From contig JAENZD010000001.1 of NCBI GenBank assembly GCA_016841445.1, positions 1,116,001-1,180,000 of the forward strand: 64,000 nucleotides of DNA, given 5' to 3'. Below are positions 1 to 64,000 of the stretch, in pieces (position 1 is the stretch's first letter; the number at the start of each line of letters is the position of its first letter). Source of the DNA: Anaerolineaceae bacterium (GTDB lineage Bacteria > Chloroflexota > Anaerolineae > Anaerolineales > Anaerolineaceae). The notes under the pieces were generated by a model, which was not told the origin of the DNA, ran no database searches, and worked only from the letters and a program-made list of their open reading frames with translations. The position numbers were made by a program, and so were the translations under genes.

Positions 1-101
1 TTTTCATTGACAAGAACATGAAGAGGAATTGCTTCTAATTGATGCGTAGTAAGTAACAGCTGGCTGAGATCAGCACAGCTGTCGGTTAAAATGTTTAGCA
101 T
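1..101 (-). CDS. DegV family protein, N-terminal part (cut by window edge)
   Basis: The ATG at 101 opens a frame that runs off the left edge. It gives 33 residues beginning MLNILTDSCADLS and continuing with an EAIPLHVLVNE segment, which matches the start of DegV-family fatty-acid-binding proteins (TDS..DL, then I-P-L-x-V). A GAGGT ribosome site sits a few bases upstream. Known DegV proteins bind a fatty acid and can serve as FakB subunits of fatty acid kinase; that role here is family inference. Only the first strand and helix are visible, so the assignment is moderate. Confidence 0.6.
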   Translation of the reverse strand, partial: MLNILTDSCADLSQLLLTTHQLEAIPLHVLVNE

Positions 102-217
102 AATGACCTCATAAATAATAAGAATAAAAGATAATGGCTGTATTATATCAGATTGTTTTCCGTGGAAATTCTTTGAGACGATTGCCAAATTGAGCTTTTT
201 CTCTTTCTTTAAAAAGA

Positions 218-244
218 AAAGCTCCCAGTCTGAATGGGAGCTTT
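218..244 (-). terminator. Rho-independent terminator of the phn operon
   Basis: A 10-bp stem (AAAGCTCCCA/TGGGAGCTTT, loop 228-234) is followed in the minus direction by a T-rich tract (TTTTCTTTTT). It lies just past the phnE stop codon and ends the phnDCE transcript before the DegV gene. Apart from this hairpin and the DegV ribosome site I see nothing in 102-261. Confidence 0.8.
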
Positions 245-261
245 ATTGAAGATATTATTTT

Positions 262-1842
262 CTAGACAAAGCGTTCTCTGATTTCAGCGCTGACGTAATC
301 CAAGACAGCAACCGTGATCGCAATGAACCAAACCGCTATACCCGCTTCTTGATATTTCCAGTTTCTGATCCACTGCACAAGGATATACCCAATCCCACCG
401 CCACCAACAATACCGATGATCGTTGACATACGGATGTTAATATCCCACCGGTAAATTGTAAAGGAGACAAAGGGTGGAATAATTTGCGGGACAACCCCAA
501 ACATAACAATCTGGAACCAGTTTGCACCTGTTGCTTGGACTGCTTCAATTGGACCTGGATCGATTGACTCGATCGCTTCTGAATAAAGTTTCCCGAGAGC
601 AGCAATGGAGTGAACGGTCAGCGCAAGGATACCTGCAAAAGGACCTAACCCAACGATGATAATTGCCAGGATTGCCCAAATTAAAGGTTCAATCGAGCGA
701 ATAACGTTGAGGATGAAGCGGACAAAGTAGTAAATGCCTAAAGTAAAGGCATTTGCACTCATCAGGTTTCTTGCTGCCAGGAAGCTTACTGGGACGGACA
801 AAATGACGCCAAAGAACGTTGCCATCATGCCGATGAAGATCGTTTCTATCATTAATACGAAAGCAAGTTCTAACTCTTCGCTGATTTCCCAGGTCCCGAT
901 CCTGCTGATTTGTTTGCCCTGGAGCTGCCATTCCGCAACACCTTGGACATTCGTGCGGATCGTATCTCCAATAGGAAACGGCCAAACAAGATCGACTTCA
1001 AAATAGCCATCCTCATCGGGCATGACTTTTAGGTTGGTATCCGTCTCTAAATCCCTGTGTATGTAAAATCTTCCAGCAGAATCACGCCACCAAATTTCCA
1101 CTTCCTGATCCGGATCGAAGTTGAAACCTTCGACATGAATGACTGTACCAGGCGTGACCATTCGTTCCCATTCATCTGTTTCCGGGTTTTTGCCAACTTC
1201 TTCCAAGGTTGGTGTTCCGCAGGTTGGATCAGCAATTAAGTAAGGCTTTTCTTCTCGTGGCTCCGATTGAGGCGGCGGAGAATCTGTGCAGGGGTAACCC
1301 AGCTCAGCAGTTCCAATAACCTCTTCTGTCGGATAAGAGATTGCTTTTTCCCAAGGCCAGAGCACCTGTTTTAGAATGGGGAAAGAATCATCAAATTGCG
1401 TGACAAAACCATACAGGTCAATTTTGCCAATTTGCCAGCCGATCAAGAAAAATACAATCAGGATGAGTGCAAAAACTATTACAGGTTTTCTTTTATCCGG
1501 TTTTCCAGCTGCTTTTGATACTTGATAAGCATCAACAATATTCCAGATATACATCAGGCCGAAAAAGACAGCAATGACGATAAAAACCGGCTGCAGTCTG
1601 AAGGCTTTTAGGACTATATCAACAATACCTGTGTCACGGGGTGCGGCAATTCTAAAACGCCAAATGAGGAGACCTACAAGCGAAGCAAAACTCCCGAAGA
1701 TGATAATTCCCCTTTTGATCGCCCTGCCAAGGGACTGACCCAATCCAGGAATTATAGCGGATAAAAGCGCAGCTAACCAGGCTGGAACAAGGCTTGGGAG
1801 TGAGGGTTCTTCTTTGTAAACTCTATCTTTTTTTGCTTTCAT
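262..1842 (-). CDS. phnE: Phosphonate/phosphite-type ABC transporter permease with extracytoplasmic insert
   Basis: This is the membrane subunit of a PhnCDE importer. The permease core is residues about 325-526 and contains the EAA coupling loop around 422-455 (EAIESIDPGPIEAVQATGAN) that contacts the ATPase. Ahead of it lie about four hydrophobic segments (roughly 20-38, 45-62, 83-103, 121-140) and a soluble stretch at about 165-315 that includes a TIG/IPT-like segment (PGTVIHVEGFNFDPDQEVEI). PhnE proteins are usually about 260-290 residues, so this one is nearly twice the normal size. Its ATG overlaps the phnC stop by 4 bp, indicating translational coupling. Specificity among phosphonate, phosphite and phosphate cannot be settled from sequence, and no C-P lyase or phosphonatase gene is in the window. 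Confidence 0.88.
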   Translation of the reverse strand: MKAKKDRVYKEEPSLPSLVPAWLAALLSAIIPGLGQSLGRAIKRGIIIFGSFASLVGLLIWRFRIAAPRDTGIVDIVLKAFRLQPVFIVIAVFFGLMYIWNIVDAYQVSKAAGKPDKRKPVIVFALILIVFFLIGWQIGKIDLYGFVTQFDDSFPILKQVLWPWEKAISYPTEEVIGTAELGYPCTDSPPPQSEPREEKPYLIADPTCGTPTLEEVGKNPETDEWERMVTPGTVIHVEGFNFDPDQEVEIWWRDSAGRFYIHRDLETDTNLKVMPDEDGYFEVDLVWPFPIGDTIRTNVQGVAEWQLQGKQISRIGTWEISEELELAFVLMIETIFIGMMATFFGVILSVPVSFLAARNLMSANAFTLGIYYFVRFILNVIRSIEPLIWAILAIIIVGLGPFAGILALTVHSIAALGKLYSEAIESIDPGPIEAVQATGANWFQIVMFGVVPQIIPPFVSFTIYRWDINIRMSTIIGIVGGGGIGYILVQWIRNWKYQEAGIAVWFIAITVAVLDYVSAEIRERFV

Positions 1843-2642
1843 TCCTCCACCACCTCTCCTACGCTGCCTTCAAGTGATGTATCACTGATACGCACGGCCT
1901 CTTCACCGTAGATTGTTTTGAATTCATCATCCGTCATTTTTTGAATCTCTTTTTTCGTCCCCTGGTAAACGAGATGACCTTCCCTTAACCCGATAACAGA
2001 TGTTGAATACCTTTGAACAAGATCTAAATAGTGCAGACTGCAGATAATTGTTAACTCATCCTCTTTATTTAGATTTTCAAGATGCTGCAATATGGAATGC
2101 GCCAGGACGGGATCAAGGCTTGCCACCGGCTCATCTGCCAACATCAGTTCAGGATCTTGCATCAACGCCCTGGATATGCCAACCCGCTGCTGTTGACCGC
2201 CAGAGAGCTCACGGGCAAGTTTGTGTGCCTGGTCCTCGATTCCCATTCGCGCAAGTGTTGCCCAGGCTTTATCTCGATCAGCTTTAGAAAAACGATGCAG
2301 CATCGTTGGCCAGGTCTTGGCATATCCCAATCTGCCCGTCAAAAGGTTGGTCAAGACTGTAGATCGTTCTACAAGGTTAAAATGTTGAAAGACCATGCCA
2401 ATCTTTCGACGCGCCTTGCGCAGATCCTCACCTTGAAGTTTTGCCAAATCTTCGCCATTCCATATGATTTCACCATCCGTTGGATCAATAAGGCGGTTGA
2501 TACAACGCAATAGTGTGGACTTGCCTGATCCAGATAGACCGATAACTACCAAAAATTCACCATCTGGCACAGAAAAGCTCACATTATCCAGAGCCTTGGT
2601 GCCATCCTCATATATCTTTGTTAAATTACGAATCTCAAGCAT
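1839..2642 (-). CDS. phnC: Phosphonate-type ABC transporter ATP-binding protein
   Basis: This 267-residue ATPase drives the PhnDE importer at the inner face of the membrane. Visible motifs are Walker A GLSGSGKST (35-43), Q-loop VFQHFN, signature LSGGQQQR (147-154), Walker B LMLADEP and a switch His in SLHYLD. I chose the ATG at 2642 (MLEIRNLTK) because it aligns with family N-termini and has an AAGGAAAA ribosome site; longer in-frame starts upstream would run into the hairpin at 2687-2712. It lies between phnD and phnE, overlapping phnE by 4 bp. Confidence 0.92.
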   Translation of the reverse strand: MLEIRNLTKIYEDGTKALDNVSFSVPDGEFLVVIGLSGSGKSTLLRCINRLIDPTDGEIIWNGEDLAKLQGEDLRKARRKIGMVFQHFNLVERSTVLTNLLTGRLGYAKTWPTMLHRFSKADRDKAWATLARMGIEDQAHKLARELSGGQQQRVGISRALMQDPELMLADEPVASLDPVLAHSILQHLENLNKEDELTIICSLHYLDLVQRYSTSVIGLREGHLVYQGTKKEIQKMTDDEFKTIYGEEAVRISDTSLEGSVGEVVEE

Positions 2643-2686
2643 GGGTAATTTTCCTTGGATAGGATATTGATTAATAAAATTAGTAA

Positions 2687-2712
2687 GGGGGCTGGCTGAA
2701 CAACCAGCCCCC
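2687..2712 (-). terminator. Intra-operon attenuator hairpin between phnD and phnC
   Basis: A 9-bp GC-rich stem (GGGGGCTGG/CCAGCCCCC, loop 2696-2703) is followed in the minus direction by TTACTAATTTT. It sits after the phnD stop and before phnC. Such hairpins usually protect or partly terminate transcripts so that the binding protein is made in excess over ATPase and permease. Confidence 0.65.
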
Positions 2713-2738
2713 AATTACTTATTAAAACCTTTTGTGGT

Positions 2739-3764
2739 TTATTCCCCTAAGTAATCTTCAATGTTGATGCCAGCCGCTGAAAGAACATTGCGGAATGGAT
2801 CATAGAAATCGTCGCCAAAGGCTGCGAGTTCGGTCCATTCATAGGCCTGCTCTAAAGCTTCAACAGCACCTTCAATTTCATCGATGCGGAGAAGAACGCC
2901 ATTGATCAGATCACGGATTTCACGTGATACTGAAGGATGATATTGCACACCATCGTTGGGGATTTCAACTGATTCATTGATGACGGTCAGAACATCCATT
3001 ACATCAGGATATTCGTCTGAGACACTGGATCGTGCATCCACGAAGGATGAACCTGCGTCACAGTCACCATTATAAACACCGACGACTGAGGCATCATGTG
3101 AACCTGCATCCACGAGATTAAGGCTGTCCAGAGAAACGCCTACGGATTGCAAAGTAATGGAAGGTATGATCCAGCCAGATGTGCTGTATTCATCGGGTCG
3201 GCAGAAGGTCTTCCCACCAAGTTCAGCAATGTCGGTAATGCCACTGTCTGTACGGACAAAGATCTGTCCAGTGTAGTACGGGGCACCATAGCGAACTGCA
3301 ACGAGTTCTGCTTCAGCTACACCACGCTCTGCAGCAACAAGATAAGCAAAGGTTGCTAAGGAGGCAATGTGCGCCTTGGGTGGATCTGCAGCTAAAGCTT
3401 CGATCACGCCCACATATTCTGTGGCGACGAAGGATTCAATAACCAGGCCGGTCTCTTCATAGATGATATCGGTGACGGCACCAAATCCTGCTAAAACATC
3501 CTCTGTCTCGCCAGATGGAACCAGAGCCCAAATCAGGGGGTTTTCTTCAGTTCCCAAAGCAGCTTCGGGTTCTTCGGTTTCCTCGACCATTTCTTCGGTT
3601 TCTTCGACCATTTCTTCAGTCTCTTCAACCATTTCTTCGGTTTCTTCGACCATTTCTTCGGTCTCTTCAACCATTTCTTCAGTCTCTTCAGCTTGCTGAC
3701 AACCGGCTAATGCCAGGCTGGCAATCACGAAGAGGCTTACCAAAATAAAAGCTAAACGTTTCAT
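2739..3764 (-). CDS. phnD: Phosphonate/phosphite-type ABC transporter substrate-binding lipoprotein
   Basis: This 341-residue extracytoplasmic receptor is a PhnD-family type 2 periplasmic-binding fold (GTEENPLIWALVPSGET, then E.TG..I..F.A..Y..VIEALA, then FCRPDEYSTSGWIIPS and DAGSHDASVVGVYNGDCDAG). The N-terminus is a lipoprotein signal peptide ending in the lipobox LAGC. Between the lipid anchor and the fold is a strongly acidic linker made of repeats of the heptapeptide EETEEMV, encoded by 21-bp DNA repeats. The ATG at 3764 has an AAGGAG ribosome site. First gene of phnDCE. Confidence 0.9.
   Translation of the reverse strand: MKRLAFILVSLFVIASLALAGCQQAEETEEMVEETEEMVEETEEMVEETEEMVEETEEMVEETEEPEAALGTEENPLIWALVPSGETEDVLAGFGAVTDIIYEETGLVIESFVATEYVGVIEALAADPPKAHIASLATFAYLVAAERGVAEAELVAVRYGAPYYTGQIFVRTDSGITDIAELGGKTFCRPDEYSTSGWIIPSITLQSVGVSLDSLNLVDAGSHDASVVGVYNGDCDAGSSFVDARSSVSDEYPDVMDVLTVINESVEIPNDGVQYHPSVSREIRDLINGVLLRIDEIEGAVEALEQAYEWTELAAFGDDFYDPFRNVLSAAGINIEDYLGE
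3571..3690. repeat. 21-bp tandem repeat inside phnD (acidic linker)
   Basis: Five full and one partial 21-bp units (plus-strand form begins TCTTCGGTTTC and ends CCATT) lie head to tail. They encode EETEEMV heptads. Units alternate between two sequence variants, suggesting a 42-bp higher-order unit and growth by slippage or unequal exchange. Copy-number changes would keep the frame and only lengthen the tether. Confidence 0.9.
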
Positions 3765-3814
3765 GTCTACTCCTTCTTGTAGAAAAAGAATTGAATGTGG
3801 TAAATCCACACATA

Positions 3815-3844
3815 AGTATAGTCGAAAAGTCAAGATTCATGCAA
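3815..3844 (-). promoter_or_regulatory. Putative phnD promoter
   Basis: On the minus strand a TTGCAT -35 (3839-3844) is 18 bp from a TATACT -10 (3815-3820), about 50 bp upstream of the phnD ATG. Just downstream of the start point lies a short inverted repeat TGTGG-5-CCACA (3796-3810) that could be an operator. No Pho-box copy was recognised. Confidence 0.5.
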
Positions 3845-4003
3845 ATGAAAAAACAAGTAAAAGTAATAATAAACCTTAAAATTTTCTCATTATATAATTA
3901 ACTTTATTGATTTTGCACATAATCACAAAAAATTTATACTTCAAGCTAAATAATGAATTTTGTCAAATTGACTGTTGTCCTGCTTTGAGAGTAATCTTTT
4001 AAC

Positions 4004-4426
4004 TTATTTACGTAATAATGCTGCGGTTTTATTAATTTCTATATCCTTAGGATCTTGAAGATCGAGGATTAATCCATGAGGTTCCGGTTTGCCATCTTTG
4101 TTGATATTAACAAAGGTGATGAACCCGCTAACGATCGGTTCTTCTGTATCCTGCTCGTGCAGATTAATATTTACAATTAATGATGTGCGTCCGGTGAAAA
4201 CAATCCTGCTTTCAAAATGCGCAATTTCTCCCAGGTGGATCGGCTTGGTGAATTCAAAGCCATGAACTTTCAAACACACAATATTCTCAGCGGGTAGGGC
4301 ACTTGCAGCAGCAATGAAAGCTGCTTCCACAAACCACTCCGCGCAGCGGCCGGCAAAAAGGGTGCCATGGTGGTTTAAATCCTCGCTCTTAACCAGGCGT
4401 ACATATGAAAAAGTTTTTGGATTCAA
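4004..4426 (-). CDS. Acyl-CoA thioesterase, hotdog fold (YciA/ACOT-like)
   Basis: This 140-residue protein hydrolyses acyl-CoA to free acid and CoA if it behaves like its family. The hotdog signature is visible: LVKSEDLNHHGTLFAGRCAEWFVEAAFIAAAS, then KVHGFEFTKPIHLGEIAHFESRI and a strand GRTSLIVNINL. The Asp typical of the active loop is represented in SEDLNHHGTLFAG. The start is a TTG at 4426 with AAAGGAG 7 bases upstream; the next in-frame Met would delete the first strand. It follows the SDR at 4460-5287 by 33 bp and is probably co-transcribed. Confidence 0.82.
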   Translation of the reverse strand: MNPKTFSYVRLVKSEDLNHHGTLFAGRCAEWFVEAAFIAAASALPAENIVCLKVHGFEFTKPIHLGEIAHFESRIVFTGRTSLIVNINLHEQDTEEPIVSGFITFVNINKDGKPEPHGLILDLQDPKDIEINKTAALLRK

Positions 4427-4459
4427 GGTTGGGCTCCTTTAATATTTCCAACTTATCGA

Positions 4460-5287
4460 TTAAGGCTGCTTTCTTTGTGACTCAACAACTCGCCAAAGGT
4501 CGAGAAGGGATTGTTGTTTTGTCCACCTTTTTGACAAATATCTTGCTGTCCAGGATACGGGTATGAACTTTGCAAACCAAACCATCAACTTGTTGCTGAA
4601 ACCTGGAATATATATGGGGATATTACGATTAACTTTTGTCAATGTATTCCTGACTACTACAGGTGTGTCCTGGGCTGTTATCTTTCCCCAAAACCCCTGC
4701 AGAAAAATCTTCTTCATTGATTCTGCATTTGTGGGCAGCCCAGCTGGGCATACAACGGTGACATTTGCGAAATCCCTAATTTCTTCCCTTAAGCTGAGGG
4801 AAAAATTGATAATAAAACGTTTACTCGCCGCATAAATGGCCTTATTTGGCATTGGGAAATAGCCTGCAAGCGAGGCAATATTGATCAGATGGAATCTTTG
4901 ATGAGGGTCACGATTATTAAGGATGCAATAGGAAAGATCAACCATTGCTTCGATGTTTAGATGGAGCATGTAAAGCAATTCCTGCTGAGAACGTGTCAAG
5001 AAAGTGCCTTCAATCTCCTGACCAACAACATTGATCAGCCCATTAAATAATAAATTTTCTTCATGAAAATTAGTAAAAAGAGACTGCCGATCATCTGCAC
5101 TAGCCAGATCACATTGCATATATCTAAAATTGACATCGTATTTACTTTGCAGATGTGAAACGAGTGCTTTTCCTTCAGGATGACGGTCAATCAAGAGAAT
5201 ATTTTTTCCAAGACGAGCACATTCGTCTGCAAACGCTGTACCGAGTCCACCTAACCCACCGGTTATGACCGTAAAAATTTTTTCCAT
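4460..5287 (-). CDS. Short-chain dehydrogenase/reductase
   Basis: A 275-residue Rossmann-fold NAD(P)-dependent oxidoreductase. The cofactor loop is TGGLGGLG (residues about 9-16), the catalytic Ser lies in LINIASLAGYF and the Tyr/Lys pair in YAASK. After the fold there is a C-terminal amphipathic/hydrophobic tail (KLMVWFAKFIPVSWTARYLSKRW) that may associate with membrane, as in DltE/YqjQ-like SDRs acting on lipid substrates. The ATG at 5287 is preferred over an upstream TTG because AAGG is correctly placed before it. Substrate unknown. Confidence 0.8.
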   Translation of the reverse strand: MEKIFTVITGGLGGLGTAFADECARLGKNILLIDRHPEGKALVSHLQSKYDVNFRYMQCDLASADDRQSLFTNFHEENLLFNGLINVVGQEIEGTFLTRSQQELLYMLHLNIEAMVDLSYCILNNRDPHQRFHLINIASLAGYFPMPNKAIYAASKRFIINFSLSLREEIRDFANVTVVCPAGLPTNAESMKKIFLQGFWGKITAQDTPVVVRNTLTKVNRNIPIYIPGFSNKLMVWFAKFIPVSWTARYLSKRWTKQQSLLDLWRVVESQRKQP

Positions 5288-5379
5288 CTGAAAATCCTTA
5301 TTCCTCAATTCTTTCCTGTATTATAATCTGCCGTGTGGATAATTATAATTGGGAAATACTGCAACCTTTTGAGGTATAG

Positions 5380-6309
5380 ATGCGATACAACCTAACAGAT
5401 AAAATAATAATTGTCACGGGGGCAACTTCGGGAATAGGATTTGCCTGTGTAAAAGACCTGGTGAAAGCAGGTGCTGTTGTCATTGGGGTCGGTAGAAATG
5501 AAAACCGCAATCGAAGCTCAAAGAATGCAGTACTCGAATTGCACCCAAATGGAAAGCTGGAATATTTGCTTTGTGATTTTTCTGTTCAATCACAGGTTCG
5601 CAAATTGGCTGAAGATATTCGGTACCTGCTGACCAAATGGGGGTTCGATCATATTGATGGGTTGATCAATAACGCCGGCGTTTACCTTGAAAAGAAGCAG
5701 ATGACCGAAGATGGTATCGAAATGACATTTGCTGTGAACCACTTGGGGCAATTCTTGTTAACGCACCAACTGTTGTCGCTTCTGCTAAAGGCAGAAAACG
5801 GGAAAGTCCTGACGACCAGTTCTTATTCTCACCGGACGACCCCATTAAACCTGAAAAAAATCGCCGATCCATTCCCATATATTGGCTTGTTAGCCTATAA
5901 ACGATCAAAACTCTGTAATGTGCTTTTCTCTTATGAGTTAAATCGCCGCTTTCCCTACATTACGGCTTTTGCGGTTGATCCGGGATTGGTGAACACAGGG
6001 ATTGCTTCTAAGGGGAGTAATGGTATATCCAATTGGGTCTGGCGGACAAGGCGTCATAAAGGAACTTCTCCTGAACTTCCAGTGCGAACCTACCTTTATC
6101 TGCTCAGTCAGTATGATATTGACACCTCATCCGGATACTATTTTAAGAATTGTGAAGCAATGAAACCCAGTCAAAAAGCTGTTCGGAAAGAGTTGGCTGA
6201 AGAGCTCTGGGATATCTCATGCAAATACACAAATTGCCACTCGCAACAATGCATTAAGTTAATGAGTAAAACAAAAAAAGGTGCCCAAAGTGAGCACCTT
6301 TTTTGCTAA
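5380..6309 (+). CDS. Short-chain dehydrogenase, retinol-dehydrogenase-like
   Basis: A 309-residue SDR divergent from the preceding one. Motifs are TGATSGIGFA for cofactor binding, NNAGVYLEKKQMTEDGIE, the Ser in LTTSSYSHRT and the YKRSK catalytic pair. The pattern VNHLGQFLLTHQLLSLL and VDPGLVNTGIASKG is typical of the retinol dehydrogenase/WW-oxidoreductase-like group. The C-terminus is odd: the last codons (KKGAQSEHLFC) run through the transcription terminator at 6274-6304, so the natural protein may once have ended earlier. Confidence 0.82.
   Translation: MRYNLTDKIIIVTGATSGIGFACVKDLVKAGAVVIGVGRNENRNRSSKNAVLELHPNGKLEYLLCDFSVQSQVRKLAEDIRYLLTKWGFDHIDGLINNAGVYLEKKQMTEDGIEMTFAVNHLGQFLLTHQLLSLLLKAENGKVLTTSSYSHRTTPLNLKKIADPFPYIGLLAYKRSKLCNVLFSYELNRRFPYITAFAVDPGLVNTGIASKGSNGISNWVWRTRRHKGTSPELPVRTYLYLLSQYDIDTSSGYYFKNCEAMKPSQKAVRKELAEELWDISCKYTNCHSQQCIKLMSKTKKGAQSEHLFC
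6274..6304. terminator. Bidirectional terminator overlapping the SDR 3' end
   Basis: A perfect 11-bp inverted repeat (AAAAAAGGTGC/GCACCTTTTTT, loop 6285-6293) has an A-tract on one side and a T-tract on the other. It can terminate the plus-strand SDR and the convergent pepF gene. It lies inside the SDR coding frame, whose stop codon is at 6307-6309. Confidence 0.85.
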
Positions 6310-6326
6310 ACTAAATTCTATTGAAC

Positions 6327-8147
6327 CTAATTGATTTTTCCTTCTTGGAATAATTGCTCCAGCCGATCGACATAGCCTGCCATTACCGCGAATGCTTCAT
6401 CAACGGGTTGGGAACTTGTCATATCCACCCCGGCTGTTTTTAGCGCATCCAGGGGATAAACAGAACCACCTGCGCTCAGGAATTGCAGGTACCGGTCCAC
6501 AGCCTTCTGACCGTCATCCTTAATGCTGTTAGCAAGCGCATGAGCTGCTGAGATCCCTGTCGCGTACTGGTAGACATAAAAATTCATATACATATGCTGG
6601 AATTGTGCCCAGGTGATTCCGGTAGTCTGCCTATCAAAGCTCACTTCATCGCCATATCCTTCAGCAAAATAATCTGCACATAATTCTGTCATGATATCTG
6701 CTGTCAATGGTTTCCCGGCTTCTGCACGTTCATGAACTTCCAATTCCCATCGTGCCAATGTGGGCATGATGAAGAAATAGCGGTGGAAATTCGACATAGC
6801 TTCTTCGATCAATGCCAGCTGAAATACAGGATCTTTCTGGGTATTAATCAAATGATCCCGCACCATTGCCTGGTTGAAATTGCTGGCTACTTCAGCTACG
6901 AACAGGGAATAATGGCTGTAGATGAAAGGTTGTGATTTCCGTGCGTAATAAGAATGCATTGAATGTCCCAGTTCATGGGCGAGGGTACTCAAACTAAAAA
7001 CATCATCGGAATAGCTCATCATAACGAAGGGATTGGTGTCGTAAACCCCGGATGAAAATGCACCTTGGCGCTTGCCACGATTTCGAGCACGGTCAATCCA
7101 CCTGTCCTCCAATGCACCTTTTCGTAAAGTTTCAACATAATCATCACCCAATGGGGACATACCTTCACAAATCCAATTAATTGCCTGTTCAAAGGGGATG
7201 ATTGGTGCTTGATCTGTTAAGGGGGCTTTAATATCGTGAACAAACAACTGTTCATAGCCCAAAGCTTCACGGCGTATCCGCCAATATCGATGCCATGTCG
7301 GTAAGTTTTTCTTAAAGGTATCGATAAGTGCATGAAAAACTTCTTTGGGAATGTTGTTTTGTCCTAATGATGCTTCCAAAGAGGATGGATATCTTCTTGT
7401 CCTGGCATTGAATACATCCCGGTGTAATCCGCCTATCTGGATAGAGGCAAAGGTGTTTTTGTAGGCCAAATAACCTTGAGCATAATGATCGAAACTGGTC
7501 TGGCGAACTTTTCGGTCTTTGTGTGTTATCAATGGTCCTATACTGCTCTGCCCAACTTCTAAGGTGCTGCTATCTTCCGAAACAGCATCTTCAAATTGCA
7601 GATCTGCATTCGCTATCGCGTTATAAGCACGGAAAAAGTCATTCAGGGGTTCACCCGCCAGAGCCAAGACTTGCTCAACCTCGCCGGACCGAACATGTTC
7701 TGCCTGGCGTTCAAGGTCGTCAATATAATGCTCTAAATTTCCTAATCTCTCATCTTTTTTGATCCATTCACGCAGAATGTCAAAACCAATCCCCATTAAT
7801 TCTGGATCGATGAAAGATGTAGCAGCATTTAACCGGACAAAGACACCTTGGCCTTGTCCCGATCTCGCTAAAGCTTCCTGGTTGGTCGTATCCACAGAAG
7901 ATTCTAAACTCCCGTAAATATAAACTAGCAAGGCTTTTCTGATTGTTTTTTCATATTGGTCAAAAAAATTTGCCAGTATTTCAGGACCCTTTTCTAATTT
8001 GCCCTTGAAAAATTCAAGCTTCGGGATATTTGAAAGGACTTCTTCCTTAGCATTTTCCCAGTCATCAATGGTTTTAAATACGTTTTCGAGATTCCATGTT
8101 TCCTGGATCGGAACTTCAGACCTTAGTGGCAATATCTTCTTCTTCAT
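6327..8147 (-). CDS. pepF: Oligoendopeptidase F (M3 family)
   Basis: A 606-residue cytosolic zinc endopeptidase that cuts short peptides. The zinc site is HELGH in LSTLAHELGHSMHSYYA (around residue 394), with the third ligand Glu in the downstream VAEVASNFNQA helix. The length and the order of the N-terminal helical domain and C-terminal catalytic domain are normal for PepF. GAGGTG lies 5 bases before the ATG. No operon partner is evident; it converges with the SDR through a shared terminator. Confidence 0.93.
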   Translation of the reverse strand: MKKKILPLRSEVPIQETWNLENVFKTIDDWENAKEEVLSNIPKLEFFKGKLEKGPEILANFFDQYEKTIRKALLVYIYGSLESSVDTTNQEALARSGQGQGVFVRLNAATSFIDPELMGIGFDILREWIKKDERLGNLEHYIDDLERQAEHVRSGEVEQVLALAGEPLNDFFRAYNAIANADLQFEDAVSEDSSTLEVGQSSIGPLITHKDRKVRQTSFDHYAQGYLAYKNTFASIQIGGLHRDVFNARTRRYPSSLEASLGQNNIPKEVFHALIDTFKKNLPTWHRYWRIRREALGYEQLFVHDIKAPLTDQAPIIPFEQAINWICEGMSPLGDDYVETLRKGALEDRWIDRARNRGKRQGAFSSGVYDTNPFVMMSYSDDVFSLSTLAHELGHSMHSYYARKSQPFIYSHYSLFVAEVASNFNQAMVRDHLINTQKDPVFQLALIEEAMSNFHRYFFIMPTLARWELEVHERAEAGKPLTADIMTELCADYFAEGYGDEVSFDRQTTGITWAQFQHMYMNFYVYQYATGISAAHALANSIKDDGQKAVDRYLQFLSAGGSVYPLDALKTAGVDMTSSQPVDEAFAVMAGYVDRLEQLFQEGKIN

Positions 8148-8229
8148 GGCAGCACCTCAATAGATTGGCTAAATTGATTAATGGTGAGTTATTCTATCAT
8201 ATCAGGAAAACGAGTACGGTCATCAATAA

Positions 8230-8616
8230 TTAGTGAATTCGATCGGCTAATGCCTCTTTAATATCTTCAGGGGCTTTGAACACGCCGCGTACTGTCACCG
8301 ATTGGATGGTATCCAAAGCCAGATCAACAGGGATATCATCTGTCAAGATGAACATACCGATGACTTTCACATTTACCATTTCGTTGTCTTCTCGCTTTTT
8401 CTCTAATTCCTTGCGGGAATAACTCAATGTGCCAATCACCATTGATTTACGTGTTGTAATGGAATCAACCGTTGTTCGTTGACGTTCAAGCTGATTCCTG
8501 ATTGCTGTCCGGATAAAATCCGCCCTACTGGAGTAAAAACCTTCCTGAACCAAAAGATCAATTCTGCCCAGGTCAACGCTGCCTATATTGACTGTGATTT
8601 TTTCAGTTTCTGTCAT
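8230..8616 (-). CDS. Ribbon-helix-helix (CopG-type) transcriptional regulator
   Basis: A 128-residue protein whose first about 50 residues are an RHH DNA-binding domain: ITVNIGSVDLGRIDLLVQEGFYSSRADFIRTAIRN, with the typical G-x-Y-S-S-R-A-D-F-I-R turn. The C-terminal half (TLSYSRKELEKKREDNEMVNVKVIGMFILTDDIPVDLALDTIQSVTVRGVFKAPEDI) is not a NikR-type metal domain that I can recognise; it may be a dimer or ligand module. Target genes are unknown. A single gene, about 80 bp upstream of pepF and on the same strand. Confidence 0.75.
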   Translation of the reverse strand: MTETEKITVNIGSVDLGRIDLLVQEGFYSSRADFIRTAIRNQLERQRTTVDSITTRKSMVIGTLSYSRKELEKKREDNEMVNVKVIGMFILTDDIPVDLALDTIQSVTVRGVFKAPEDIKEALADRIH

Positions 8617-8724
8617 TTATCTACCTATACCTTCTCTAGGCCATCCATTTGGATGGTATTTGGATGAATAAATGATAGCTCAATGATTCAATCATGTCAA
8701 TACTCGGTTGGAAGGAAACGTGAG

Positions 8725-9678
8725 TTACGATGAAATGATGGTTGCTTTGATGGGTTTCTTTCCAAGTAATCTAAGTATGAGTAAGGCCGTCAAAATCAAG
8801 CCGCTGCCAACAACCTGCATCGCTGTGAGTCGCTCCCCTAATAAAAAATATGCAGTAATTCCTGTCATGACAGGTTCAAATGTGAGGATGAGATTGGCTG
8901 TACTGGAAGGAAGATGGGCTAAGCTGACATTATAAAGCCCAAAGCCAATTAAGGATGGACCGGCTGCGAGTAAAAATAAAAGCAGCCATCCTTTCCATTC
9001 TAACCTTATGAAGATCAGATCATGGAGACTTTTTGCTGATGGGAGGAAATCCAGAGGTAAAAGGTTAATGATGAATAAGAATATTGCAGTGAACAAGAAT
9101 GAATAAAAAAGAGTCGTCCAAGGATTCATTCCTCGCTGTACAGCCTTCCGACCCAACAGCGAATAAACAGCATACATAAAACCTGAAAAAATACCGAGAA
9201 CAATGCCACCAGGGTTGATGTTCCAATTCGATAAGTTAAACGCATTAGCAACAAACAAGCATCCTATAAAACTGATGAGAATAGCGACCATCTTTGAAAA
9301 ACCAAGTGATTCATGAAGAAATAAGAACCCCAACAATGCTGTGAAAGCACCTGAGGAGTAGACCAGAACCGTCGCAATTGATGCACCAGTCATTGCAACT
9401 GAAAGGGTCCAGAGAATATTAAAGAGGGCAATGGCACCCCCAAATATTCCCACGAATAGTATATTATTCTGTTTTATCTTGAGTAATTCAGGATTAACTA
9501 TTATTAATATTGGGAATAGAACAGCAACGATTAAAAAATCCCGCCAAAAAGCAAGAATGACTGCAGGAAGGTTAAAATCATTTGAAAGCGTGCTGATCAG
9601 GATCCCGGTAAAAGATAAGACAATTGCGCTGATAAATGCAATAAGATAACCCTTGTTGAATGAATTCCTTGGCTTCAA
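8725..9678 (-). CDS. DMT-superfamily (EamA) transporter
   Basis: A 317-residue protein with about ten hydrophobic helices arranged as two EamA repeats. The second repeat is seen in WLLLFLLAAGPSLIGFGLYNVSLAHLPSSTANLILTFEPVMTGITAYFLLGERLTA, containing the characteristic EP..T....LGE motif; the first has the matching FLFLHESLG. Such proteins export amino acids or metabolites, and substrate cannot be read from sequence. The start is TTG at 9678 with GGAG 5 bases upstream; no ATG is near. Confidence 0.85.
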   Translation of the reverse strand: MKPRNSFNKGYLIAFISAIVLSFTGILISTLSNDFNLPAVILAFWRDFLIVAVLFPILIIVNPELLKIKQNNILFVGIFGGAIALFNILWTLSVAMTGASIATVLVYSSGAFTALLGFLFLHESLGFSKMVAILISFIGCLFVANAFNLSNWNINPGGIVLGIFSGFMYAVYSLLGRKAVQRGMNPWTTLFYSFLFTAIFLFIINLLPLDFLPSAKSLHDLIFIRLEWKGWLLLFLLAAGPSLIGFGLYNVSLAHLPSSTANLILTFEPVMTGITAYFLLGERLTAMQVVGSGLILTALLILRLLGKKPIKATIISS

Positions 9679-9766
9679 TGTTTCTCCAATTTATCTAAAT
9701 TAATCCTCGGTCATATCAAAAATAACAGCACAAAAACATTTCTTAATTTATCGGGGATTGTGGGAG

Positions 9767-10822
9767 TCAATCTTTTGGATAAGGAACATCAAGTTTATTG
9801 ACCGCGTCCTGCATGACCCTGGAAGAACGACGGTCGTACCGTTTGGTGGTATTTGTATCTTCATGTCCTGCCATTTTGGATACGGTAGCCAGGTCTACAC
9901 CGACATCCAGAAGGTCGCTAACGAAAGTGCGCCGCATATCGTGGGGTGTTGTTTTTTTGACCAAACCAGCCTCCAAAGCGCGCTTGTCAATCACATGGTA
10001 GATAGTTTGATCGCTCAATCGAGCGATGATTTGCTTAGGTGAGGTCCCAGCGTCCTGATCCTGATCCGTTTGACGTTTGGATCGATACTTCACAATATTG
10101 CCGCCCTTGTTTACCGAATAAAATAATGGCCCGGGGTCATTTCCCCTTAAGGCAATCCACTTTTCAATAGCCCGGATGGCACCCTCAGCTAGAAAGGCTT
10201 TACGTTCCTTATTCCGCTTTCCAATGACCCGTAATTCCCCATGTTTGAGATCTAAATCATCAATGTCCAGGGTAACAACCTCAGATCGTCGCAGTCCGGA
10301 CGAATACATCAAGCTGATGATTGCTGCGTCTCTGATACCAAGGGTTGGATTGCTCTCATCATGCAGGCATGCCTCAATTAAATGGCGTATTTCCGATGTA
10401 TCCAACTCACGGCCTGTTGGTAAGCGACCAGCTGAAACTGAAGAAACGTCGGTTGCGCGCTGGTATTCTTCCGCAGAGATCAGGTGATGCCGCCAGGCTT
10501 CTTTAATCACACGCCTGACAGCACATAAATAACGATTGACCGTAGCGGGAGCATATTTGTCATCCAGCCAGGCCTTGACTGCGGTGACTGTGCCATAATC
10601 GAGCTTTTCCCAAGGGAACTGAAGGCAATCATCAATCACACCATTAGAGATTGCAAATGCAATTTGATCGAGGGCTGTTTTTTGCACCCGACGGCTGTCT
10701 TTGCTTCCTAAGCTGGCTAAATAAGAGACGACCGGATTTTGCTGATAAGCACGGTTGGTACGCACCTGCAACGCTGTTGAACGATCCTGATTATCTGGTT
10801 GTGAGGCATTTCTGTCCATCAT
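9767..10822 (-). CDS. Tyrosine recombinase/integrase (XerC/D-like)
   Basis: A 351-residue site-specific recombinase. All catalytic residues are visible: R in SSGLRRSEVV, K in GKRNKERKA, H-x-x-R in PHDMRRTF, H in GHEDTNTT and the nucleophile Y in KRYDRR. The N-terminal SAM-like core-binding domain spans about residues 28-130. An insert of some 20 residues (VNKGGNIVKYRSKRQTDQDQ) precedes the HxxR box. No other mobile-element gene, tRNA target or obvious att repeat is near. It could be a stand-alone Xer relative or the residue of an integrated element. Its codons look more GC-rich than neighbours, an impression not computed. Confidence 0.88.
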   Translation of the reverse strand: MMDRNASQPDNQDRSTALQVRTNRAYQQNPVVSYLASLGSKDSRRVQKTALDQIAFAISNGVIDDCLQFPWEKLDYGTVTAVKAWLDDKYAPATVNRYLCAVRRVIKEAWRHHLISAEEYQRATDVSSVSAGRLPTGRELDTSEIRHLIEACLHDESNPTLGIRDAAIISLMYSSGLRRSEVVTLDIDDLDLKHGELRVIGKRNKERKAFLAEGAIRAIEKWIALRGNDPGPLFYSVNKGGNIVKYRSKRQTDQDQDAGTSPKQIIARLSDQTIYHVIDKRALEAGLVKKTTPHDMRRTFVSDLLDVGVDLATVSKMAGHEDTNTTKRYDRRSSRVMQDAVNKLDVPYPKD

Positions 10823-10893
10823 AAGGTATTCTTTTCATCGAAGAATGAATAAGCTTGAAGTGTACTACTTAATTTTACCATCTCGAGTTTGAT

Positions 10894-12402
10894 CTATTCC
10901 GATCTGCAAGCTGGATTCCATTCTTCAATCGGAATAGACTCATACCAATCATCAGTGTGAGTGAAGCTCAAATCAGGCAGGTACTCCAAATGAGTGTTGA
11001 AATAAGTGTTAAAAATATGGGGAAAGACATTAATCAATGTCATATGATCATCAAGGGCTGCTGTATCACTTTCCGGCAAATAAAGGGCAAGAAGAACCGA
11101 AGTTAAATATTTATGTCCAAAGGCATGATCTCCTTCGATAATGATGACCGGAGGGTTCTTGGATTTATTGATGATTTGAGAAATTGCCTCAATCACCCTT
11201 GGTTCGAGATATTCCAGTTGGGAACGATATCCCTCGAACGGGTCAACATCTTCAGCATCTGGATTTATTGAACCATCCGGATTGAATAAATAGGGAGGAT
11301 GCGGGCTGACGATATGTGCATGGATAAATTTTGGGCCTGGAAGGTCCGGGATTTCAGGGAGAACGTCAAGAATTAGCCTTGTGCGTTCAGCTTTTTGCTC
11401 CAGATCTGATAATAAAGCTTTTTGGCCGAATTCAACTTTATTATCGAAAAGTAAAATGCCCAGTGTACTTTTAATGTAAAGCAATTCAAATGGATCAATT
11501 GACCAGGTGTCTATATTCTTTGGATAGCTTGAAAAGTAATAATCAAAATTCTTCATATTTCCCCAACTGAATCCCATGTCAAAAGCGATTGTTGTATAGC
11601 CAATTTCCTCAAACGCCCGGTGCACGACATTGTGTTTTATCAAAGCGGTCGTTGTTTTAAGACTTGGATCATCAGTGAGGTCTTCTACATAAGCCAAATT
11701 CAACTGTGAACTCAGGGTCATAACCGTGAATGCATAATTCGACCTTGCACATTGCGGAACCCAGAAACCTAATTCCGCCAGTTGATCGATAAATGCTGAG
11801 TTGTCATAGTCATAGAAATCTTCGATGGCATCAGATCTTCCGTATTTATCAAGGATAATAAAATAGATATCTGGCAAATTCTGACCAGGTTCCGGCTTCA
11901 AAAATGTTGATTGAACGCTTTCTGAGGCATGCTTTTCTGTAAGTTTTGACTTAATTTCGTAGTTCACAATGATTATGGTTTGAAAAAGCACCATTGATAG
12001 AAGAACAATATTGAGAATTAATGTAAAGGGCTTAGGTTCTTTCAGAACAAACAACAAGACAAATGTCAGACCAAGGAACAGGAGGAACCATAAAATTAAT
12101 AAATAAAAATGAGTACCGATCTCCCATTGACCAATATAACGACCTTCCATCAAATTGTAGATATGCCCGTACGTTAATAGAAATAGCATAAAACTAAAAG
12201 AAAGCAATCCCGCCCGTGAAACCTGTTTAATAATTAGCCATCCAATCATGAAAATAAAGATTGAAGCTAAGTTGCTATATAGCAGCGGTTTTATAATGAT
12301 GGAAATTTGAATTTGCCCAAGGTTATTGGCAGTCAGGATTAGAACTGTAAAAGTGGGGAAGAGGAGAATATGGAATGGAAATTTATTGAGAATCGACTTC
12401 AT
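10894..12402 (-). CDS. Membrane-anchored alkaline-phosphatase/sulfatase-fold protein
   Basis: A 502-residue protein with about five N-terminal transmembrane helices (residues about 10-150) and an extracytoplasmic domain of the alkaline phosphatase superfamily. The metal-site start is DIYFIILDKYGRSDAIEDFY. The segment HAHIVSPHPPYLFNPDG and the late IIIEGDHAFGH carry His/Asp residues expected for metal binding. The overall layout is like LTA-synthase/phosphoethanolamine-transferase-type proteins, but the usual T/S nucleophile pattern is not clear; NYAFTVMTLSSQLN may hold it. Likely a surface-polymer or lipid head-group modifying enzyme. Confidence 0.65.
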   Translation of the reverse strand: MKSILNKFPFHILLFPTFTVLILTANNLGQIQISIIIKPLLYSNLASIFIFMIGWLIIKQVSRAGLLSFSFMLFLLTYGHIYNLMEGRYIGQWEIGTHFYLLILWFLLFLGLTFVLLFVLKEPKPFTLILNIVLLSMVLFQTIIIVNYEIKSKLTEKHASESVQSTFLKPEPGQNLPDIYFIILDKYGRSDAIEDFYDYDNSAFIDQLAELGFWVPQCARSNYAFTVMTLSSQLNLAYVEDLTDDPSLKTTTALIKHNVVHRAFEEIGYTTIAFDMGFSWGNMKNFDYYFSSYPKNIDTWSIDPFELLYIKSTLGILLFDNKVEFGQKALLSDLEQKAERTRLILDVLPEIPDLPGPKFIHAHIVSPHPPYLFNPDGSINPDAEDVDPFEGYRSQLEYLEPRVIEAISQIINKSKNPPVIIIEGDHAFGHKYLTSVLLALYLPESDTAALDDHMTLINVFPHIFNTYFNTHLEYLPDLSFTHTDDWYESIPIEEWNPACRSE

Positions 12403-12453
12403 TTCAATGCTGCGAAATTGGTCTGTAGAATTAGATTTGACAATTAACCCAAT

Positions 12454-12482
12454 GAACCTGTGATGCTGCTGACCACAGGTTC
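12454..12482. terminator. Stem-loop between the NifX-like gene and the membrane phosphatase-fold gene
   Basis: A 9-bp inverted repeat (GAACCTGTG/CACAGGTTC, 11-base loop) follows the stop of the NifX-like gene. The run of Ts after it is weak, so termination is plausible but not certain. Confidence 0.45.
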
Positions 12483-12502
12483 AACATATAAAACTGCTTG
12501 AT

Positions 12503-12898
12503 TTAGTGCAATTTTTCTGTCTGATCTTTGAGTTTGCCTTCTAGAAAAGTCTGCAATGCAACTTCGATATCTGTCAGGTCTGTGACGATTGGTTTAATGC
12601 CTTCAGTTTGCATACTCTGGTAAGCACCTCTTCCCATACCACCGCAGATTAGTGATTCACAATCGCTGATTGTATGAGCCATTTGTTGGTGTTTGCTGTG
12701 TGATGCAGCATCCATCCCACTGCCCAGATGGCTTTCGTGCCGCTGTCCTTCATCTGAGAAGTGGACATGTCCTATTTTTTCTCGTAATTCACGGGACACT
12801 GCCTGACCATTTTTCACTTCGATGACCAAATAATGGGCTGCTCGGCCAAAATGACGGCTTATTGTTTTCCCGTCATCTGTTATAAATGCAATTTTCAT
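12503..12898 (-). CDS. NifX/NafY-like (dinitrogenase iron-molybdenum cofactor family) protein with His-rich insert
   Basis: A 131-residue protein of the Nitro_FeMo-Co family: MKIAFITDDGKTISRHFGRAAHYLVIEV at the start and CESLICGGMGRGAYQSMQTEGIKPIVTD near the end. Family members bind Fe-Mo-S type cofactors or fold around a metal cluster. No nif gene is present in the window, so a nitrogenase role is not supported. Residues about 43-75 form a histidine-rich insert (HVHFSDEGQRHESHLGSG, then HSKHQQMAH) suited to metal binding. AAGGAG precedes the ATG. Confidence 0.8.
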   Translation of the reverse strand: MKIAFITDDGKTISRHFGRAAHYLVIEVKNGQAVSRELREKIGHVHFSDEGQRHESHLGSGMDAASHSKHQQMAHTISDCESLICGGMGRGAYQSMQTEGIKPIVTDLTDIEVALQTFLEGKLKDQTEKLH

Positions 12899-12951
12899 GT
12901 CACTCCTTGTAACTATTTTTTAATTATTCTACTTATTAATGTCCAAAAAGA

Positions 12952-12960
12952 ATTATATCA
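12952..12960 (-). promoter_or_regulatory. Extended -10 promoter of the NifX-like gene
   Basis: TGATATAAT (TGn plus a perfect TATAAT) lies on the minus strand about 55 bp before the ATG. No clear -35 is present, as is usual for extended -10 promoters. Confidence 0.45.
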
Positions 12961-12984
12961 TTGAATAATTAATCAAAATCATTA

Positions 12985-13572
12985 TCAATACCTGTTCTTG
13001 GAACTAAATTGAGCAGGCATAATCGGACTCTTTATCCATTTCACCGGTAAATATTGGTTTTCGACCAGAATTTTCTTCGCATTTTGAACAACAGCCCTGA
13101 CAGCAGCCCTTTTATCGTCATCAAGCGCAATCATATTGCCTAATATCGCAGGTTGAAAATCGGGATACAACTTCGCATACACGCACAAACTATTAATTGC
13201 CCAACTGACAACCAAGCTCTTATCGCTCTTCAACATATTTGATAAGGCTGTGATGAGCAAGTCCGCAGGTTGAGAAAAGAGAGCCAGATGCCCAAATAAC
13301 ATGGCTAAATGCCATTGAACCATGGGAAGGGGGTCTTCTACAGAAGATTGTAATAAAAGATGCAGATATGGAAGGAAGAATTCTGGTTTTTGCCGGCCAA
13401 TTTTCTCAATAGCATCTGCAGTATTTCCTCTGATAACAGCGTTTTCAACCCGTAAACAGGACATGAGATCATTGATGTTACCGGGATCATTCAAAACAGC
13501 TTCAACGGCTTCGTCAGATCGTCCATCTGTTTTCAAATTCCCTTCAGAAAGCCAAACCATGAACCGATTCAT
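12985..13572 (-). CDS. HEAT-repeat protein
   Basis: A 195-residue all-helical protein. Repeats of the HEAT type are visible: VENAVIRGNTADAIEKIGRQKPEFFLPYLHLLLQ, MVQWHLAMLFGHLALFSQPADLLITALSNML and LVVSWAINSLCVYAKLYPDFQP. These scaffolds bind other proteins; no enzymatic motif is present and the partner is unknown. It is followed on the same strand by the NifX-like gene, which has its own promoter. Confidence 0.7.
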   Translation of the reverse strand: MNRFMVWLSEGNLKTDGRSDEAVEAVLNDPGNINDLMSCLRVENAVIRGNTADAIEKIGRQKPEFFLPYLHLLLQSSVEDPLPMVQWHLAMLFGHLALFSQPADLLITALSNMLKSDKSLVVSWAINSLCVYAKLYPDFQPAILGNMIALDDDKRAAVRAVVQNAKKILVENQYLPVKWIKSPIMPAQFSSKNRY

Positions 13573-13696
13573 ATTTTCCGCTTTATTCCGATCATCAAAT
13601 AAAGATCATGCTTCAGTACATTTTAGGTTAATCTACTTGATCGCAGAAATCAAGCCGCTATCGATCTAATTTCTTTCAGCATTCATCAAAAGAAAG

Positions 13697-13730
13697 TATA
13701 ATCTACTTCAAAATTACACACACTTGGAGG
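13697..13730 (+). promoter_or_regulatory. -10 box and ribosome site of the ECF S component
   Basis: TATAAT (13697-13702) stands 32 bp before the ATG; the -35 (TTTCAG, 17 bp upstream) is poor. The ribosome site GGAGG (13726-13730) is only 3 bases from the ATG, closer than usual. I see no vitamin riboswitch in the short leader, which is too short to hold one. Confidence 0.45.
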
Positions 13731-13733
13731 CCC

Positions 13734-14294
13734 ATGGTTCAAAATAGGACAAGGAAAATCGTTATCACTGGCGTTTTGAGTGCAATATCTATTTTCTTAG
13801 GAATAACGCGGCTTGGATTTATCCCCTGGATCACCGGTGCATCTTTAACGATCATGCACATCCCAGTCATCATCGGTGCGGTCATAGAAGGGCCTATCGT
13901 AGGATTAATCATTGGTTTGGTGTTTGGGATTTTCAGTCTTATCCAGGCTGCCGTTGCGCCAACAGGTCCAACAGATGTGTGGTTTACTAATCCATTACTT
14001 TCCATATTACCGCGTTTGTTCATCGGACCTTTATCCTGGCTCATCTATCGAGGATTGAAACGGTGGAAAATACCAGCATTGATAGCTGCCGGGATTGGTG
14101 GCAGTTTGACCAATACAGTATTGGTGCTGGGGATGATTGGTGTTCTTGGTTTTTTGCCATGGGAAGCACTGCCAGCGATTGTTATTGGCAATGGATTAGC
14201 CGAGGCAGCCGCATCTGCAATACTGGTAGTAGCCGTCGTGAGTATTTGGCATCAGGTTGAGCAAGGGGGGAAAAAACAAGGCTCAAGCCTCTAA
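13734..14294 (+). CDS. ECF transporter S component (substrate-specific subunit)
   Basis: A 186-residue protein with about six membrane segments. The N-terminal LSAISIFLGITRLGFIPWI followed by LTIMHIPVIIGAVIEGPIVGLIIGLVFGIFSLIQA is typical of S components (A/L-S-A-I-x-x-x-L helix 1, then IxxIPVIIGA...GP..G...G). It captures a vitamin or small cofactor precursor and docks on EcfT. It converges on and overlaps by 4 bp the ecfT gene of the opposite strand, an unusual layout; it presumably works with that EcfAA'T module. Substrate not determinable. Confidence 0.82.
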   Translation: MVQNRTRKIVITGVLSAISIFLGITRLGFIPWITGASLTIMHIPVIIGAVIEGPIVGLIIGLVFGIFSLIQAAVAPTGPTDVWFTNPLLSILPRLFIGPLSWLIYRGLKRWKIPALIAAGIGGSLTNTVLVLGMIGVLGFLPWEALPAIVIGNGLAEAAASAILVVAVVSIWHQVEQGGKKQGSSL

Positions 14295-14303
14295 AAGAGC
14301 CTT
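14278..14303. terminator. Short stem-loop across the S-component/ecfT junction
   Basis: AAGGCTC/GAGCCTT (7 bp, 12-base loop) spans the overlapping stop codons of the two convergent genes. It may serve as a weak two-way terminator; the flanking A-tract (GGGGAAAAAACA) gives a T-tract for the minus strand. Confidence 0.4.
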
Positions 14304-15127
14304 CCGTACAGCGCTATTGCCGTCGAGAGAAGTGTTGAGCCGATGATAAGTAAACCATCAACGAATTTGAATTGTAGAGAATAGTAACTGCTGCGTTTTT
14401 CCGAAGCATTAAACCCCCTGGATTCCATGGCAGTCGCCATGGTTTCCGCGCGTTTTAAGCTGTTGATGATGATGGGAACAATTAAAGGCAGGACACGTTT
14501 TGCCTGCCTGATGGGGTTAAAACCTTTTTGCTCCCAATCACCGCCGCGGGAAGCCTGTGCTTTTGCAATTTTCTCAGCAATCTGGGCGATGAGAGGCAGG
14601 TAGCGGAGGGTGATTTGTATCACCATTGTCAGGTCATTTACCGGGAATCCGAACCTTTCAAAAGGTTTGAGCAAGTGAAAAAGGGCTGCTGTGATTTGAG
14701 CTGTGGAGATACTCAGAATGAGTGCATTGATCAGAAATATCAGCACAACAAATCGAAAGACCAACATAAAAGCGCTGACCAAAACAGATATTGTGACTTC
14801 AATTCCAATAATGGTAAAGAGAATCGGCTCGTTCAATCCAGGGGTGTAGAAAATAATTTGCAGCACTGCCAGGATAAGAATAAAAGGTAGTGATCGCCTG
14901 ATCCCTTCCAATGATGGTGCGAGGGGAAGGTTAGCAAGCCAATAAATTCCCAATACGCATATCAACCCAAATGCTAAGCCCAAAGGTAACCTTGTCAACA
15001 GTACACCTATAAATAAAACGAGAACAGAAATCAACCTTGCGCGGGCGTCCCTGGCGTGGAACCATGTTTCCCCAGGGATAAATTGACCCATCGAAGTCTT
15101 GCCCATGAATTCGTAGCGACTGCTCAT
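14291..15127 (-). CDS. ecfT: ECF transporter transmembrane coupling protein
   Basis: A 278-residue membrane protein linking the S component to the ATPases. Five to six hydrophobic helices are followed by the cytosolic coupling helices carrying the two Ala-Arg-Gly-type signatures: KAQASRGGD (about residue 190) and AMESRGFN (about 234). Its start overlaps the EcfAA' stop by 4 bp, so the two are coupled in translation. Confidence 0.9.
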   Translation of the reverse strand: MSSRYEFMGKTSMGQFIPGETWFHARDARARLISVLVLFIGVLLTRLPLGLAFGLICVLGIYWLANLPLAPSLEGIRRSLPFILILAVLQIIFYTPGLNEPILFTIIGIEVTISVLVSAFMLVFRFVVLIFLINALILSISTAQITAALFHLLKPFERFGFPVNDLTMVIQITLRYLPLIAQIAEKIAKAQASRGGDWEQKGFNPIRQAKRVLPLIVPIIINSLKRAETMATAMESRGFNASEKRSSYYSLQFKFVDGLLIIGSTLLSTAIALYGRLF

Positions 15128-16848
15128 GCGGTTTGCACCTCGAGCGCACTTATCAATTGATCGGATGTTATGTTATGATGAAGAATAATCGGCCACCCGT
15201 TTTCGCATAATATCCTTGTTATTTGAACCGTCAACGGTTCAAGTAATCCAGATTCGTTGATCTTTTCTTTTTCGGCAAAGATTGTTTGCGTTTCGCCTGA
15301 AGTGATGATTTTTCCAGCCTGCATTATCGATAATGAATGAGAGATTTGAGCAAGCTCTTCCAGGCGGTGAGTGGCAATGATGATGGTTTTACCGCTGTTG
15401 TTCAAGGAAATAAATAACTTCAGAAGATCTTCCCGTGACCTTGGGTCCATACCTGCTGTTGGTTCATCAAATAGAAGGATTTTCTGGTCCAAAACTAGAG
15501 TTGAAGCAAGCGCCACTTTACGTTTTTCACCACCGCTCAGGGTTTCAAGGCGCCTATCTTTGTAGCCCTCAAAATCCAATCCAACCATCGCCATTGCTGC
15601 TCCTACGCGCTCCCGGAGGGCATCCATTTTAAATTGCTTTGGACCATAAGCAATTTCGTCCCCAACGAAGACTTCAAAAAATTGGGTTTCAGGATTCTGA
15701 AAGACTAATCCAACTTTCTTGATAACATTAATTAAGGGTGTTTCAGGGTTGTGAAGCTGCAGGTCGTCAACCCGCAGTTCGCCTTTAATAGGTCGTAAAA
15801 TCCCATTAAAATGCTGCAGGAGTGTCGATTTTCCTGATCCGTTGGTTCCTGCCAAACCATGGATTTGCTGGTTGCTGAAATTGACGGTTGCGCCTTGTAG
15901 CGCAGATTTAGAAAAGGGGGTATCCTCGAGGTAGGTGTAATGTAAGTCCTTTGCCTCGATGATTTTTCTCGTTATATTGTTAAGATGTTTTTTATTTTCT
16001 GCCGCTTGTGTTCCTTTGTAGAGGGGAAGATGCGCTATAAGGTCATCAGGGGTTAATACGCTCTCAGGTATTTTCCATCCCAGCGTTCGAAAATGATTCG
16101 CAAGAAAAACAGTCTCTGGGATTTCTAAGCCGTTTTCGTATAGTAATGCTGTGTTTTTGAATATTTTCTCGGGTTTATCCTTTTCCACAATCTTTCCCCC
16201 ACGAAGAATAATGACCTGATCAGCGAAAACCGCTTCCTCCATATGGTGGGTGATGTATATAATTGTCAAACCGCGCTTACGTAGGTCGCGAATTTGCTGC
16301 AAAAGGGCGAGCCGGGTTGCAGGGTCAAGCATGGAAGTTGGTTCGTCAAATAAAATCACTTTTGGTTCCCTGGCGAGAACACCTGCTAAAGCTAATTTTT
16401 GCATTTCTCCCCCAGAAAGCAAATGCGCTGGCCGGTTAGCGGCTTGCAATAATCCAACCATCCTTAAGTGTTCTGAAACACTTTTACGCATCTCAGATGT
16501 AGGCATATTCAGATTTTCAAGCCCGAATGCGACATCTTCCTCAAGTGTTGATGCAACAATTTGATCGGCGGGATTTTGGAACACCATCCCTACGAGGGAA
16601 CGAAGTTTTCGTTTGTTCTGCTGATTCCGGGTATCCAACCCTTCCACTTTTACATATCCCTGGGTGGGCAGCAATAAGCCATTAATGTGCTTGATCAATG
16701 TGGTTTTGCCCGAACCATTTTCACCAATAATCGCGATAAATTGTCCTTCATCGATGTTAAAAGATATTCCATCAAGAATATCCGATTTTTCTGGTGGAAG
16801 GGTATCAGGGCGATAATGTAAGTCTTTGATTTCAATATAAGGCGTCAC
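15124..16848 (-). CDS. ecfAA': ECF transporter ATPase, EcfA and EcfA' fused in one chain
   Basis: A 574-residue protein with two ABC ATPase domains. Domain 1: Walker A GENGSGKTT (around 41-49), signature LSGGEMQKLALAG, Walker B ILFDEPTS, switch H in THHMEEAV. Domain 2: Walker A GTNGSGKST, signature LSGGEKRKVALAS, Walker B ILLFDEPTAGMD, switch H in THRLEEL. In most bacteria the two ATPases are separate genes. The start appears to be GTG at 16848 (MTPYIEIKDL) with little ribosome site. Operon with ecfT. Confidence 0.92.
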   Translation of the reverse strand: MTPYIEIKDLHYRPDTLPPEKSDILDGISFNIDEGQFIAIIGENGSGKTTLIKHINGLLLPTQGYVKVEGLDTRNQQNKRKLRSLVGMVFQNPADQIVASTLEEDVAFGLENLNMPTSEMRKSVSEHLRMVGLLQAANRPAHLLSGGEMQKLALAGVLAREPKVILFDEPTSMLDPATRLALLQQIRDLRKRGLTIIYITHHMEEAVFADQVIILRGGKIVEKDKPEKIFKNTALLYENGLEIPETVFLANHFRTLGWKIPESVLTPDDLIAHLPLYKGTQAAENKKHLNNITRKIIEAKDLHYTYLEDTPFSKSALQGATVNFSNQQIHGLAGTNGSGKSTLLQHFNGILRPIKGELRVDDLQLHNPETPLINVIKKVGLVFQNPETQFFEVFVGDEIAYGPKQFKMDALRERVGAAMAMVGLDFEGYKDRRLETLSGGEKRKVALASTLVLDQKILLFDEPTAGMDPRSREDLLKLFISLNNSGKTIIIATHRLEELAQISHSLSIMQAGKIITSGETQTIFAEKEKINESGLLEPLTVQITRILCENGWPIILHHNITSDQLISALEVQTA

Positions 16849-16896
16849 GGCATAATCATATCAGGAAAACCCTTTGATTGTGAAGCCTTCGCTGGA

Positions 16897-17313
16897 TTAA
16901 TTCCCCAGGATCACTATAATTTCATGATCTGCCTGTTCCCCAACAAAGGGAATTTTGTGATCCTCCAGCGTCTTATTGTCCATCGCGATTGATTGAACAC
17001 TTTTTTGGACGTGGTCGGGGTTCTTAACTTGGATTTGATAGTTGCTACCGTTATGGAAATAATTTAATGAGAATCCATCCCAGTTTTCAGGGATGCAGGG
17101 GTCAATTTTTATGTGATCTCCTGCTGTGGAGAAACCAAGGATAGCCTCGACGCTAAGCCTGTAAAACCAGCCAGAAGAACCTGTATACCACGTCCAGCCG
17201 CCGCGACCTGTATGCGGTTCCTGGCCGTATACATCTGCGGCAATAACATAAGGTTCGACCTGGTACAGGTTAGCTTCATTGTTATCCAAGCTATGAGATA
17301 TTGGATTCAGCAT
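16897..17313 (-). pseudogene. C-terminal remnant of a GH94-type glycan phosphorylase/cyclic beta-glucan synthase
   Basis: The 138-residue frame matches only the very end of GH94 enzymes such as NdvB: MLNPISHS, YQVEPYVIAADVYG, then GRGGWTWYTGSSGWFYRLSVEAILG and IDPCIPENWDGF. The Trp/Tyr/Gly-rich signature is intact, but the rest of the protein (GH94 domains are about 800 residues; NdvB is nearly 3000) is missing. Homology-like residues (IPLFK) continue upstream of the ATG, and the frame stays open to about 17440 without a start codon. I therefore read it as the 3' stump of a deleted gene. It could still be translated from 17313. Confidence 0.75.
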
Positions 17314-17637
17314 TTTAAACAGAGGGATTGAAGGGTTAGGTATTCGTTTGGTTAAAAGCTTTTCAAAACTGATAACTTGAGTATTCTTGAAGAAAGGTTT
17401 GATTCTTAAGTTTAGAATTGTTTTTGTTTCATTTACTTACGCTAGGAATTGAGGTAAAGGTTAATTATATTGCTTTATGGAATGAAAAACCTGTGTTTTC
17501 AAAGTAAGCCATAATTTACACATAATTTAATTGCTTAGTGTTAAATATATGAATACATATGATATTATGATGCACTAGTGGTAGGAAATGTGTCTACCAA
17601 AAGAGCACCCAAAGAATGAGTGAAGGTTTTACTGCCG
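17314..17637. other. Intergenic region between GH94 remnant and response regulator
   Basis: About 320 bp, AT-rich. The first 125 bp continue the reading frame of the GH94 remnant without a start codon. The rest must hold the promoter of the response regulator, but I find no clear -35/-10 pair. No RNA gene is seen. Confidence 0.5.
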
Positions 17638-18363
17638 ATGGAGAAAATACATACGCTAGTCGTCGATGATGAACCGGGAATTCGCTTTTTTGTTGAAGAG
17701 ACACTCCATCGAAGCGGTCATGATGTATTAAGTGTTAAGTCAGGTGAAGAAGCACTGGAAACATTAAGGGATACACCTTTTGACCTGGTCATTTTGGATC
17801 TCAAACTAAGCGGAAAAGTCGATGGTATTAGAGTCCTTGAAGCAATTCGCTGGCGATGGCCTGATACAAGTGTCATCATATTAACCGCTCACGGCAGTTT
17901 AGACACTGCTATGCAAGCCATTGATCAAGGTATTGAAAAATATGTCCAGAAACCTCTATCTCCGAAGGAATTAAGAACAATTGTAGAAGAAGTGCTAACG
18001 GAACATAAGGAAAATCTGAACAATGAAAGAGATGAATACTATCATATATTGCGAAAAGGCCCATTTGAAGTTGATGAAGCGCTGCATCGAATAAAAATGT
18101 ATGATACTACGCTGGAACTGACACCAAGTGAATTCAAATTAGCGGTCCATTTACTGAGAAACAAAGATCGTGTTTTATCACCTGAGGAACTGGTTGAAGT
18201 CATACGAGGATATAAACCAGATGACGTGATTGAAGCACGTCAAGTCATCAAGTGGTATGTTCACAGATTAAGACAAAAAATTGAGCGCGATTCCTCACAC
18301 CCCGAATTTATAATAAACGTCAGAGGTGTTGGCTACAGAATAAGGGTAGACCAAACCAAATAA
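17638..18363 (+). CDS. Two-component response regulator with OmpR-type winged helix
   Basis: A 241-residue protein. Receiver domain (1-120): acidic pair in VVDDEPG, phospho-acceptor Asp in LVILDLKLSG, Thr in ILTAHGS and Lys in VQKPLS. The DNA-binding domain (about 150-238) has TLELTPSEFKLAVHLLRNKDRVLSPEELVE and the wing IINVRGVGYRIRV. No sensor kinase gene lies beside it, so it is an orphan. The ATG at 17638 is preferred (MEKIHTLVVDDE aligns with receivers); a GTG six codons upstream is possible. Confidence 0.88.
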   Translation: MEKIHTLVVDDEPGIRFFVEETLHRSGHDVLSVKSGEEALETLRDTPFDLVILDLKLSGKVDGIRVLEAIRWRWPDTSVIILTAHGSLDTAMQAIDQGIEKYVQKPLSPKELRTIVEEVLTEHKENLNNERDEYYHILRKGPFEVDEALHRIKMYDTTLELTPSEFKLAVHLLRNKDRVLSPEELVEVIRGYKPDDVIEARQVIKWYVHRLRQKIERDSSHPEFIINVRGVGYRIRVDQTK

Positions 18364-18670
18364 AATTGCAAGAGACTGGGGGGCCGTGAGCGATTTCATC
18401 CGATTTTATTAGGCATTTCCATAAGTTTCATAACTTAAAGGGTGGTCTTTGAATTTTTCCCAACCAAACTATCTAAATTCCAACTTAATAACAACCACAT
18501 TCGACCTGTGTGATTAAGTTTCTTTGTTATCATATAAAAAATTATTGAACCTGATTGCTCTTATAGTCTGCAGACAAGGTTACATTATAAAATAATAATC
18601 GTTGTGTACGATTGCTCAAATTAGAAACTTAATAAAGAAAACATGTAGACAAAGAAAAAAGGAGTTCTAA
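18364..18670. other. Intergenic region before the sigma factor gene
   Basis: About 300 bp, AT-rich. It ends with a good ribosome site (AAGGAG) for the sigma factor. I could not find a convincing consensus promoter, RNA gene or terminator. Confidence 0.4.
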
Positions 18671-19648
18671 ATGGCACTTACTGCAACCTCAATCGATTTT
18701 AGCAATGTTAAAATAAGAGAAAAAATATCGGATCAATCTGATATCGTTGCTGATGATTCTGTAAGCCTTTACTTGAACGAGATGGATAGGGTGCCACTTC
18801 TTACCCGTGATGAGGAAGTAGTTCTTGCCAAGAATATGGAAATAGGGCGTGCAGCAAGAGAAAAAATTCTGGATTTTGAAGGCAGTGATGATGAATTGCT
18901 TGACCTTAAGCATGCAATCACGGATGGTAGAGAAGCCCGAGATCATATGATAAAAGCTAATATAAGACTGGTCGTGAATATCGCAAAAAAATACCGACGA
19001 TACAGCTCCTCCTTTCTCGATCTCATCCAGGCTGGGAATGTAGGCTTGATTCGAGCCGTTGACAAGTTTGATTATACGAGAGGAAATCGTTTCAGTACCT
19101 ATGCCACTTGGTGGATCAGAAGGTCTGTGTTGCGTCACCTTAATCAAAAAGAACGCACGATTCGATTGCCAAACTATCTTTCTACCAAGATCCGGAAGAT
19201 ACACCGCGTTAGAAAAGAGTTAATGATCAAACTTTCAAGGGATCCGAGTATGGAAGAAATTGGGGAAAAATTGGAGATGGATGCGAAAGAAGTGGAGCGC
19301 CTGTTAGGTTACGCACAACGGTCAATTTCCCTGGATGAACCAGTTGGAGACGACGGGGATGCAGATCTACAAAGTTATATTGAAAATAAAGATGCTCCGA
19401 ATCCATTCATAGAAGTTCGCCAAAGCTTGCTCGTTGAAGATGTTTCCGATGCCTTAAGTGAGTTAACGGAACGAGAAGCAAAGATTCTTCAACTTCGCTA
19501 TGGTCTTGCGGGTACAAGACCTCACACATTGAAAGAGTTGGGAGATATTTTCGGTATTACGCGTGAGCGGATCCGCCAGATACAAAAAGGTGCGTTAAGA
19601 AAATTACGACATCCTAGTGTGAGGATGAAACTGAGAAATTACTACTAA
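18671..19648 (+). CDS. RNA polymerase sigma-70 factor, group 2 (RpoD-like)
   Basis: A 325-residue sigma factor. Region 1.2 is DSVSLYLNEMDRVPLLTRDEE. Region 2 is IKANIRLVVNIAKKYRR, DLIQAGNVGLIRAVDKFDYTRGNRFSTYATWWIRRSV. Region 3 follows, then region 4 with LTEREAKILQLRYGL and the helix-turn-helix TLKELGDIFGITRERIRQIQKGALRKLR. It lacks the long acidic 1.1 region of a primary RpoD, so it is more likely an alternative (group 2) factor. It follows an orphan response regulator on the same strand. Confidence 0.92.
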   Translation: MALTATSIDFSNVKIREKISDQSDIVADDSVSLYLNEMDRVPLLTRDEEVVLAKNMEIGRAAREKILDFEGSDDELLDLKHAITDGREARDHMIKANIRLVVNIAKKYRRYSSSFLDLIQAGNVGLIRAVDKFDYTRGNRFSTYATWWIRRSVLRHLNQKERTIRLPNYLSTKIRKIHRVRKELMIKLSRDPSMEEIGEKLEMDAKEVERLLGYAQRSISLDEPVGDDGDADLQSYIENKDAPNPFIEVRQSLLVEDVSDALSELTEREAKILQLRYGLAGTRPHTLKELGDIFGITRERIRQIQKGALRKLRHPSVRMKLRNYY

Positions 19649-19702
19649 TAAACAAAATAGATTGAGGGATAAAAATACAGATTAAGAAAAGGAGGTCAAA
19701 AT

Positions 19703-20212
19703 ATGCCTTTTACATATACATATACAGCACGCAACAAAGATAAATCTGAGCGTGTGATCACGTTTACAATATTTGAAAACTACTTGAGAGTGAATTTAAC
19801 AGGATTGGTAGATCAATTTTCAGAGTTTCTTGAAGAAAAAGATCGTCAGGATGCAATTAAGGATTTCATTTCCACACAATCCGGGTCTGCGATTTATAAA
19901 GTACTCGAAAGATTATCGGGCCCCGTGCATGTCAACGATGTTAAAACTAACCTAGATGATGGGCATTTAAAGATAACATTTTGGAAGCGGATTGCCGGTC
20001 TCCGGTTCGCCCCAATTACGCTTGTGATGGGAAAAGTCGATAATCCTCAAGCGGCAGCCCAATTTGTTGATACCCTCATGGACCGACAGGATCAAGCCGA
20101 AAAACCAGGTTTCTTCTCAGGTCCTCTTGATTATTGGGTATCGTGGATTGGATTATTAATCGGTTTAATTGTTTTAATAAAGTGGCCGAAGAAGCATAAA
20201 ACCAGTGAATAA
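19703..20212 (+). CDS. Unknown membrane-anchored protein
   Basis: I do not recognise this 169-residue protein. It starts with beta-rich sequence (FTYTYTARNKDKSERVITFTIFENYLRVNL), has a helical middle, and ends with a single transmembrane segment (WVSWIGLLIGLIVLIKW) followed by a basic tail KKHKTSE, so the N-terminal domain is probably cytoplasmic. The ribosome site AAGGAGGT is strong. It follows the sigma factor by 54 bp and may share its transcript. It could be a regulator of that sigma factor, but this is only suggested by position. Confidence 0.6.
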   Translation: MPFTYTYTARNKDKSERVITFTIFENYLRVNLTGLVDQFSEFLEEKDRQDAIKDFISTQSGSAIYKVLERLSGPVHVNDVKTNLDDGHLKITFWKRIAGLRFAPITLVMGKVDNPQAAAQFVDTLMDRQDQAEKPGFFSGPLDYWVSWIGLLIGLIVLIKWPKKHKTSE

Positions 20213-20475
20213 TTAGGAAAACAGGGGCATTCAAAGAACAACAATATTAAAACCGCTGTTTTCGCGGTATATTGAATTTATTGGTAATCTTTAATAGTTG
20301 TAAAGAATTTTATTTAGATTTATCAAACATGCGGCATATCCAACAATTTTACGATGTTTCTAATATTTGAGTATCACTAGATATTATTCAATATTATAGC
20401 TATTTACTCGTTGATTTTTAATTAAAAACATATTTTCAATACGAATAAAGAGTAGGTGTGGGCAGGGGTTCATAT

Positions 20476-21600
20476 TCACAAGTTTTTAATGAAACATCTT
20501 CGACGTTTGTGCTGCTGTTTGGTAAAGATCTTCCATTGAGATCGAACATTGATGTTGGTTTCTAATTCAGGATTGGACTCAACAAATTTAATGTTGTTAT
20601 TACGGAAAACACGATAAACATGCTCCATTAATACCAGATTTAAGCCCAAACCCTGGTATTGTTTCTTTACAGCGATCAAATACAAATCAGCCAGGTCGTT
20701 GTTTCGTATAGCTTTAAGTAAATGCCACCAGCCAAGGGGAAAAATTCTTCCCCGGCATTTTTGGAGGGCGCGTGAAAGCGAAGGGATGGTGACGCCAAAT
20801 GCGACAAGTTGGTTTTGATGATCCAGGATGAGGGGAACATAATCCGGATGAACAAAACTAAAATAAGTCTTGACGTAGTGATCAATTTCTCTTTCAGAAA
20901 GCGGTACAGCGCCATACAGGTTGCTGTACTCGCTGTTGATCAACCCAAATATTTGTGGTGCATAGTTCAACAATTCTTGCTTAGAACGAAGGTGAGGCAT
21001 TATCAGGTTATTACGCTCGAGTACGATCTCAGCAGCCCGGGAAATCCTTGGATCCAGCGTATCAGGAATTGTGATCCGATACTCAAGCCAATCGGTGTCT
21101 TTTTTGAACCCTAGTTGGTTCATATGCTGAGGATAATAGGGATAGTTATATAAAGTTGCAAGGGTCCCAAGCTGTTCGAAACCCTCAATAAGCATGCCTT
21201 CGCGGTCAAGATCGCTGAAGCCCAACGGTCCATGAATCGCTGTCAGGTTTCGTTCAACTGCCCAGTTTTCGACGGCCTCCATCAGCAGCGAAGAAACTGC
21301 CACGTCGTCAACAACATCATACCAACCAAAACGAATATAGGGCTCGTGCCACTTTTCCTTGTGTTTATGATTGATAATTGCAGCAATCCTTCCAACAATT
21401 GTTTCACCCTGATAGGCTAGCCAATAACGAGCTTCGCAGTGCTGAAAGGCAGGGTTCTTCTTTGGATTGAGAGTGGTTAATTCATCCAGGTAAATAGCCG
21501 GTACATAATAGGGATGATCCTTATATAATCGCAGTGGGTATTTTATAAATTGTCTCAAGTCCCGTTTGGTTGTTACTTCTTTTAGATAGTATTTTGGCAT
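20476..21600 (-). CDS. GNAT-like acyltransferase family protein (paralogue 1)
   Basis: A 374-residue protein with two GNAT-like halves. The N-terminal half has the pattern F..YP..LY..HPYYVP......E...L...KNP.F.HCEARYWLA..GE.VGRIAAIIN. The C-terminal half has ADLYLIAVKKQYQGLGLNLVLMEHVYRVF, which is the acetyl-CoA loop region (Q-x-x-G-x-G). It is a paralogue of the protein at 49555-50682: same length, same motif order, including the PYYP..M..LGFKK segment. Substrate unknown. The ATG at 21600 is preferred over a TTG one codon earlier. Confidence 0.75.
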   Translation of the reverse strand: MPKYYLKEVTTKRDLRQFIKYPLRLYKDHPYYVPAIYLDELTTLNPKKNPAFQHCEARYWLAYQGETIVGRIAAIINHKHKEKWHEPYIRFGWYDVVDDVAVSSLLMEAVENWAVERNLTAIHGPLGFSDLDREGMLIEGFEQLGTLATLYNYPYYPQHMNQLGFKKDTDWLEYRITIPDTLDPRISRAAEIVLERNNLIMPHLRSKQELLNYAPQIFGLINSEYSNLYGAVPLSEREIDHYVKTYFSFVHPDYVPLILDHQNQLVAFGVTIPSLSRALQKCRGRIFPLGWWHLLKAIRNNDLADLYLIAVKKQYQGLGLNLVLMEHVYRVFRNNNIKFVESNPELETNINVRSQWKIFTKQQHKRRRCFIKNL

Positions 21601-21603
21601 CAA

Positions 21604-22320
21604 ATAATCCAGTGCAATAGGTGATAAAATCTAATTAAACATACCGAATAAGTTTATCAGATATTTACACGGGCTATGACCTAATATGTTATTAGCATGT
21701 TAAGAAGCGAAATAATCTATAGTTTTTGAAAACTACTATTCTCATAAACTATATTTCACTAAATTTGTAGTTTATTGTCTGATCTAGACACCTATCCTGC
21801 TAGACTTTCGATTAATCTTTCATCGATGATCCGTGGCAATCCTTCCTCTGACATCGGATATACGCTGTGCTGCTCCTTCTAAAACAATTTGCTTTGATGT
21901 CTTAGATCTATCGCCACAAGTATTTGTTGATCAAAAGCTGACGCTTCTATCTCGGTCAGAACAACCGCTGTTTTATATCATCGCCTATTCACCCGCCTGG
22001 ATCGAGATCATTTCGTTATGCACTTATGAGATGGTTTGGTCTGCATGAATTCAGCGATTCACCCCGTTGTCCGAATACAAATCAAACAAAGACATCAATT
22101 TATTATAAACTGTATATTATTTAAGTATCATAATAATATGTTATATTACGTAAAGTTTCAGTGATAAAATAAGATGGTTGAACATAATCTATGCGAATGC
22201 CATAATAATTTACATTTCTGTCCGAGCTGTGCATTGAAAATATAACATTGATGTATCTTAATCATGATAAAATGATTCTAAAAATGGCATTCAAGACTAC
22301 GATGCATAGGAGATTCTAAA
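21604..22320. other. Long intergenic region with protein-like relics
   Basis: This is about 700 bp with no clear gene. At about 21776-21970 both strands show short stretches that look like protein. On the minus strand there are two pieces in one frame separated by a single stop, AVVLTEIEASAFDQQILVAI and further on SEEGLPRIIDERLIESLAG; an overlapping frame gives SKQIVLEGAAQRISDVRGR. It may be a decayed gene. A 23-codon Cys/His-rich frame lies at 22174-22245. A ribosome site AGGAGA precedes the gene at 22321. Confidence 0.35.
22174..22245 (+). CDS. Possible Cys/His-rich micropeptide (very tentative)
   Basis: ATG at 22174 opens a 23-codon frame with CECHNN and HFCPSCAL, giving four Cys and several His as in a small zinc knuckle. 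There is no good ribosome site, and the frame could easily be chance in an AT-rich spacer. It is recorded because the C-x-C-H...C-x2-C spacing is compact. Confidence 0.15.
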   Translation: MVEHNLCECHNNLHFCPSCALKI

Positions 22321-23100
22321 ATGTTACTGGATCTATTATCAAAAGATTGGCAAAAAGCTGGATTAATCAAGGGAGATACGGTTCTCATTCATACAAGTCT
22401 AAAGCGAACATTATCCCGATATTCTGACTTGGGGTACATGATCACTCCAGAGGATGTCTTAGATTCCTTCCTGGATGCCCTGGGAGGCACTGGAACTTTG
22501 CTGCTACCCCTTTTTAATTTTGAATTTCCAAACGGTGTCACATTTGATATAAGGCATACACCCTCCCAGATGGGCGCTTTAACCGAAGCGGGACGTCTTC
22601 ACAAAGATGCCGTCAGGACTGGCCACCCCATTTACTCCTTTGCAGTTATTGGCAAGAACGCACATTTATTCAAAGATGTGGATAACTTCAGCGGTTATGG
22701 TCCGAATTCTCCATTTATGATGCTGCGGGATTTGGATGCAAAAATCGCTGTATTGGACTTGATGGATCAGAACAGCATGACTTTTTACCATCATATTGAG
22801 GAAATGAATGAGGTACCCTATCGCTACCATAAAGAATTTACCGGGCAATATATCGATTGGGAGGGAAATGAAACAACCCGCACCTATGGTTTATTCGTAA
22901 GGGATATTGAGAAAGGTGTTCTCACTCATGTGAACCCAATGGGTGAATTGCTTTGGGAGAATGGTTTGTACAGCGGCTTTCGTCCCAAAGTTGATGTCGG
23001 GTTAAGGCTCATATCTGCCAATCAGATGTTCAACTTTGTGACAGGTTATATCCAATCGGGTCAGGCCAAAGGCTTGTTATATGCTATTGAAGGGGAATAA
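22321..23100 (+). CDS. Aminoglycoside N(3)-acetyltransferase-family protein
   Basis: A 259-residue member of the Antibiotic_NAT family: GDTVLIHTSLKR at the start, then PEDVLDSFLDALGGTGTLLLPLFNFEF, the MGALTEAGRLHKDAVRTGHPIYSFAVIGK block containing the family's H-P, and GPNSPFMML. It transfers acetyl from acetyl-CoA to an amino group. Since it is coupled to a DUF4910 gene, a role in cell-surface sugar or natural-product metabolism is more likely than drug resistance. AGGAGA lies before the ATG. Confidence 0.82.
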   Translation: MLLDLLSKDWQKAGLIKGDTVLIHTSLKRTLSRYSDLGYMITPEDVLDSFLDALGGTGTLLLPLFNFEFPNGVTFDIRHTPSQMGALTEAGRLHKDAVRTGHPIYSFAVIGKNAHLFKDVDNFSGYGPNSPFMMLRDLDAKIAVLDLMDQNSMTFYHHIEEMNEVPYRYHKEFTGQYIDWEGNETTRTYGLFVRDIEKGVLTHVNPMGELLWENGLYSGFRPKVDVGLRLISANQMFNFVTGYIQSGQAKGLLYAIEGE

Positions 23101-24409
23101 AAACGTGATTAATGATGGGTCGGAAATATACAGCTTATGTAAAGATCTATTCCCAATTTGTCGCAGTATTACAGGGAATGGTGTCCGTAACACTTTGGGA
23201 ATTCTAAAAAACCATTTGCCAGGACTAAAAATTTTTGAAGTTCCCTCAGGGACGAATGCCTTTGATTGGGTTTTACCAAAAGAATGGAATATCATTGATG
23301 CTTATATCATTGATCCCAAGGGGGAAAAGATTATTGATTTCAAGCAATCAAATTTACATGTGGTGGGATACTCGATACCCGTTGATACGACTTTACCTTT
23401 AGAAGAGCTGCAGGAACATCTCTATTCACTGCCGGAGCAACCTTCGGCAATTCCTTATATCACATCTTATTATAAGGAGCGATGGGGATTTTGCATGTCC
23501 CATGACCAACGAGAAAATCTAGAACGTGGCCTTTACACTGTGCATATCGATAGCTCACTTGAAAATGGCAGCTTATCTTACGGCGAATTGATCCTGCCAG
23601 GTCAATCTGACGAAGAGATTTTCTTATCAACTTATATTTGTCACCCTTCTTTAGGTAATAACGAACTATCAGGACCGACTGTAACAACTTTCCTGGCAAA
23701 GTGGCTGATGGGATTGAAACATCGTAAATATACCTATCGCATCATTTTCATCCCTGAAACAATTGGTTCTATAGTCTATTTAAGCCGAAATCTAGAGAAA
23801 ATGAAACAGAATATTATTGCAGGTTTTAATTTAACCTGCATTGGTGATGATCAGAACTATTCCTACCTGGCTTCCAGATCTGGAAATACACTTGCTGACC
23901 GTGTTGCAAAACACGTGTTGTCTAACCTCCACCCCCATTACAACAGCTATTCCTATCTTGAAAGAGGGAGTGATGAGCGGCAGTACTGCAGTCCCGGTGT
24001 AGATTTACCTCTGGTTGTATTGATGCGAACAAAATACGGTGAATACCCCGAGTACCATACTTCTCTTGATAACCTCGATTTGATTTCCCCCGAGGGATTG
24101 TTCGGTGGTTACGATGTTGTAAAGAAATGCATTGAATGTATCGAAGCCAATGAAACACTGACAACAACTGTGTTGTGTGAACCCCAACTTGGAAGGCGAG
24201 GCCTCTACCCTACTCTGAGCACAAAACAAAGCCGTTTCATCGTTCGCGATATGATGAATCTCATTGCTTACTGTGATGGCACTGCCGACCTCATTGAAAT
24301 TGCAGATAGAATTGGTGTACCCCTCTGGAATTTATTTGAGATTGTGACGAATCTGAAAGAGAATGACTTACTTCTCCCCATAAGTGAATTTTCTATCAAA
24401 TCAGAGTAA
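23081..24409 (+). CDS. DUF4910/M28-like aminopeptidase-fold protein
   Basis: A 442-residue protein of the DUF2172/DUF4910 type (polysaccharide biosynthesis protein with an aminopeptidase-like domain). Visible: LCKDLFPICRSITGNGVRNTL at the N-terminus; then LSTYICHPSLGNNELSGPTV, whose His, Asn and Glu resemble the zinc ligands of M28; YLERGSDERQYCSPGVDLP; and a C-terminal winged-helix module (LIAYCDGTADLIEIADRIGVPLWNLFEI). It overlaps the AAC(3)-like gene by 20 bp; a GTG at 23105 with a GGGG ribosome site is an alternative start. Reaction unknown. Confidence 0.8.
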   Translation: MLLKGNKNVINDGSEIYSLCKDLFPICRSITGNGVRNTLGILKNHLPGLKIFEVPSGTNAFDWVLPKEWNIIDAYIIDPKGEKIIDFKQSNLHVVGYSIPVDTTLPLEELQEHLYSLPEQPSAIPYITSYYKERWGFCMSHDQRENLERGLYTVHIDSSLENGSLSYGELILPGQSDEEIFLSTYICHPSLGNNELSGPTVTTFLAKWLMGLKHRKYTYRIIFIPETIGSIVYLSRNLEKMKQNIIAGFNLTCIGDDQNYSYLASRSGNTLADRVAKHVLSNLHPHYNSYSYLERGSDERQYCSPGVDLPLVVLMRTKYGEYPEYHTSLDNLDLISPEGLFGGYDVVKKCIECIEANETLTTTVLCEPQLGRRGLYPTLSTKQSRFIVRDMMNLIAYCDGTADLIEIADRIGVPLWNLFEIVTNLKENDLLLPISEFSIKSE

Positions 24410-24488
24410 AAATAACGAAATACTACACGAAATACGAGAAAATTGTTCATTTAAATCATTTGCACGACATATTATTGTTAAATTAAAA

Positions 24489-24530
24489 AGCCCTCATTAT
24501 GAAACAAATACAGCTTCCCAGACGAGGGCT
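24489..24530 (-). terminator. Terminator at the end of the liv operon
   Basis: AGCCCTC/GAGGGCT (7 bp, 28-base loop) is followed in the minus direction by TTTTTAATTT. It closes the long minus-strand transcript after livM and could also end the plus-strand DUF4910 message. Confidence 0.65.
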
Positions 24531-24551
24531 TCTTTGTGAACTTGTTGTGGT

Positions 24552-25688
24552 TTACGATTGATCTTTCTGTATCTTAAATAATCCCACAAATCTATGCCAA
24601 CCCTCTTTGATATCCAGGCGTTTAAGCCGCCAGGTACCGACAATGCCATAGGGTAAGAAAATGACAATCAACATAAATAATAAGCCAAAAACTAGCGGCC
24701 ACCTAGCACCAAACCATGTGTAGAAGAACTGCTGGATCACCTGGCTGATACCAGCCCCAATTATTGGACCGATCAAGGTTCCCATACCACCTAATATCGT
24801 CATGATCAACGCATCTACTGTTGTGACGGCGGAAAGCATATTAGGGGTCGCGCTCATATTCCAAATGGAATAAAGTGCACCAGCCACACCTGCAAAGACA
24901 GAGGAGATAACAAAAGCAACGGTTCGGAATGATACCGGGTTATAGCCTATCATTCTCATACGGTCTTCATTCTCCCGATTTGCAACGACAACATGCCCTG
25001 TTGGAGAATTCGTCATTCGTTTCATCAACAAATACGAGCCAAACAGGAAAACCAAGGTTATAAAATATACAGTTAATCGGTTTTGCGTTGGGTTCAACCA
25101 AACCGGAAGCGGTACACCATGCAATCCCTCATCTGCACCTGTCCACTCATGAAAATCAGTCGCTTTAATCAGGATGAAAAGGGCTTGACCAATAGCCAGG
25201 GTTAACATAGCAAAGTAGGTACCTTTTAGACGTATTGAAGTCGCTGCAAATAAAAGACCGATTAAGATAGAAACCAATAGGACAATCAGGAATACAAAGA
25301 TCAGTACAATGGTTTGAGTTATATCGAGACTACCAATTAGAATTCGATACTGGCTCATAAAATTTGGTGCCCAATGCTTCATTAAAAGAGCAAAGGCATA
25401 CGCCCCCCCTCCAAAAGAAGCCGCATGGCCGAATGAGAGTATTCCCCCGTACCCTATCAGCAGATCATAGCTCATCGCAAATACAGCCATGATGAAGAAT
25501 GTTATAAATTGTCCTTGCCAAAATTTCGTGATGCCTTCATTTAGCCCAGTACCTGTGATCCAATTCATCACAAACGGGAATAAGATCATAATTGCAATAA
25601 AAATCAGAAATCCTCGTTCACGGTTGATCAAACTGCTAATAGTTGTCTTTTTAGTAACGGGTTCCATTGTTATGGGTTTTTCTGTCAT
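24552..25688 (-). CDS. livM: Branched-chain amino acid-type ABC transporter permease LivM
   Basis: A 378-residue membrane permease. Typical LivM blocks: YDLLIGYGGILSFGHAASFGGGAYAFALL, IRLKGTYFAMLTLAIGQALF and TILGGMGTLIGPIIGAGISQ. The start at 25688 has AAGGAG at good spacing. Last gene of the 12-gene minus-strand unit, 7 bp after livH. In other bacteria LIV-type transporters also import urea, short amides and aromatic or dicarboxylic acids, so the substrate need not be an amino acid. Confidence 0.92.
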   Translation of the reverse strand: MTEKPITMEPVTKKTTISSLINRERGFLIFIAIMILFPFVMNWITGTGLNEGITKFWQGQFITFFIMAVFAMSYDLLIGYGGILSFGHAASFGGGAYAFALLMKHWAPNFMSQYRILIGSLDITQTIVLIFVFLIVLLVSILIGLLFAATSIRLKGTYFAMLTLAIGQALFILIKATDFHEWTGADEGLHGVPLPVWLNPTQNRLTVYFITLVFLFGSYLLMKRMTNSPTGHVVVANRENEDRMRMIGYNPVSFRTVAFVISSVFAGVAGALYSIWNMSATPNMLSAVTTVDALIMTILGGMGTLIGPIIGAGISQVIQQFFYTWFGARWPLVFGLLFMLIVIFLPYGIVGTWRLKRLDIKEGWHRFVGLFKIQKDQS

Positions 25689-25695
25689 GCTGTGA

Positions 25696-27189
25696 CTACT
25701 CCTTCTTCCCAAATAGGCCCTGCGGTCTGGCAAGTAAAACAATGATCATGATAATAACGGTGGATGCCTCAGCAATGGCAGTTGACAGTGAGTATTTCAA
25801 TGCAAAATAATCACCAAAAGCACGTGCCATTCCCAGGATCATAGCACCCACGAAGGCACCGCCATAACTCCCCATGCCGCCAATAACGACTGTTATCAGT
25901 CCCTGCGTTTGGTAGTGGTCTCCCATGATAGGTTGGATCGGCAAGAAAGGACCCGCTCCAATACCACCCAAGGCTGCCATAGCAACACCTAAACCAAATA
26001 CAACGGTAAATACTGCTTTCACATTGATCCCAAGGGCTTCAACCATCTGTGGGTCCTGCACACCCGCCCTGATAATCATTCCTAACCGTGATTTTGTCAT
26101 CAAGATGGTTATAAAGATGAACATAATGATCCCTAAAGCAATCACAAATAAGCGGTATGTCGGGATGGTCACACCAACAATATCAATCGTTGCATTTCCG
26201 TTCTGCAGCCACTCCAATAAACTGGCGGCTTTGCCTCGCTGTGCAAACAAAGGCGGGCGAACCATCTGGTATGCCAAAGGATCCCAAAGCAATTGGACCA
26301 GCTCACGAATTACATAGCTTAGACCGAGTGTCATTATGATGATAAATGTTGGACGAACATAGAGGGGGCGAATCAATGTGATTTCTATGACTGCGCCGAA
26401 AGCAAAGCCAAAAATAATTGACACAATGATCGCAATGATGAAGCGCCAGTTACCATTCATCAATAAAATCGTTACCGGTGCGGTCTCCCGAATAAATGTT
26501 GCCTCAACTGCGAGAATGAATAATGCGATCGGGATAATGAGTTTCCTGATCATCTTCTCTTTTGGGGCAAACTCCGACTTCTGACCGGGTTTGGAGGTTG
26601 AAAAAGCTACAAGTGCGCCGCTGATGAAAATCAAAATTGGCCTGAACCAGTATTGTGCTAAAGGCTCCTGGACACTGATCTCTGCCAGTGCATCACCAGC
26701 AGTGGCAGTCGTTGCAGCAACCATAGCCGTATCTGCAAGCCCAAGAATATCCAAGCCGATAAAGCTAACAAAGAATAATAATAGAGATAATAAATAACCT
26801 ATTTTAGGTAAGATTTTTATCCAATATTCCGGAACTTTCCAACGTATCAAATATGGTTTGATGATAGGTGTAATCAATACCCCGCTGGCAAATGCCAAAA
26901 CCTGTGGCAGCAGGCCAAAAATAAAAGTCGGGTTCGTGTATAGCTGCCATCCGATATATGCACCTAACATAAACATAGAACCATGTGCGAAATTCAGGAC
27001 ATCCATCAAGCCAAAGATCAACGTCAACCCGCCTGCAACAAGGAAGAATAATGAGCCAAGGGTCAGACCCGAGAGCGCAGTTCGGATAAATGTCTGCTGC
27101 CCTGCGGTAATGTACAGCAAGGCTAAAACACCCGCTGTGACGATGACAGCGGCTATGATAATCAAAGGTTTTTTATTCTTAGCTTTCAT
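25696..27189 (-). CDS. livH: Branched-chain amino acid-type ABC transporter permease LivH, with large insert
   Basis: A 497-residue permease. LivH blocks: LTLIFGLMDVLNFAHGSMFMLGAYIG near the N-terminus, TLGLSYVIRELVQLLW and VVIGGMGSYGGAFVGAMILG near the C-terminus. LivH is usually about 290-300 residues; the extra about 200 (roughly 85-270) add several further hydrophobic segments between the first and later core helices. It overlaps livF by 11 bp and has GGAG before the ATG at 27189. Confidence 0.88.
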   Translation of the reverse strand: MKAKNKKPLIIIAAVIVTAGVLALLYITAGQQTFIRTALSGLTLGSLFFLVAGGLTLIFGLMDVLNFAHGSMFMLGAYIGWQLYTNPTFIFGLLPQVLAFASGVLITPIIKPYLIRWKVPEYWIKILPKIGYLLSLLLFFVSFIGLDILGLADTAMVAATTATAGDALAEISVQEPLAQYWFRPILIFISGALVAFSTSKPGQKSEFAPKEKMIRKLIIPIALFILAVEATFIRETAPVTILLMNGNWRFIIAIIVSIIFGFAFGAVIEITLIRPLYVRPTFIIIMTLGLSYVIRELVQLLWDPLAYQMVRPPLFAQRGKAASLLEWLQNGNATIDIVGVTIPTYRLFVIALGIIMFIFITILMTKSRLGMIIRAGVQDPQMVEALGINVKAVFTVVFGLGVAMAALGGIGAGPFLPIQPIMGDHYQTQGLITVVIGGMGSYGGAFVGAMILGMARAFGDYFALKYSLSTAIAEASTVIIMIIVLLARPQGLFGKKE

Positions 27190-27940
27190 GGGCTTTCTCC
27201 AATTCTTCACGCGTTTTTATGCTGGCACCCAGGTAATGATGAATCAGTTCAGAATCGTGTACCAGGTCTTCCATTAAGCCAGATTTGACACTCTTTCCAT
27301 CATCAATGATGGTATAGCGCTCTGCTAGTTGGCTTGCCATGATGAAATTCTGCTCAACCAATAAGACGGTTGTTGTTTCACTCAATGCTTTGATTGCTTC
27401 CATCATTTGCTGGATGAGGATCGGAGCAAGCCCTTCACTGGGTTCATCGATTAGAAGCAGCTTATTGTCCGGAACCAGAGCTCGTGCAACAGCCAGCATT
27501 TGCTGCTGTCCACCCGACAAATGATTGCCGGGTAATTTATATAAGCGTTTCAGATCCGGGAATAGGCCAAAAACAAATTCTGAATGTCGGTCAAAATCAC
27601 CTTTCTTCCGCTCAGCCAACTTTAAATTTTCAAGCACAGACAGTGACCGGAAAATTGCCCTGTGCTCGGGCACATAACCAATACCCAGGTTGGCGATATT
27701 GAACGCTCGTTTCCCCTGGATTTCCATGCCATTAAAAACGACCCTCCCTTCTTGCGGTGGTGTCAGACCAAGAATAGACTTGATTGTCGTTGTTTTACCT
27801 GCTCCATTTCGTCCAAGCATGACGGTAATCGAACCTTTGGGTACGGTAACGGTTACACCCTCAAGAATGTGAAATTGACCAACAAAGGTTTGGATGTTGT
27901 CAACGACCAGCAGATCAATTTGTTTCGTTGGATCACTCAT
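27179..27940 (-). CDS. livF: Branched-chain amino acid-type ABC transporter ATPase LivF
   Basis: A 253-residue ATPase. Walker A GRNGAGKTT, Q-loop/LivF hallmark GYVPEHRAIFRSLSV, signature LSGGQQQMLAVARAL, Walker B LLLIDEPSEGLAP, and VEQNF with the switch region. It overlaps livG by 4 bp and livH by 11 bp, pairing with LivG as the second ATPase. Confidence 0.93.
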   Translation of the reverse strand: MSDPTKQIDLLVVDNIQTFVGQFHILEGVTVTVPKGSITVMLGRNGAGKTTTIKSILGLTPPQEGRVVFNGMEIQGKRAFNIANLGIGYVPEHRAIFRSLSVLENLKLAERKKGDFDRHSEFVFGLFPDLKRLYKLPGNHLSGGQQQMLAVARALVPDNKLLLIDEPSEGLAPILIQQMMEAIKALSETTTVLLVEQNFIMASQLAERYTIIDDGKSVKSGLMEDLVHDSELIHHYLGASIKTREELEKAHES

Positions 27941-28707
27941 GCTAATTCTCCATATAAGTCACCAAGATATGCTGTTTGGACCTGTGGATTATTTGTAATT
28001 TCGTGGGGACTGCCCTCAGCAAGGATTTTCCCCTGGTTCATCACAGTAACAGTATCGGATATAGACATCACCATATCCATGCGATGTTCCACTAATATGG
28101 CAGTCCTTTCTTTCAGATGAACGACTTTATCAATGATTTCAATTAGTTCAGGCACTTGTTCGGAAGACATCCCTGCTGTTGGTTCGTCAAACAGTAGAAG
28201 TTCCGGATCACAGGCTAACATGATCCCCAATTCCAATTTACGTTTTTCACCATGAGGTAAATTCCTGGCAAGAACCATTTGCCTTCCGGTCAAACCCACT
28301 AAGTCAATAATTTCTTGAGCTTTGTCAATATATGCCTGGAAACTACTTGCTAGTCTCAGTATTTTGAAACTATCTTTGCCCATTGCCTGCGCTGCCAATC
28401 GAATATTTTCAAGGGCAGTGAGGTTTGAAAAAATATTCGTTATTTGATAAGATCGTCCAATGCCTAAATGAGCTCGTTTTTGTGGTGTGATGTGTGTAAT
28501 ATCTTGATTCTTATAGAAAACCTGGCCAGATGTCGGCGGCATAACACCGCTGAGCAGGTTAAATAAGGTTGTTTTCCCTGCCCCGTTCGGACCTATTATG
28601 GCATGCATTGTCCTTTTTTTTATTTGAATACTAACATCATCGACTGCAACCAGGCCTCCAAATCCTTTGGATAGGTTTCTGGACTCTAAAATGATCTCGT
28701 TTTCCAT
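27937..28707 (-). CDS. livG: Branched-chain amino acid-type ABC transporter ATPase LivG
   Basis: A 256-residue ATPase. Walker A GPNGAGKTT, LivG hallmark GIGRSYQITNIFSNLTALENIRLA, signature variant PHGEKRKLELGIML (LivG proteins have LxxGxxRxLE rather than LSGGQ), Walker B LLLFDEPTAGMS and switch His in VEHRMDM. Ribosome site AAGG before the ATG. It follows the binding-protein gene across an attenuator hairpin. Confidence 0.93.
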   Translation of the reverse strand: MENEIILESRNLSKGFGGLVAVDDVSIQIKKRTMHAIIGPNGAGKTTLFNLLSGVMPPTSGQVFYKNQDITHITPQKRAHLGIGRSYQITNIFSNLTALENIRLAAQAMGKDSFKILRLASSFQAYIDKAQEIIDLVGLTGRQMVLARNLPHGEKRKLELGIMLACDPELLLFDEPTAGMSSEQVPELIEIIDKVVHLKERTAILVEHRMDMVMSISDTVTVMNQGKILAEGSPHEITNNPQVQTAYLGDLYGELA

Positions 28708-28817
28708 TGGACCTTCTTTTGTGTGTTTTATAAATAAATTTAATAATGACAGAAATACTCGAAATAGCTAGTATGTGTAAAGATATTGGATTTCTTAAAA
28801 AAGAAAATTTAACTAAA

Positions 28818-28842
28818 GGGGAGAGACTTATTGTCCCTCCCC
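28818..28842 (-). terminator. Attenuator hairpin between the SBP gene and livG
   Basis: A 9-bp stem with one G-U pair (minus strand GGGGAGGGA/TCTCTCCCC, 7-base loop) is followed by TTTAGTTAAATTTT. It lies just after the stop of the binding-protein gene, mirroring the hairpin after phnD. Confidence 0.6.
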
Positions 28843-28863
28843 ATGTATTTAATCCGGTAAAAA

Positions 28864-30306
28864 CTACTCTACGGGAACGGTTGGCAGGTCACCGCAGCGT
28901 TCTGCATAATCGCCAGCTAGCGTGCAGGGCACACCAAGTTCATCATAGGCGGAAACATAAACTGTCTCAAAGAACTCATATTCGTTGATGCCATCATCAT
29001 CGAGGTCAGGATCAAGGTTGACCAGGCGTAAAATGTTCATGGGTTGTTCGCAGACATGGTCTTCTGGACGAATGTGGTAGGTGCCTTTTGGACCTTCAAA
29101 CATGAGGCCTTCGAGAGCAGGGATCATTGCCTCACCTGAGGTGTCGCCGCCAGTAGCCTCAAGGGCTGTTGCAAGAGCGATCGCAGATGCCATACCGCCA
29201 GCTGTGAACAAATCAGGATATGCATTGTATGCGCCATCAGCTTCATCTTTATAGGTTTCGAAGTGATTCTCAATCAACCAATCATTGACTGCATTGTCCG
29301 GCACGGTGTAATGATAGACATTCAAACCAACAGTGCCCAAAACATCCTCACCAAATACAGCGGTGAATGAGGCATTGTCGCCAAAACCTGTACCAACGGT
29401 CATTGTTTCCAAAGCACCCATATCAGCTAAGGCCTGGAAGAGTGTGATATAGCCAGTGCCAGCCCATGTCAGGAACAGGTTTTCAGCACCTGAATCCATT
29501 GCCTGCTGGATGTAGGGCGTGAAGTCTGTTGTTTCAAATGGTGCGTAAATGTCGGCAACAAGTTCACCGCCAAATTGTGCTACGGAATAGGCAAGTGCTG
29601 CACCGGAACCCTGGCCAAACGCGTTGTCAACACCGATGTGAGCGAAGTTTGGTCCAACGTTTTCGATCAGGTATTTCGCAATGATCAGTGTGTCATCAAA
29701 GCTTGTGCGTGATGTACGGAAGACATAGGGATTGAAGTAAGCACCGGTGGTGAAATATGATGCAGCTGGGTCAACCATTAGGATGATCTCGTTCTCCAAA
29801 GCGACATTTGTCAACGCAATTGCGCTTGCAGAAGAAACTGGACCCTGGAGCAATTCCACACCATCTTTTTCGATCAGCTCCAATGCCAGAGAGACTGCAT
29901 TTTCAGGAATACCTTCGGAATCTTTGACGATCACTTCAACAGGTCGATTGGCGATGATATATCGCCCCTGGTCATCCGTCTGACCACCAGACATATACTC
30001 AAGACCCATCATGAAGCCTCGCTGCTGCTGAAGACCGTAAAGGGCCATGGAACCGGACATCATGCCGATCTGTCCGATCTTCAGGACTGGTCCCAACTCA
30101 GCAGGTTCTTCATCAGTTGTCACGACTTCTTCGGTTTCATCCACTACCTCTTCGGTCTCTTCAACGATAGTTTCAGTTTCCTCGACAACTTCTTCAGTCT
30201 CTTCAACTACTGGCGCTTCTGTCTCAGTGACCTGCTGTACACATGACGTGACCAGCAAAGGTACGATCACAAGCATTGTCAACATAAACATTTTAAACTT
30301 TTTCAT
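28864..30306 (-). CDS. livJ: Branched-chain amino acid-type ABC transporter substrate-binding lipoprotein
   Basis: A 480-residue type 1 periplasmic-binding protein of the Leu/Ile/Val-binding class. A lipoprotein signal ends in LLVTSC; an acidic EETEEVV-type linker follows (residues about 30-70). The receptor fold begins with VLKIGQIGMMSGSMALYGLQQQRG and contains LLQGPVSSASAIALTNVALENEIILMVDPAASYFTTGAYFNPYVFRT and a C-terminal MIPALEGLMFEGPKGTYHIRPEDHVCEQPM. Ligand is not deducible. Ribosome site AAGGAG. First of five transporter genes, 78 bp after the hydrolase gene. Confidence 0.9.
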   Translation of the reverse strand: MKKFKMFMLTMLVIVPLLVTSCVQQVTETEAPVVEETEEVVEETETIVEETEEVVDETEEVVTTDEEPAELGPVLKIGQIGMMSGSMALYGLQQQRGFMMGLEYMSGGQTDDQGRYIIANRPVEVIVKDSEGIPENAVSLALELIEKDGVELLQGPVSSASAIALTNVALENEIILMVDPAASYFTTGAYFNPYVFRTSRTSFDDTLIIAKYLIENVGPNFAHIGVDNAFGQGSGAALAYSVAQFGGELVADIYAPFETTDFTPYIQQAMDSGAENLFLTWAGTGYITLFQALADMGALETMTVGTGFGDNASFTAVFGEDVLGTVGLNVYHYTVPDNAVNDWLIENHFETYKDEADGAYNAYPDLFTAGGMASAIALATALEATGGDTSGEAMIPALEGLMFEGPKGTYHIRPEDHVCEQPMNILRLVNLDPDLDDDGINEYEFFETVYVSAYDELGVPCTLAGDYAERCGDLPTVPVE

Positions 30307-30384
30307 TCTAAAACTCCTTCTTATGGTTTGAATTAGGTGTATTTTCAGGTGGGGTTCGTTTAGTCTCTCCTCAAGTACCTCCTT

Positions 30385-31188
30385 TTAATTATAATCACTA
30401 TTTTTCATCACAAAACCCAGCAGTAAAGTGTTTAAAATTGCGGGTTTTTCCAGGCATAAGGCATGTCCTGATCCAGGGACAAGAACCATTTCGCTTCCAG
30501 GTATGTGGTCAGCGATTATTTCTGCATATTCTCGTCCTTTGATCAAGTCTTCCTCACCTGCAATCACAAGGGTTGGTAAAGTGATACCGGATAATTGGTC
30601 TGTAATATCCAGTTCATAGAAAGCCCGCATCAGTCTGGCAAGTGCTGGCATATCTATCATTGCATATCTTTCAACTGATGATTCAATGAAAGATTGGTTA
30701 GCTTTTATCCAATCTTCTGCAAAATTCATGTGATAGGATGTCTTCAATAATAATTCTGGGTCATCTTTTTCTGCAGCCATCAGCCAGGGATAGGTCTGAG
30801 CTTTCAATAACGGATGAATTTCGCTGACGCCATCGATCACGATCAGGGATTGGGTCATTTTAGAGTGGCGAATAGCAAAGACCATGCTGACTTCTGCTCC
30901 ATAGGATATACCGGCAATGTGTGCTTTCTTTATTTCCAACGCATCCAGAAGTTCTGCTAAATCATCAGCATGCTGCGCCATGGAATAAGGTTCTTCGGGG
31001 TGATCTGACTGCCACATTCCCCGGCAGTCATATAGAAGAACACGCAGGTGTTTTTCCAAGGCAGTCTTCTGATATACCCAGCTGGCTGTACCCATCATGA
31101 TTCCATTGGAAAGCACCAGTACAGCTGCGTCCTCAGGACCTGATAATTCATAATATAGATTAATTCCGTTGATGGGTATCTTCGGCAT
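30385..31188 (-). CDS. Alpha/beta hydrolase
   Basis: A 267-residue alpha/beta-fold hydrolase. Nucleophile elbow GISYGAE (Ser about residue 98), acid in LVIAGEEDLIKG, His in VPGSGHALCLEKP; the oxyanion region is LSNGIMMGTASW. It resembles the 3-oxoadipate enol-lactonase/esterase group. It sits between the thiolase genes and the transporter genes in the 12-gene unit, so it may open a lactone or cleave an ester or thioester of the imported compound; this is inference from position. Confidence 0.85.
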   Translation of the reverse strand: MPKIPINGINLYYELSGPEDAAVLVLSNGIMMGTASWVYQKTALEKHLRVLLYDCRGMWQSDHPEEPYSMAQHADDLAELLDALEIKKAHIAGISYGAEVSMVFAIRHSKMTQSLIVIDGVSEIHPLLKAQTYPWLMAAEKDDPELLLKTSYHMNFAEDWIKANQSFIESSVERYAMIDMPALARLMRAFYELDITDQLSGITLPTLVIAGEEDLIKGREYAEIIADHIPGSEMVLVPGSGHALCLEKPAILNTLLLGFVMKNSDYN

Positions 31189-31205
31189 GGCAATGATTCC
31201 TTAGT

Positions 31206-31622
31206 TTATTCGGGTTGAAAGGCTAGATATGTCGATTTTTGATCTTCATCGCCACGAGTGATCGTGGTCATGACCATCTCTGTCCCGATCTTGATATTCT
31301 CTGGATGACCGACATCCACATTTAATATCTGTGCAGAGACGCGTGGTCCTTCATCCAGAGCGATGATTCCTACGCAGTATGGGTTCTTGCCATCATAACC
31401 TGCTTCAGCCATTTTAACAGGGGGTACAGAGATTACAGTGTACGCTAACAGCTTGCCTTTTCCGGAAAAGGTGATTATCTCGGTCTGGTCGGATTGACAT
31501 TTTGGACAAATTTTCCGCTGGGGTGCAGTGTATGCTCCGCATTGCTTGCATTTTGAGCCGATCAAAAGAGAATCATTCAGAGCTTTATAAAAATCTTTAC
31601 TCGCCATCGTGTAATCTGTCAT
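31206..31622 (-). CDS. DUF35 protein: Zn-ribbon plus OB-fold acyl-CoA-binding partner of the thiolase
   Basis: A 138-residue protein. The zinc ribbon is C-x2-C...C-x2-C in GSKCKQCGAYTAPQRKICPKCQS; the OB fold is GKGKLLAYTVISVPP and later NPYCVGIIALDEGPRVSAQIL. DUF35 proteins associate with SCP-2-type thiolases and, in archaea, bridge thiolase and HMG-CoA synthase. The ATG at 31622 has GGAGGG 6 bases upstream and comes one base after the thiolase stop; the longer upstream frame only reads thiolase DNA out of frame. Confidence 0.88.
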   Translation of the reverse strand: MTDYTMASKDFYKALNDSLLIGSKCKQCGAYTAPQRKICPKCQSDQTEIITFSGKGKLLAYTVISVPPVKMAEAGYDGKNPYCVGIIALDEGPRVSAQILNVDVGHPENIKIGTEMVMTTITRGDEDQKSTYLAFQPE

Positions 31623-31623
31623 C

Positions 31624-32889
31624 TTAATCCCTCCGCTCAAATATGTTGACCACGCAGGTTTGCCCTGAACCACCCACATTATGTGCCAAGCCAAAGCGTA
31701 GATCCCCTCCCACTTGACGTTCTCCAGCGATCCCACGTAACTGCTTCCAGATTTCAATAACCTGTCCGACTCCAGAAGCACCGACTGGATGTCCTTTTGC
31801 CTTCAAGCCACCGGATGTGTTGATCGGTCGAGCCCCATCCCGTGCCGTACGCCCATCGATCGCTGCTTTCCATCCTTCCCCCCTGGGGAAAAATCCCAGG
31901 TCTTCAGATGCCATGATCTCAGCAATCGTAAAACAATCATGGACTTCAGCGATATCTATATCCTCTGGTGACAAACCTGCCATTTCGTAAGCTTGTTTTG
32001 CAGCAGTTTGTGCAGCAGGTATCGATGAGAGGGTGTCACGTTCCGTCAATGCCCCATCACTTGCTTGACCGCTGCCGATCAAGTACAGGGGTGTGTCGGT
32101 ATATTCCTTTGCAAGGTGTTCCGCGACTAACAAAACAACTGCCCCGCCATCAGAAACTGGGGAACAATCGAATAATGCCATCGGCCAGGCTATATTCGGA
32201 TTGCCTTTCGGATCTCCCAAAAACTCAATCTCGCTAGCCCACTCAGGTACAGGACGACCTTTTTGGATCGCTTTAGATTTTTTTGCCGCCATGATGTCGG
32301 AGATTGTCTGGTTAAACTGGGCTTTATTATTTAATGCGCCATTTTGATGGTTTTTAATGCTGACATGATAAAAGGCTTCTATAGGTGCATCGAATTCTGC
32401 CATATAAGCAGTTGCCATTGCAGCATAAAAACCTGGGAAAGTAAATCCTGCGGGAATCTCAAACTGGGTATCTGCTGCAGTTGCTAATGCTTCTGTGACC
32501 TGTGAGATGTGCAGGTCTGTCATTTTCTCCAACCCGCCAACCAAAACAACATCATATTCACCTGATGCGATTGCTAAGGCAGCCTGCCGGAGGGCAACAC
32601 CACCGCTTGCACAGGCATCTTCAATACGCAGGGTACTGATGGGTGAAAGCCCAACCCAGCTTGCAACAATGGGTGCAAGGTGCGCTTGTTTTTCGAACTG
32701 ATCGCTTGAAAAATTGCCGAGGTATAGTGCTTCAACCTTCTTTGGGTCGAAACCCTTATCGACGCTTTGTTTCATCTCCAGATAGGCTTCTACAAACAAA
32801 TCTCGGGAGCTTTTTTCTGGGAAAGACCCAAACTTGCTCATGCCTGCGCCTACGACTGCTACGCCTCTCGGCCATTTTGAATTTGTCAT
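31624..32889 (-). CDS. SCP-2-type thiolase (acetyl-CoA acetyltransferase-like)
   Basis: A 421-residue thiolase-fold enzyme. The nucleophile Cys is C93 in EDACASGGVAL; the second-site residues are His in EVHDCFTIAE and His in KAKGHPVGASG. This non-canonical group (no C-terminal CxGGG of classical thiolases) condenses or cleaves acyl-CoAs and usually needs a DUF35 partner, which is the next gene. ATG at 32889 with AAGGAA upstream. The sequence alone does not say whether it works in the biosynthetic or degradative direction. Confidence 0.9.
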   Translation of the reverse strand: MTNSKWPRGVAVVGAGMSKFGSFPEKSSRDLFVEAYLEMKQSVDKGFDPKKVEALYLGNFSSDQFEKQAHLAPIVASWVGLSPISTLRIEDACASGGVALRQAALAIASGEYDVVLVGGLEKMTDLHISQVTEALATAADTQFEIPAGFTFPGFYAAMATAYMAEFDAPIEAFYHVSIKNHQNGALNNKAQFNQTISDIMAAKKSKAIQKGRPVPEWASEIEFLGDPKGNPNIAWPMALFDCSPVSDGGAVVLLVAEHLAKEYTDTPLYLIGSGQASDGALTERDTLSSIPAAQTAAKQAYEMAGLSPEDIDIAEVHDCFTIAEIMASEDLGFFPRGEGWKAAIDGRTARDGARPINTSGGLKAKGHPVGASGVGQVIEIWKQLRGIAGERQVGGDLRFGLAHNVGGSGQTCVVNIFERRD

Positions 32890-32899
32890 TCGTTGTTCC

Positions 32900-33214
32900 T
32901 TATTTTTCGACTTTTTGATAAAAACGAGCTTCAGATAAGTTTTCAGGTCGCGCTTGTTCAGATGAGGCAGCAAGTGCCATCTTCAACTCATCATCTTTGA
33001 TTTCGAAAAGACCTTTGAATTCTCCTGTGAATCCCAATGTATGCGCAGTTTGCTGCATGGTTATCTTATCGCCTTCAAGTTCATAAGTTCCGCTGGAAAC
33101 GATACCCATAGGTTCATACTGTGCTTCAAATGAACCATCTTCTTTGAATTCGAACCATAACCCCTCATAGGGCTGTCCAGCTTTTTGTGCCCATGTACCG
33201 ATTATTTCACTCAT
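32900..33214 (-). CDS. Small unknown protein, lipocalin-like strand pattern
   Basis: A 104-residue protein without signal peptide. It begins SEIIGTWAQKAGQPYEGLWFEFKEDG, then SGTYELEGDKITM and FEIKDDELKMAL: alternating strands like the small beta-barrels that measure a G-x-W start followed by F-x-F-x-x-D-G. No catalytic motif. Being in the 12-gene unit with 10-12 bp gaps on both sides, it probably acts with the CoA-transferase and thiolase, perhaps binding the acyl chain. Start at 33214 placed by AGGAG. Confidence 0.65.
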   Translation of the reverse strand: MSEIIGTWAQKAGQPYEGLWFEFKEDGSFEAQYEPMGIVSSGTYELEGDKITMQQTAHTLGFTGEFKGLFEIKDDELKMALAASSEQARPENLSEARFYQKVEK

Positions 33215-33226
33215 CATCACTCCTAA

Positions 33227-34543
33227 TTAGAAGATTAATTTTGGAACAATCCCTAAGCGGTGCGCTTCATCCCTGATCCAATCCCTGAAATTCGGATGGG
33301 CTATTTTAATCAGAGCTTCCATTCTGTCTTTTACACTTAAGCCTCTTAATTCAGCTATGCCGTATTCAGTGATAATTGTGTCAACATCCTGGCTGGGAAC
33401 TGTCACACCTGCTCCAGGGGCTAATGTTGGGACAATTGTGGAAATACTGCCGTTCTTGGCAGTTGATCTCAAGGCGATGATCCCTCGACCGCCTTCTGAT
33501 AACTGTGCACCGCGATGGGTATCAAGCTGGCCGCCTGTACCGCTGAACTGCCGGGTACCGATGCTTTGGGAACAGACTTGCCCAAGAATATCAACTTGTA
33601 AAGCCGTGTTCACACTGATCATTTTATAATTCTTGGCAATGACATACGGGTCATTGGTATATCTTCCCCGGTACATTTCAACATCCTTGTTATGATCAAG
33701 GAAGTTATATAATTTTTTGGTTCCCAGGGCAAATGCGCCAACGATTTTTCCGGGATGCAAAGTCTTCCTACTGTTGTTTACAACCCCTGCCTCTACAAGG
33801 TCGACCATGCCATCAACAACCATTTCAGTATGGATTCCCAGATCTTTGCGTTCCATAATGAATGCTGTGATTGCGTTAGGAATCCCGCCAATCCCAAGCT
33901 GGATGGTTGAGCCATCCTCAATGAGTTCCGCGATGTAGCCGCCGATTTGCTGTTCGATATCCGACGGTTGTGCAGATGGCAGCTCAACCACCGGAACATG
34001 GTTCTCAACAACAAAATCGACTTCGGAGATATGTACCAGGGTGTCCCCATAAGTCCAGGGCAGATTTTCATTGATTTCCAGGATTTTAAGATCAGCAGCT
34101 TCAAAAAGATCCTTTTGGACGATCAATCCAATGGATAATGATAAATAGCCATCTTCATTGGGTGGTGTTGCAGTCCCCCAAAAGACATTCAATTTTCCTT
34201 TTGTTGAAAAGAGTTTATCTGTTCCGGCGCGGTTCAGATTATTTGGAACGTAAGAAACGCGGCCTTCTGGGTGGGTCGCTCGATCTGTCGGACTATAAAA
34301 CCAGTTTTCATTGAATATGTGACCAGCCATCTCCGGTTTGGTAAAAATATCGTACGGACGCATTGGAAGACAGGTCCAAAAATGGATATTATCGAGGATT
34401 TTTGCTCTTTTCGCCAATGTCGTCAGCAAGCCAACCGGTTCTGCACCGGCAATCCCAACGCCAATCGTATCGTTAGTCTTAACTTTTGAGACAGCTTCTT
34501 CAAGAGAAATGTATTTATCTTCAAATTGCTTGAGCGACGGCAT
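33227..34543 (-). CDS. Acetyl-CoA hydrolase/CoA-transferase family protein (4-hydroxybutyrate/butyrate CoA-transferase-like)
   Basis: A 438-residue family I CoA-transferase. Family blocks: SLEEAVSKVKTNDTIGVGIAGAEPVGLL, LGIGGIPNAITAFIMERKDLGIHTEMVVDGMVDLVEAGVVNN, QSIGTRQFSGTGGQLD and DVDTIITEYGIAELRGLS. It probably activates a carboxylic acid by transfer of CoA from acetyl-CoA or a similar donor. Its place next to a KAS III-like enzyme, a thiolase and an importer suits activation of an imported acid. A good AAAGGAA ribosome site. Confidence 0.88.
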   Translation of the reverse strand: MPSLKQFEDKYISLEEAVSKVKTNDTIGVGIAGAEPVGLLTTLAKRAKILDNIHFWTCLPMRPYDIFTKPEMAGHIFNENWFYSPTDRATHPEGRVSYVPNNLNRAGTDKLFSTKGKLNVFWGTATPPNEDGYLSLSIGLIVQKDLFEAADLKILEINENLPWTYGDTLVHISEVDFVVENHVPVVELPSAQPSDIEQQIGGYIAELIEDGSTIQLGIGGIPNAITAFIMERKDLGIHTEMVVDGMVDLVEAGVVNNSRKTLHPGKIVGAFALGTKKLYNFLDHNKDVEMYRGRYTNDPYVIAKNYKMISVNTALQVDILGQVCSQSIGTRQFSGTGGQLDTHRGAQLSEGGRGIIALRSTAKNGSISTIVPTLAPGAGVTVPSQDVDTIITEYGIAELRGLSVKDRMEALIKIAHPNFRDWIRDEAHRLGIVPKLIF

Positions 34544-34562
34544 AATTAATTCCTTTTAGGTA

Positions 34563-35570
34563 CTAAGGCATTCGAAAGGCAACAGCTGCCTGGTTATAAC
34601 CAACACCAGAACCAACAAATACGACGAGATCTCCGGATTTTATTTTTCCAAGTTTCCTTGCGTCATCAAAAGCCATTGGTAAGCAGGCTGAACCGGTGTA
34701 ACCCCATTTATCCATGATCCAATGCGCTTTTTCAAGCGGAAGGCCAACTTCTTCCATCACTAGTTTGATGCTGTTCAATCTGACCTGTGTAAAGATCACA
34801 AAGTCAATATCGCTGATCTCAAAATTGCCGTTCTTTGCAACCTCTCGGATTCGCTTTGGCCAACCTTCATTATTGACCTCTGGTGGAAACGGTGTGACCA
34901 GTTTAACCTGTGTTTTTCCACTTTTTACATTTTCAACCGTGGCTGGTTCAGCAACGCCCCCGGCATAGATACCCCAATTCTTGTAATATGAGCCATCAGC
35001 GAAAATTGAAGAAGAAATAAAACCAGGTTCATTTGAGGGCGCAACAACAGCCCCACCCGCACCGTCACCATAGAAAAAACTGACAACATCATGTTTGACA
35101 TCTGCGAACCGGTGCATCATGTAAGCACCAATCACCAGGATGTTCTTGAGATGCGGATTTGTACTGATCAGGCCAGCGGCTAATGCTAATCCTGTTGGAA
35201 AACTGGCACAAGCGCATCCAACATCAAAAGTGCCCGCGTTTTTAGCACCCAGTTTCTCCTGGACAACAACAGAGGTTGCAGGAGTAATATAGTCAGGGGA
35301 ATCTGTTCCAAGGATGATGAGATCCACGTCATCAGGGGTGATCCCGGCATCTTTAAGAGCATCTTTTGCGGCTTCTACAGCTAAATCAGAAGTAGATTGA
35401 TCTTCATCTGCGTAAAAACGCGTCTTAATGTTTGAACTTTCCTCAAATTTACCGACGACTTCAGCTAATTTTGGACTGACCTCACCCATCCATTGGGCAA
35501 ATGTTTGATTTGTTATTTCATTATTGGGAACATAACGTCCAGTGCCAATAATATTGCCGTACCTTTCCAT
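34563..35570 (-). CDS. KAS III (FabH)-like beta-ketoacyl synthase with altered triad
   Basis: A 335-residue thiolase-superfamily protein of the FabH type. C121 in DVGCACASF is the expected nucleophile. The His of the usual H-Q-A-N motif is T261 (VIFTQVRLNS) and the Asn of G-N-T-x-S-A is Y291 (WGYTGSACLPMA); the 30-residue spacing between them equals that of E. coli H244/N274. Without His and Asn it is unlikely to decarboxylate malonyl-ACP as FabH does; acyl transfer to another nucleophile or a non-decarboxylative condensation is more likely. ATG at 35570 with GAGGT upstream. Confidence 0.85.
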   Translation of the reverse strand: MERYGNIIGTGRYVPNNEITNQTFAQWMGEVSPKLAEVVGKFEESSNIKTRFYADEDQSTSDLAVEAAKDALKDAGITPDDVDLIILGTDSPDYITPATSVVVQEKLGAKNAGTFDVGCACASFPTGLALAAGLISTNPHLKNILVIGAYMMHRFADVKHDVVSFFYGDGAGGAVVAPSNEPGFISSSIFADGSYYKNWGIYAGGVAEPATVENVKSGKTQVKLVTPFPPEVNNEGWPKRIREVAKNGNFEISDIDFVIFTQVRLNSIKLVMEEVGLPLEKAHWIMDKWGYTGSACLPMAFDDARKLGKIKSGDLVVFVGSGVGYNQAAVAFRMP

Positions 35571-35616
35571 TTTTACCTCACTTCTGATATCTGACGTTTG
35601 CTGACGAAAGAAACAG

Positions 35617-36381
35617 TTATGTGCCCAATACCATTCCACCGTCGATGCTTATTACTGCTCCATGAATATAGGATGCTTCTTCACTAGCCAGCCAGCAATA
35701 TAAATTTGCAACATCCTCAGGAACACCCATCCGGCCTAATGGCGTTTTTGCGGCAAGTCCTTCTAATATCTTTTCAGGCATTTTTTGAACCATTTCCGTC
35801 AATATGAATCCTGGGCAGACCGCATTGACACGGATATTGTAACGTCCTAATTCTCGAGACCAGGTCTTGGTCATCCCTATCACACCGAATTTAGTTGCCG
35901 CATAATTGGTTTGGCCAAAATTCCCATATAATCCAACGATGGACGAGGCATTCAGAATGACCCCCCCACCCTGTTTGATCATCTGGGGTGTAACAGCCTG
36001 GGCGCAGTTGAATACTCCTTTAAGGTTGACTTTGAGTACCAAATCAAAATCATTTTCTGACATCTGGCTGACGACTTCGCCACCTTTGTATTTCACAAAC
36101 AAACCATCACGGGTTATGCCGGCGTTATTGACTAAAACATCCGCGCGACCGTAATTCTTTACAACATCATCAACCCACGCTTGGGCTGCTTCACGATCTG
36201 TAACATCAACCTTATAAAAGGTTGTACCTTTTCCCAGTTCTTGAGCAAGAGCTTGTCCCGCAGTTTCATCCACATCGCACAGAACAACTTTTGCTCCCTC
36301 ATTCACAAATTTTATAGCAGTGGCTTTCCCAATTCCCGCTGAACCACCAGTAATCAGACATACTTTGTCTTTTAGACGCAT
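35617..36381 (-). CDS. SDR, FabG/acetoacetyl-CoA reductase-like
   Basis: A 254-residue short-chain dehydrogenase. TGGSAGIGKA for NADP(H), NNAGITRDGL, Ser in LNASSIVGLYGN, YAATK and the C-terminal SYIHGAVISIDGGMVLGT, all as in FabG/PhaB. It would interconvert 3-oxoacyl and 3-hydroxyacyl thioesters. First gene of the 12-gene unit, with AAGGAG before the ATG, and directly downstream of the repeat-containing promoter at 36454-36496. Confidence 0.88.
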   Translation of the reverse strand: MRLKDKVCLITGGSAGIGKATAIKFVNEGAKVVLCDVDETAGQALAQELGKGTTFYKVDVTDREAAQAWVDDVVKNYGRADVLVNNAGITRDGLFVKYKGGEVVSQMSENDFDLVLKVNLKGVFNCAQAVTPQMIKQGGGVILNASSIVGLYGNFGQTNYAATKFGVIGMTKTWSRELGRYNIRVNAVCPGFILTEMVQKMPEKILEGLAAKTPLGRMGVPEDVANLYCWLASEEASYIHGAVISIDGGMVLGT

Positions 36382-36453
36382 ATTTCTCTCCTTAAGAATA
36401 CACAGATTAATACACTATTTGCGCGATTATTGATATTTATATATTACAGAGGA

Positions 36454-36462
36454 ATTATAGCA
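36454..36462 (-). promoter_or_regulatory. Extended -10 promoter of the 12-gene unit
   Basis: TGCTATAAT on the minus strand (TATAAT at 36454-36459) lies about 73 bp before the SDR start codon. The -35 position holds no TTGACA-like hexamer, as expected of a promoter that depends on an activator. Confidence 0.65.
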
Positions 36463-36465
36463 ATT

Positions 36466-36496
36466 GAAGATTACACGAAAGTTACGTGGAGGTTAC
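36466..36496 (-). promoter_or_regulatory. Three 11-bp-periodic direct repeats, putative SARP operator
   Basis: On the minus strand GTAACCTCC, GTAACTTTC and GTAATCTTC begin at 36496, 36485 and 36474, exactly 11 bp apart. The last heptamer (GTAATCT) is 8 bp from the -10 box. Known SARP activators bind heptamer direct repeats at 11-bp spacing with the same 8-bp gap. The adjacent gene at 36512-39727 encodes a protein with a SARP-type winged helix and BTAD domain. Confidence 0.7.
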
Positions 36497-36511
36497 AAAA
36501 TAAAGCGAAAA

Positions 36512-39500
36512 TCAGGATTCTTCCCATTGGTTTACCATTTGGTGATAATGATCTATCGTTTGTTGCGATACCTGGCTTTGCAGCTGGCTTTGAAAGATAT
36601 CCTGACATTGGGTAAAAATTTTCCGTACCAAACCTGGCCTGTTTGTCTGGCTGTAAATGGTCATTTGAGCTCGATAAGCGGGTTCCCATAAATTGTCTTC
36701 ACCCAGCACTTTATAGGTAATTTCTAAAGCTTCTTCGTACTTTTCTGCTTTCATTAGATATTCGATGTAATTGTCCGATGCATTTAAGAATTGACGATGA
36801 TAGTACTGTTCTTCAATCATCAGCCATTCTTGCATTTGGCTATCTGAAAAGTAATGTCCCTGATAAAGTTTTATTGCATCATGTAAATCCATCAGATTTC
36901 CCGAACTGATCTTGCCAATCATGATATCAGCATCGACCAGTACCCGTGCTTTCGGGTTTATCCGGTAGCGATCCTGATTTCTTTCAATAAAATATGGATC
37001 CTCACCCTTCTGTCGATTGGGTTCTAAGATTGTGTTAACAGTACTTAAAATGACTTTGAGATAATTTGCAGCATTCTCAACGGATGTTTCCGGCCAGAGC
37101 ATCGATAGGATCTGGTCCCGATGCAGCCATTTTCCGCGATATCCAATCAGGATTTGGAATAACTGCAGAGATTTTTCCCGTTTCCAATCTTGTCTTTCGA
37201 TCGGTTCTAAACCTCGCCAAGCCTTGAAGTTCCCCAGCGTACGAACCCAAAGTGTATATCCCGGGTGATAATCGAGATCAGCATACCCCCGGATATCCAT
37301 TAGTTTTGATATAAATTCTTCTTCAATCCCATTTTGTCTCGCTGATATCAAGAGAGGTATGATATCATCTCGATCTCTAAGCCCCATTAAGGATTCGCTT
37401 GTCAACAGGAAACCATAATCATGTTCCTTCACAATCCCTAATAATTTTTCCAAATAACCATAAGCTGTATTTGAATAACCCTGTTTCCATGACTTCAATG
37501 CTAACCACAATAGAGAAGCTGCATGAATAAATGGATCTTTAACTTTTATTGCTGAAGTTTCAGCTGTGGTTAGATAATGTTGTGCGACCTCAAAATTTCC
37601 AGACAGGACTGCGCCTGCACCTAAAGATAGCTGGATCAGGATACTGATCCATTCATCACCTGCTTTTTGGGCAATTGCCAACGATTTAGATGCCATTTCT
37701 TCAGCACCAGCAAGATTTCCAAAATACCCCAAAGCACGGCACATCCCCCACAAAGGTTCAACATGTATCCGGGTTACGTCGACTTTATTGATCGCCTTCT
37801 GAAAATATTCCATAGCCAGATCAAATTGATTGGCTTCAAACGGGTTTTGAGATTTTAATAGGATTGCATGCCCAAGGCGCATATAGCCCACAGATTGAAT
37901 GAAGGTGGATTTAAGATTATTTCCCAACTCAATCCCTTGTCTTGCATACTTTTCAGCTCTACTGATATCACCCTTAATCGCATAAAACAAAGATAACAGT
38001 AAAGTGCTTTCTCGATGAAAGCGCTGTGGTCTGGAAATTGATAATGGTGGGTGGTCAGCTTCATGGTCGTTAAGAAGTTCTATGCCTTCATCGAGTTTTC
38101 CTGTTCTCAAGAATATCCGCGCCTGGATGAGGTCCGTTTCCATATCAATATCTGGACGTAGTTTTCTAGCGTCGGACAGCAGCGCCTGTGCAGTATCCGG
38201 GTACCCTAAATTCAATTGATTTTCAGAAATAAGAACCTTGAGGTCTGCAACTTCTTGCCCCATTTGTGAAGGGTCCAATAATTGCAGCGCGTTTTGAAGC
38301 AGTTGATCAGCATTAATTGGGCGTATCGTATCAAGAAAGACCTGTGCCTGACCACGAATTGCTAAACTAATTCCCAAATTATTCTTCGCATTTCTGTAAA
38401 TACGTTCAGCTAAATGGTAGTTTTCAAGCGCAGCCTCAAATTTTCCAAGATATCGATTAACCTCACCGAGTAAGTAATTAATGTAGGGGAGATTTCTCCG
38501 GATTTTTTCGGGAATTTCGTGGCACCAATAATTAATCGTTTCATGCCGGCCCTCACTAATCATCTTATCGCCAATAGATTCAAGAATTTGATTGATTTGC
38601 TGGTAATCACCGACTGAGAACAAATGATACAGTGCTTCTTCCCAGTATTCATGTGCCCTAAAATAACTGGCGATTTTCTGATGAAGTTCCTTTTTCCGTT
38701 CTGGATCCTTTTGAAGCCGATTGGCTAAGAACTCCCTAAATATTTGGTGATACCGATAAACACCCGGTCTCAATTCCTCAATAAAGAAACCAGATTTTTG
38801 AAGCTGCCGTAAAAGCTTATCGCTATCATCTCTGGTAAGCAGGAAATCGCATGTTGCGCTATCCAACTTTGAGAGAATAGACGTATGCAGTAAGAACGCT
38901 TGAACATCAGGTTCTAACCCCTCCAAGATCTCGTCAGCAAGATATTCAAACAAGACATTTCTCGACAAGCGATTATCTTCCAGAACCTGGCGTATGGTCA
39001 CATCAGGGTTCCGATCCAAAGTTTGCCAGATCATTTGAAGACCAATTGCCCAACCTTCTGTTTGATTAAGCAAATTTGCAGCATCTTCTTTTGAAAGTGA
39101 AATGCCGTAATGACGATCAAACAATTCTTCAATTTCTGATTCTTTGAAAGTTAAATCTTCTTTTGAAATTTCAAGTAATTTATTCTTAACACGCCACTTA
39201 TTGATATCTGAAAAATTAAGATGGTGGCGTGTAGCAATAATAAGATGCATGTGATTTGGAAGGTTTTCAATCAACCAATTAACATAGGCTAATATCTCAG
39301 GGATATCAGCCAGTCGATGGAAGTCATCAATGATAAAAACTGAATTTCCATGGTTTTCGATTGACAGGGCATTTACAAAAGCTATCAATGCTTCTTGTGG
39401 TGTCCCATCTGGCATTTCAAGAATTCGCAGCGCTTCACTGCCAATTGTGGTTTGGCCCTGGTTAAATGCGGAAAATAGTTTTGCCAGGAACAATCGAGGA

Positions 39501-39727
39501 TCCCGATCTGTCCCTGATACCGTGAACCAGAATACTGGCAGATGTAGTCCATCCAGGAAAGAAAGAAGTGCGGTACTTTTTCCATATCCTGTGCCGGCTA
39601 CCAGGATTGTAAGTGGGTATTGAAGAGAACGCAGGAGCTTCTGCTGGATCCTCTCGCGCTTCATGACTCTGGAATGGGGAGCGGGAGGATTTAATTGGCT
39701 GAGAATGATCAGGTTTCGAATAGTCAT
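36512..39727 (-). CDS. SARP/BTAD-type transcriptional activator with STAND ATPase and TPR domains
   Basis: A 1071-residue MalT-like regulator with a different DNA-binding end. Residues about 20-330: ATPase with Walker A GTGYGKST (45-52), Walker B-like SVFIIDDFHRL and ATRHHLNF sensor. About 330-840: helical repeats of TPR type (for example LGISLAIRGQAQVFLDTI). About 850-930: winged helix (LQLFQILIGYRGKWLHRDQILSMLWP). About 935-1071: bacterial transcriptional activation domain (MEEQ/EWLMIEEQYYHRQFLNASDNYIEYLM). Likely switched by a ligand and ATP. It sits head-to-tail upstream of the 12-gene unit and is its probable activator. Confidence 0.88.
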   Translation of the reverse strand: MTIRNLIILSQLNPPAPHSRVMKRERIQQKLLRSLQYPLTILVAGTGYGKSTALLSFLDGLHLPVFWFTVSGTDRDPRLFLAKLFSAFNQGQTTIGSEALRILEMPDGTPQEALIAFVNALSIENHGNSVFIIDDFHRLADIPEILAYVNWLIENLPNHMHLIIATRHHLNFSDINKWRVKNKLLEISKEDLTFKESEIEELFDRHYGISLSKEDAANLLNQTEGWAIGLQMIWQTLDRNPDVTIRQVLEDNRLSRNVLFEYLADEILEGLEPDVQAFLLHTSILSKLDSATCDFLLTRDDSDKLLRQLQKSGFFIEELRPGVYRYHQIFREFLANRLQKDPERKKELHQKIASYFRAHEYWEEALYHLFSVGDYQQINQILESIGDKMISEGRHETINYWCHEIPEKIRRNLPYINYLLGEVNRYLGKFEAALENYHLAERIYRNAKNNLGISLAIRGQAQVFLDTIRPINADQLLQNALQLLDPSQMGQEVADLKVLISENQLNLGYPDTAQALLSDARKLRPDIDMETDLIQARIFLRTGKLDEGIELLNDHEADHPPLSISRPQRFHRESTLLLSLFYAIKGDISRAEKYARQGIELGNNLKSTFIQSVGYMRLGHAILLKSQNPFEANQFDLAMEYFQKAINKVDVTRIHVEPLWGMCRALGYFGNLAGAEEMASKSLAIAQKAGDEWISILIQLSLGAGAVLSGNFEVAQHYLTTAETSAIKVKDPFIHAASLLWLALKSWKQGYSNTAYGYLEKLLGIVKEHDYGFLLTSESLMGLRDRDDIIPLLISARQNGIEEEFISKLMDIRGYADLDYHPGYTLWVRTLGNFKAWRGLEPIERQDWKREKSLQLFQILIGYRGKWLHRDQILSMLWPETSVENAANYLKVILSTVNTILEPNRQKGEDPYFIERNQDRYRINPKARVLVDADIMIGKISSGNLMDLHDAIKLYQGHYFSDSQMQEWLMIEEQYYHRQFLNASDNYIEYLMKAEKYEEALEITYKVLGEDNLWEPAYRAQMTIYSQTNRPGLVRKIFTQCQDIFQSQLQSQVSQQTIDHYHQMVNQWEES

Positions 39728-39859
39728 AAAATCAGTAATTCATTGATGTTTAATGTGGTTTTTCTTATTCTTTGCTGCCTGGCTACTAAATCAAAATAGA
39801 AAAATACAAGAGTATTGTACTTCACCATAAAAGATGAACATTCTATTATTCAATTTATT

Positions 39860-42082
39860 TCAAAAGTTACCTAAGTTCTGAATCCTTTCCGACAGCTTTG
39901 AATAACGCTGGGCATATTGGTTATTGTTAATCGCAATATGGATAGCCTTGGGATTTCCGACCAAAACACATAATTTCTGCGCACGTGTGACAGCAGTGTA
40001 GAGTAAATTTCGCTGGAGCATTATATAATGCTGGGTAATCACTGGCATTACAATCACAGGAAATTCAGAACCCTGTGATTTATGAACGGTTACTGCATAA
40101 GCTAAAACGATCTCATCCGCTTCACTGAAATCATATTTCACATGCCGAATTCCATCCATCCTGACTGTGATGGTTTGTTCAATCGTATTAATATTTTCGA
40201 TCATCCCTATATCCCCATTGAAGACATCTTTGTCATAATTGTTTTTCGTTTGCATAATCTTATCCCCCACCCTGTAGATTGTTCCGAACAATTTTTGTTC
40301 GCCTCTTTCTGCTTTTTTGGGATTTAATCTTTCTTGCAGCAATTGGTTTAATGAATCTACACCCGCTGCACCCCTGTACATGGGGGTAAGCACCTGAATA
40401 TCGTGAACTGGATCAAAACCAAAATTATCCGGGATACGGTGGCTGACAACATTTATAACCCAATCAGCAGCCTTTTCAGCATCCTCTGCAGGAAACAGGA
40501 AGAAATCCCCATCTTTTGATTCTGAAAATACTGGATATTTTCCATGGTTTATGTGATGTGCGTTTGAAATGATATCTGAATTCGCTGTTTGCCTGTAGAT
40601 TTGTTTTAATCTAGATACAGAGACTTTTCCAGATTCAATGATATTACCCAAAACATCCCCTGCGCCAACAGATGGCAGTTGATCAACATCACCAACCAAC
40701 AGCACCTGTGTCCCTGGTTTGACAGCTCTGAAAAGGTGGAACGCTAATGGCAGATCGATCATTGAGGACTCATCGATCACCAAAAAATCAATTTTTAACG
40801 GATTCTTTTCGTGATATTTAAATCCCTCACCTGGTTTATAGGATAACAATCTGTGGATAGTGCTGGCGGGCCTGGAGGTTGCCTCTGAGAGACGCTTGGC
40901 AGCTCTTCCGGTAGGAGATGCCAAAGCATAACGGAGATGATTCTCTTCAAGCATCCAGATCAAGGCTTTCAGGCATGTGGTTTTCCCGGTTCCCGGACCA
41001 CCCGTGATAACACTGACTGGATTGTTAATTGCTTGATCAAGTGCCTTTAATTGCTCCTGGGATAAACCAAATTCAGTCTCGAGCAAATGACCTTGGATTG
41101 GCTTGCTCTTGATGCTATTTAGTTTATTAATACTCTTTGCTACGCCATATTCGCTGTAATATAACGAGGAAAGATAAACGATTTGACCGATGAGCTGTTT
41201 GCCCATGTCATCCCCAGGAAGCACAGGACTGGATGGGTTACCACGCTCCTCTTCCCTTTTGATCCGTTCCTGTCCCTCCAACCGTTTGATGCCCTCATCG
41301 ATTTGTGAAGCATCTGTTTCAAGGAGCTCTGCGGAACGGTTCTTGAGATCATTTTGCGGAATATATACATGACCTTCATCGACACTTTCATGGATAGCAT
41401 AAACAATTCCAGCCTCAATACGGGAGGGGTGATCCTTTGGTAGCCCCATATTTTGAGCGATCTTATCGGCAGTTTTAAAGCCAATGCCAAAGATGTCTTG
41501 TTCAAGACGATATGGATTTTCTTTAACGACATCAAGGGATTGATCGCCATAAGTCTTATAAATCTTTACAGCAAGGTTCGTGCTGATGTTATGACTATGA
41601 AGGAAAAGCATAATATCTTTGATGTTACTCATCTCTTCCCAGGCCTGGATGATCTTTGCAGTTCGGTCTTCCCCGATACCTGGCACGTTTTTAAGCTGCT
41701 TAGGGTCATCTTCGATGATCTCCAATGTTTTCCCTTTGAAATGTTTTACAATTCGTTTCGCGAGTTCCGGGCCAATCCCCTTTATCAGGCCCGAGCCAAG
41801 ATACCGTTCAATCCCACTGTTTGTGGCAGGTAGTAGCTGCTCGCAAAATGATGCCTTGAATTGGAGACCGTGTTTTGCATGGGTTGTATAATCACCTTGC
41901 AGTTTGATCTTTTCACCAGGAGAGAGCTTGGGCAAGTTCCCAACAACGGTCAATAAACCGTCTATCCCTACACCAGGTACCTTCTCACCACTTTGTCTCT
42001 CAGGTCTGAGGCGAAGGACTGAGTAACCATTATCCTGGTTATAATATGTCACTCGTTTTACTGATCCCGTGATTTGCACCAT
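39860..42082 (-). CDS. recD2: RecD2-type ATP-dependent DNA helicase
   Basis: A 740-residue superfamily 1B 5'-3' helicase. N-terminal OB-like and helix-hairpin-helix segments (LGSGLIKGIGPELAKRIVKHF, then NVPGIGEDRTAKI) are typical of RecD2 and absent from RecBCD RecD. Walker A GGPGTGKTT is near residue 365, ALASPTGRAAKRL (motif Ia), FLVIDESSMID (II), LLVGDVDQLPSVGAGDVL (III) and VLAYAVTVHKSQGSEFPVIVMP (V). No recB or recC is nearby. A TATACT (42089-42094) stands 6 bases before the ATG and there is no ribosome site, hinting at a leaderless message. Confidence 0.92.
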   Translation of the reverse strand: MVQITGSVKRVTYYNQDNGYSVLRLRPERQSGEKVPGVGIDGLLTVVGNLPKLSPGEKIKLQGDYTTHAKHGLQFKASFCEQLLPATNSGIERYLGSGLIKGIGPELAKRIVKHFKGKTLEIIEDDPKQLKNVPGIGEDRTAKIIQAWEEMSNIKDIMLFLHSHNISTNLAVKIYKTYGDQSLDVVKENPYRLEQDIFGIGFKTADKIAQNMGLPKDHPSRIEAGIVYAIHESVDEGHVYIPQNDLKNRSAELLETDASQIDEGIKRLEGQERIKREEERGNPSSPVLPGDDMGKQLIGQIVYLSSLYYSEYGVAKSINKLNSIKSKPIQGHLLETEFGLSQEQLKALDQAINNPVSVITGGPGTGKTTCLKALIWMLEENHLRYALASPTGRAAKRLSEATSRPASTIHRLLSYKPGEGFKYHEKNPLKIDFLVIDESSMIDLPLAFHLFRAVKPGTQVLLVGDVDQLPSVGAGDVLGNIIESGKVSVSRLKQIYRQTANSDIISNAHHINHGKYPVFSESKDGDFFLFPAEDAEKAADWVINVVSHRIPDNFGFDPVHDIQVLTPMYRGAAGVDSLNQLLQERLNPKKAERGEQKLFGTIYRVGDKIMQTKNNYDKDVFNGDIGMIENINTIEQTITVRMDGIRHVKYDFSEADEIVLAYAVTVHKSQGSEFPVIVMPVITQHYIMLQRNLLYTAVTRAQKLCVLVGNPKAIHIAINNNQYAQRYSKLSERIQNLGNF

Positions 42083-42253
42083 AACAAGAGTATAACGGAA
42101 ATTCGATGATCCGTGATTCTTTATCCTTTGTAAGAGTAACTTCTCTTCTTCATAGTTATGTAGCTTCTTTTATAAATTCTTAAAAATGGCAGTCCAGATG
42201 AAGAGAAACTTCGACACACGCCGCTTTGGTTGGGGTTTTTGAATCGAAAAATA

Positions 42254-43093
42254 TTAATGACCAGGCCAGGGTATGGTCGCAGGATCTGTGTATCCATGCT
42301 TTTCAACAGTATAAATCACACCCGACGATGGAGATTGGCAAGAATCGTCATCGATGACCGAGTAAGATGTTGTGAATTGGTTATCAAATGAAGCAGTCCA
42401 CCAGATATAAGCCCCATTCTGGCAAACCCAGGCTTCAATTAAATACCCCCGATCGTCATCTTCAGTCATCCAAACACTGTTCCAGGTGATCGTCACTGTA
42501 TCACCCTTCCGGGATGCTCGAACATTTGTGGGTGCTTCGTAAAGCGTTGATGGGATTCTCCATAATTCAACATTTTGATACAGAATAATTGAAATATCCC
42601 CACTGACATCAACGACGTATGGGGATACCCAGCAGTGGTAATTCAATTTATCCCATTTGATATACAACCAGTCACTGTATAGGAAACGCCCGTGAACGAC
42701 CCCTTTGTCACCTTCATAGAGGTCTGCCGCGTGTAAATACGCTTTTGATGGACCATAGCGGCAGTGCGCTGCAGCGACATTCACGGTCACTTCGGGAAAA
42801 GCATACGTGGGTGTAGGCGTGATGGAGGGTGTAGGGGTAATCGTTGGTGTTTCAGTAGCAGTGGGCGTTAGTGTTTGCGTAGCTGTGCTGGTTGATGTCG
42901 GCGTCATGGTTGCTGTCTCAGTGCGTGTTGGTTCAAGTTCTACTGTCAGAATCGGTGATTTGACTGGGGGAAACTCAGTGGATTCTATTTCATCTTGTTG
43001 AGACTCGAGCCTTGGTAAGCAAGCTGTCAAAACTAATAAGATTATAATAAGAAGAAAGCTGCAACTGGTAAAGTTAATATTTTGTCTATTCAT
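42254..43093 (-). CDS. Surface lipoprotein with Thr/Pro linker, SH3b-like and Fn3-like domains
   Basis: A 279-residue protein. Signal peptide ends in the lipobox LTAC (ILLVLTACLPRL). A Thr/Pro-rich linker of (T-P/T-E-T) units follows at about residues 50-100. Next is an SH3b-like segment (VNVAAAHCRYGPSKAYLHAADLYEGDKGVVHGRF) with a C..RYGPS motif, then a fibronectin-III-like strand set (APTNVRASRKGDTVTITWNSV). No enzyme motif; probably binds cell wall or glycan at the surface. ATG at 43093 chosen because the signal peptide begins there. Confidence 0.7.
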   Translation of the reverse strand: MNRQNINFTSCSFLLIIILLVLTACLPRLESQQDEIESTEFPPVKSPILTVELEPTRTETATMTPTSTSTATQTLTPTATETPTITPTPSITPTPTYAFPEVTVNVAAAHCRYGPSKAYLHAADLYEGDKGVVHGRFLYSDWLYIKWDKLNYHCWVSPYVVDVSGDISIILYQNVELWRIPSTLYEAPTNVRASRKGDTVTITWNSVWMTEDDDRGYLIEAWVCQNGAYIWWTASFDNQFTTSYSVIDDDSCQSPSSGVIYTVEKHGYTDPATIPWPGH

Positions 43094-43361
43094 AATGTGA
43101 ACTATGTTGTATTTGATTGAACAAATGCTGCATTGATGTGTGAAGTAAAGTGTTTCCATAGTTATAACATATGGAATGCTTTAATTGAAGCTTAGTTTCA
43201 CCCCTTGACGCATCTGGAATTATCACTTTTCATGCTTCTGATCGATTGCTTTTCCCAAATTCTCAAAGAGTTTGATCGATAACAAGGTCGATTTACCGCA
43301 TTTTATGTTCTGAGGGGTGAATTTATTGATAGCCACCATGTGCTGCCACAGCTTTATTTCC

Positions 43362-43390
43362 TTAACAAGAGGCATTAAATATGGTACAAT
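43362..43390 (+). promoter_or_regulatory. Promoter of the CarD-like gene
   Basis: TTAACA (43362-43367) and TACAAT (43385-43390) are 17 bp apart. The leader of about 140 bases contains the pairing CTTTTGGC (about 43444) with GCCAAAAAG (about 43489), a possible stem. The rest of the 43094-43539 interval shows nothing else. Confidence 0.6.
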
Positions 43391-43539
43391 CGTTCTATAA
43401 AATTCATTTTAGTGAATTTCACTTTTTCTGGAAAAAATGGGGGCTTTTGGCTAACAACTTCCAGCAAGCACGATTGGATAACTTGAAGCCAAAAAGATTG
43501 CTGTCTTAACAAGTTCTTCACCGTAAAAAGGATGATTAA

Positions 43540-44067
43540 ATGGTAATAAAAGAAAATCTCCGGTACCACATTGGAGACTGGGTTGTTCACTATTTCCATG
43601 GTGTCGGAAAAATTGAGGGAATTGTAAAGAAAGGCTTACCGGGTCAAGAAAAAACATATTATCGGGTATCTACAAAAAATATGGATTATTGGATTCCGGT
43701 TGAAGATGAAATGTCTGATCATATTGAGCCAATCCGATCTCAGGAAGATTTTGATAAAGCGCTATTAGTGCTTGCTGAACCCCCGAAACCAATTGGGCAA
43801 CATCATAAAACACGGAAGAAACGAATTCATGAGCGATGGCTGGATGGTGACCTGAACGCTCGAGCGAGATTATTAAGGGATCTGAATGGACGAAGGAGAT
43901 TAGAGAGTCTGAGCTTTAATGAGCGGGAAATGCTTGATAAAGTAATGAAATACTTCATCAATGAGTGGTTGGTAACTGACAAATCCTTATCCAGGGCAGA
44001 TGCAAATGCAAAAATAAAAAGTGCTTTACAGATAAGTATAACTAAAGTACATAAAGCAGAAGAGTAA
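43540..44067 (+). CDS. CarD/CdnL-like transcription regulator
   Basis: A 175-residue protein. The N-terminal Tudor-like RNA-polymerase-interaction domain is clear: YHIGDWVVHYFHGVGKIEGIVKKGL, then YYRVSTKNMDYWIPVEDE. The C-terminal part (about 80-170) is strongly basic and helical (KTRKKRIHERWLDGDLNARARLLRDLNGRRR) and matches CarD-type DNA-binding helices in layout though not closely in sequence. CarD proteins stabilise the open promoter complex. Good promoter; single gene. Confidence 0.75.
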   Translation: MVIKENLRYHIGDWVVHYFHGVGKIEGIVKKGLPGQEKTYYRVSTKNMDYWIPVEDEMSDHIEPIRSQEDFDKALLVLAEPPKPIGQHHKTRKKRIHERWLDGDLNARARLLRDLNGRRRLESLSFNEREMLDKVMKYFINEWLVTDKSLSRADANAKIKSALQISITKVHKAEE

Positions 44068-44196
44068 TTACCTCACCCGTTCGAACTCATAGTAAGTGTA
44101 TTTTGCAATATTCGATGAATCTTTGAACTGATATCATCCCTCATTGTGCTAAAATAAGTACTTTGAGGATTGATTGATAAGGATTTATCGAAAACC

Positions 44197-45048
44197 ATGT
44201 CCATTCGTCGGAAATTAACCCTTTTGTACTACACGCAAATCCATTTAGCAGTATTAGCATTTATTCTTGCCAGTTCAATCAGTGCCGTACTATACGAGCA
44301 TATTAACTGGCCTGTTAGTTTATTGGTCGGGCTTTCAACCTTTTTGATTTACAGTCTGGATAATTTGTTCGATTGGAAAAAAGATCAAGCTCACTACCAG
44401 GAAATTATTATTTCAATCCGCAAATACCACAAAATCACGTTTTTCCTCATTCCCTTATCTGGGTTGGGTGTCATACTGTTGGCTTTGAACAGTCCTAATG
44501 AATTAAAAATCGGCATTTTGCTTCTTGGCGCTGGTGCAGGGATGTTTACTGCGAGGTTTGCAAATTACCGGAAGATTTCATCAAACAACAACAAACCTTT
44601 TGCTTTTTTCATTATCAATCGGATCTTTATTTCGATCGTATGGACAATTGTTGTCGTTTTTTTACCGATCTGGTATGAAGGCAGGACAATTAGCACATTA
44701 ACCTGGCACACGTTTATTTTTATTTTTAACCTTGTTTTGGTTTATGCAATAATCTGGAAGTTTGAAAAAACTGATTCTGAACTTAAAAAGGTGATTGTTC
44801 AGCGCTGTATCTTCCAATTTCTGACTTTTCCCCTGTTAATTTCCACAAGCGTTGTGATCTATGATATTGCAATTGGTTTACGGACTATGCTCAGTCTTTT
44901 TAACTTACCCCCCATTGCGATATCAATCTTTTACATATATAAAATTTCTACAAAACCATACCAATTGAGGCAAAAAATTTCGAGGTTTTCCATCCTTATA
45001 ATTTTGACTATAGCCATTTCTGTTCTTTTTCACCTGTTATTGGTATAG
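44197..45048 (+). CDS. UbiA-like polytopic membrane protein
   Basis: A 283-residue protein of about eight to nine membrane helices. After helix 2 comes YSLDNLFDWKKDQ, a D-x3-D-x3-D pattern at the place of the Asp-rich NDxxDxxxD motif of UbiA prenyltransferases; the second Asp motif is not clear, so it may be a divergent or non-catalytic relative. The start is uncertain: ATG 44197 has no ribosome site, while a TTG at 44170 lies just after GAGG. Confidence 0.55.
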   Translation: MSIRRKLTLLYYTQIHLAVLAFILASSISAVLYEHINWPVSLLVGLSTFLIYSLDNLFDWKKDQAHYQEIIISIRKYHKITFFLIPLSGLGVILLALNSPNELKIGILLLGAGAGMFTARFANYRKISSNNNKPFAFFIINRIFISIVWTIVVVFLPIWYEGRTISTLTWHTFIFIFNLVLVYAIIWKFEKTDSELKKVIVQRCIFQFLTFPLLISTSVVIYDIAIGLRTMLSLFNLPPIAISIFYIYKISTKPYQLRQKISRFSILIILTIAISVLFHLLLV

Positions 45049-45113
45049 TGAAAGAATTAGCTATGCGAAATATCTTAAATAAAGCATCTACTGAATTTCG
45101 AAATTTGGTATAA

Positions 45114-46241
45114 ATGCCAGACAATTTTATTCTATTTGATCTGGATGGCGTACTCCTATCTTCCCATGGATACCATAAAGCGCTCCAAAAGTCGTTAACG
45201 ACGATCGCATCTTCTCTAGGACTTAAAAACACTGAGATCAGCCTCGATCAAATAGCTAAATTCGAAACCCGTAATGTGACAAATGAATGGGATATCATCG
45301 CGATCTGTACTGCCTTATGTCTTATATATGTTTGGAAGCAAGACGGTAGCATCCGCCTGCAAAATGAGAAAAAGGCGGTAAAAATAAGGGAATCCGGTCC
45401 GGATATCGATAAATTTTTAGAAATCTTCACTCGCAGTGATGACCTTCCTTCAATTGCAGCCTTTAATACACTTGTAGCTAATAATCCAGGGCTCTCTGCG
45501 AATCAGGTATCTTATCTTTACGACCTCCTAAGCACATGCCGTGATATTTATAAATCCCCTACTCTACCAATTCACCAAGAATTTATCCTTGGAAGCCAAT
45601 TATTCCATCAGCATTACAAACTAGATCCAAAATTAAACATCGAAGGTTACCTGCAAAGGTATGACCAACCTTTACTATCTCCGCAACTTCGTCTTTCGCT
45701 GGAGAACTGGTTGAGGATCCCGGGGAATTATGCCGGTATTATGACCAACCGCCAAAGCCAGACCCCTCAGGGCTACCTCAGTTCCCCCGAAGCAGAGATC
45801 GGAATTAAAATAGCAGGCATTGAAGGTTTCCCATCTATAACCTCAGGACTATTGGCATGGTTTGCTGTTACTGAGTTGGGACTCCCAAGCCACACTTTAT
45901 TGAAACCAAATCCAGTGCATGCCTTATCTTTACTGCGTCTGCTGAAGGGAGAAGATGTCAAACTTGCAATTCGTATCTCTTCTGAGCTATGGAATGGAAA
46001 CTCAAAGGTTGAAGCATGGATGATGTTTCAGGATGCTCATATTACAGTATACGAAGATTCGGTCAAGGGCTTACAGAGTGTAAAAACAGCACAATCGTTG
46101 CTTTTTCAAATAGGCATTGAGACCAAATTAAAACTTATCGGCGTCAGTAATAATCCCATTAAGATCAAAGCTCTTGAAAATATCACCCATAACGTGATCA
46201 GTCATATTAATGAAACATTTTGGCCTGAAAATGAGAGCTGA
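45114..46241 (+). CDS. HAD-superfamily protein with large insert
   Basis: A 375-residue protein. Motif I FDLDGVLL (8-15) and a late IYEDSVKGLQSVKTA block with the acidic D typical of motif IV; KPNPVH carries the motif III Lys; GIMTNRQSQ is the motif II region. HAD phosphatases of this subgroup are about 220 residues; here about 150 extra helical residues lie between motif I and II. Substrate unknown. No ribosome site is visible. Confidence 0.7.
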   Translation: MPDNFILFDLDGVLLSSHGYHKALQKSLTTIASSLGLKNTEISLDQIAKFETRNVTNEWDIIAICTALCLIYVWKQDGSIRLQNEKKAVKIRESGPDIDKFLEIFTRSDDLPSIAAFNTLVANNPGLSANQVSYLYDLLSTCRDIYKSPTLPIHQEFILGSQLFHQHYKLDPKLNIEGYLQRYDQPLLSPQLRLSLENWLRIPGNYAGIMTNRQSQTPQGYLSSPEAEIGIKIAGIEGFPSITSGLLAWFAVTELGLPSHTLLKPNPVHALSLLRLLKGEDVKLAIRISSELWNGNSKVEAWMMFQDAHITVYEDSVKGLQSVKTAQSLLFQIGIETKLKLIGVSNNPIKIKALENITHNVISHINETFWPENES

Positions 46242-46294
46242 TGTCATTATTGCATTAGAATTAGGTTCTGAAAAACTAGATTTGGAGTGTGATC

Positions 46295-47782
46295 ATGAGT
46301 GAAGAAAAGAAGGACGAATCAAGCCAGAAAAATGAAAAACAACAAAGTGAGATGCTAGAAGAGAAAGTTGTCATCACTAAACACGCTACAACCATAAATA
46401 ATACAGAAATTGAATATTCTGTAACAACCGGTACGATCATCCTCAAAGAAGAGGACGTGGATGAAGGCGAAAAACAAAAAGCCAGTATTTTTTATATCGC
46501 ATATACCAAAAACGATGCTGATATTAACCGGCCTGTAACATTTTCGTTCAATGGTGGCCCTGGTTCTTCATCCGTTTGGATGCATTTGGGTGTCCTGGGG
46601 CCAAAGCGTGTCCTGGCAGATGAATTTGGTAAGCCTTCAGGTCCACCATTCAAACTCATCGACAATGATTTTTCCTTGTTAGATGAAACTGACCTGGTTT
46701 TTATTGATCCTGTAAGCACGGGTTACAGCCGCTCCGTCCCAAAAGAAAAACCTGAACAATATCACAATGTTAAGAAAGACATCGAATCCGTTGGTGATTT
46801 TATCCGGGTTTGGACAACGCGCAATAAACGTTGGACTTCTCCAAAATTCCTCATCGGAGAAAGCTACGGGACCACGAGAGCTGCTGGGTTGGCAGGATAT
46901 TTACATCAACGGCATGGTATGTATCTCAATGGGATCATGTTTGTTTCTTCAATATTAAACTTCATTACCGCACAGTTTCATGAAGGAAATGATCTACCTT
47001 TCATCCTTTTCCTACCTTCCTATACTGCTACAGCCTGGTACCACAAGAAATTATCTGGTGAACTGCAAGCTGATTTGGAAACAGCAGTTGATCAAGCCAG
47101 GGCGTTCGCGATGAAAGATTACACGCTCGCCCTGATGAAAGGCAGTGCTCTTAAGGGCACTGAGCGCAAACAAATTGTTGAAAAACTGGCTTATTTTACA
47201 GGCCTTTCAAAAACGTATATTGAGGGGACCAATTTAAGGATCAACATTCACCGGTTCTGTAAGGAGTTATTACGAGAGGAGGGAAAGACAATTGGTCGGC
47301 TTGATAGCCGTTTTACTGGTTTTGACCGGGATGATGTCGGTGAAACCCATGAAATTGACCCCAGCTACTCTGCAATTTTAGGATCGTATACGGCTACAAT
47401 GTATGATTACATTCGCAGAGATCTTGAATATGAAACCGATCTACCCTACGAAGTACTCAAATCCTTGTACCAATCGTGGAAATATGAAAATTTCCAAAAC
47501 CAATATGTCAACACTGCCAAAGACCTGAGATTGGGTTTTCAACTACATCCAGGATTAAAAGTCATTGTTTGCAACGGATATTTTGATCTTGCGACGCCCT
47601 TCCTGGCAACGGAATACACATTCAACCATATCCCAATACCAAAAGATCAACAGAAAAACATAAAAATGACTTATTACAAATCAGGTCATATGATGTATGC
47701 CCATTCGCCATCACTTAAGCAACTGTCCAAGGATCTCCATAAGTTTATTGAAGACTCAAAGTTAACTGCTAAGGCTCAGTAA
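46295..47782 (+). CDS. Serine carboxypeptidase, S10 family
   Basis: A 495-residue peptidase. Oxyanion segment NGGPGSSSVW (86-95), nucleophile S190 in GESYGTTRA, Asp in CNGYFDLATPF and His in SGHMMYAHS. S10 enzymes are mostly eukaryotic and vacuolar, but a bacterial branch like this one exists. There is no signal peptide, only a charged N-terminus (EEKKDESSQKNEK), so the protein is probably cytosolic. GGAG before the ATG at 46295 decides the start. Confidence 0.9.
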   Translation: MSEEKKDESSQKNEKQQSEMLEEKVVITKHATTINNTEIEYSVTTGTIILKEEDVDEGEKQKASIFYIAYTKNDADINRPVTFSFNGGPGSSSVWMHLGVLGPKRVLADEFGKPSGPPFKLIDNDFSLLDETDLVFIDPVSTGYSRSVPKEKPEQYHNVKKDIESVGDFIRVWTTRNKRWTSPKFLIGESYGTTRAAGLAGYLHQRHGMYLNGIMFVSSILNFITAQFHEGNDLPFILFLPSYTATAWYHKKLSGELQADLETAVDQARAFAMKDYTLALMKGSALKGTERKQIVEKLAYFTGLSKTYIEGTNLRINIHRFCKELLREEGKTIGRLDSRFTGFDRDDVGETHEIDPSYSAILGSYTATMYDYIRRDLEYETDLPYEVLKSLYQSWKYENFQNQYVNTAKDLRLGFQLHPGLKVIVCNGYFDLATPFLATEYTFNHIPIPKDQQKNIKMTYYKSGHMMYAHSPSLKQLSKDLHKFIEDSKLTAKAQ

Positions 47783-48104
47783 TTAAACTATTGCATGAAT
47801 GTGAAACGGGTATTTTAGTTATAAAGTTAGGTTGACCCTTTAAAACAATACTCCAGTAGGGTGTGATTCAAACCAGCACGTGATAAAATTTAATAGGAGA
47901 GAAACTTTTTTATAATATTCTTTTCATAACGAACATCCGCGGCTTCATTTTTAACCTCCTTTTTTAAAATTTGAACTCCGGCTTCATCACCGGAGTTCAA
48001 ATATTTTAATAAACGAGCGCATTTTTGATAGAGAGGAATAGTAAATTAGAGCGTTTCTCTCACTTCACAAATGACAAGGTTGGAATTTTGTCATTTGGTT
48101 CTTG
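47783..48104. other. Intergenic region between S10 peptidase and cation exchanger
   Basis: About 320 bp between convergent genes. It holds a strong two-way hairpin at 47970-48001. On the minus strand past the hairpin there is GGAGG followed by a 12-codon ATG frame, probably chance. Nothing else is seen. Confidence 0.5.
47970..48001. terminator. Bidirectional terminator
   Basis: A perfect 12-bp stem (TTTGAACTCCGG/CCGGAGTTCAAA) with an 8-base loop (47982-47989). It is followed by TATTTTAAT on the plus strand and TTTTAAAAAA on the minus strand, so it serves the S10 peptidase gene and the exchanger gene. Confidence 0.8.
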
Positions 48105-49139
48105 CTAATCAACTGAAAAGAAAATCATTCTTAAAGTTATATAGACGATATATAGACCAATCAAGTAAAAAGCAGTCCGTTTTCCCAGCTTGCCTTTATT
48201 GATCCAAAGAATTATCCAAAGGATTGCTCCTGTTACCGTCTCCCAGGGGAGATCCCAGCTCACCAATGGTCCCGGAACCCAATAGGTGCTGATAATTGCA
48301 CCACCGCCAATTGCAACCAATGGGTTTGTAATGTTACTGCCGACCAGAGTCCCCAAAGGAATACCACTGTCACCATGCCGGACACCGGAAATTGCTGTGA
48401 TAAGCTCGGGGAGTGCAGATGCCAACCCAAGAGTCAGCACGCCGATCAAAGACCCACCAATACCTGTTTTAGCAACAACAACTTCTGTAACCTGCAGGGC
48501 GAGCATCGCTCCCCCGATTGTGAAGAATAAAGTGATCAAAGCAATGAAGGCATCACGCCAAGCTTCTTTTGCGTTTTGAGGGACTCCTTCCGGGGTTTCT
48601 CCTTCCTCAGTAAAGCCATGATCTTCTTCCCGATAGTGTTTGCGTTCATCCACGTATAAATAGTACATATAGGCAATAAAGGAGCCGAATAGAATAAGGC
48701 CATCGATCCGGGAATAGGTTCCATCAATTCCCAAGACAATGCACATAATCGTGGTTGCTATCATTGGGATCATACTTTTCCAGAGGAAATAACGGCGAAA
48801 GTGTAATACCCCAGCCATTAATATCACAATCGCCATGATAAGTGTCTGTTGGACGACATCCGAACCAATATTTGCACCTAATACCACTGCAGAACTGACT
48901 TCATAATCCAATGAACCACTTAAGATCCCAAATGAAGCTGTATAATGGGCAGCTATTTCTGGGATGCTCGTAGCAATAGAGACAACTGTGACTCCCATAA
49001 ATGTTGTTGATAGCCTAAAATAGCCGGCTAACCCCATAAGTTTTTTTACTGCAACATTTGATGATAAAACAAGTACGGCAATCGCAAATAATCCAACAAC
49101 TATGAGCAGCCATAAGCTTTGAGACAAAAGTGCAATCAT
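48105..49139 (-). CDS. Sodium/calcium-type cation exchanger (CaCA family)
   Basis: A 344-residue membrane antiporter with two alpha-repeats in inverted order. Repeat 1: ATSIPEIAAHYTASFG ... VLGANIGSDVVQQ; repeat 2: LASALPELITAISGVRHGD ... TLVGSNITNPLVA. The conserved G-x-S-x-P-E and G-x-N-I/G-S-N-I motifs are intact, with acidic residues for Ca2+. A central loop (YVDERKHYREEDHGFTEE) is cytosolic. Exports Ca2+ in exchange for Na+ or H+. Confidence 0.88.
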   Translation of the reverse strand: MIALLSQSLWLLIVVGLFAIAVLVLSSNVAVKKLMGLAGYFRLSTTFMGVTVVSIATSIPEIAAHYTASFGILSGSLDYEVSSAVVLGANIGSDVVQQTLIMAIVILMAGVLHFRRYFLWKSMIPMIATTIMCIVLGIDGTYSRIDGLILFGSFIAYMYYLYVDERKHYREEDHGFTEEGETPEGVPQNAKEAWRDAFIALITLFFTIGGAMLALQVTEVVVAKTGIGGSLIGVLTLGLASALPELITAISGVRHGDSGIPLGTLVGSNITNPLVAIGGGAIISTYWVPGPLVSWDLPWETVTGAILWIILWINKGKLGKRTAFYLIGLYIVYITLRMIFFSVD

Positions 49140-49178
49140 AATTATTCCCTTTCAGTCCAATTTCTTAGCGTAAAAAAT

Positions 49179-49208
49179 AGTCAGGGTCACAGAACTGTGA
49201 CCCTGACT
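49179..49208 (-). terminator. Terminator of the 23-codon micropeptide unit
   Basis: A perfect 13-bp stem (AGTCAGGGTCACA/TGTGACCCTGACT) with loop GAAC is followed on the minus strand by ATTTTTT. It sits upstream of, and on the same strand as, the exchanger gene, so it must end a separate short transcript. Confidence 0.85.
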
Positions 49209-49249
49209 GCTAAATAATTGCAAATAAGTTTCAAGGAACGTTCTGCGCG

Positions 49250-49321
49250 TTAAAACTGGCCTGAGCCTACCCCTTCAGGGTCATCTTGTACTGGCGCTTG
49301 AAACTCTTGAAATTTATCCAT
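49250..49321 (-). CDS. Predicted 23-residue micropeptide in a self-contained transcription unit
   Basis: ATG at 49321 opens 23 codons ending in TAA. The product begins MDKFQEFQAP, has a V-Q-D-D-P middle and ends EGVGSGQF. It is acidic and hydrophilic, without signal peptide or membrane segment. A consensus promoter puts the transcript start near 49346, so the leader is about 25 bases. The ribosome site is weak (AAAGAG). A strong terminator follows 42 bp after the stop. The whole RNA would be about 170 bases. I do not recognise the peptide family. It could be a regulatory peptide, a precursor peptide, or a small RNA with a chance frame. Confidence 0.5.
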   Translation of the reverse strand: MDKFQEFQAPVQDDPEGVGSGQF

Positions 49322-49352
49322 TAAATTTTCTCTTTATTTCCAAACCTGAATG

Positions 49353-49381
49353 ATTATAATCCTTGGGGAATCACCTGTCAA
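49353..49381 (-). promoter_or_regulatory. Perfect consensus sigma-70 promoter of the micropeptide unit
   Basis: On the minus strand TTGACA (49376-49381), exactly 17 bp, TATAAT (49353-49358). It is the only promoter I found in the window that matches consensus at every position and spacing, suggesting strong expression. Confidence 0.85.
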
Positions 49382-49554
49382 TCAATTAAAGGATAATAAT
49401 ATATTAACAATATTTCAAAAAAATCAAATATTAATATCCTGATGACTAAATAAAATCGATTTTACATAGATAAAACCAATAACTATACGAAATTATCGTA
49501 TTCTTAAATTATAATTTTAAATTAAAAGAATATAATTGTTTTTATCGAGGCCTT

Positions 49555-50682
49555 ATGGAAATCATTCAATTCGAACCTGAAAGCAAAAAGCATCGCAACC
49601 AATTCATCGATCTTCCTTATTCCTTATACAGGAACGATCCCAATTGGGTGCCACCTATCCGGGGAGAAGTCAGGAACCTTTTTAACCGGAAAAAGCACGG
49701 ATTTTATGAGCATGGAGAGGCTCAATTCCTGCTGGCCATAAGAGATGGTAAACCGGTTGGCCGGATGGTCACACTTGCTCAACGAAATCAATCGGATAAC
49801 CGCTTTAAGGAAACAGGGAACTTTTATCTATTTGAAGTGATTCATGATTTTGAAATTGCCCAGAAACTACTAAACCGGTGTGTTTCATGGGCAAATGAAA
49901 GAAAGTTGGCTAAACTCTACGGACCAAAAGGTATGACACCGCTTGATGGCTTGGGAATGTTGACCAAGGGTTTTGACAAACGGCCAGCATTTGGAATGCC
50001 CTATAATCCACCTTACTACCCTGATTATTTACTAAAATTTGGTTTCAAAAAAGTTGTGGAAACAGGCTCTGGCCTCATCAAAAATGATTCATTTCAACTA
50101 TCTACTAAAGTCCTAAAAGCAGCTGAAATCATTCAGGAAAAAAGAGGGTTTCGAGTCTTATCTTTCAAATCGCGCAAAGATTTACGAAAAGCCACGCTTT
50201 CCCTTGGTTATTTATATAATGAATCATTGAATTCCTCCGATGACAGCGTCGCCCTAACGACGAGAGACATCAACACAATGGTAAAAGGTTTACTGTGGAT
50301 TGCACAACCAGAATTGATCAAAATCATTGTCAAGAATGAAGAGCCTATTGGCTTTTTGTTAACCTATCCTGATATTTCGGAAGGCCTTCAGGCAATAAGA
50401 GGACGGATTTTCCCATTTGGTTGGGTCCGTTTGCTTCGCGAAAAGCATCATACGGAATGGTTAAATATCAACGGGATTGGTATTGTGGAAAAATACCGCG
50501 GCCTTGCCGGAACAGCCCTACTATTCTCTGAACTGTATAGAAGTATCAAATCCAATCAACAATTTAAGTACTCTGAAGTCATACAAATTGGTTTTGAGAA
50601 TGAACGTATACGGCAGGAATTAAGTGGTATGGGAATCGATTTTTACAAAACGCATGCTATCTTTGAACTCAAGCTGGACTAA
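49555..50682 (+). CDS. GNAT-like acyltransferase family protein (paralogue 2)
   Basis: A 375-residue protein with the same architecture as the one at 20476-21600. N-terminal F..LPYSLYRNDPNWVPP.....N....KKHGFYEHGEAQFLLAI..GK.VGRMVTL; middle PYNPPYYPDYLLKFGFKK; C-terminal INGIGIVEKYRGLAGTALLFSELY, with the acyl-CoA loop. Substrate unknown. GAGG lies 4 bases before the ATG and a TATAAT at 49531-49536 is a likely -10. Confidence 0.75.
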   Translation: MEIIQFEPESKKHRNQFIDLPYSLYRNDPNWVPPIRGEVRNLFNRKKHGFYEHGEAQFLLAIRDGKPVGRMVTLAQRNQSDNRFKETGNFYLFEVIHDFEIAQKLLNRCVSWANERKLAKLYGPKGMTPLDGLGMLTKGFDKRPAFGMPYNPPYYPDYLLKFGFKKVVETGSGLIKNDSFQLSTKVLKAAEIIQEKRGFRVLSFKSRKDLRKATLSLGYLYNESLNSSDDSVALTTRDINTMVKGLLWIAQPELIKIIVKNEEPIGFLLTYPDISEGLQAIRGRIFPFGWVRLLREKHHTEWLNINGIGIVEKYRGLAGTALLFSELYRSIKSNQQFKYSEVIQIGFENERIRQELSGMGIDFYKTHAIFELKLD

Positions 50683-50766
50683 TTCACATTTAATCAGCCG
50701 AAAGTTTTTCCAATAATCATGATAAGAAATGCGATTTTCTTTAGCTCTTAAAAGAAAGGATAAAAC

Positions 50767-51681
50767 ATGGCTTCAATAAACAAGTTCAAGGAACCGATGC
50801 TTCCCTGGCCAGAACTGTCCCGTTTCAGCAAGAAAATCGAAATTGCTGCCAATGATCTAAGCTTATTTGCCTTTTGTGCAGGTAAACAAAAAAATCCAGC
50901 GCTGCTTATGATCCATGGATTAGGGGATGAGGCTGATACCTGGCGGCATATAATTCCCCCTCTTTCAGAAAAGTTTTATGTTATCGCGATGGACCTCCCT
51001 GGTTTTGGCCGCTCAGACAAACCAAATCTGAAGTACACGCCATCATTTATGATCAACGGGATCATTAATTTGATGGATGCTTGCGAAATTCAAAAAGCAG
51101 TTCTGATGGGCAGTTCTTTAGGTGGTATTTTTTCTCACCAGATTGCGATTGATCATCCGGAGCGTGTTGAAAGCCTAATTCTAATTGGGGGGACATTATT
51201 ACCATCAGCATCCAAGGGGAATTGGGGCATCAAATTAATGGCTTTGCCCCTCGTGGGGGAATGGTTCTACACGAGGTTGCGTAAAGACCCTGATGCAGCT
51301 TACGATTCAATCAGAAATGTCTATTACGATCTCAACCACATGCCTGAAGAAGATCGTGAATTCCTTTATGAAAGAGTAAATAAACGCGTTTGGAGCGATG
51401 GGCAGAGACGAGCTTACTTCTCCACCTTGAGAAAATTATCTGCCTGGATGAAAAAAAATCAGAACAATTCCGTTTCTTTATTGAAGGACCTCGGCCTGCC
51501 AACAATGGTGGTTCGGGGAGAATATGACCAGCTTTTTTCTGAAAACAACTTGGAACCCTTATTAAAAATCCAACCAAATATTACAAAGGTGACAATTCAA
51601 AACGCAGGTCACCTACCTCACCAGGAAAAACCGGATCTCTTCCTTGAAGGCATCAACCCTTGGCTTGAAGCATTTTCATAA
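50767..51681 (+). CDS. Alpha/beta hydrolase
   Basis: A 304-residue hydrolase. Oxyanion strand LLMIHGLGDEADTW, nucleophile elbow MGSSLGGIFS (GxSxG), acid in VVRGEYDQLFS and His in NAGHLPHQEKP. It resembles the haloalkane dehalogenase/MhpC-like esterase group, but no halide-binding Trp pair is evident. About 85 bp after the GNAT-like gene; its own ribosome site AAAGGA. Confidence 0.88.
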   Translation: MASINKFKEPMLPWPELSRFSKKIEIAANDLSLFAFCAGKQKNPALLMIHGLGDEADTWRHIIPPLSEKFYVIAMDLPGFGRSDKPNLKYTPSFMINGIINLMDACEIQKAVLMGSSLGGIFSHQIAIDHPERVESLILIGGTLLPSASKGNWGIKLMALPLVGEWFYTRLRKDPDAAYDSIRNVYYDLNHMPEEDREFLYERVNKRVWSDGQRRAYFSTLRKLSAWMKKNQNNSVSLLKDLGLPTMVVRGEYDQLFSENNLEPLLKIQPNITKVTIQNAGHLPHQEKPDLFLEGINPWLEAFS

Positions 51682-51700
51682 TCCTCAATTAAAAATGAAA

Positions 51701-51721
51701 GAGCGGGAAAAGATCCCGCTC
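51701..51721. terminator. Bidirectional terminator
   Basis: GAGCGGGA/TCCCGCTC (8 bp, 5-base loop) lies between the convergent hydrolase and bacterioferritin genes. Confidence 0.7.
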
Positions 51722-51750
51722 ATCTTGCAAGGTCAAATTGATTATTTGAT

Positions 51751-52215
51751 TTATGCTTGCTTATTTAGGTAGCGTTCGTAACCCATTTGTTCAATCAGGG
51801 ACAACTGGGTTTCAATCCAATCAATATGATTTTCTTCATCTGTTAAGATTGATTCTACCAACACTTTTGAGCCATTATCGCCCAATTGTGTCGCCAGAGA
51901 TACCGCACCATTATACATTTCAATCGCTGATTTTTCAGCTTCATGATCCTTTGTGAGTTGTTTTAATACAGTATCCCCAATCGTGATCTCATTGAGTTTT
52001 GAAACAACAGGTTTTCCTTCAAGAAATAGAATCCGTTTAATCAGCATTTCTGCATGTTTCATCTCTTCGATTGAGCGTTTTTCAATAACCTCGTGTAATT
52101 TTTCGTAACCCCAATCTTCACACATTTCTCCATGAAGAAAATACTGGTTGACAGCAGTCAATTCTTCTGCTAAAAGTGCATTGAGTTTTTCAATAATTTC
52201 CGGTTTGCCTTTCAT
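51751..52215 (-). CDS. bfr: Bacterioferritin
   Basis: A 154-residue four-helix ferritin-like protein that stores iron as a 24-mer. The ferroxidase ligands fall at E. coli numbering: E18, E51, H54, E94, E127 and H130. M52, the axial haem ligand between subunits, is present, so it is a haem-binding Bfr rather than Dps or Ftn. Length and start are normal. Confidence 0.95.
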   Translation of the reverse strand: MKGKPEIIEKLNALLAEELTAVNQYFLHGEMCEDWGYEKLHEVIEKRSIEEMKHAEMLIKRILFLEGKPVVSKLNEITIGDTVLKQLTKDHEAEKSAIEMYNGAVSLATQLGDNGSKVLVESILTDEENHIDWIETQLSLIEQMGYERYLNKQA

Positions 52216-52355
52216 GTGTCTTGTTCCTCCTCTAGTCTAAGATATGCATATTTTTTCCATATTTATTTTACTTTAATCTCAAAAGAAATTCAAAGTCATA
52301 TCAGTGACTGGCTAAAAAATTTGTCAGCAGATAAGCAACGAAATTGAATAGGATA

Positions 52356-53336
52356 TCAATCAAAGGTTAGCGCATCTTTAAGGATAACCTGGATGGCTGG
52401 TATATTCGGAAGAAGAACAGATGCACCTTCAGAAGTGACCCATCCGGTTGCTTCATTTAGACCAATGCTAAACCGGCGAACATCTTCACTGCTGTTGAAA
52501 CCAAGGACAATTCGCGTTAATGGAAACAACTGAGCAGGCGTGATGTTGCTTTCAACACCGGTATCATAAATTTCCACAAGAGCCGGTAGTTCAAGCAAAC
52601 CTTTCGGGCTGAGGGTCTTTTCCATAATCGCACCGATGACTTCCTGGGTGCGCCTCATTCGGTCAAAATCGCTGGAGTTGTATCTGGCACGCACGTACCA
52701 CAACGCCCAGGCACTATCCAGAGTTATCTCACCCGGACCCACTTCACACCAACGATCGGGGTCCAGCGAACTGTCGCAGGCATCGGCTGTATATTGATCT
52801 GTTGTAACGGTCACCCCTCCGAGTTCATCGACCACCTTCAAGAATCCTTCCATATCGATCATCGCGAATTGGGTCGGATAAACCCCAAAATTAGATTGCA
52901 TGGTGTCCGCCAATAAGGGGAAGCCGCCTAATTGAACCACCGTATTAATCCGCTGTTCTCCGAATCCTGGGATTGACACCCATAAATCACGTGGAAATGA
53001 AATCATGCTGATTTTGCCAGATACGGTATCCAATGCAATCAATATTAAAATATCTGTGCGAAAACCGGATTCGGGTCGATAATCAGACCCTAAAACCATA
53101 TACAGACGAACTGAAGCTGAAACATTGATTTCTTCCACACCTGGATTTGCTGTAGGCCTGGAATCGATCGTCTGCGAAATCACGGTCTCTCCATCGATTA
53201 ATTGGAAAATAGGCAGCTGTGATCGAAACACGGTTGCTCCAAGATAAATCATCGCACTCGCGATAATAAAGATTAAAAGCAGACCGCTCAATAATATTAA
53301 CTGCCCGAAAATTCTACGTTTATTTTTCTTCAACAT
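52356..53336 (-). CDS. LytR-CpsA-Psr (LCP) family cell-wall glycopolymer ligase
   Basis: A 326-residue protein with a basic N-terminus, one membrane helix (about 12-34) and an extracytoplasmic LCP domain: YMVLGSDYRPESGFRTDILILIALD (R and D that hold the pyrophosphate), ISFPRDLWVSIPGFGEQRIN and the ARYNSSDFDRMRRTQEVI block. Known LCP proteins transfer polymers from polyprenyl pyrophosphate to peptidoglycan. Ribosome site GGAG before ATG 53336. Confidence 0.92.
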   Translation of the reverse strand: MLKKNKRRIFGQLILLSGLLLIFIIASAMIYLGATVFRSQLPIFQLIDGETVISQTIDSRPTANPGVEEINVSASVRLYMVLGSDYRPESGFRTDILILIALDTVSGKISMISFPRDLWVSIPGFGEQRINTVVQLGGFPLLADTMQSNFGVYPTQFAMIDMEGFLKVVDELGGVTVTTDQYTADACDSSLDPDRWCEVGPGEITLDSAWALWYVRARYNSSDFDRMRRTQEVIGAIMEKTLSPKGLLELPALVEIYDTGVESNITPAQLFPLTRIVLGFNSSEDVRRFSIGLNEATGWVTSEGASVLLPNIPAIQVILKDALTFD

Positions 53337-53510
53337 TGACTCTCCAAACACCTTATAAAGGATCCGTTTGTTGCAGTTGGTATTTATACCTTAAACGAAT
53401 TATTTAGCTAGTTATTGATTCTACTGTATTTACCTTCACATAAATATTGACAGAAAATCACACCAATCTTTCTGTCAATTTATGAACGTTTTACTGAGAA
53501 ATTGAAATAA

Positions 53511-55244
53511 TCAATCTAATGTCGGTTTTCCGGATTTAATGCCTAATCTTGGGAAATAAAACAATTGAAAACCTCCAAATACTAAGAAGCCTAAAATAAA
53601 TGCTGGGATCCGGATAAAAGCGAGCAACCAGCCAATGGTTCTTTCTGATCCAGCAGTAAGCAAGCTTCTTATCAAACCGGGGATAAATTGCTGAGCTTGG
53701 GTCATTGGCAGAGATCTTACCCAAACCATATCCTGCTGAATATAAATCATGCTGAATATTAAGCAGAAGGCTGTAAGCGGTATTGACGGCCAAACGAATT
53801 TTGTAAAGAAACCTTGTTTCTTTTCATTCTCGACAAATTTATAGTGCTGGCCTCTAAAGAACAGGACAAGTATAAAGAGCATTGGAATATTGAGTAAATA
53901 AGGTATGGAAAAAGTTATTAAATTGTTGTTTATACCCACACTATTTATTAATCGAAGCATACCAGGGATGACCAAAAGTTCTGTCATGATTAACCAAGGT
54001 GCAAAAATTATCAACAGCCACTCACTACCTTTGCCCAATGGCCGCAGTGCGCCGATCCCTAGCGCTGCAACATAGGTAATCGGGAACTGCACCAAAATCA
54101 CAATAACAAAGGGAACCAGCCAAGTGTTCAGCAAAGTTCGCCAGAACAGTGTTTCTTGAACTAAATCACTCGTGTCATTCATGATATTTGCCAGGGGTGT
54201 TCTAAATAATGGAATAAATTTCGCAATATATGGTACAACCGAAATTAATTGCAGTATTAGAAACAGGATCAATAAGATGATCGAAACAATCTTAAACCAT
54301 TTAGCATATTTAACCGGATTAGATTTAGGAGATAGTGCAAATAATCTGAAATGGCTTAGGATCAAAATTAATGCAGCGGCAATACCCAGTATCATAACTA
54401 AAAGGAATAATACGGATGCAATTGCAGATGAAAGGCCGGGGCGAAAAGTAATAAACAGAAATCTGAAGATGAGATTCTGAAAAGTGAGTGTTGAATTATT
54501 GACTCCTCCACCAGCTACAAAATTGATTGTACTTCCACCCTGAACAGTAAATGCAACCGTGACAAGTAGCATAAGGGCTTCAATTAAAAGAACAGATTTT
54601 ACAGGTTTTCTTCTTCCAGATTCGTTTTCACCTTTTAATGCTGATAGAAAAGCTGTGACCCCGAGACCACCTGCCAAGCCCAAAAAAGATAATCCATCTA
54701 TTGCTAAGATTAAAATTCGTCCTTTTTCAGGATCCCTCAGATTTAATATCTCATTTCCAAAGCCAAACATAGGATTTAGTAATAGTATCCATGTAATACC
54801 CAATGCAATCGGAGAGTAAACCATCCAGGGGATTGAAGCGAGGATTCGGACAATTTTTCTACCCAGAGGTTTCAAGCTGCCTGCCCCTAAACCCAGCGGC
54901 AAAGTTGGAAAGAGAATAACGATTACCCGAACAAGGATCAGCAATGATGTAAATTCTAATGAATCAAAAAATTGAGGTGATGCAAAAAAAATTCGATAAT
55001 TTTCTATTCCTACAAAAGAACCGAAAATATTAAACCCCCGTGATTCTTGAAAACTACCTATAATGGTCATGGTCGTTGGGATAACCTTTGACACAACCAG
55101 AACGCCTAGAGCGGGCAAGAGAAATAAGATCCCTAAAACGATTGGCAGAACTCGCTTTGACGGTTTTTCAATATCTCTTTTCTTTTGTTTTTTCCCTGTT
55201 TGTTTTATCTTCTCTGAAGTCTTATCAGGATTTTCAGACATCAT
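53511..55244 (-). CDS. Fused sugar-type ABC permease-like membrane protein
   Basis: A 577-residue polytopic protein. The first half is MalF/UgpA-like: IGSFQESRGF ... FVGIENYRIFFASPQFFDSLEFTSLLIL, a hallmark of that family. The second half is like another permease subunit: FWRTLLNTWLVPFVIVILVQFPITYVAALG ... ITFSIPYLLNIPMLFILVLFF. About twelve or more helices. The EAA loops are degenerate (LRPLGKGSEWLLIIFAPWL), and no binding protein or ATPase gene is beside it. It may be a one-chain permease using distant partners, or a protein that has left transport. Confidence 0.65.
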   Translation of the reverse strand: MMSENPDKTSEKIKQTGKKQKKRDIEKPSKRVLPIVLGILFLLPALGVLVVSKVIPTTMTIIGSFQESRGFNIFGSFVGIENYRIFFASPQFFDSLEFTSLLILVRVIVILFPTLPLGLGAGSLKPLGRKIVRILASIPWMVYSPIALGITWILLLNPMFGFGNEILNLRDPEKGRILILAIDGLSFLGLAGGLGVTAFLSALKGENESGRRKPVKSVLLIEALMLLVTVAFTVQGGSTINFVAGGGVNNSTLTFQNLIFRFLFITFRPGLSSAIASVLFLLVMILGIAAALILILSHFRLFALSPKSNPVKYAKWFKIVSIILLILFLILQLISVVPYIAKFIPLFRTPLANIMNDTSDLVQETLFWRTLLNTWLVPFVIVILVQFPITYVAALGIGALRPLGKGSEWLLIIFAPWLIMTELLVIPGMLRLINSVGINNNLITFSIPYLLNIPMLFILVLFFRGQHYKFVENEKKQGFFTKFVWPSIPLTAFCLIFSMIYIQQDMVWVRSLPMTQAQQFIPGLIRSLLTAGSERTIGWLLAFIRIPAFILGFLVFGGFQLFYFPRLGIKSGKPTLD

Positions 55245-55567
55245 TTATCCTTTCACTTCTCTTTCTGCAATAAATATCTATAATTTCTAATTAATTCGAT
55301 TATACATTAATTTTCCGGGTGAAAACAAGGAAAATTTACTGAAAGATCAGATTTATTAGGGTTGAATGATCCTGATAATTAGGAAAGAATTGAGATTTTA
55401 ATTATTATTTTCGAAAGCGAAATTTTCCACTACGATAATCCTCTATAATTCTGCAGATAATTGTCATATTACAAGATTTTTATATAAAGTTAAGGTACAA
55501 TAGCCGATGGTGAAATCATATTAACAAACTTTAATCTATTCCATAATCTATTATTCAGGAGGAACTT
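55245..55567. other. Divergent intergenic region
   Basis: About 320 bp between the divergent permease-like and acyl-CoA synthetase genes, very AT-rich. A TACAAT near 55496-55501 may be the -10 of the synthetase gene; I find no fitting -35. A good AGGAGG ribosome site ends it. Confidence 0.4.
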
Positions 55568-57676
55568 GTGGATGATGTATTGACAGGTCTGCTCAGACCA
55601 AAAGGTGTTGCAGTCATAGGCGCTTCGACGACGCCAGGAAAGATTGGCCATACAGTTGTTAAGAATCTCATAGAGAGCGGTTATCAAGGCGGCATTTTTC
55701 CTGTAAACCCTTCTGCTGACGAAATTCTTGGGCTAAAATGCTATTCATCTGTGCTGGATATACCAGATAACGTGGATGCAGCAGCGATCACTGTTCCAGC
55801 CAAATTCGTTCTTAATGTTATTAAAGAATGTGGTGAAAAAGGGGTCAAGGGCTTGATCATCATCACATCAGGTTTCAGCGAAGTTGGGGATGTTGAACTT
55901 GAGAAGGAACTGGTTAAGACAGCCCATGGATATGGGATGCGCATTCTTGGTCCAAATGTAGTTGGTACCCTTTCAAATACTGATAACATGAATGCATCCT
56001 TTGCGCCGTTCCTTCCCCTAAAAGGTTCTGCCTCACTCGTATCCCAAAGTGGTGCTTTGTTAATTGCTATTGATGCCATCACCTATACTCGGCGAATTGG
56101 ATTTGACAAGCTGGTTTCGATTGGCAATATGTCTGATGTCAACTTTGCAGACATGGTAGCCTGGTTGAACGAAGACGAGGATACCAAATGCATTTCCCTT
56201 TATGTAGAAGGGCTTAAAGAAGGTGCCCGTTTCATTAAAGAAAGCGCAAAAGCCAAGAAACCCATAGTTGTTCTTAAGGCAGGTGTCTCTGAGCATGGCG
56301 CTGCAGCAGCTGCATCGCATACAGGATCATTGGCAGGTGCTCAAAAAATATATAGTGCTGCTTTTCAGCAAGCTGGTGCAATCCAGGCTTCTGACTTGAG
56401 CGATCTTTTTGACTGCACCCTGGCACTCTCTCTTGAACCACCGATGAAAGGTGATAATTTATTGATCCTAACAAACGGTGGTGGTGTTGGTGTTTTAGCA
56501 ACAGATTCCGCTGAAAAAGCAGGCGTACCTCTTAAATTCGCCCCGAAAGAAGTCCAGGAAGAACTTAAAAAGCATATGCCTTCCTTTGGCTCGGCAAAAA
56601 ATCCAGTTGATATGACAGGTATGGCTGGCAATGACTGGTACCATGATACAACAAAATTCTCTTTTGCAAATGAATGGGTTGATGGTTTGGTGGTTTTGTA
56701 CTGCGAAACCGCAATGACAAACCCCCAGGAAATTGCCGAATCTATTTATAACGCAGTTAAAGAAACCGGTATTACAGACAAACCCATCACAGTTTCTTTC
56801 GTCGGTGGTGAACGTTGTGATGACGCAATGCAGTGGTTGGTTGAGAACGGTATCCCAGCCTATAACGCCCCAGACTTGGCTGTTAGGGCGATGGGAGCCC
56901 TGCGTGAATATGCCCGATTGCATGCCATGAAACAGGAAACAAAAATAGAGAACCATGCTGTCGATAAGAAAACTGCCCGGGACATCATTGCTAAAGTCCG
57001 TGCAGACGGTCGGACAGCCCTGACAGAAATTGAATCAAAGAAAATCTTTACAGCTTATGACTTGCCTGTTGTTAGAACCGAAATTGCCACAAGTGAAGAC
57101 CAGGCTGTTGACATGGCAGAAGAAATTGGTTACCCAATCGTCTTGAAGATCGTATCTCCGGATATTCTTCATAAATCTGATGCTGGTGGTGTAAAAGTCA
57201 ATATTAAAGATGAGGCCAGTGTACGCAGTGCATACCAGGAGATCCTCAAGAACGCAAAAGCCTACAAAGCAGATGCAGATATTCACGGTATCGTTGTACA
57301 GTCGATGGCCCCTTGGGGGACCGAAGTCATTGTTGGTTCTGTAAACGATGCGACCTTTGGTGCGACAGTCATGTTTGGCCTTGGCGGTATCTTTGTGGAG
57401 GTCTTGAAAGATGTTACATTCAGGGTGGCTCCCATTTCTGAGAAAGAAGCCGCACTGATGCTCAGCGAAATCAAAAGCGCACCCATCCTGGATGGTGTTC
57501 GCGGCGAGTCCCCGCGTGACAAGAAAATGTTGGCACAGACTTTGGCACAGTACGCGTTCATGATCACTGATTTGGCAGATGAAGTCCAAGAGTCAGACGC
57601 TAACCCAGTTCTGGTATATGAAGAAGGAAAAGGCGTTCAAATTGTAGATGCCAGGATGATTTTAAAAGAAAAATAA
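55568..57676 (+). CDS. acd: ADP-forming acetyl/acyl-CoA synthetase, alpha and beta fused
   Basis: A 702-residue enzyme making acyl-CoA from acid, CoA and ATP, or in reverse conserving ATP from acyl-CoA. Residues 1-460: CoA-binding and ligase-CoA domains, GVAVIGASTTPGKIGHTVVKNL, with the phospho-His region AASHTGSLAGAQKIYSAAFQQAGAI. C-terminal about 480-700: ATP-grasp domain, ALTEIESKKIFTAYDLPVVRTEIA and IVLKIVSPDILHKSDAGGVKVNI. The start is GTG at 55568 with AGGAGG 5 bases upstream. Typical of anaerobes that gain ATP from acyl-CoA. Could act on products of the 12-gene unit, though it is 19 kb away. Confidence 0.93.
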   Translation: MDDVLTGLLRPKGVAVIGASTTPGKIGHTVVKNLIESGYQGGIFPVNPSADEILGLKCYSSVLDIPDNVDAAAITVPAKFVLNVIKECGEKGVKGLIIITSGFSEVGDVELEKELVKTAHGYGMRILGPNVVGTLSNTDNMNASFAPFLPLKGSASLVSQSGALLIAIDAITYTRRIGFDKLVSIGNMSDVNFADMVAWLNEDEDTKCISLYVEGLKEGARFIKESAKAKKPIVVLKAGVSEHGAAAAASHTGSLAGAQKIYSAAFQQAGAIQASDLSDLFDCTLALSLEPPMKGDNLLILTNGGGVGVLATDSAEKAGVPLKFAPKEVQEELKKHMPSFGSAKNPVDMTGMAGNDWYHDTTKFSFANEWVDGLVVLYCETAMTNPQEIAESIYNAVKETGITDKPITVSFVGGERCDDAMQWLVENGIPAYNAPDLAVRAMGALREYARLHAMKQETKIENHAVDKKTARDIIAKVRADGRTALTEIESKKIFTAYDLPVVRTEIATSEDQAVDMAEEIGYPIVLKIVSPDILHKSDAGGVKVNIKDEASVRSAYQEILKNAKAYKADADIHGIVVQSMAPWGTEVIVGSVNDATFGATVMFGLGGIFVEVLKDVTFRVAPISEKEAALMLSEIKSAPILDGVRGESPRDKKMLAQTLAQYAFMITDLADEVQESDANPVLVYEEGKGVQIVDARMILKEK

Positions 57677-57696
57677 TCTATTACTCAAAATTTACT

Positions 57697-57730
57697 AAAA
57701 GCCACTGTGAATATTTTTACAGTGGCTTTT
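57697..57730 (+). terminator. Terminator of the acyl-CoA synthetase gene
   Basis: AAAAGCCACTGT/ACAGTGGCTTTT (12 bp, 10-base loop) followed by further Ts. Confidence 0.88.
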
Positions 57731-57941
57731 TTATACTGTCAATGTTTATATCTGGATGGAGAGATGTTTTTTTGCAGGTAGTATAAATTCATGCGACGAA
57801 TTCTAAAATTAAATCTGTTGATTGTAAATTAACTCCATATTAGCTTCTCTTTAAGCTCAAAACATGGGTCTGGTGAATTTTGAATTCTAATAGTATCATT
57901 GAAATAAGAATTAGAACGAACACTAAAACAGAAAGACTATT

Positions 57942-58715
57942 ATGAAAAATTTTATTATGGATATGGACGGCGTTCTGATCCAGGGTAATCAAATCATACC
58001 GGGAGCAGATAAGTTTATCACCAAATTATTGGAACAAAAGAGGAAATTCTTAATTCTCACAAATAACCCGGTTTATACACCTGGTGATTTAGCACACCGT
58101 TTACAGGCGCTAGGACTTGGGATTGAGGAAAACCAGATTTTTACCTCAGCACTGGCTACAGCATCTTTTTTGCATAGCCAGAGACCCGACGGTAAAGCAT
58201 TTGTCTTAGGAGAAAGCGGTCTTACTGAAGCAATTCATAATATTGGCTATGTAATAACAGATATGAATCCGGACTATGTGGTATTAGGTGAAACACTTGC
58301 CTATAATTTCCAAATGATCAAACAGGCTATCCGTTTAATCCATGATCATGGTGCACGATTCATCGCTACGAACCCCGATCCATCAGGCCCAAGCACAGGT
58401 GGTTTGGTACCAGCTTGCGGAGCGATGGCAGCTTTAATCGAAGAAGCGAGCGGTGTTGCCCCATTTTTTGTTGGAAAACCCAATGCGCTCATGATGCGAA
58501 CCGCCTTAAATTATCTAAATGTACACTCTGAAAATACGATCATGATCGGCGACCGCATGGATACGGACATCGTCGCTGGCGTAACAAGCGGTATGGAAAC
58601 CATCCTCGTTCTCAGCGGTGTTACAAAAGAAAAAGATATCGATAAATTCCCTTATTTACCAACCCATATCAAGAAATCTGTTGCTGATATTGATCCCAAA
58701 GACTTTGATGATTGA
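57942..58715 (+). CDS. HAD-IIA phosphatase, NagD-like
   Basis: A 257-residue protein. Motif I is MDMDGVL near the start (nucleophile Asp), motif II in [14 protein letters not shown], cap domain in the middle, motif III Lys in [11 protein letters not shown] and motif IV in [13 protein letters not shown]. NagD-type enzymes dephosphorylate nucleotides or sugar phosphates. The stop codon TGA is embedded in the -35 box of the next gene's promoter. Confidence 0.9.
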
Positions 58716-58739
58716 CAGACGGTTTCATTTCGGTATAAT
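58712..58739 (+). promoter_or_regulatory. Near-consensus promoter giving a leaderless L,D-transpeptidase mRNA
   Basis: TTGACA (58712-58717), 16 bp, TATAAT (58734-58739). The ATG at 58748 lies 8 bases after the -10, so transcription should begin at or within a base or two of the start codon. There is no ribosome site. Confidence 0.7.
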
Positions 58740-58747
58740 CTCAAATT

Positions 58748-59785
58748 ATGACAAAGCAGACCTTTTCTCGCCGAAACTTCTTAAAAACTGCGGGGCTCAG
58801 TATCGGCGCCTTAGCTTTTAAGCCATTAAAGACTGAAAATAGGCCAACCTTCAAGCGCAGATTAATGCGGGTGGCTGTCCTGGATTCTGACGATCCAGCA
58901 GTAATCCGCAGTGAACCAAACGACCAGGTCAATAATATTGTCTATCAACGCTTAAAAGACGAGTTGATCAATGTTTATTATGAGGTGGAATCAGAAGACG
59001 GACCTGATTACAACCCCATCTGGTACCGGGTTTGGGGCGGATATGTCCATCGAGGAAAACTGCAGGAAGTTAAATATATTCTCAACCCAATCGCAAGTTC
59101 TATCAGCAAAGATTTTCAATTGGGTGAAATAACCGTTCCTTATACAAGAGCAATGCGCTATACATCTCTGCAAGGATGGGATCCATTGTATCGTCTTTAT
59201 TATGAAACATTGCATTGGGTAAAAGACATCATCACGGGACCCGATGGGCAGCCCTGGTACCTACTCGAGGACGAATTACTCAGGCCAACTGCGTATGCAA
59301 TCCCAGCTGAACATATGCGTTTAATCCCTGATTCGGAACTCTCCCCTATCTCACCGGATGTACCTTCAGGACAAAAACGGATTGAAATATCTATTTCACG
59401 GCAGGAACTCACCGCTTATGAGGGTGATACCATTGCTCTCCAGACAAAAATTTCAAGCGGCGTTCTCACTGAACAGAAAAAGACACCCTCAGGAGAGTTC
59501 AGAATCCTTTCAAAATATGCTTCAAAGCATATGGGTGGCGGGAAAATGACGTTTGATATCAATGCCTATGAATTAGTTGGCGTTCCCTGGACGTGTTTCT
59601 TTACTGAAAATGGGGTAGCAATACATGGTACCTATTGGCACAACGATTTCGGCCGCACAAAAAGCAGCGGTTGTATCAACATGCGAAACCAGGATGCGAA
59701 ATGGATCTTCAGATGGGTTGATCCCCCCGGCGATACCCTTTACCCGTATCGAACAGGATACGGGACGCGAGTTAGTGTCGTTTGA
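58748..59785 (+). CDS. L,D-transpeptidase (YkuD fold) with Tat signal
   Basis: A 345-residue protein. The N-terminus SRRNFLKTAGLSIGALAF is a twin-arginine signal. The catalytic domain at about 225-345 starts RIEISISRQELTAYEGD, and has HGTYWHNDFG and KSSGCINM, with the active Cys in S-x-G-C-x-N. The usual S-H-G-C is S-S-G-C here. The middle (about 90-215) is an extra domain with WYRVWGGYVHRGKLQEV, SH3-like. It crosslinks or anchors peptidoglycan. Its stop codon touches that of the convergent hemW. Confidence 0.88.
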   Translation: MTKQTFSRRNFLKTAGLSIGALAFKPLKTENRPTFKRRLMRVAVLDSDDPAVIRSEPNDQVNNIVYQRLKDELINVYYEVESEDGPDYNPIWYRVWGGYVHRGKLQEVKYILNPIASSISKDFQLGEITVPYTRAMRYTSLQGWDPLYRLYYETLHWVKDIITGPDGQPWYLLEDELLRPTAYAIPAEHMRLIPDSELSPISPDVPSGQKRIEISISRQELTAYEGDTIALQTKISSGVLTEQKKTPSGEFRILSKYASKHMGGGKMTFDINAYELVGVPWTCFFTENGVAIHGTYWHNDFGRTKSSGCINMRNQDAKWIFRWVDPPGDTLYPYRTGYGTRVSVV

Positions 59786-60967
59786 TCAAACAAACGCCAC
59801 AAATACCTGGTTTCCTAGCAGAATTCCCTTTTTGGACAATCTCAACCTGTTGTGATCAACATCCACCCATTCAAGCAGATGGTTATTCACCAGGGTAGTA
59901 ATTTCCTCACTGAAAACCGCTTTCATTGATAATCCAAAATCAGCGCGAAACCGGTCTTCCGACACCCCGTCTTTGACCAATCGCAAACCCAACATCATGA
60001 AATCTTTCATTTGTGTGTCAATATCAACCAAGGTCCTTGAAATCGTCGCAGGAGAAGTGGCAAACGGATAATTTTCATTTCTCTTTCCAGTAAAGCTTTG
60101 AATATACTCATTAATTGTGCTGACATTTTCAGTACGGTTACCCGCTACATAACCATGTGCCCCGGCACCAAACCCAAAATATGGATGATTTTGCCAGTAT
60201 TGTAAATTATGCCTGCATCGAGAATCTGCTTTCGCACTTGATTTTGCCCAGTTTGAGATCTCGTATTGCTCAAACCCATATTTTTCTAGCATCTCCATAG
60301 CTAACTCGTACATTTCAGCCTCTAAATCCTGATCCTGTTTAGCAATCAAGCCACGTTGATACCATTGATGCAGCATTGTCCCGGGTTCGATAATCAATGA
60401 ATATAGTGAAAAATGGCTTGGATTCAATTCCAGAGCTCTTGAGAGGGAGTTTTTCCAACTCTGCAGGTCCTGCCAGGGTAAACCGAAGATCAGGTCAAGA
60501 TTGATATTCGTGAAACCAGCGGTACGGGCATTCTTCACACTCATAAGAATGTCCTGAATATCATGAATTCGGTCCAAGCGGACCAGATCAAATGTATTGG
60601 TAGATTGAATACCCAGGCTAATCCTGTTTATTCCCAAATTGAGAAGCCCAGTCAAATATTCCAAAGAAAGCGTTCCAGGGTTTGCCTCAATGCTGATTTC
60701 ACAGTCCGAAGTAAATGTGAAAAGATTTTTTAACTCGAATAAGATTTCACGATAACCCAGCAAAGGAATTAGTGAAGGAGTTCCCCCCCCAAAATATACG
60801 GAATGGATCGTATGGGACTTCTTTGATTCATTGACTACACGAATTTCGCTTAATAGTGCATCAATGTATGGAGAAATAAAATGCTCTTTTCCTGCATATG
60901 TGTTAAAATCACAGTAATGGCATCGCCGTTTGCAGAAAGGCATATGTAGATATATACTATGGTCCAT
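59786..60967 (-). CDS. hemW: HemW-like radical SAM protein
   Basis: A 393-residue radical SAM protein. The iron-sulfur motif is C-x3-C-x2-C in HMPFCKRRCHYCDFN; then YFGGGTPSLI, EANPGTL, GINRISLGIQS and FGLPWQDLQSW. It lacks the N-terminal extension of HemN and is the HemW form, which binds and delivers haem rather than making protoporphyrinogen. ATG 60967 aligns with the family; AAGG is close before it. It abuts the L,D-transpeptidase end to end. Confidence 0.88.
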   Translation of the reverse strand: MDHSIYLHMPFCKRRCHYCDFNTYAGKEHFISPYIDALLSEIRVVNESKKSHTIHSVYFGGGTPSLIPLLGYREILFELKNLFTFTSDCEISIEANPGTLSLEYLTGLLNLGINRISLGIQSTNTFDLVRLDRIHDIQDILMSVKNARTAGFTNINLDLIFGLPWQDLQSWKNSLSRALELNPSHFSLYSLIIEPGTMLHQWYQRGLIAKQDQDLEAEMYELAMEMLEKYGFEQYEISNWAKSSAKADSRCRHNLQYWQNHPYFGFGAGAHGYVAGNRTENVSTINEYIQSFTGKRNENYPFATSPATISRTLVDIDTQMKDFMMLGLRLVKDGVSEDRFRADFGLSMKAVFSEEITTLVNNHLLEWVDVDHNRLRLSKKGILLGNQVFVAFV

Positions 60968-61020
60968 TGCCTTATTTATACCACCCAAACAATAACGAAA
61001 CTCTCATAAAAATCCTGATA

Positions 61021-61050
61021 TTGCATATTCTTAAAACCATGAGGTATACT
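61021..61050 (+). promoter_or_regulatory. Promoter of the LysM protein gene
   Basis: TTGCAT (61021-61026), 18 bp, TATACT (61045-61050). The ATG is 11 bases after the -10 and has no ribosome site, so the leader is only about 5 bases. Confidence 0.55.
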
Positions 61051-61061
61051 AGTCCAGAATT

Positions 61062-62204
61062 ATGAGCCCAGAAACGAATACATCAAAAACTAAATTATGT
61101 CCGGTTTGCGGAACAAGGCTAAACGAGTCCGCGACCAGGTGCCTTGTTTGCGGTACGGAATTGGAAGTAAAAGCAGAATCCAAGAAATCTTCTGAAATCC
61201 GGGCAAAAAGGCTGCCTGAGATCACATTCAGCTTACCAGCCGCGTTAGGTCTACTGGCTTTGTTCATAACCCTTGGAGCTGTGGTTGTCTTTTTGATCTT
61301 GCGCAACCAAACACCGACAGAGACTGCCGAAGTCACTGAGCAAGCGGTTGGCACAGCGACGATAAGTCCAACCATTACGGTCACGCCAACAGTAACACAA
61401 ACAGCCACCTTAGCACCGACATGGACGCCATTAGCGCCAATTGAATACCAGGTTCAGCCAGGTGACTCCTGCGCGAGTGTAGCAGCAAGGTTTGGCATAT
61501 CCGTTCAAAGTATTATTTTGGAAAACAACTTATCAGCGAGTTGCGAATTATTTGAAGATATGGTCTTAATGGTTCCCCAACCGACACCTACAGCATCGCC
61601 TCAACCAACGGCCACGTTAAGCGATGTGGAAAAGACGGATATTGCGTGCGAAACATTGAACTACACCGTTCAGGCCAATGATACCCTAAGCACGATTGCT
61701 GATACCTATGATGTCAGCATGGCAACGATAAGAGAATATAACAGCATGCTTAGTGACACCGTCCTTGAAGGTCAAACGCTTCGCATTCCTTTATGCCAGC
61801 GGGAACCTACCCCTGGGCCGACGCCCACACCTACACCCCTACCACCATATCAAGGCCCCAATCTGCTCCTCCCTGCGGATGGTGCCTCCTTTACTTCTTC
61901 ATCAGACACCATCACTCTTCAATGGGCAGCGGTCGGTGAGCTTGAAGCGGATGAGGCTTATGCCGTGACCATCATTGACCTCACAAGTGATAATGATGAA
62001 ACATTGGTAGATTATGTGACAGAGACGTCATTTATTGTTCCCTCTAGCTTCTTATCAGATGAATCTCGACCACACATATATAAGTGGTACGTCTATATCG
62101 TCCGTCAGATTGGTTCGGATGAAGAAGATATTGAGAATTGGGAAGTTGCTGGAAACCGCAGTGTTGAGCGTGTTTTTGGTTGGTTTGATTTGAACACGCA
62201 ATAA
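61062..62204 (+). CDS. Zinc-ribbon, single-span, double-LysM surface protein
   Basis: A 380-residue protein. N-terminal zinc ribbon C-x2-C...C-x2-C (LCPVCGTRLNESATRCLVCGTE, about 12-33), membrane helix (about 65-85), Thr/Pro linker, LysM 1 (EYQVQPGDSCASVAARFGISVQSIILENNL), linker, LysM 2 (NYTVQANDTLSTIADTYDVSMATIREYN), Pro/Thr linker, then a Fn3-like domain (ITLQWAAVGELEADEAYAVTIID). The zinc ribbon stays in the cytosol while the LysM repeats bind peptidoglycan outside, so it could report wall state inward. Confidence 0.82.
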   Translation: MSPETNTSKTKLCPVCGTRLNESATRCLVCGTELEVKAESKKSSEIRAKRLPEITFSLPAALGLLALFITLGAVVVFLILRNQTPTETAEVTEQAVGTATISPTITVTPTVTQTATLAPTWTPLAPIEYQVQPGDSCASVAARFGISVQSIILENNLSASCELFEDMVLMVPQPTPTASPQPTATLSDVEKTDIACETLNYTVQANDTLSTIADTYDVSMATIREYNSMLSDTVLEGQTLRIPLCQREPTPGPTPTPTPLPPYQGPNLLLPADGASFTSSSDTITLQWAAVGELEADEAYAVTIIDLTSDNDETLVDYVTETSFIVPSSFLSDESRPHIYKWYVYIVRQIGSDEEDIENWEVAGNRSVERVFGWFDLNTQ

Positions 62205-62234
62205 GATAAATAATTTATTTTCTAAAAGTTTAAG

Positions 62235-62262
62235 AGGCTGGATACCTGGTGATATCCAGCCT
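62235..62262 (+). terminator. Terminator of the LysM protein gene
   Basis: AGGCTGGATA/TATCCAGCCT (10 bp, 8-base loop) followed by TTCATTTAATTT. Confidence 0.8.
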
Positions 62263-62275
62263 TTCATTTAATTTA

Positions 62276-63223
62276 TTAAGCTTCTTCGAGATCCTCAAGG
62301 TAGCGTGTCGCCTGGATAGCGGCTGCGGCACCCATCCCTGCCGAGGTAATAACTTGCCTGAAGACAGGATCTGCTACTTCTCCTCCAGCATAAATGCCTG
62401 GGATGGAGGTTTGCATAAATTTATTCGTCTTGATATAACCTTCATTATCAAGGTCTAATTGCCCAACAAACATTTCAGTGTTAGGTTTATGGCCAATGAA
62501 TATGAAGATGCCATCGGTCTCGTGAATTTGTTCTTCTCCTGTTTTCAGGTTATTTAGCTTCACAGCCTGAACAGCATCAACGCCCCGAATTTCTGTAACA
62601 GTTGTGTCCCAAATAAATTTAACCTTCGGATTTGAAAAAGCCCGCTTCTGCAAAATCGCGCCGGCACGCAGTTCATCCCGCCTGTGAATAACGGTCACAG
62701 AGTTTGCAAAACGTGTCAGAAATAGGCCTTCTTCCAGCGCGCTGTCACCGCCGCCGACCACGACAATATCTTTATTCTTAAAAAACCAGCCGTCACATGT
62801 ACCACAGTAAGAAACACCTCGACCGGTAAACTCTTTTTCTCCTGGAATACCCAGCTTCCTGTGGGTAGCTCCCGTCGTGATAATAATTGATTTTGACTTA
62901 TAAATTTTGCTATAAGTACTTATCTGGAAAGGTTTACTTTGGAAATCGACACTAATAGCCTCATCCAATTCAACTTCTGCCCCAAACCGTTCAGCTTGCA
63001 TTTGGAATAGCTGGCCTAACTCAACACCTCCAACGCCTTCAGGAAATCCGGGATAGTTCTCGATGGTATCTGTTGTCGATGCCTGCCCATGCAAGGTCAT
63101 ACCGGTCAGGACAAGTGGATTTAAATCTGCTCTGGCTGCATAAAGAGCAGCAGATAGTCCTGCAGGACCAGATCCCAAGATGATTAATTCGCGGTCAACT
63201 ATTTCTTTTTCGTTTTTTGCCAT
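62276..63223 (-). CDS. trxB: Thioredoxin reductase
   Basis: A 315-residue flavoprotein. FAD site GSGPAGLSAALYAARA near the N-terminus, redox pair CGTC in SYCGTCDGWFFK (about 139-142), NADPH site VVGGGDSALEEG with HRRDELRA marking NADPH rather than NADH use, and GIYAGGEVAD at the C-terminus. It reduces thioredoxin in the cytosol. AAGGAAG before the ATG. CATC or CAVC is more common than CGTC in this family. Confidence 0.93.
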   Translation of the reverse strand: MAKNEKEIVDRELIILGSGPAGLSAALYAARADLNPLVLTGMTLHGQASTTDTIENYPGFPEGVGGVELGQLFQMQAERFGAEVELDEAISVDFQSKPFQISTYSKIYKSKSIIITTGATHRKLGIPGEKEFTGRGVSYCGTCDGWFFKNKDIVVVGGGDSALEEGLFLTRFANSVTVIHRRDELRAGAILQKRAFSNPKVKFIWDTTVTEIRGVDAVQAVKLNNLKTGEEQIHETDGIFIFIGHKPNTEMFVGQLDLDNEGYIKTNKFMQTSIPGIYAGGEVADPVFRQVITSAGMGAAAAIQATRYLEDLEEA

Positions 63224-63437
63224 GAAACTTCCTTCTTCACTACAATTTTCTGATAATTTTGATTCAAAATTTCATATTTCATTACATTATGCAGAGTTTT
63301 CCATACTTGGTTAATAAGTGCTACCCTATAATCATGATTGATAAATATAAGAATTTCAATAATTATTATAATCCACTGCACAATTCGTCTTCATGGCATA
63401 TAATCATAGGATAAAAATCGGATCAACAAGGAAATTT

Positions 63438-64000
63438 ATGACACAAATAATTCGTAAGGCTCTTGATCAGCATCAAGATGATAAAGAAAAATTATTCCAG
63501 GAATTTTTATCATTCCTGAGAATGCCCTCTGTCTCAAATTCAAATGAACATAAAGAAGATATGCTAAAAACCGCTGATTTTCTGGTAAAAAAGCTGTCTG
63601 ATATTGGTTTCCAGCATGCAGAATCTTTTCCCACAGGTCGTCACCCAATCGTATACGCTGAATATGTTGTCGACCCGGAAAAACCTACCATCCTTTTATA
63701 TGGTCATTATGATGTTCAACCGACCGATCCCCTTGATGAATGGCGTTCTGCTCCTTTTGAACCTCATCTCGAAGGCGATTATCTCTATGCCCGCGGCGCT
63801 TCGGATATGAAAGGTCAAATTTGGGCAACCATATCCGCACTGCAATCTGTATTGCAATCAAGTGATCTGGCCATAAATGTGAAATATTTAATTGAAGGTG
63901 AAGAGGAAATTGGTTCTCCCAGTTTGGCTGGATTCATGGAAGAACATAAATCCATGCTGGCTTGTGATTTTGTTCTCAACCCGGATGCTGGTATGATTGC
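63438..64000 (+). CDS. M20 family dipeptidase/deacetylase, N-terminal part (cut by window edge)
   Basis: The ATG at 63438 with AAGG upstream opens a frame of 187 codons that runs off the right edge. Metal-site motifs are visible: LLYGHYDVQP (His and catalytic Asp), YARGASDMKGQ (bridging Asp), and LIEGEEEIGSPSL (Glu base and ligand). This pattern is that of M20/M25/M40 dipeptidases (PepV/CNDP-like). The dimerisation domain and final His ligand are beyond the window. Confidence 0.9.
   Translation, partial: MTQIIRKALDQHQDDKEKLFQEFLSFLRMPSVSNSNEHKEDMLKTADFLVKKLSDIGFQHAESFPTGRHPIVYAEYVVDPEKPTILLYGHYDVQPTDPLDEWRSAPFEPHLEGDYLYARGASDMKGQIWATISALQSVLQSSDLAINVKYLIEGEEEIGSPSLAGFMEEHKSMLACDFVLNPDAGMI

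Follow-up and report, generated by a model that had tools for sequence, protein, structure and literature searches.

What controls the metabolic and transport genes that follow a large regulator gene in an Anaerolineaceae genome, and do three short repeats between them serve as the operator? In the window (the whole 64,000-nucleotide stretch of DNA that was analysed), the minus strand carries three GTAAY-led heptamers in exact 11-bp steps, followed by 8 bp (TCAATTGC) and an extended -10, all lying between the regulator stop codon and an SDR gene that starts at 36381 (Table 1). The initial annotation had described the repeats, their spacing and the gap in these terms, and a reading of the minus strand shows them to be exact. 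It had also suspected a non-actinobacterial genome, and both the host (Anaerolineaceae, Chloroflexota) and, by their titles, its relatives are just that. According to the initial annotation, the repeats bound by actinomycete SARPs stand, as a rule, 8 bp from the -10; here, too, heptameric direct repeats with an 11-bp spacing occupy the -35 region, the proximal one 8 bp from the -10. Between 36300 and 36640, a sigma-70 promoter scan of the minus strand listed no pair of -35 and -10 elements. The triple-repeat pattern, which was composed from the site itself after the site had been seen, has a single occurrence in the window and none across 100 shuffles; a search of the 3.35 Mb genome for its two-copy form yields just the two overlapping halves of the 36454-36496 site. 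The three-repeat site is real and not a product of chance. It is highly probable that it forms part of an activator-dependent promoter of a 12-gene set for CoA-thioester metabolism and uptake, switched on by the adjacent MalT-SARP hybrid, and the original interpretation as a SARP operator is well supported.

Table 1. Features of the regulator, operator and downstream genes, in window coordinates.
Feature	Position	Strand	Remarks
Regulator, N-terminal MalT-like ATPase + TPR, C-terminal winged helix + BTAD	36512..39727	-	1071 aa
C-terminal SARP module, aa 810-1071	36515..37300	-	AF2 model, Foldseek, profile
Distal repeat GTAACCT	36490..36496	-	present in 9/9 aligned sequences
Middle repeat GTAACTT	36479..36485	-	11 bp from next repeat
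Proximal repeat GTAATCT	36468..36474	-	end 8 bp ahead of -10
Extended -10, TGC TATAAT	36454..36462	-	TATAAT = 36459-36454, TGC before it
SDR (FabG/acetoacetyl-CoA reductase-like), first gene downstream	35617..36381	-	
KAS III/HMG-CoA synthase-like enzyme	34563..35639	-	
Acetyl-CoA hydrolase/CoA-transferase family	33227..34543	-	
Small DUF5640-like protein	32900..33220	-	26.0 bits, under cut-off 28.5
Thiolase-family protein	31624..32973	-	
ChsH2-type OB/zinc-ribbon protein	31206..31781	-	
Alpha/beta hydrolase	30385..31188	-	
Branched-chain-type ABC importer	24552..30306	-	
Importer gene, LivK-like	28864..30306	-	
Importer gene, LivG	27937..28707	-	
Importer gene, LivF	27179..27940	-	
Importer permease	25696..27210	-	
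Importer permease	24552..25742	-	

What kind of protein is the regulator? In a search with its N-terminal 809 aa, residues 7-382 match MalT (PDB 8bob, E 8e-33); the NCBIfam MalT model matches with E 2e-70, scoring under the NCBIfam cut-off, and a Walker A motif (AGTGYGKST) and an IIDD motif can be read in the N-terminal half. The C-terminus holds a winged helix (about aa 824-927) and then a BTAD (aa 947-1058), the latter at 36.6 bits in Pfam (cut-off 22.1) and the former, as Trans_reg_C, at 20.2, under its cut-off of 26.2. A profile search with the C-terminal 262 aa finds AfsR (E 3.7e-15) and EmbR (E 1e-5), and also designed TPR proteins, which match on the BTAD helices; a single-sequence PDB search with the C-terminus found no SARP, whereas the profile searches did, and the winged helix alone gives only weak response-regulator matches. 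The AlphaFold2 model of the SARP module, made from the window and named-locus sequences, has a pLDDT of 95.7, and every one of its six Foldseek matches at E≤1e-3 is to AfsR or EmbR. By VIA Z score, too, AfsR (19.2 and 18.3) and EmbR (18.1 and 17.8) lead, the next (11.9) being a winged helix alone. As judged by profile and predicted fold, the winged-helix/BTAD part, with its OmpR-like winged helix ahead of the BTAD, is a SARP domain. The receiver domain of an OmpR/PhoB response regulator is absent from the Pfam matches at E≤1e-3, and the protein has the MalT-type ATPase half of MalT/LAL proteins without their C-terminal LuxR-type helix-turn-helix. Canonical large SARPs carry the SARP domain N-terminally; the regulator departs from them in having it at the C-terminal end of a MalT-like protein. 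The claim that a gene with a SARP-like winged helix and BTAD lies immediately upstream stands, with the C-terminal placement of the module as one correction.

A second large regulator gene came up in the same analysis (L189; G000:C6:620500-632500, positions 933-5740), encoding 1082 aa with a C-terminal BTAD match. Next come small ORFs in tandem, four in number and alike (47, 63, 53 and 53 aa), which end in GAPDSTGGIGM or GAPDSTGGIGMQ and have a period of 195 bp, and after them a 203-aa ORF that was read by eye as a membrane protein. The small ORFs are possibly a peptide cassette beside a sensor-activator.

Downstream of the operator, the SDR gene opens a run of 12 same-strand genes encoding CoA enzymes and a Liv importer, in agreement with the metabolic and transport set of 12 genes that had been claimed there. 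A gap of 156 bp separates LivK from LivG, and the twelve genes would presumably be read as a single transcript. The combination of enzymes and importer suggests that an organic acid is imported and then processed in a CoA-dependent way, the substrate itself being a guess. A canonical large SARP belongs to an actinobacterial secondary-metabolite cluster; here, the neighbours are CoA enzymes and Liv transport genes. Just beyond the end of the Liv genes, on the plus strand, lie an aminoglycoside 3-N-acetyltransferase-family gene (22321-23100) and, beside it, a gene for a DUF4910/DUF2172 protein with a winged helix (23081-24409).

Is the arrangement conserved? Among 61 genomes, most of which are MAGs, so that absence may reflect incompleteness, the regulator is matched in 22 at E≤1e-60 (the three weakest, G038, G052 and G059, being partial) and the KAS III/HMGS-like protein in 21, with both together in 19. 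A plain regular expression finds the repeat pair with its -10 at 17 of the 21 HMGS loci; at another (L036) the site is present with TATAAA as the -10, and three (L044, L045 and L047) have no site. Nine sequences were compared in full: the window, seven others of its genus and one from another genus of the same family, comprising all eight genus loci with an HMGS-like gene plus one from outside, with none dropped. On average, the majority letter makes up a fraction of 0.97 in the GTAA(C/T) columns and of 1.0 in the three TA..T columns of the -10, as against 0.69 in the spacers and 0.52 and 0.49 in the two flanks. Because the alignment on the site is ungapped, flanks that contain indels could be more similar than these figures show. 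The initial annotation had proposed such an alignment, looking for repeats that hold while the flanks drift, and in the genus, the family and beyond, the repeats, the 11-bp spacing and the 8-bp gap are indeed kept as the flanks drift; the refuting outcome that it had named, loss of the repeats where relatives retain regulator and operon, did not occur. Many sites of relatives show two visible repeats only.

The spacing can be followed further with a matrix built from 15 sites, at 15 of the 21 HMGS loci, some of which are shared with the genomes scanned. When run on 38 SDR upstream regions held out from training, it detects a site in 34; in two of the misses (L100 and L104) the SDR gene lies deeper inside and the site closer to the regulator, and in the other two (L109 and L160) there is no site at the threshold. 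Across 53 SDR upstream regions, with related genomes counted separately, GTWAY pairs up to 40 bp apart number 65 at 11 bp and 20 at 22 bp, and at most six at any other spacing; the reversed sequences of the same regions have none at 11 or 22 bp. An 11-bp pair is present in 46 regions; in 35 of these, TANNNT follows at the distance of the 8-bp gap, and at any other offset it is seen at most three times. On reversed sequence, the matrix gives one match of at least 16 bits in 938 kb. A chance origin is ruled out by these reversed-sequence controls.

A first contig scan for relatives found none; a query with the regulator alignment found them, and 79 named loci, from the best 80 of 110 confirmed relatives, were scanned. 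By their titles, all 79 are from Chloroflexota except one. After ten loci with less than 300 bp downstream were set aside, 69 loci from these best 80 of 110 remained, and an operon gene was counted as next when an SDR, HMGS-like or CoA-transferase relative lay no more than 2.5 kb further along the same strand. Where the next gene belongs to the operon, 39 loci have the site and three do not; where it is another gene, four have it and 23 do not. When the ten loci that share training sites are removed, the corresponding counts, again from the best 80 of 110, are 29, 3, 4 and 23 (Fisher p 2e-9). The three loci with an operon gene and no site in the interval are L096, L101 and L109, and L096 has a site 1.4 kb downstream. 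With training loci included in both counts, the regulator 3'-end intervals of the loci from the best 80 of 110 hold 46 matches (43 loci) in 38,640 bp, against three in 1.72 million strand-bp outside them.

Bellilinea caldifistulae GOMI-1 (L074), a cultured relative, has both the operon and the site. Several variants were seen among these loci. At L157, L158, L159 and L167, the three repeats are followed by TTAAAA or TTAATA instead of TATAAT. Chloroflexus-type loci (L102, L106, L113, L114 and L125) have a three-repeat version with GTTACC/GTAACC or GTAACT/GCAACC, which precedes a gene read by eye as acyl-CoA ligase-like and in some cases overlaps the regulator stop codon; two of the five reach the matrix threshold. 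The locus from outside Chloroflexota, L126 (Brevibacillus formosus, NZ_PXZL01000013.1), encodes a full-length relative of the regulator with 25% identity; there is no site on its 3' side, where the next gene looks TetR-type-like by eye.

Does the site belong to the regulator gene or to the operon? At L085, L086, L087, L094, L095, L103 and L121, the 3' side of the regulator faces Liv genes on the opposite strand, and at some other loci no operon gene was seen. The HMGS gene was sought in 16 genomes picked from the loci without a site at the regulator, and 13 have it. In 12 of the 13, the SDR gene is preceded by a site, which scores at least 23 bits in ten and 17-18 bits in two (L168 and L169); the exception is L160. 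By contig coordinates, the distance from site to regulator is about 67 kb in G061, 74 kb in G064 and 49 kb in G062. At three more separated loci (L038, L041 and L042), all of which were used in training, the site is likewise with the operon, and for L042 no regulator was found. Since the site stays at the operon when the regulator is some 49-74 kb away, it belongs to the operon promoter. The site as a mere feature of the regulator 3' end is ruled out, as it remains with the operon when the two genes separate.

How many such sites does a genome have? A sequence model (R1) was made from 23 sites, hand-picked for diversity and partly common to the scanned genomes. In the 61 genomes it gives 14 matches at E≤0.023, one in each genome, and all 14 lie within 2 kb upstream of an HMGS-like gene. 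Since 13 of the 14 had themselves built the model, the news is the absence of other strong sites: a wider regulon, for which a genome-wide motif scan had initially been proposed, did not emerge among the strong R1 matches in these 61 genomes. Weaker matches up to E 1 number 32, three of them at expected places (G013, G027 and G055). With stricter filters, R1 missed or truncated sites that had been seen by eye in G003, G022, G027, G043 and G055, so the statement of one site per genome is limited to strong sites.

In 150 genomes sampled from the class, where overlap with the R1 training sites is possible, R1 gives 19 matches at E≤0.05, again one per genome, and the regulator is found in 32 genomes at E≤1e-120. 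Site and regulator occur together in 13 genomes, the site only in six, the regulator only in 19 and neither in 112 (Fisher p 2e-6). One of the six site genomes without a regulator at E≤1e-120 (L183) has a diverged regulator nearby. Of 18 new class sites, several lie ahead of SDR, HMGS-like, hydrolase or LivK relatives, or of a gene read by eye as acyl-CoA ligase-like. At the other five of the six (L172, L177, L184, L185 and L186), the stretch examined shows no operon relative, and the sites at L177, L178, L184, L185 and L186, with no such gene downstream, may be chance matches. At L172 itself, the site is strong, with three to four repeats and a good -10, and lies close to the end of a contig (about 1480-1540 of 1604); the search at E≤1e-120 found no regulator in its genome, G098.

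Could the protein that binds be another one altogether? OmpR/PhoB-family response regulators also bind 11-bp direct repeats, and the letters of the repeats here are presumably similar to those of Pho boxes. The winged helix is common to both families (PhoB 1gxq, Z 10.5), and in Streptomyces the sequences bound by AfsR and by PhoP overlap, according to the AfsR study (PMC10936776). That the site is a Pho-box-like target of such a response regulator, and the adjacent SARP-like gene incidental, is nevertheless improbable, since strong sites number about one per genome and stand at the HMGS-like operon with no dispersed regulon, and site and regulator co-occur both at the regulator loci and in the class sample.

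How would the MalT-SARP hybrid work? The N-terminal MalT-like ATPase/TPR half is predicted to sense an inducer and ATP, and this would release the C-terminal winged-helix and BTAD domains. The released domains would bind the 11-bp repeats head-to-tail on one face of the helix, fill the position of the absent -35, and keep RNA polymerase and sigma region 4 at the extended -10, in the manner of AfsR at afsS; transcription would be expected to start some 7 nt past the -10. A side-by-side dimer may occupy the proximal pair of repeats, and in the genus of the window the distal repeat may be bound by a third protomer. The regulator might also bind the repeats and repress, or work both ways, as is suggested by RslR1 of Streptomyces bottropensis, which represses rslR2 according to part of a review (PMC10972967); this is equally improbable, given that no -35 was found at the promoter and that the repeats sit where AfsR activates, as described in passages of the AfsR study (PMC10936776). 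Activation by the MalT-SARP hybrid is thus the preferred reading.

That the repeats are accidental or structural, with no regulatory role, is scarcely credible: they are short, and no Rfam family (Rfam search) or tandem array (tandem-repeat search) is reported at them, but they are conserved among drifting flanks, with a fixed spacing and a fixed distance to the -10, and the site persists away from the regulator gene. An ECF-type promoter also seems a poor fit: such promoters typically have 16-17 bases to the -10, whereas GTAAC here stands 10 or 21 bases ahead of it.

How far does SARP-type activation reach? Passages of a 2024 review describe SARPs as exclusive to actinobacteria, and large SARPs as carrying the SARP domain N-terminally (PMC10972967); among the open-licence papers listed in literature searches, none was a study of SARPs in Chloroflexota, going by titles and abstract openings. 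Here, a SARP-type module and operator occur in another phylum and another architecture, which suggests that SARP-like gene activation is wider than described so far. On balance, it is likely that SARP-type activation is old in bacteria and not specific to actinomycetes, and that Chloroflexota have MalT-SARP hybrids with a reversed domain order, serving about one catabolic operon each, in which the sensor and the letters read have changed but the geometry of the operator has not. The linkage of regulator, operator, promoter and target extends over many Anaerolineae and, in a weaker form, to Chloroflexus. This offers a comparison case for the evolution of the SARP-polymerase contact, a natural experiment on specificity in which spacing and position are equal and the base-reading residues differ, and a handle on gene regulation in the largely uncultured Anaerolineae. 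The predicted logic is that of a sensor swap, with a MalT-type ATP switch driving a SARP output.

Among known systems, MalT shares the N-terminal ATPase half; it ends in a LuxR-type helix-turn-helix, in place of which the SARP module stands here. EmbR of Mycobacterium tuberculosis (2fez, 2ff4) has the same winged helix and BTAD fold (Z 18.1) but, according to the AfsR study, a C-terminal FHA domain (PMC10936776). PimR, a SARP-LAL protein, likewise combines a SARP domain with a large ATPase half and acts through three heptameric repeats with 4-bp spacers on a single target gene; on the other hand, its SARP domain is N-terminal, its heptamer is CGGCAAG, and its operator, in an actinomycete antibiotic cluster, does not overlap the -35 (PMC5930380).

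The closest comparison is with AfsR of Streptomyces coelicolor, which shares the winged helix and BTAD fold over their full length and whose afs box likewise has two 11-bp direct repeats in the place of the -35. According to passages of the AfsR study, it activates from an afs box at -40 to -19, centred at -29.5, where R92 contacts T-38 and T-27 (PMC10936776). If TATAAT is taken as -12 to -7, the repeats here start at -49, -38 and -27, so the proximal two agree in register with AfsR to within about one base. The two differ in phylum and target, here Chloroflexota and a CoA-thioester/Liv-transport gene set, and in domain order, the SARP domain of AfsR being N-terminal and followed by NOD and TPR (PMC10936776), whereas here it is C-terminal. 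The base-reading residues of AfsR are given there as T88 and R92, with R87 making a backbone contact (PMC10936776); T88 and R92 align with V83 and T87 of the module, so these base-reading contacts are not conserved, whereas R87 aligns with K82, which is invariant in 44 sequences, and W74 with W69.
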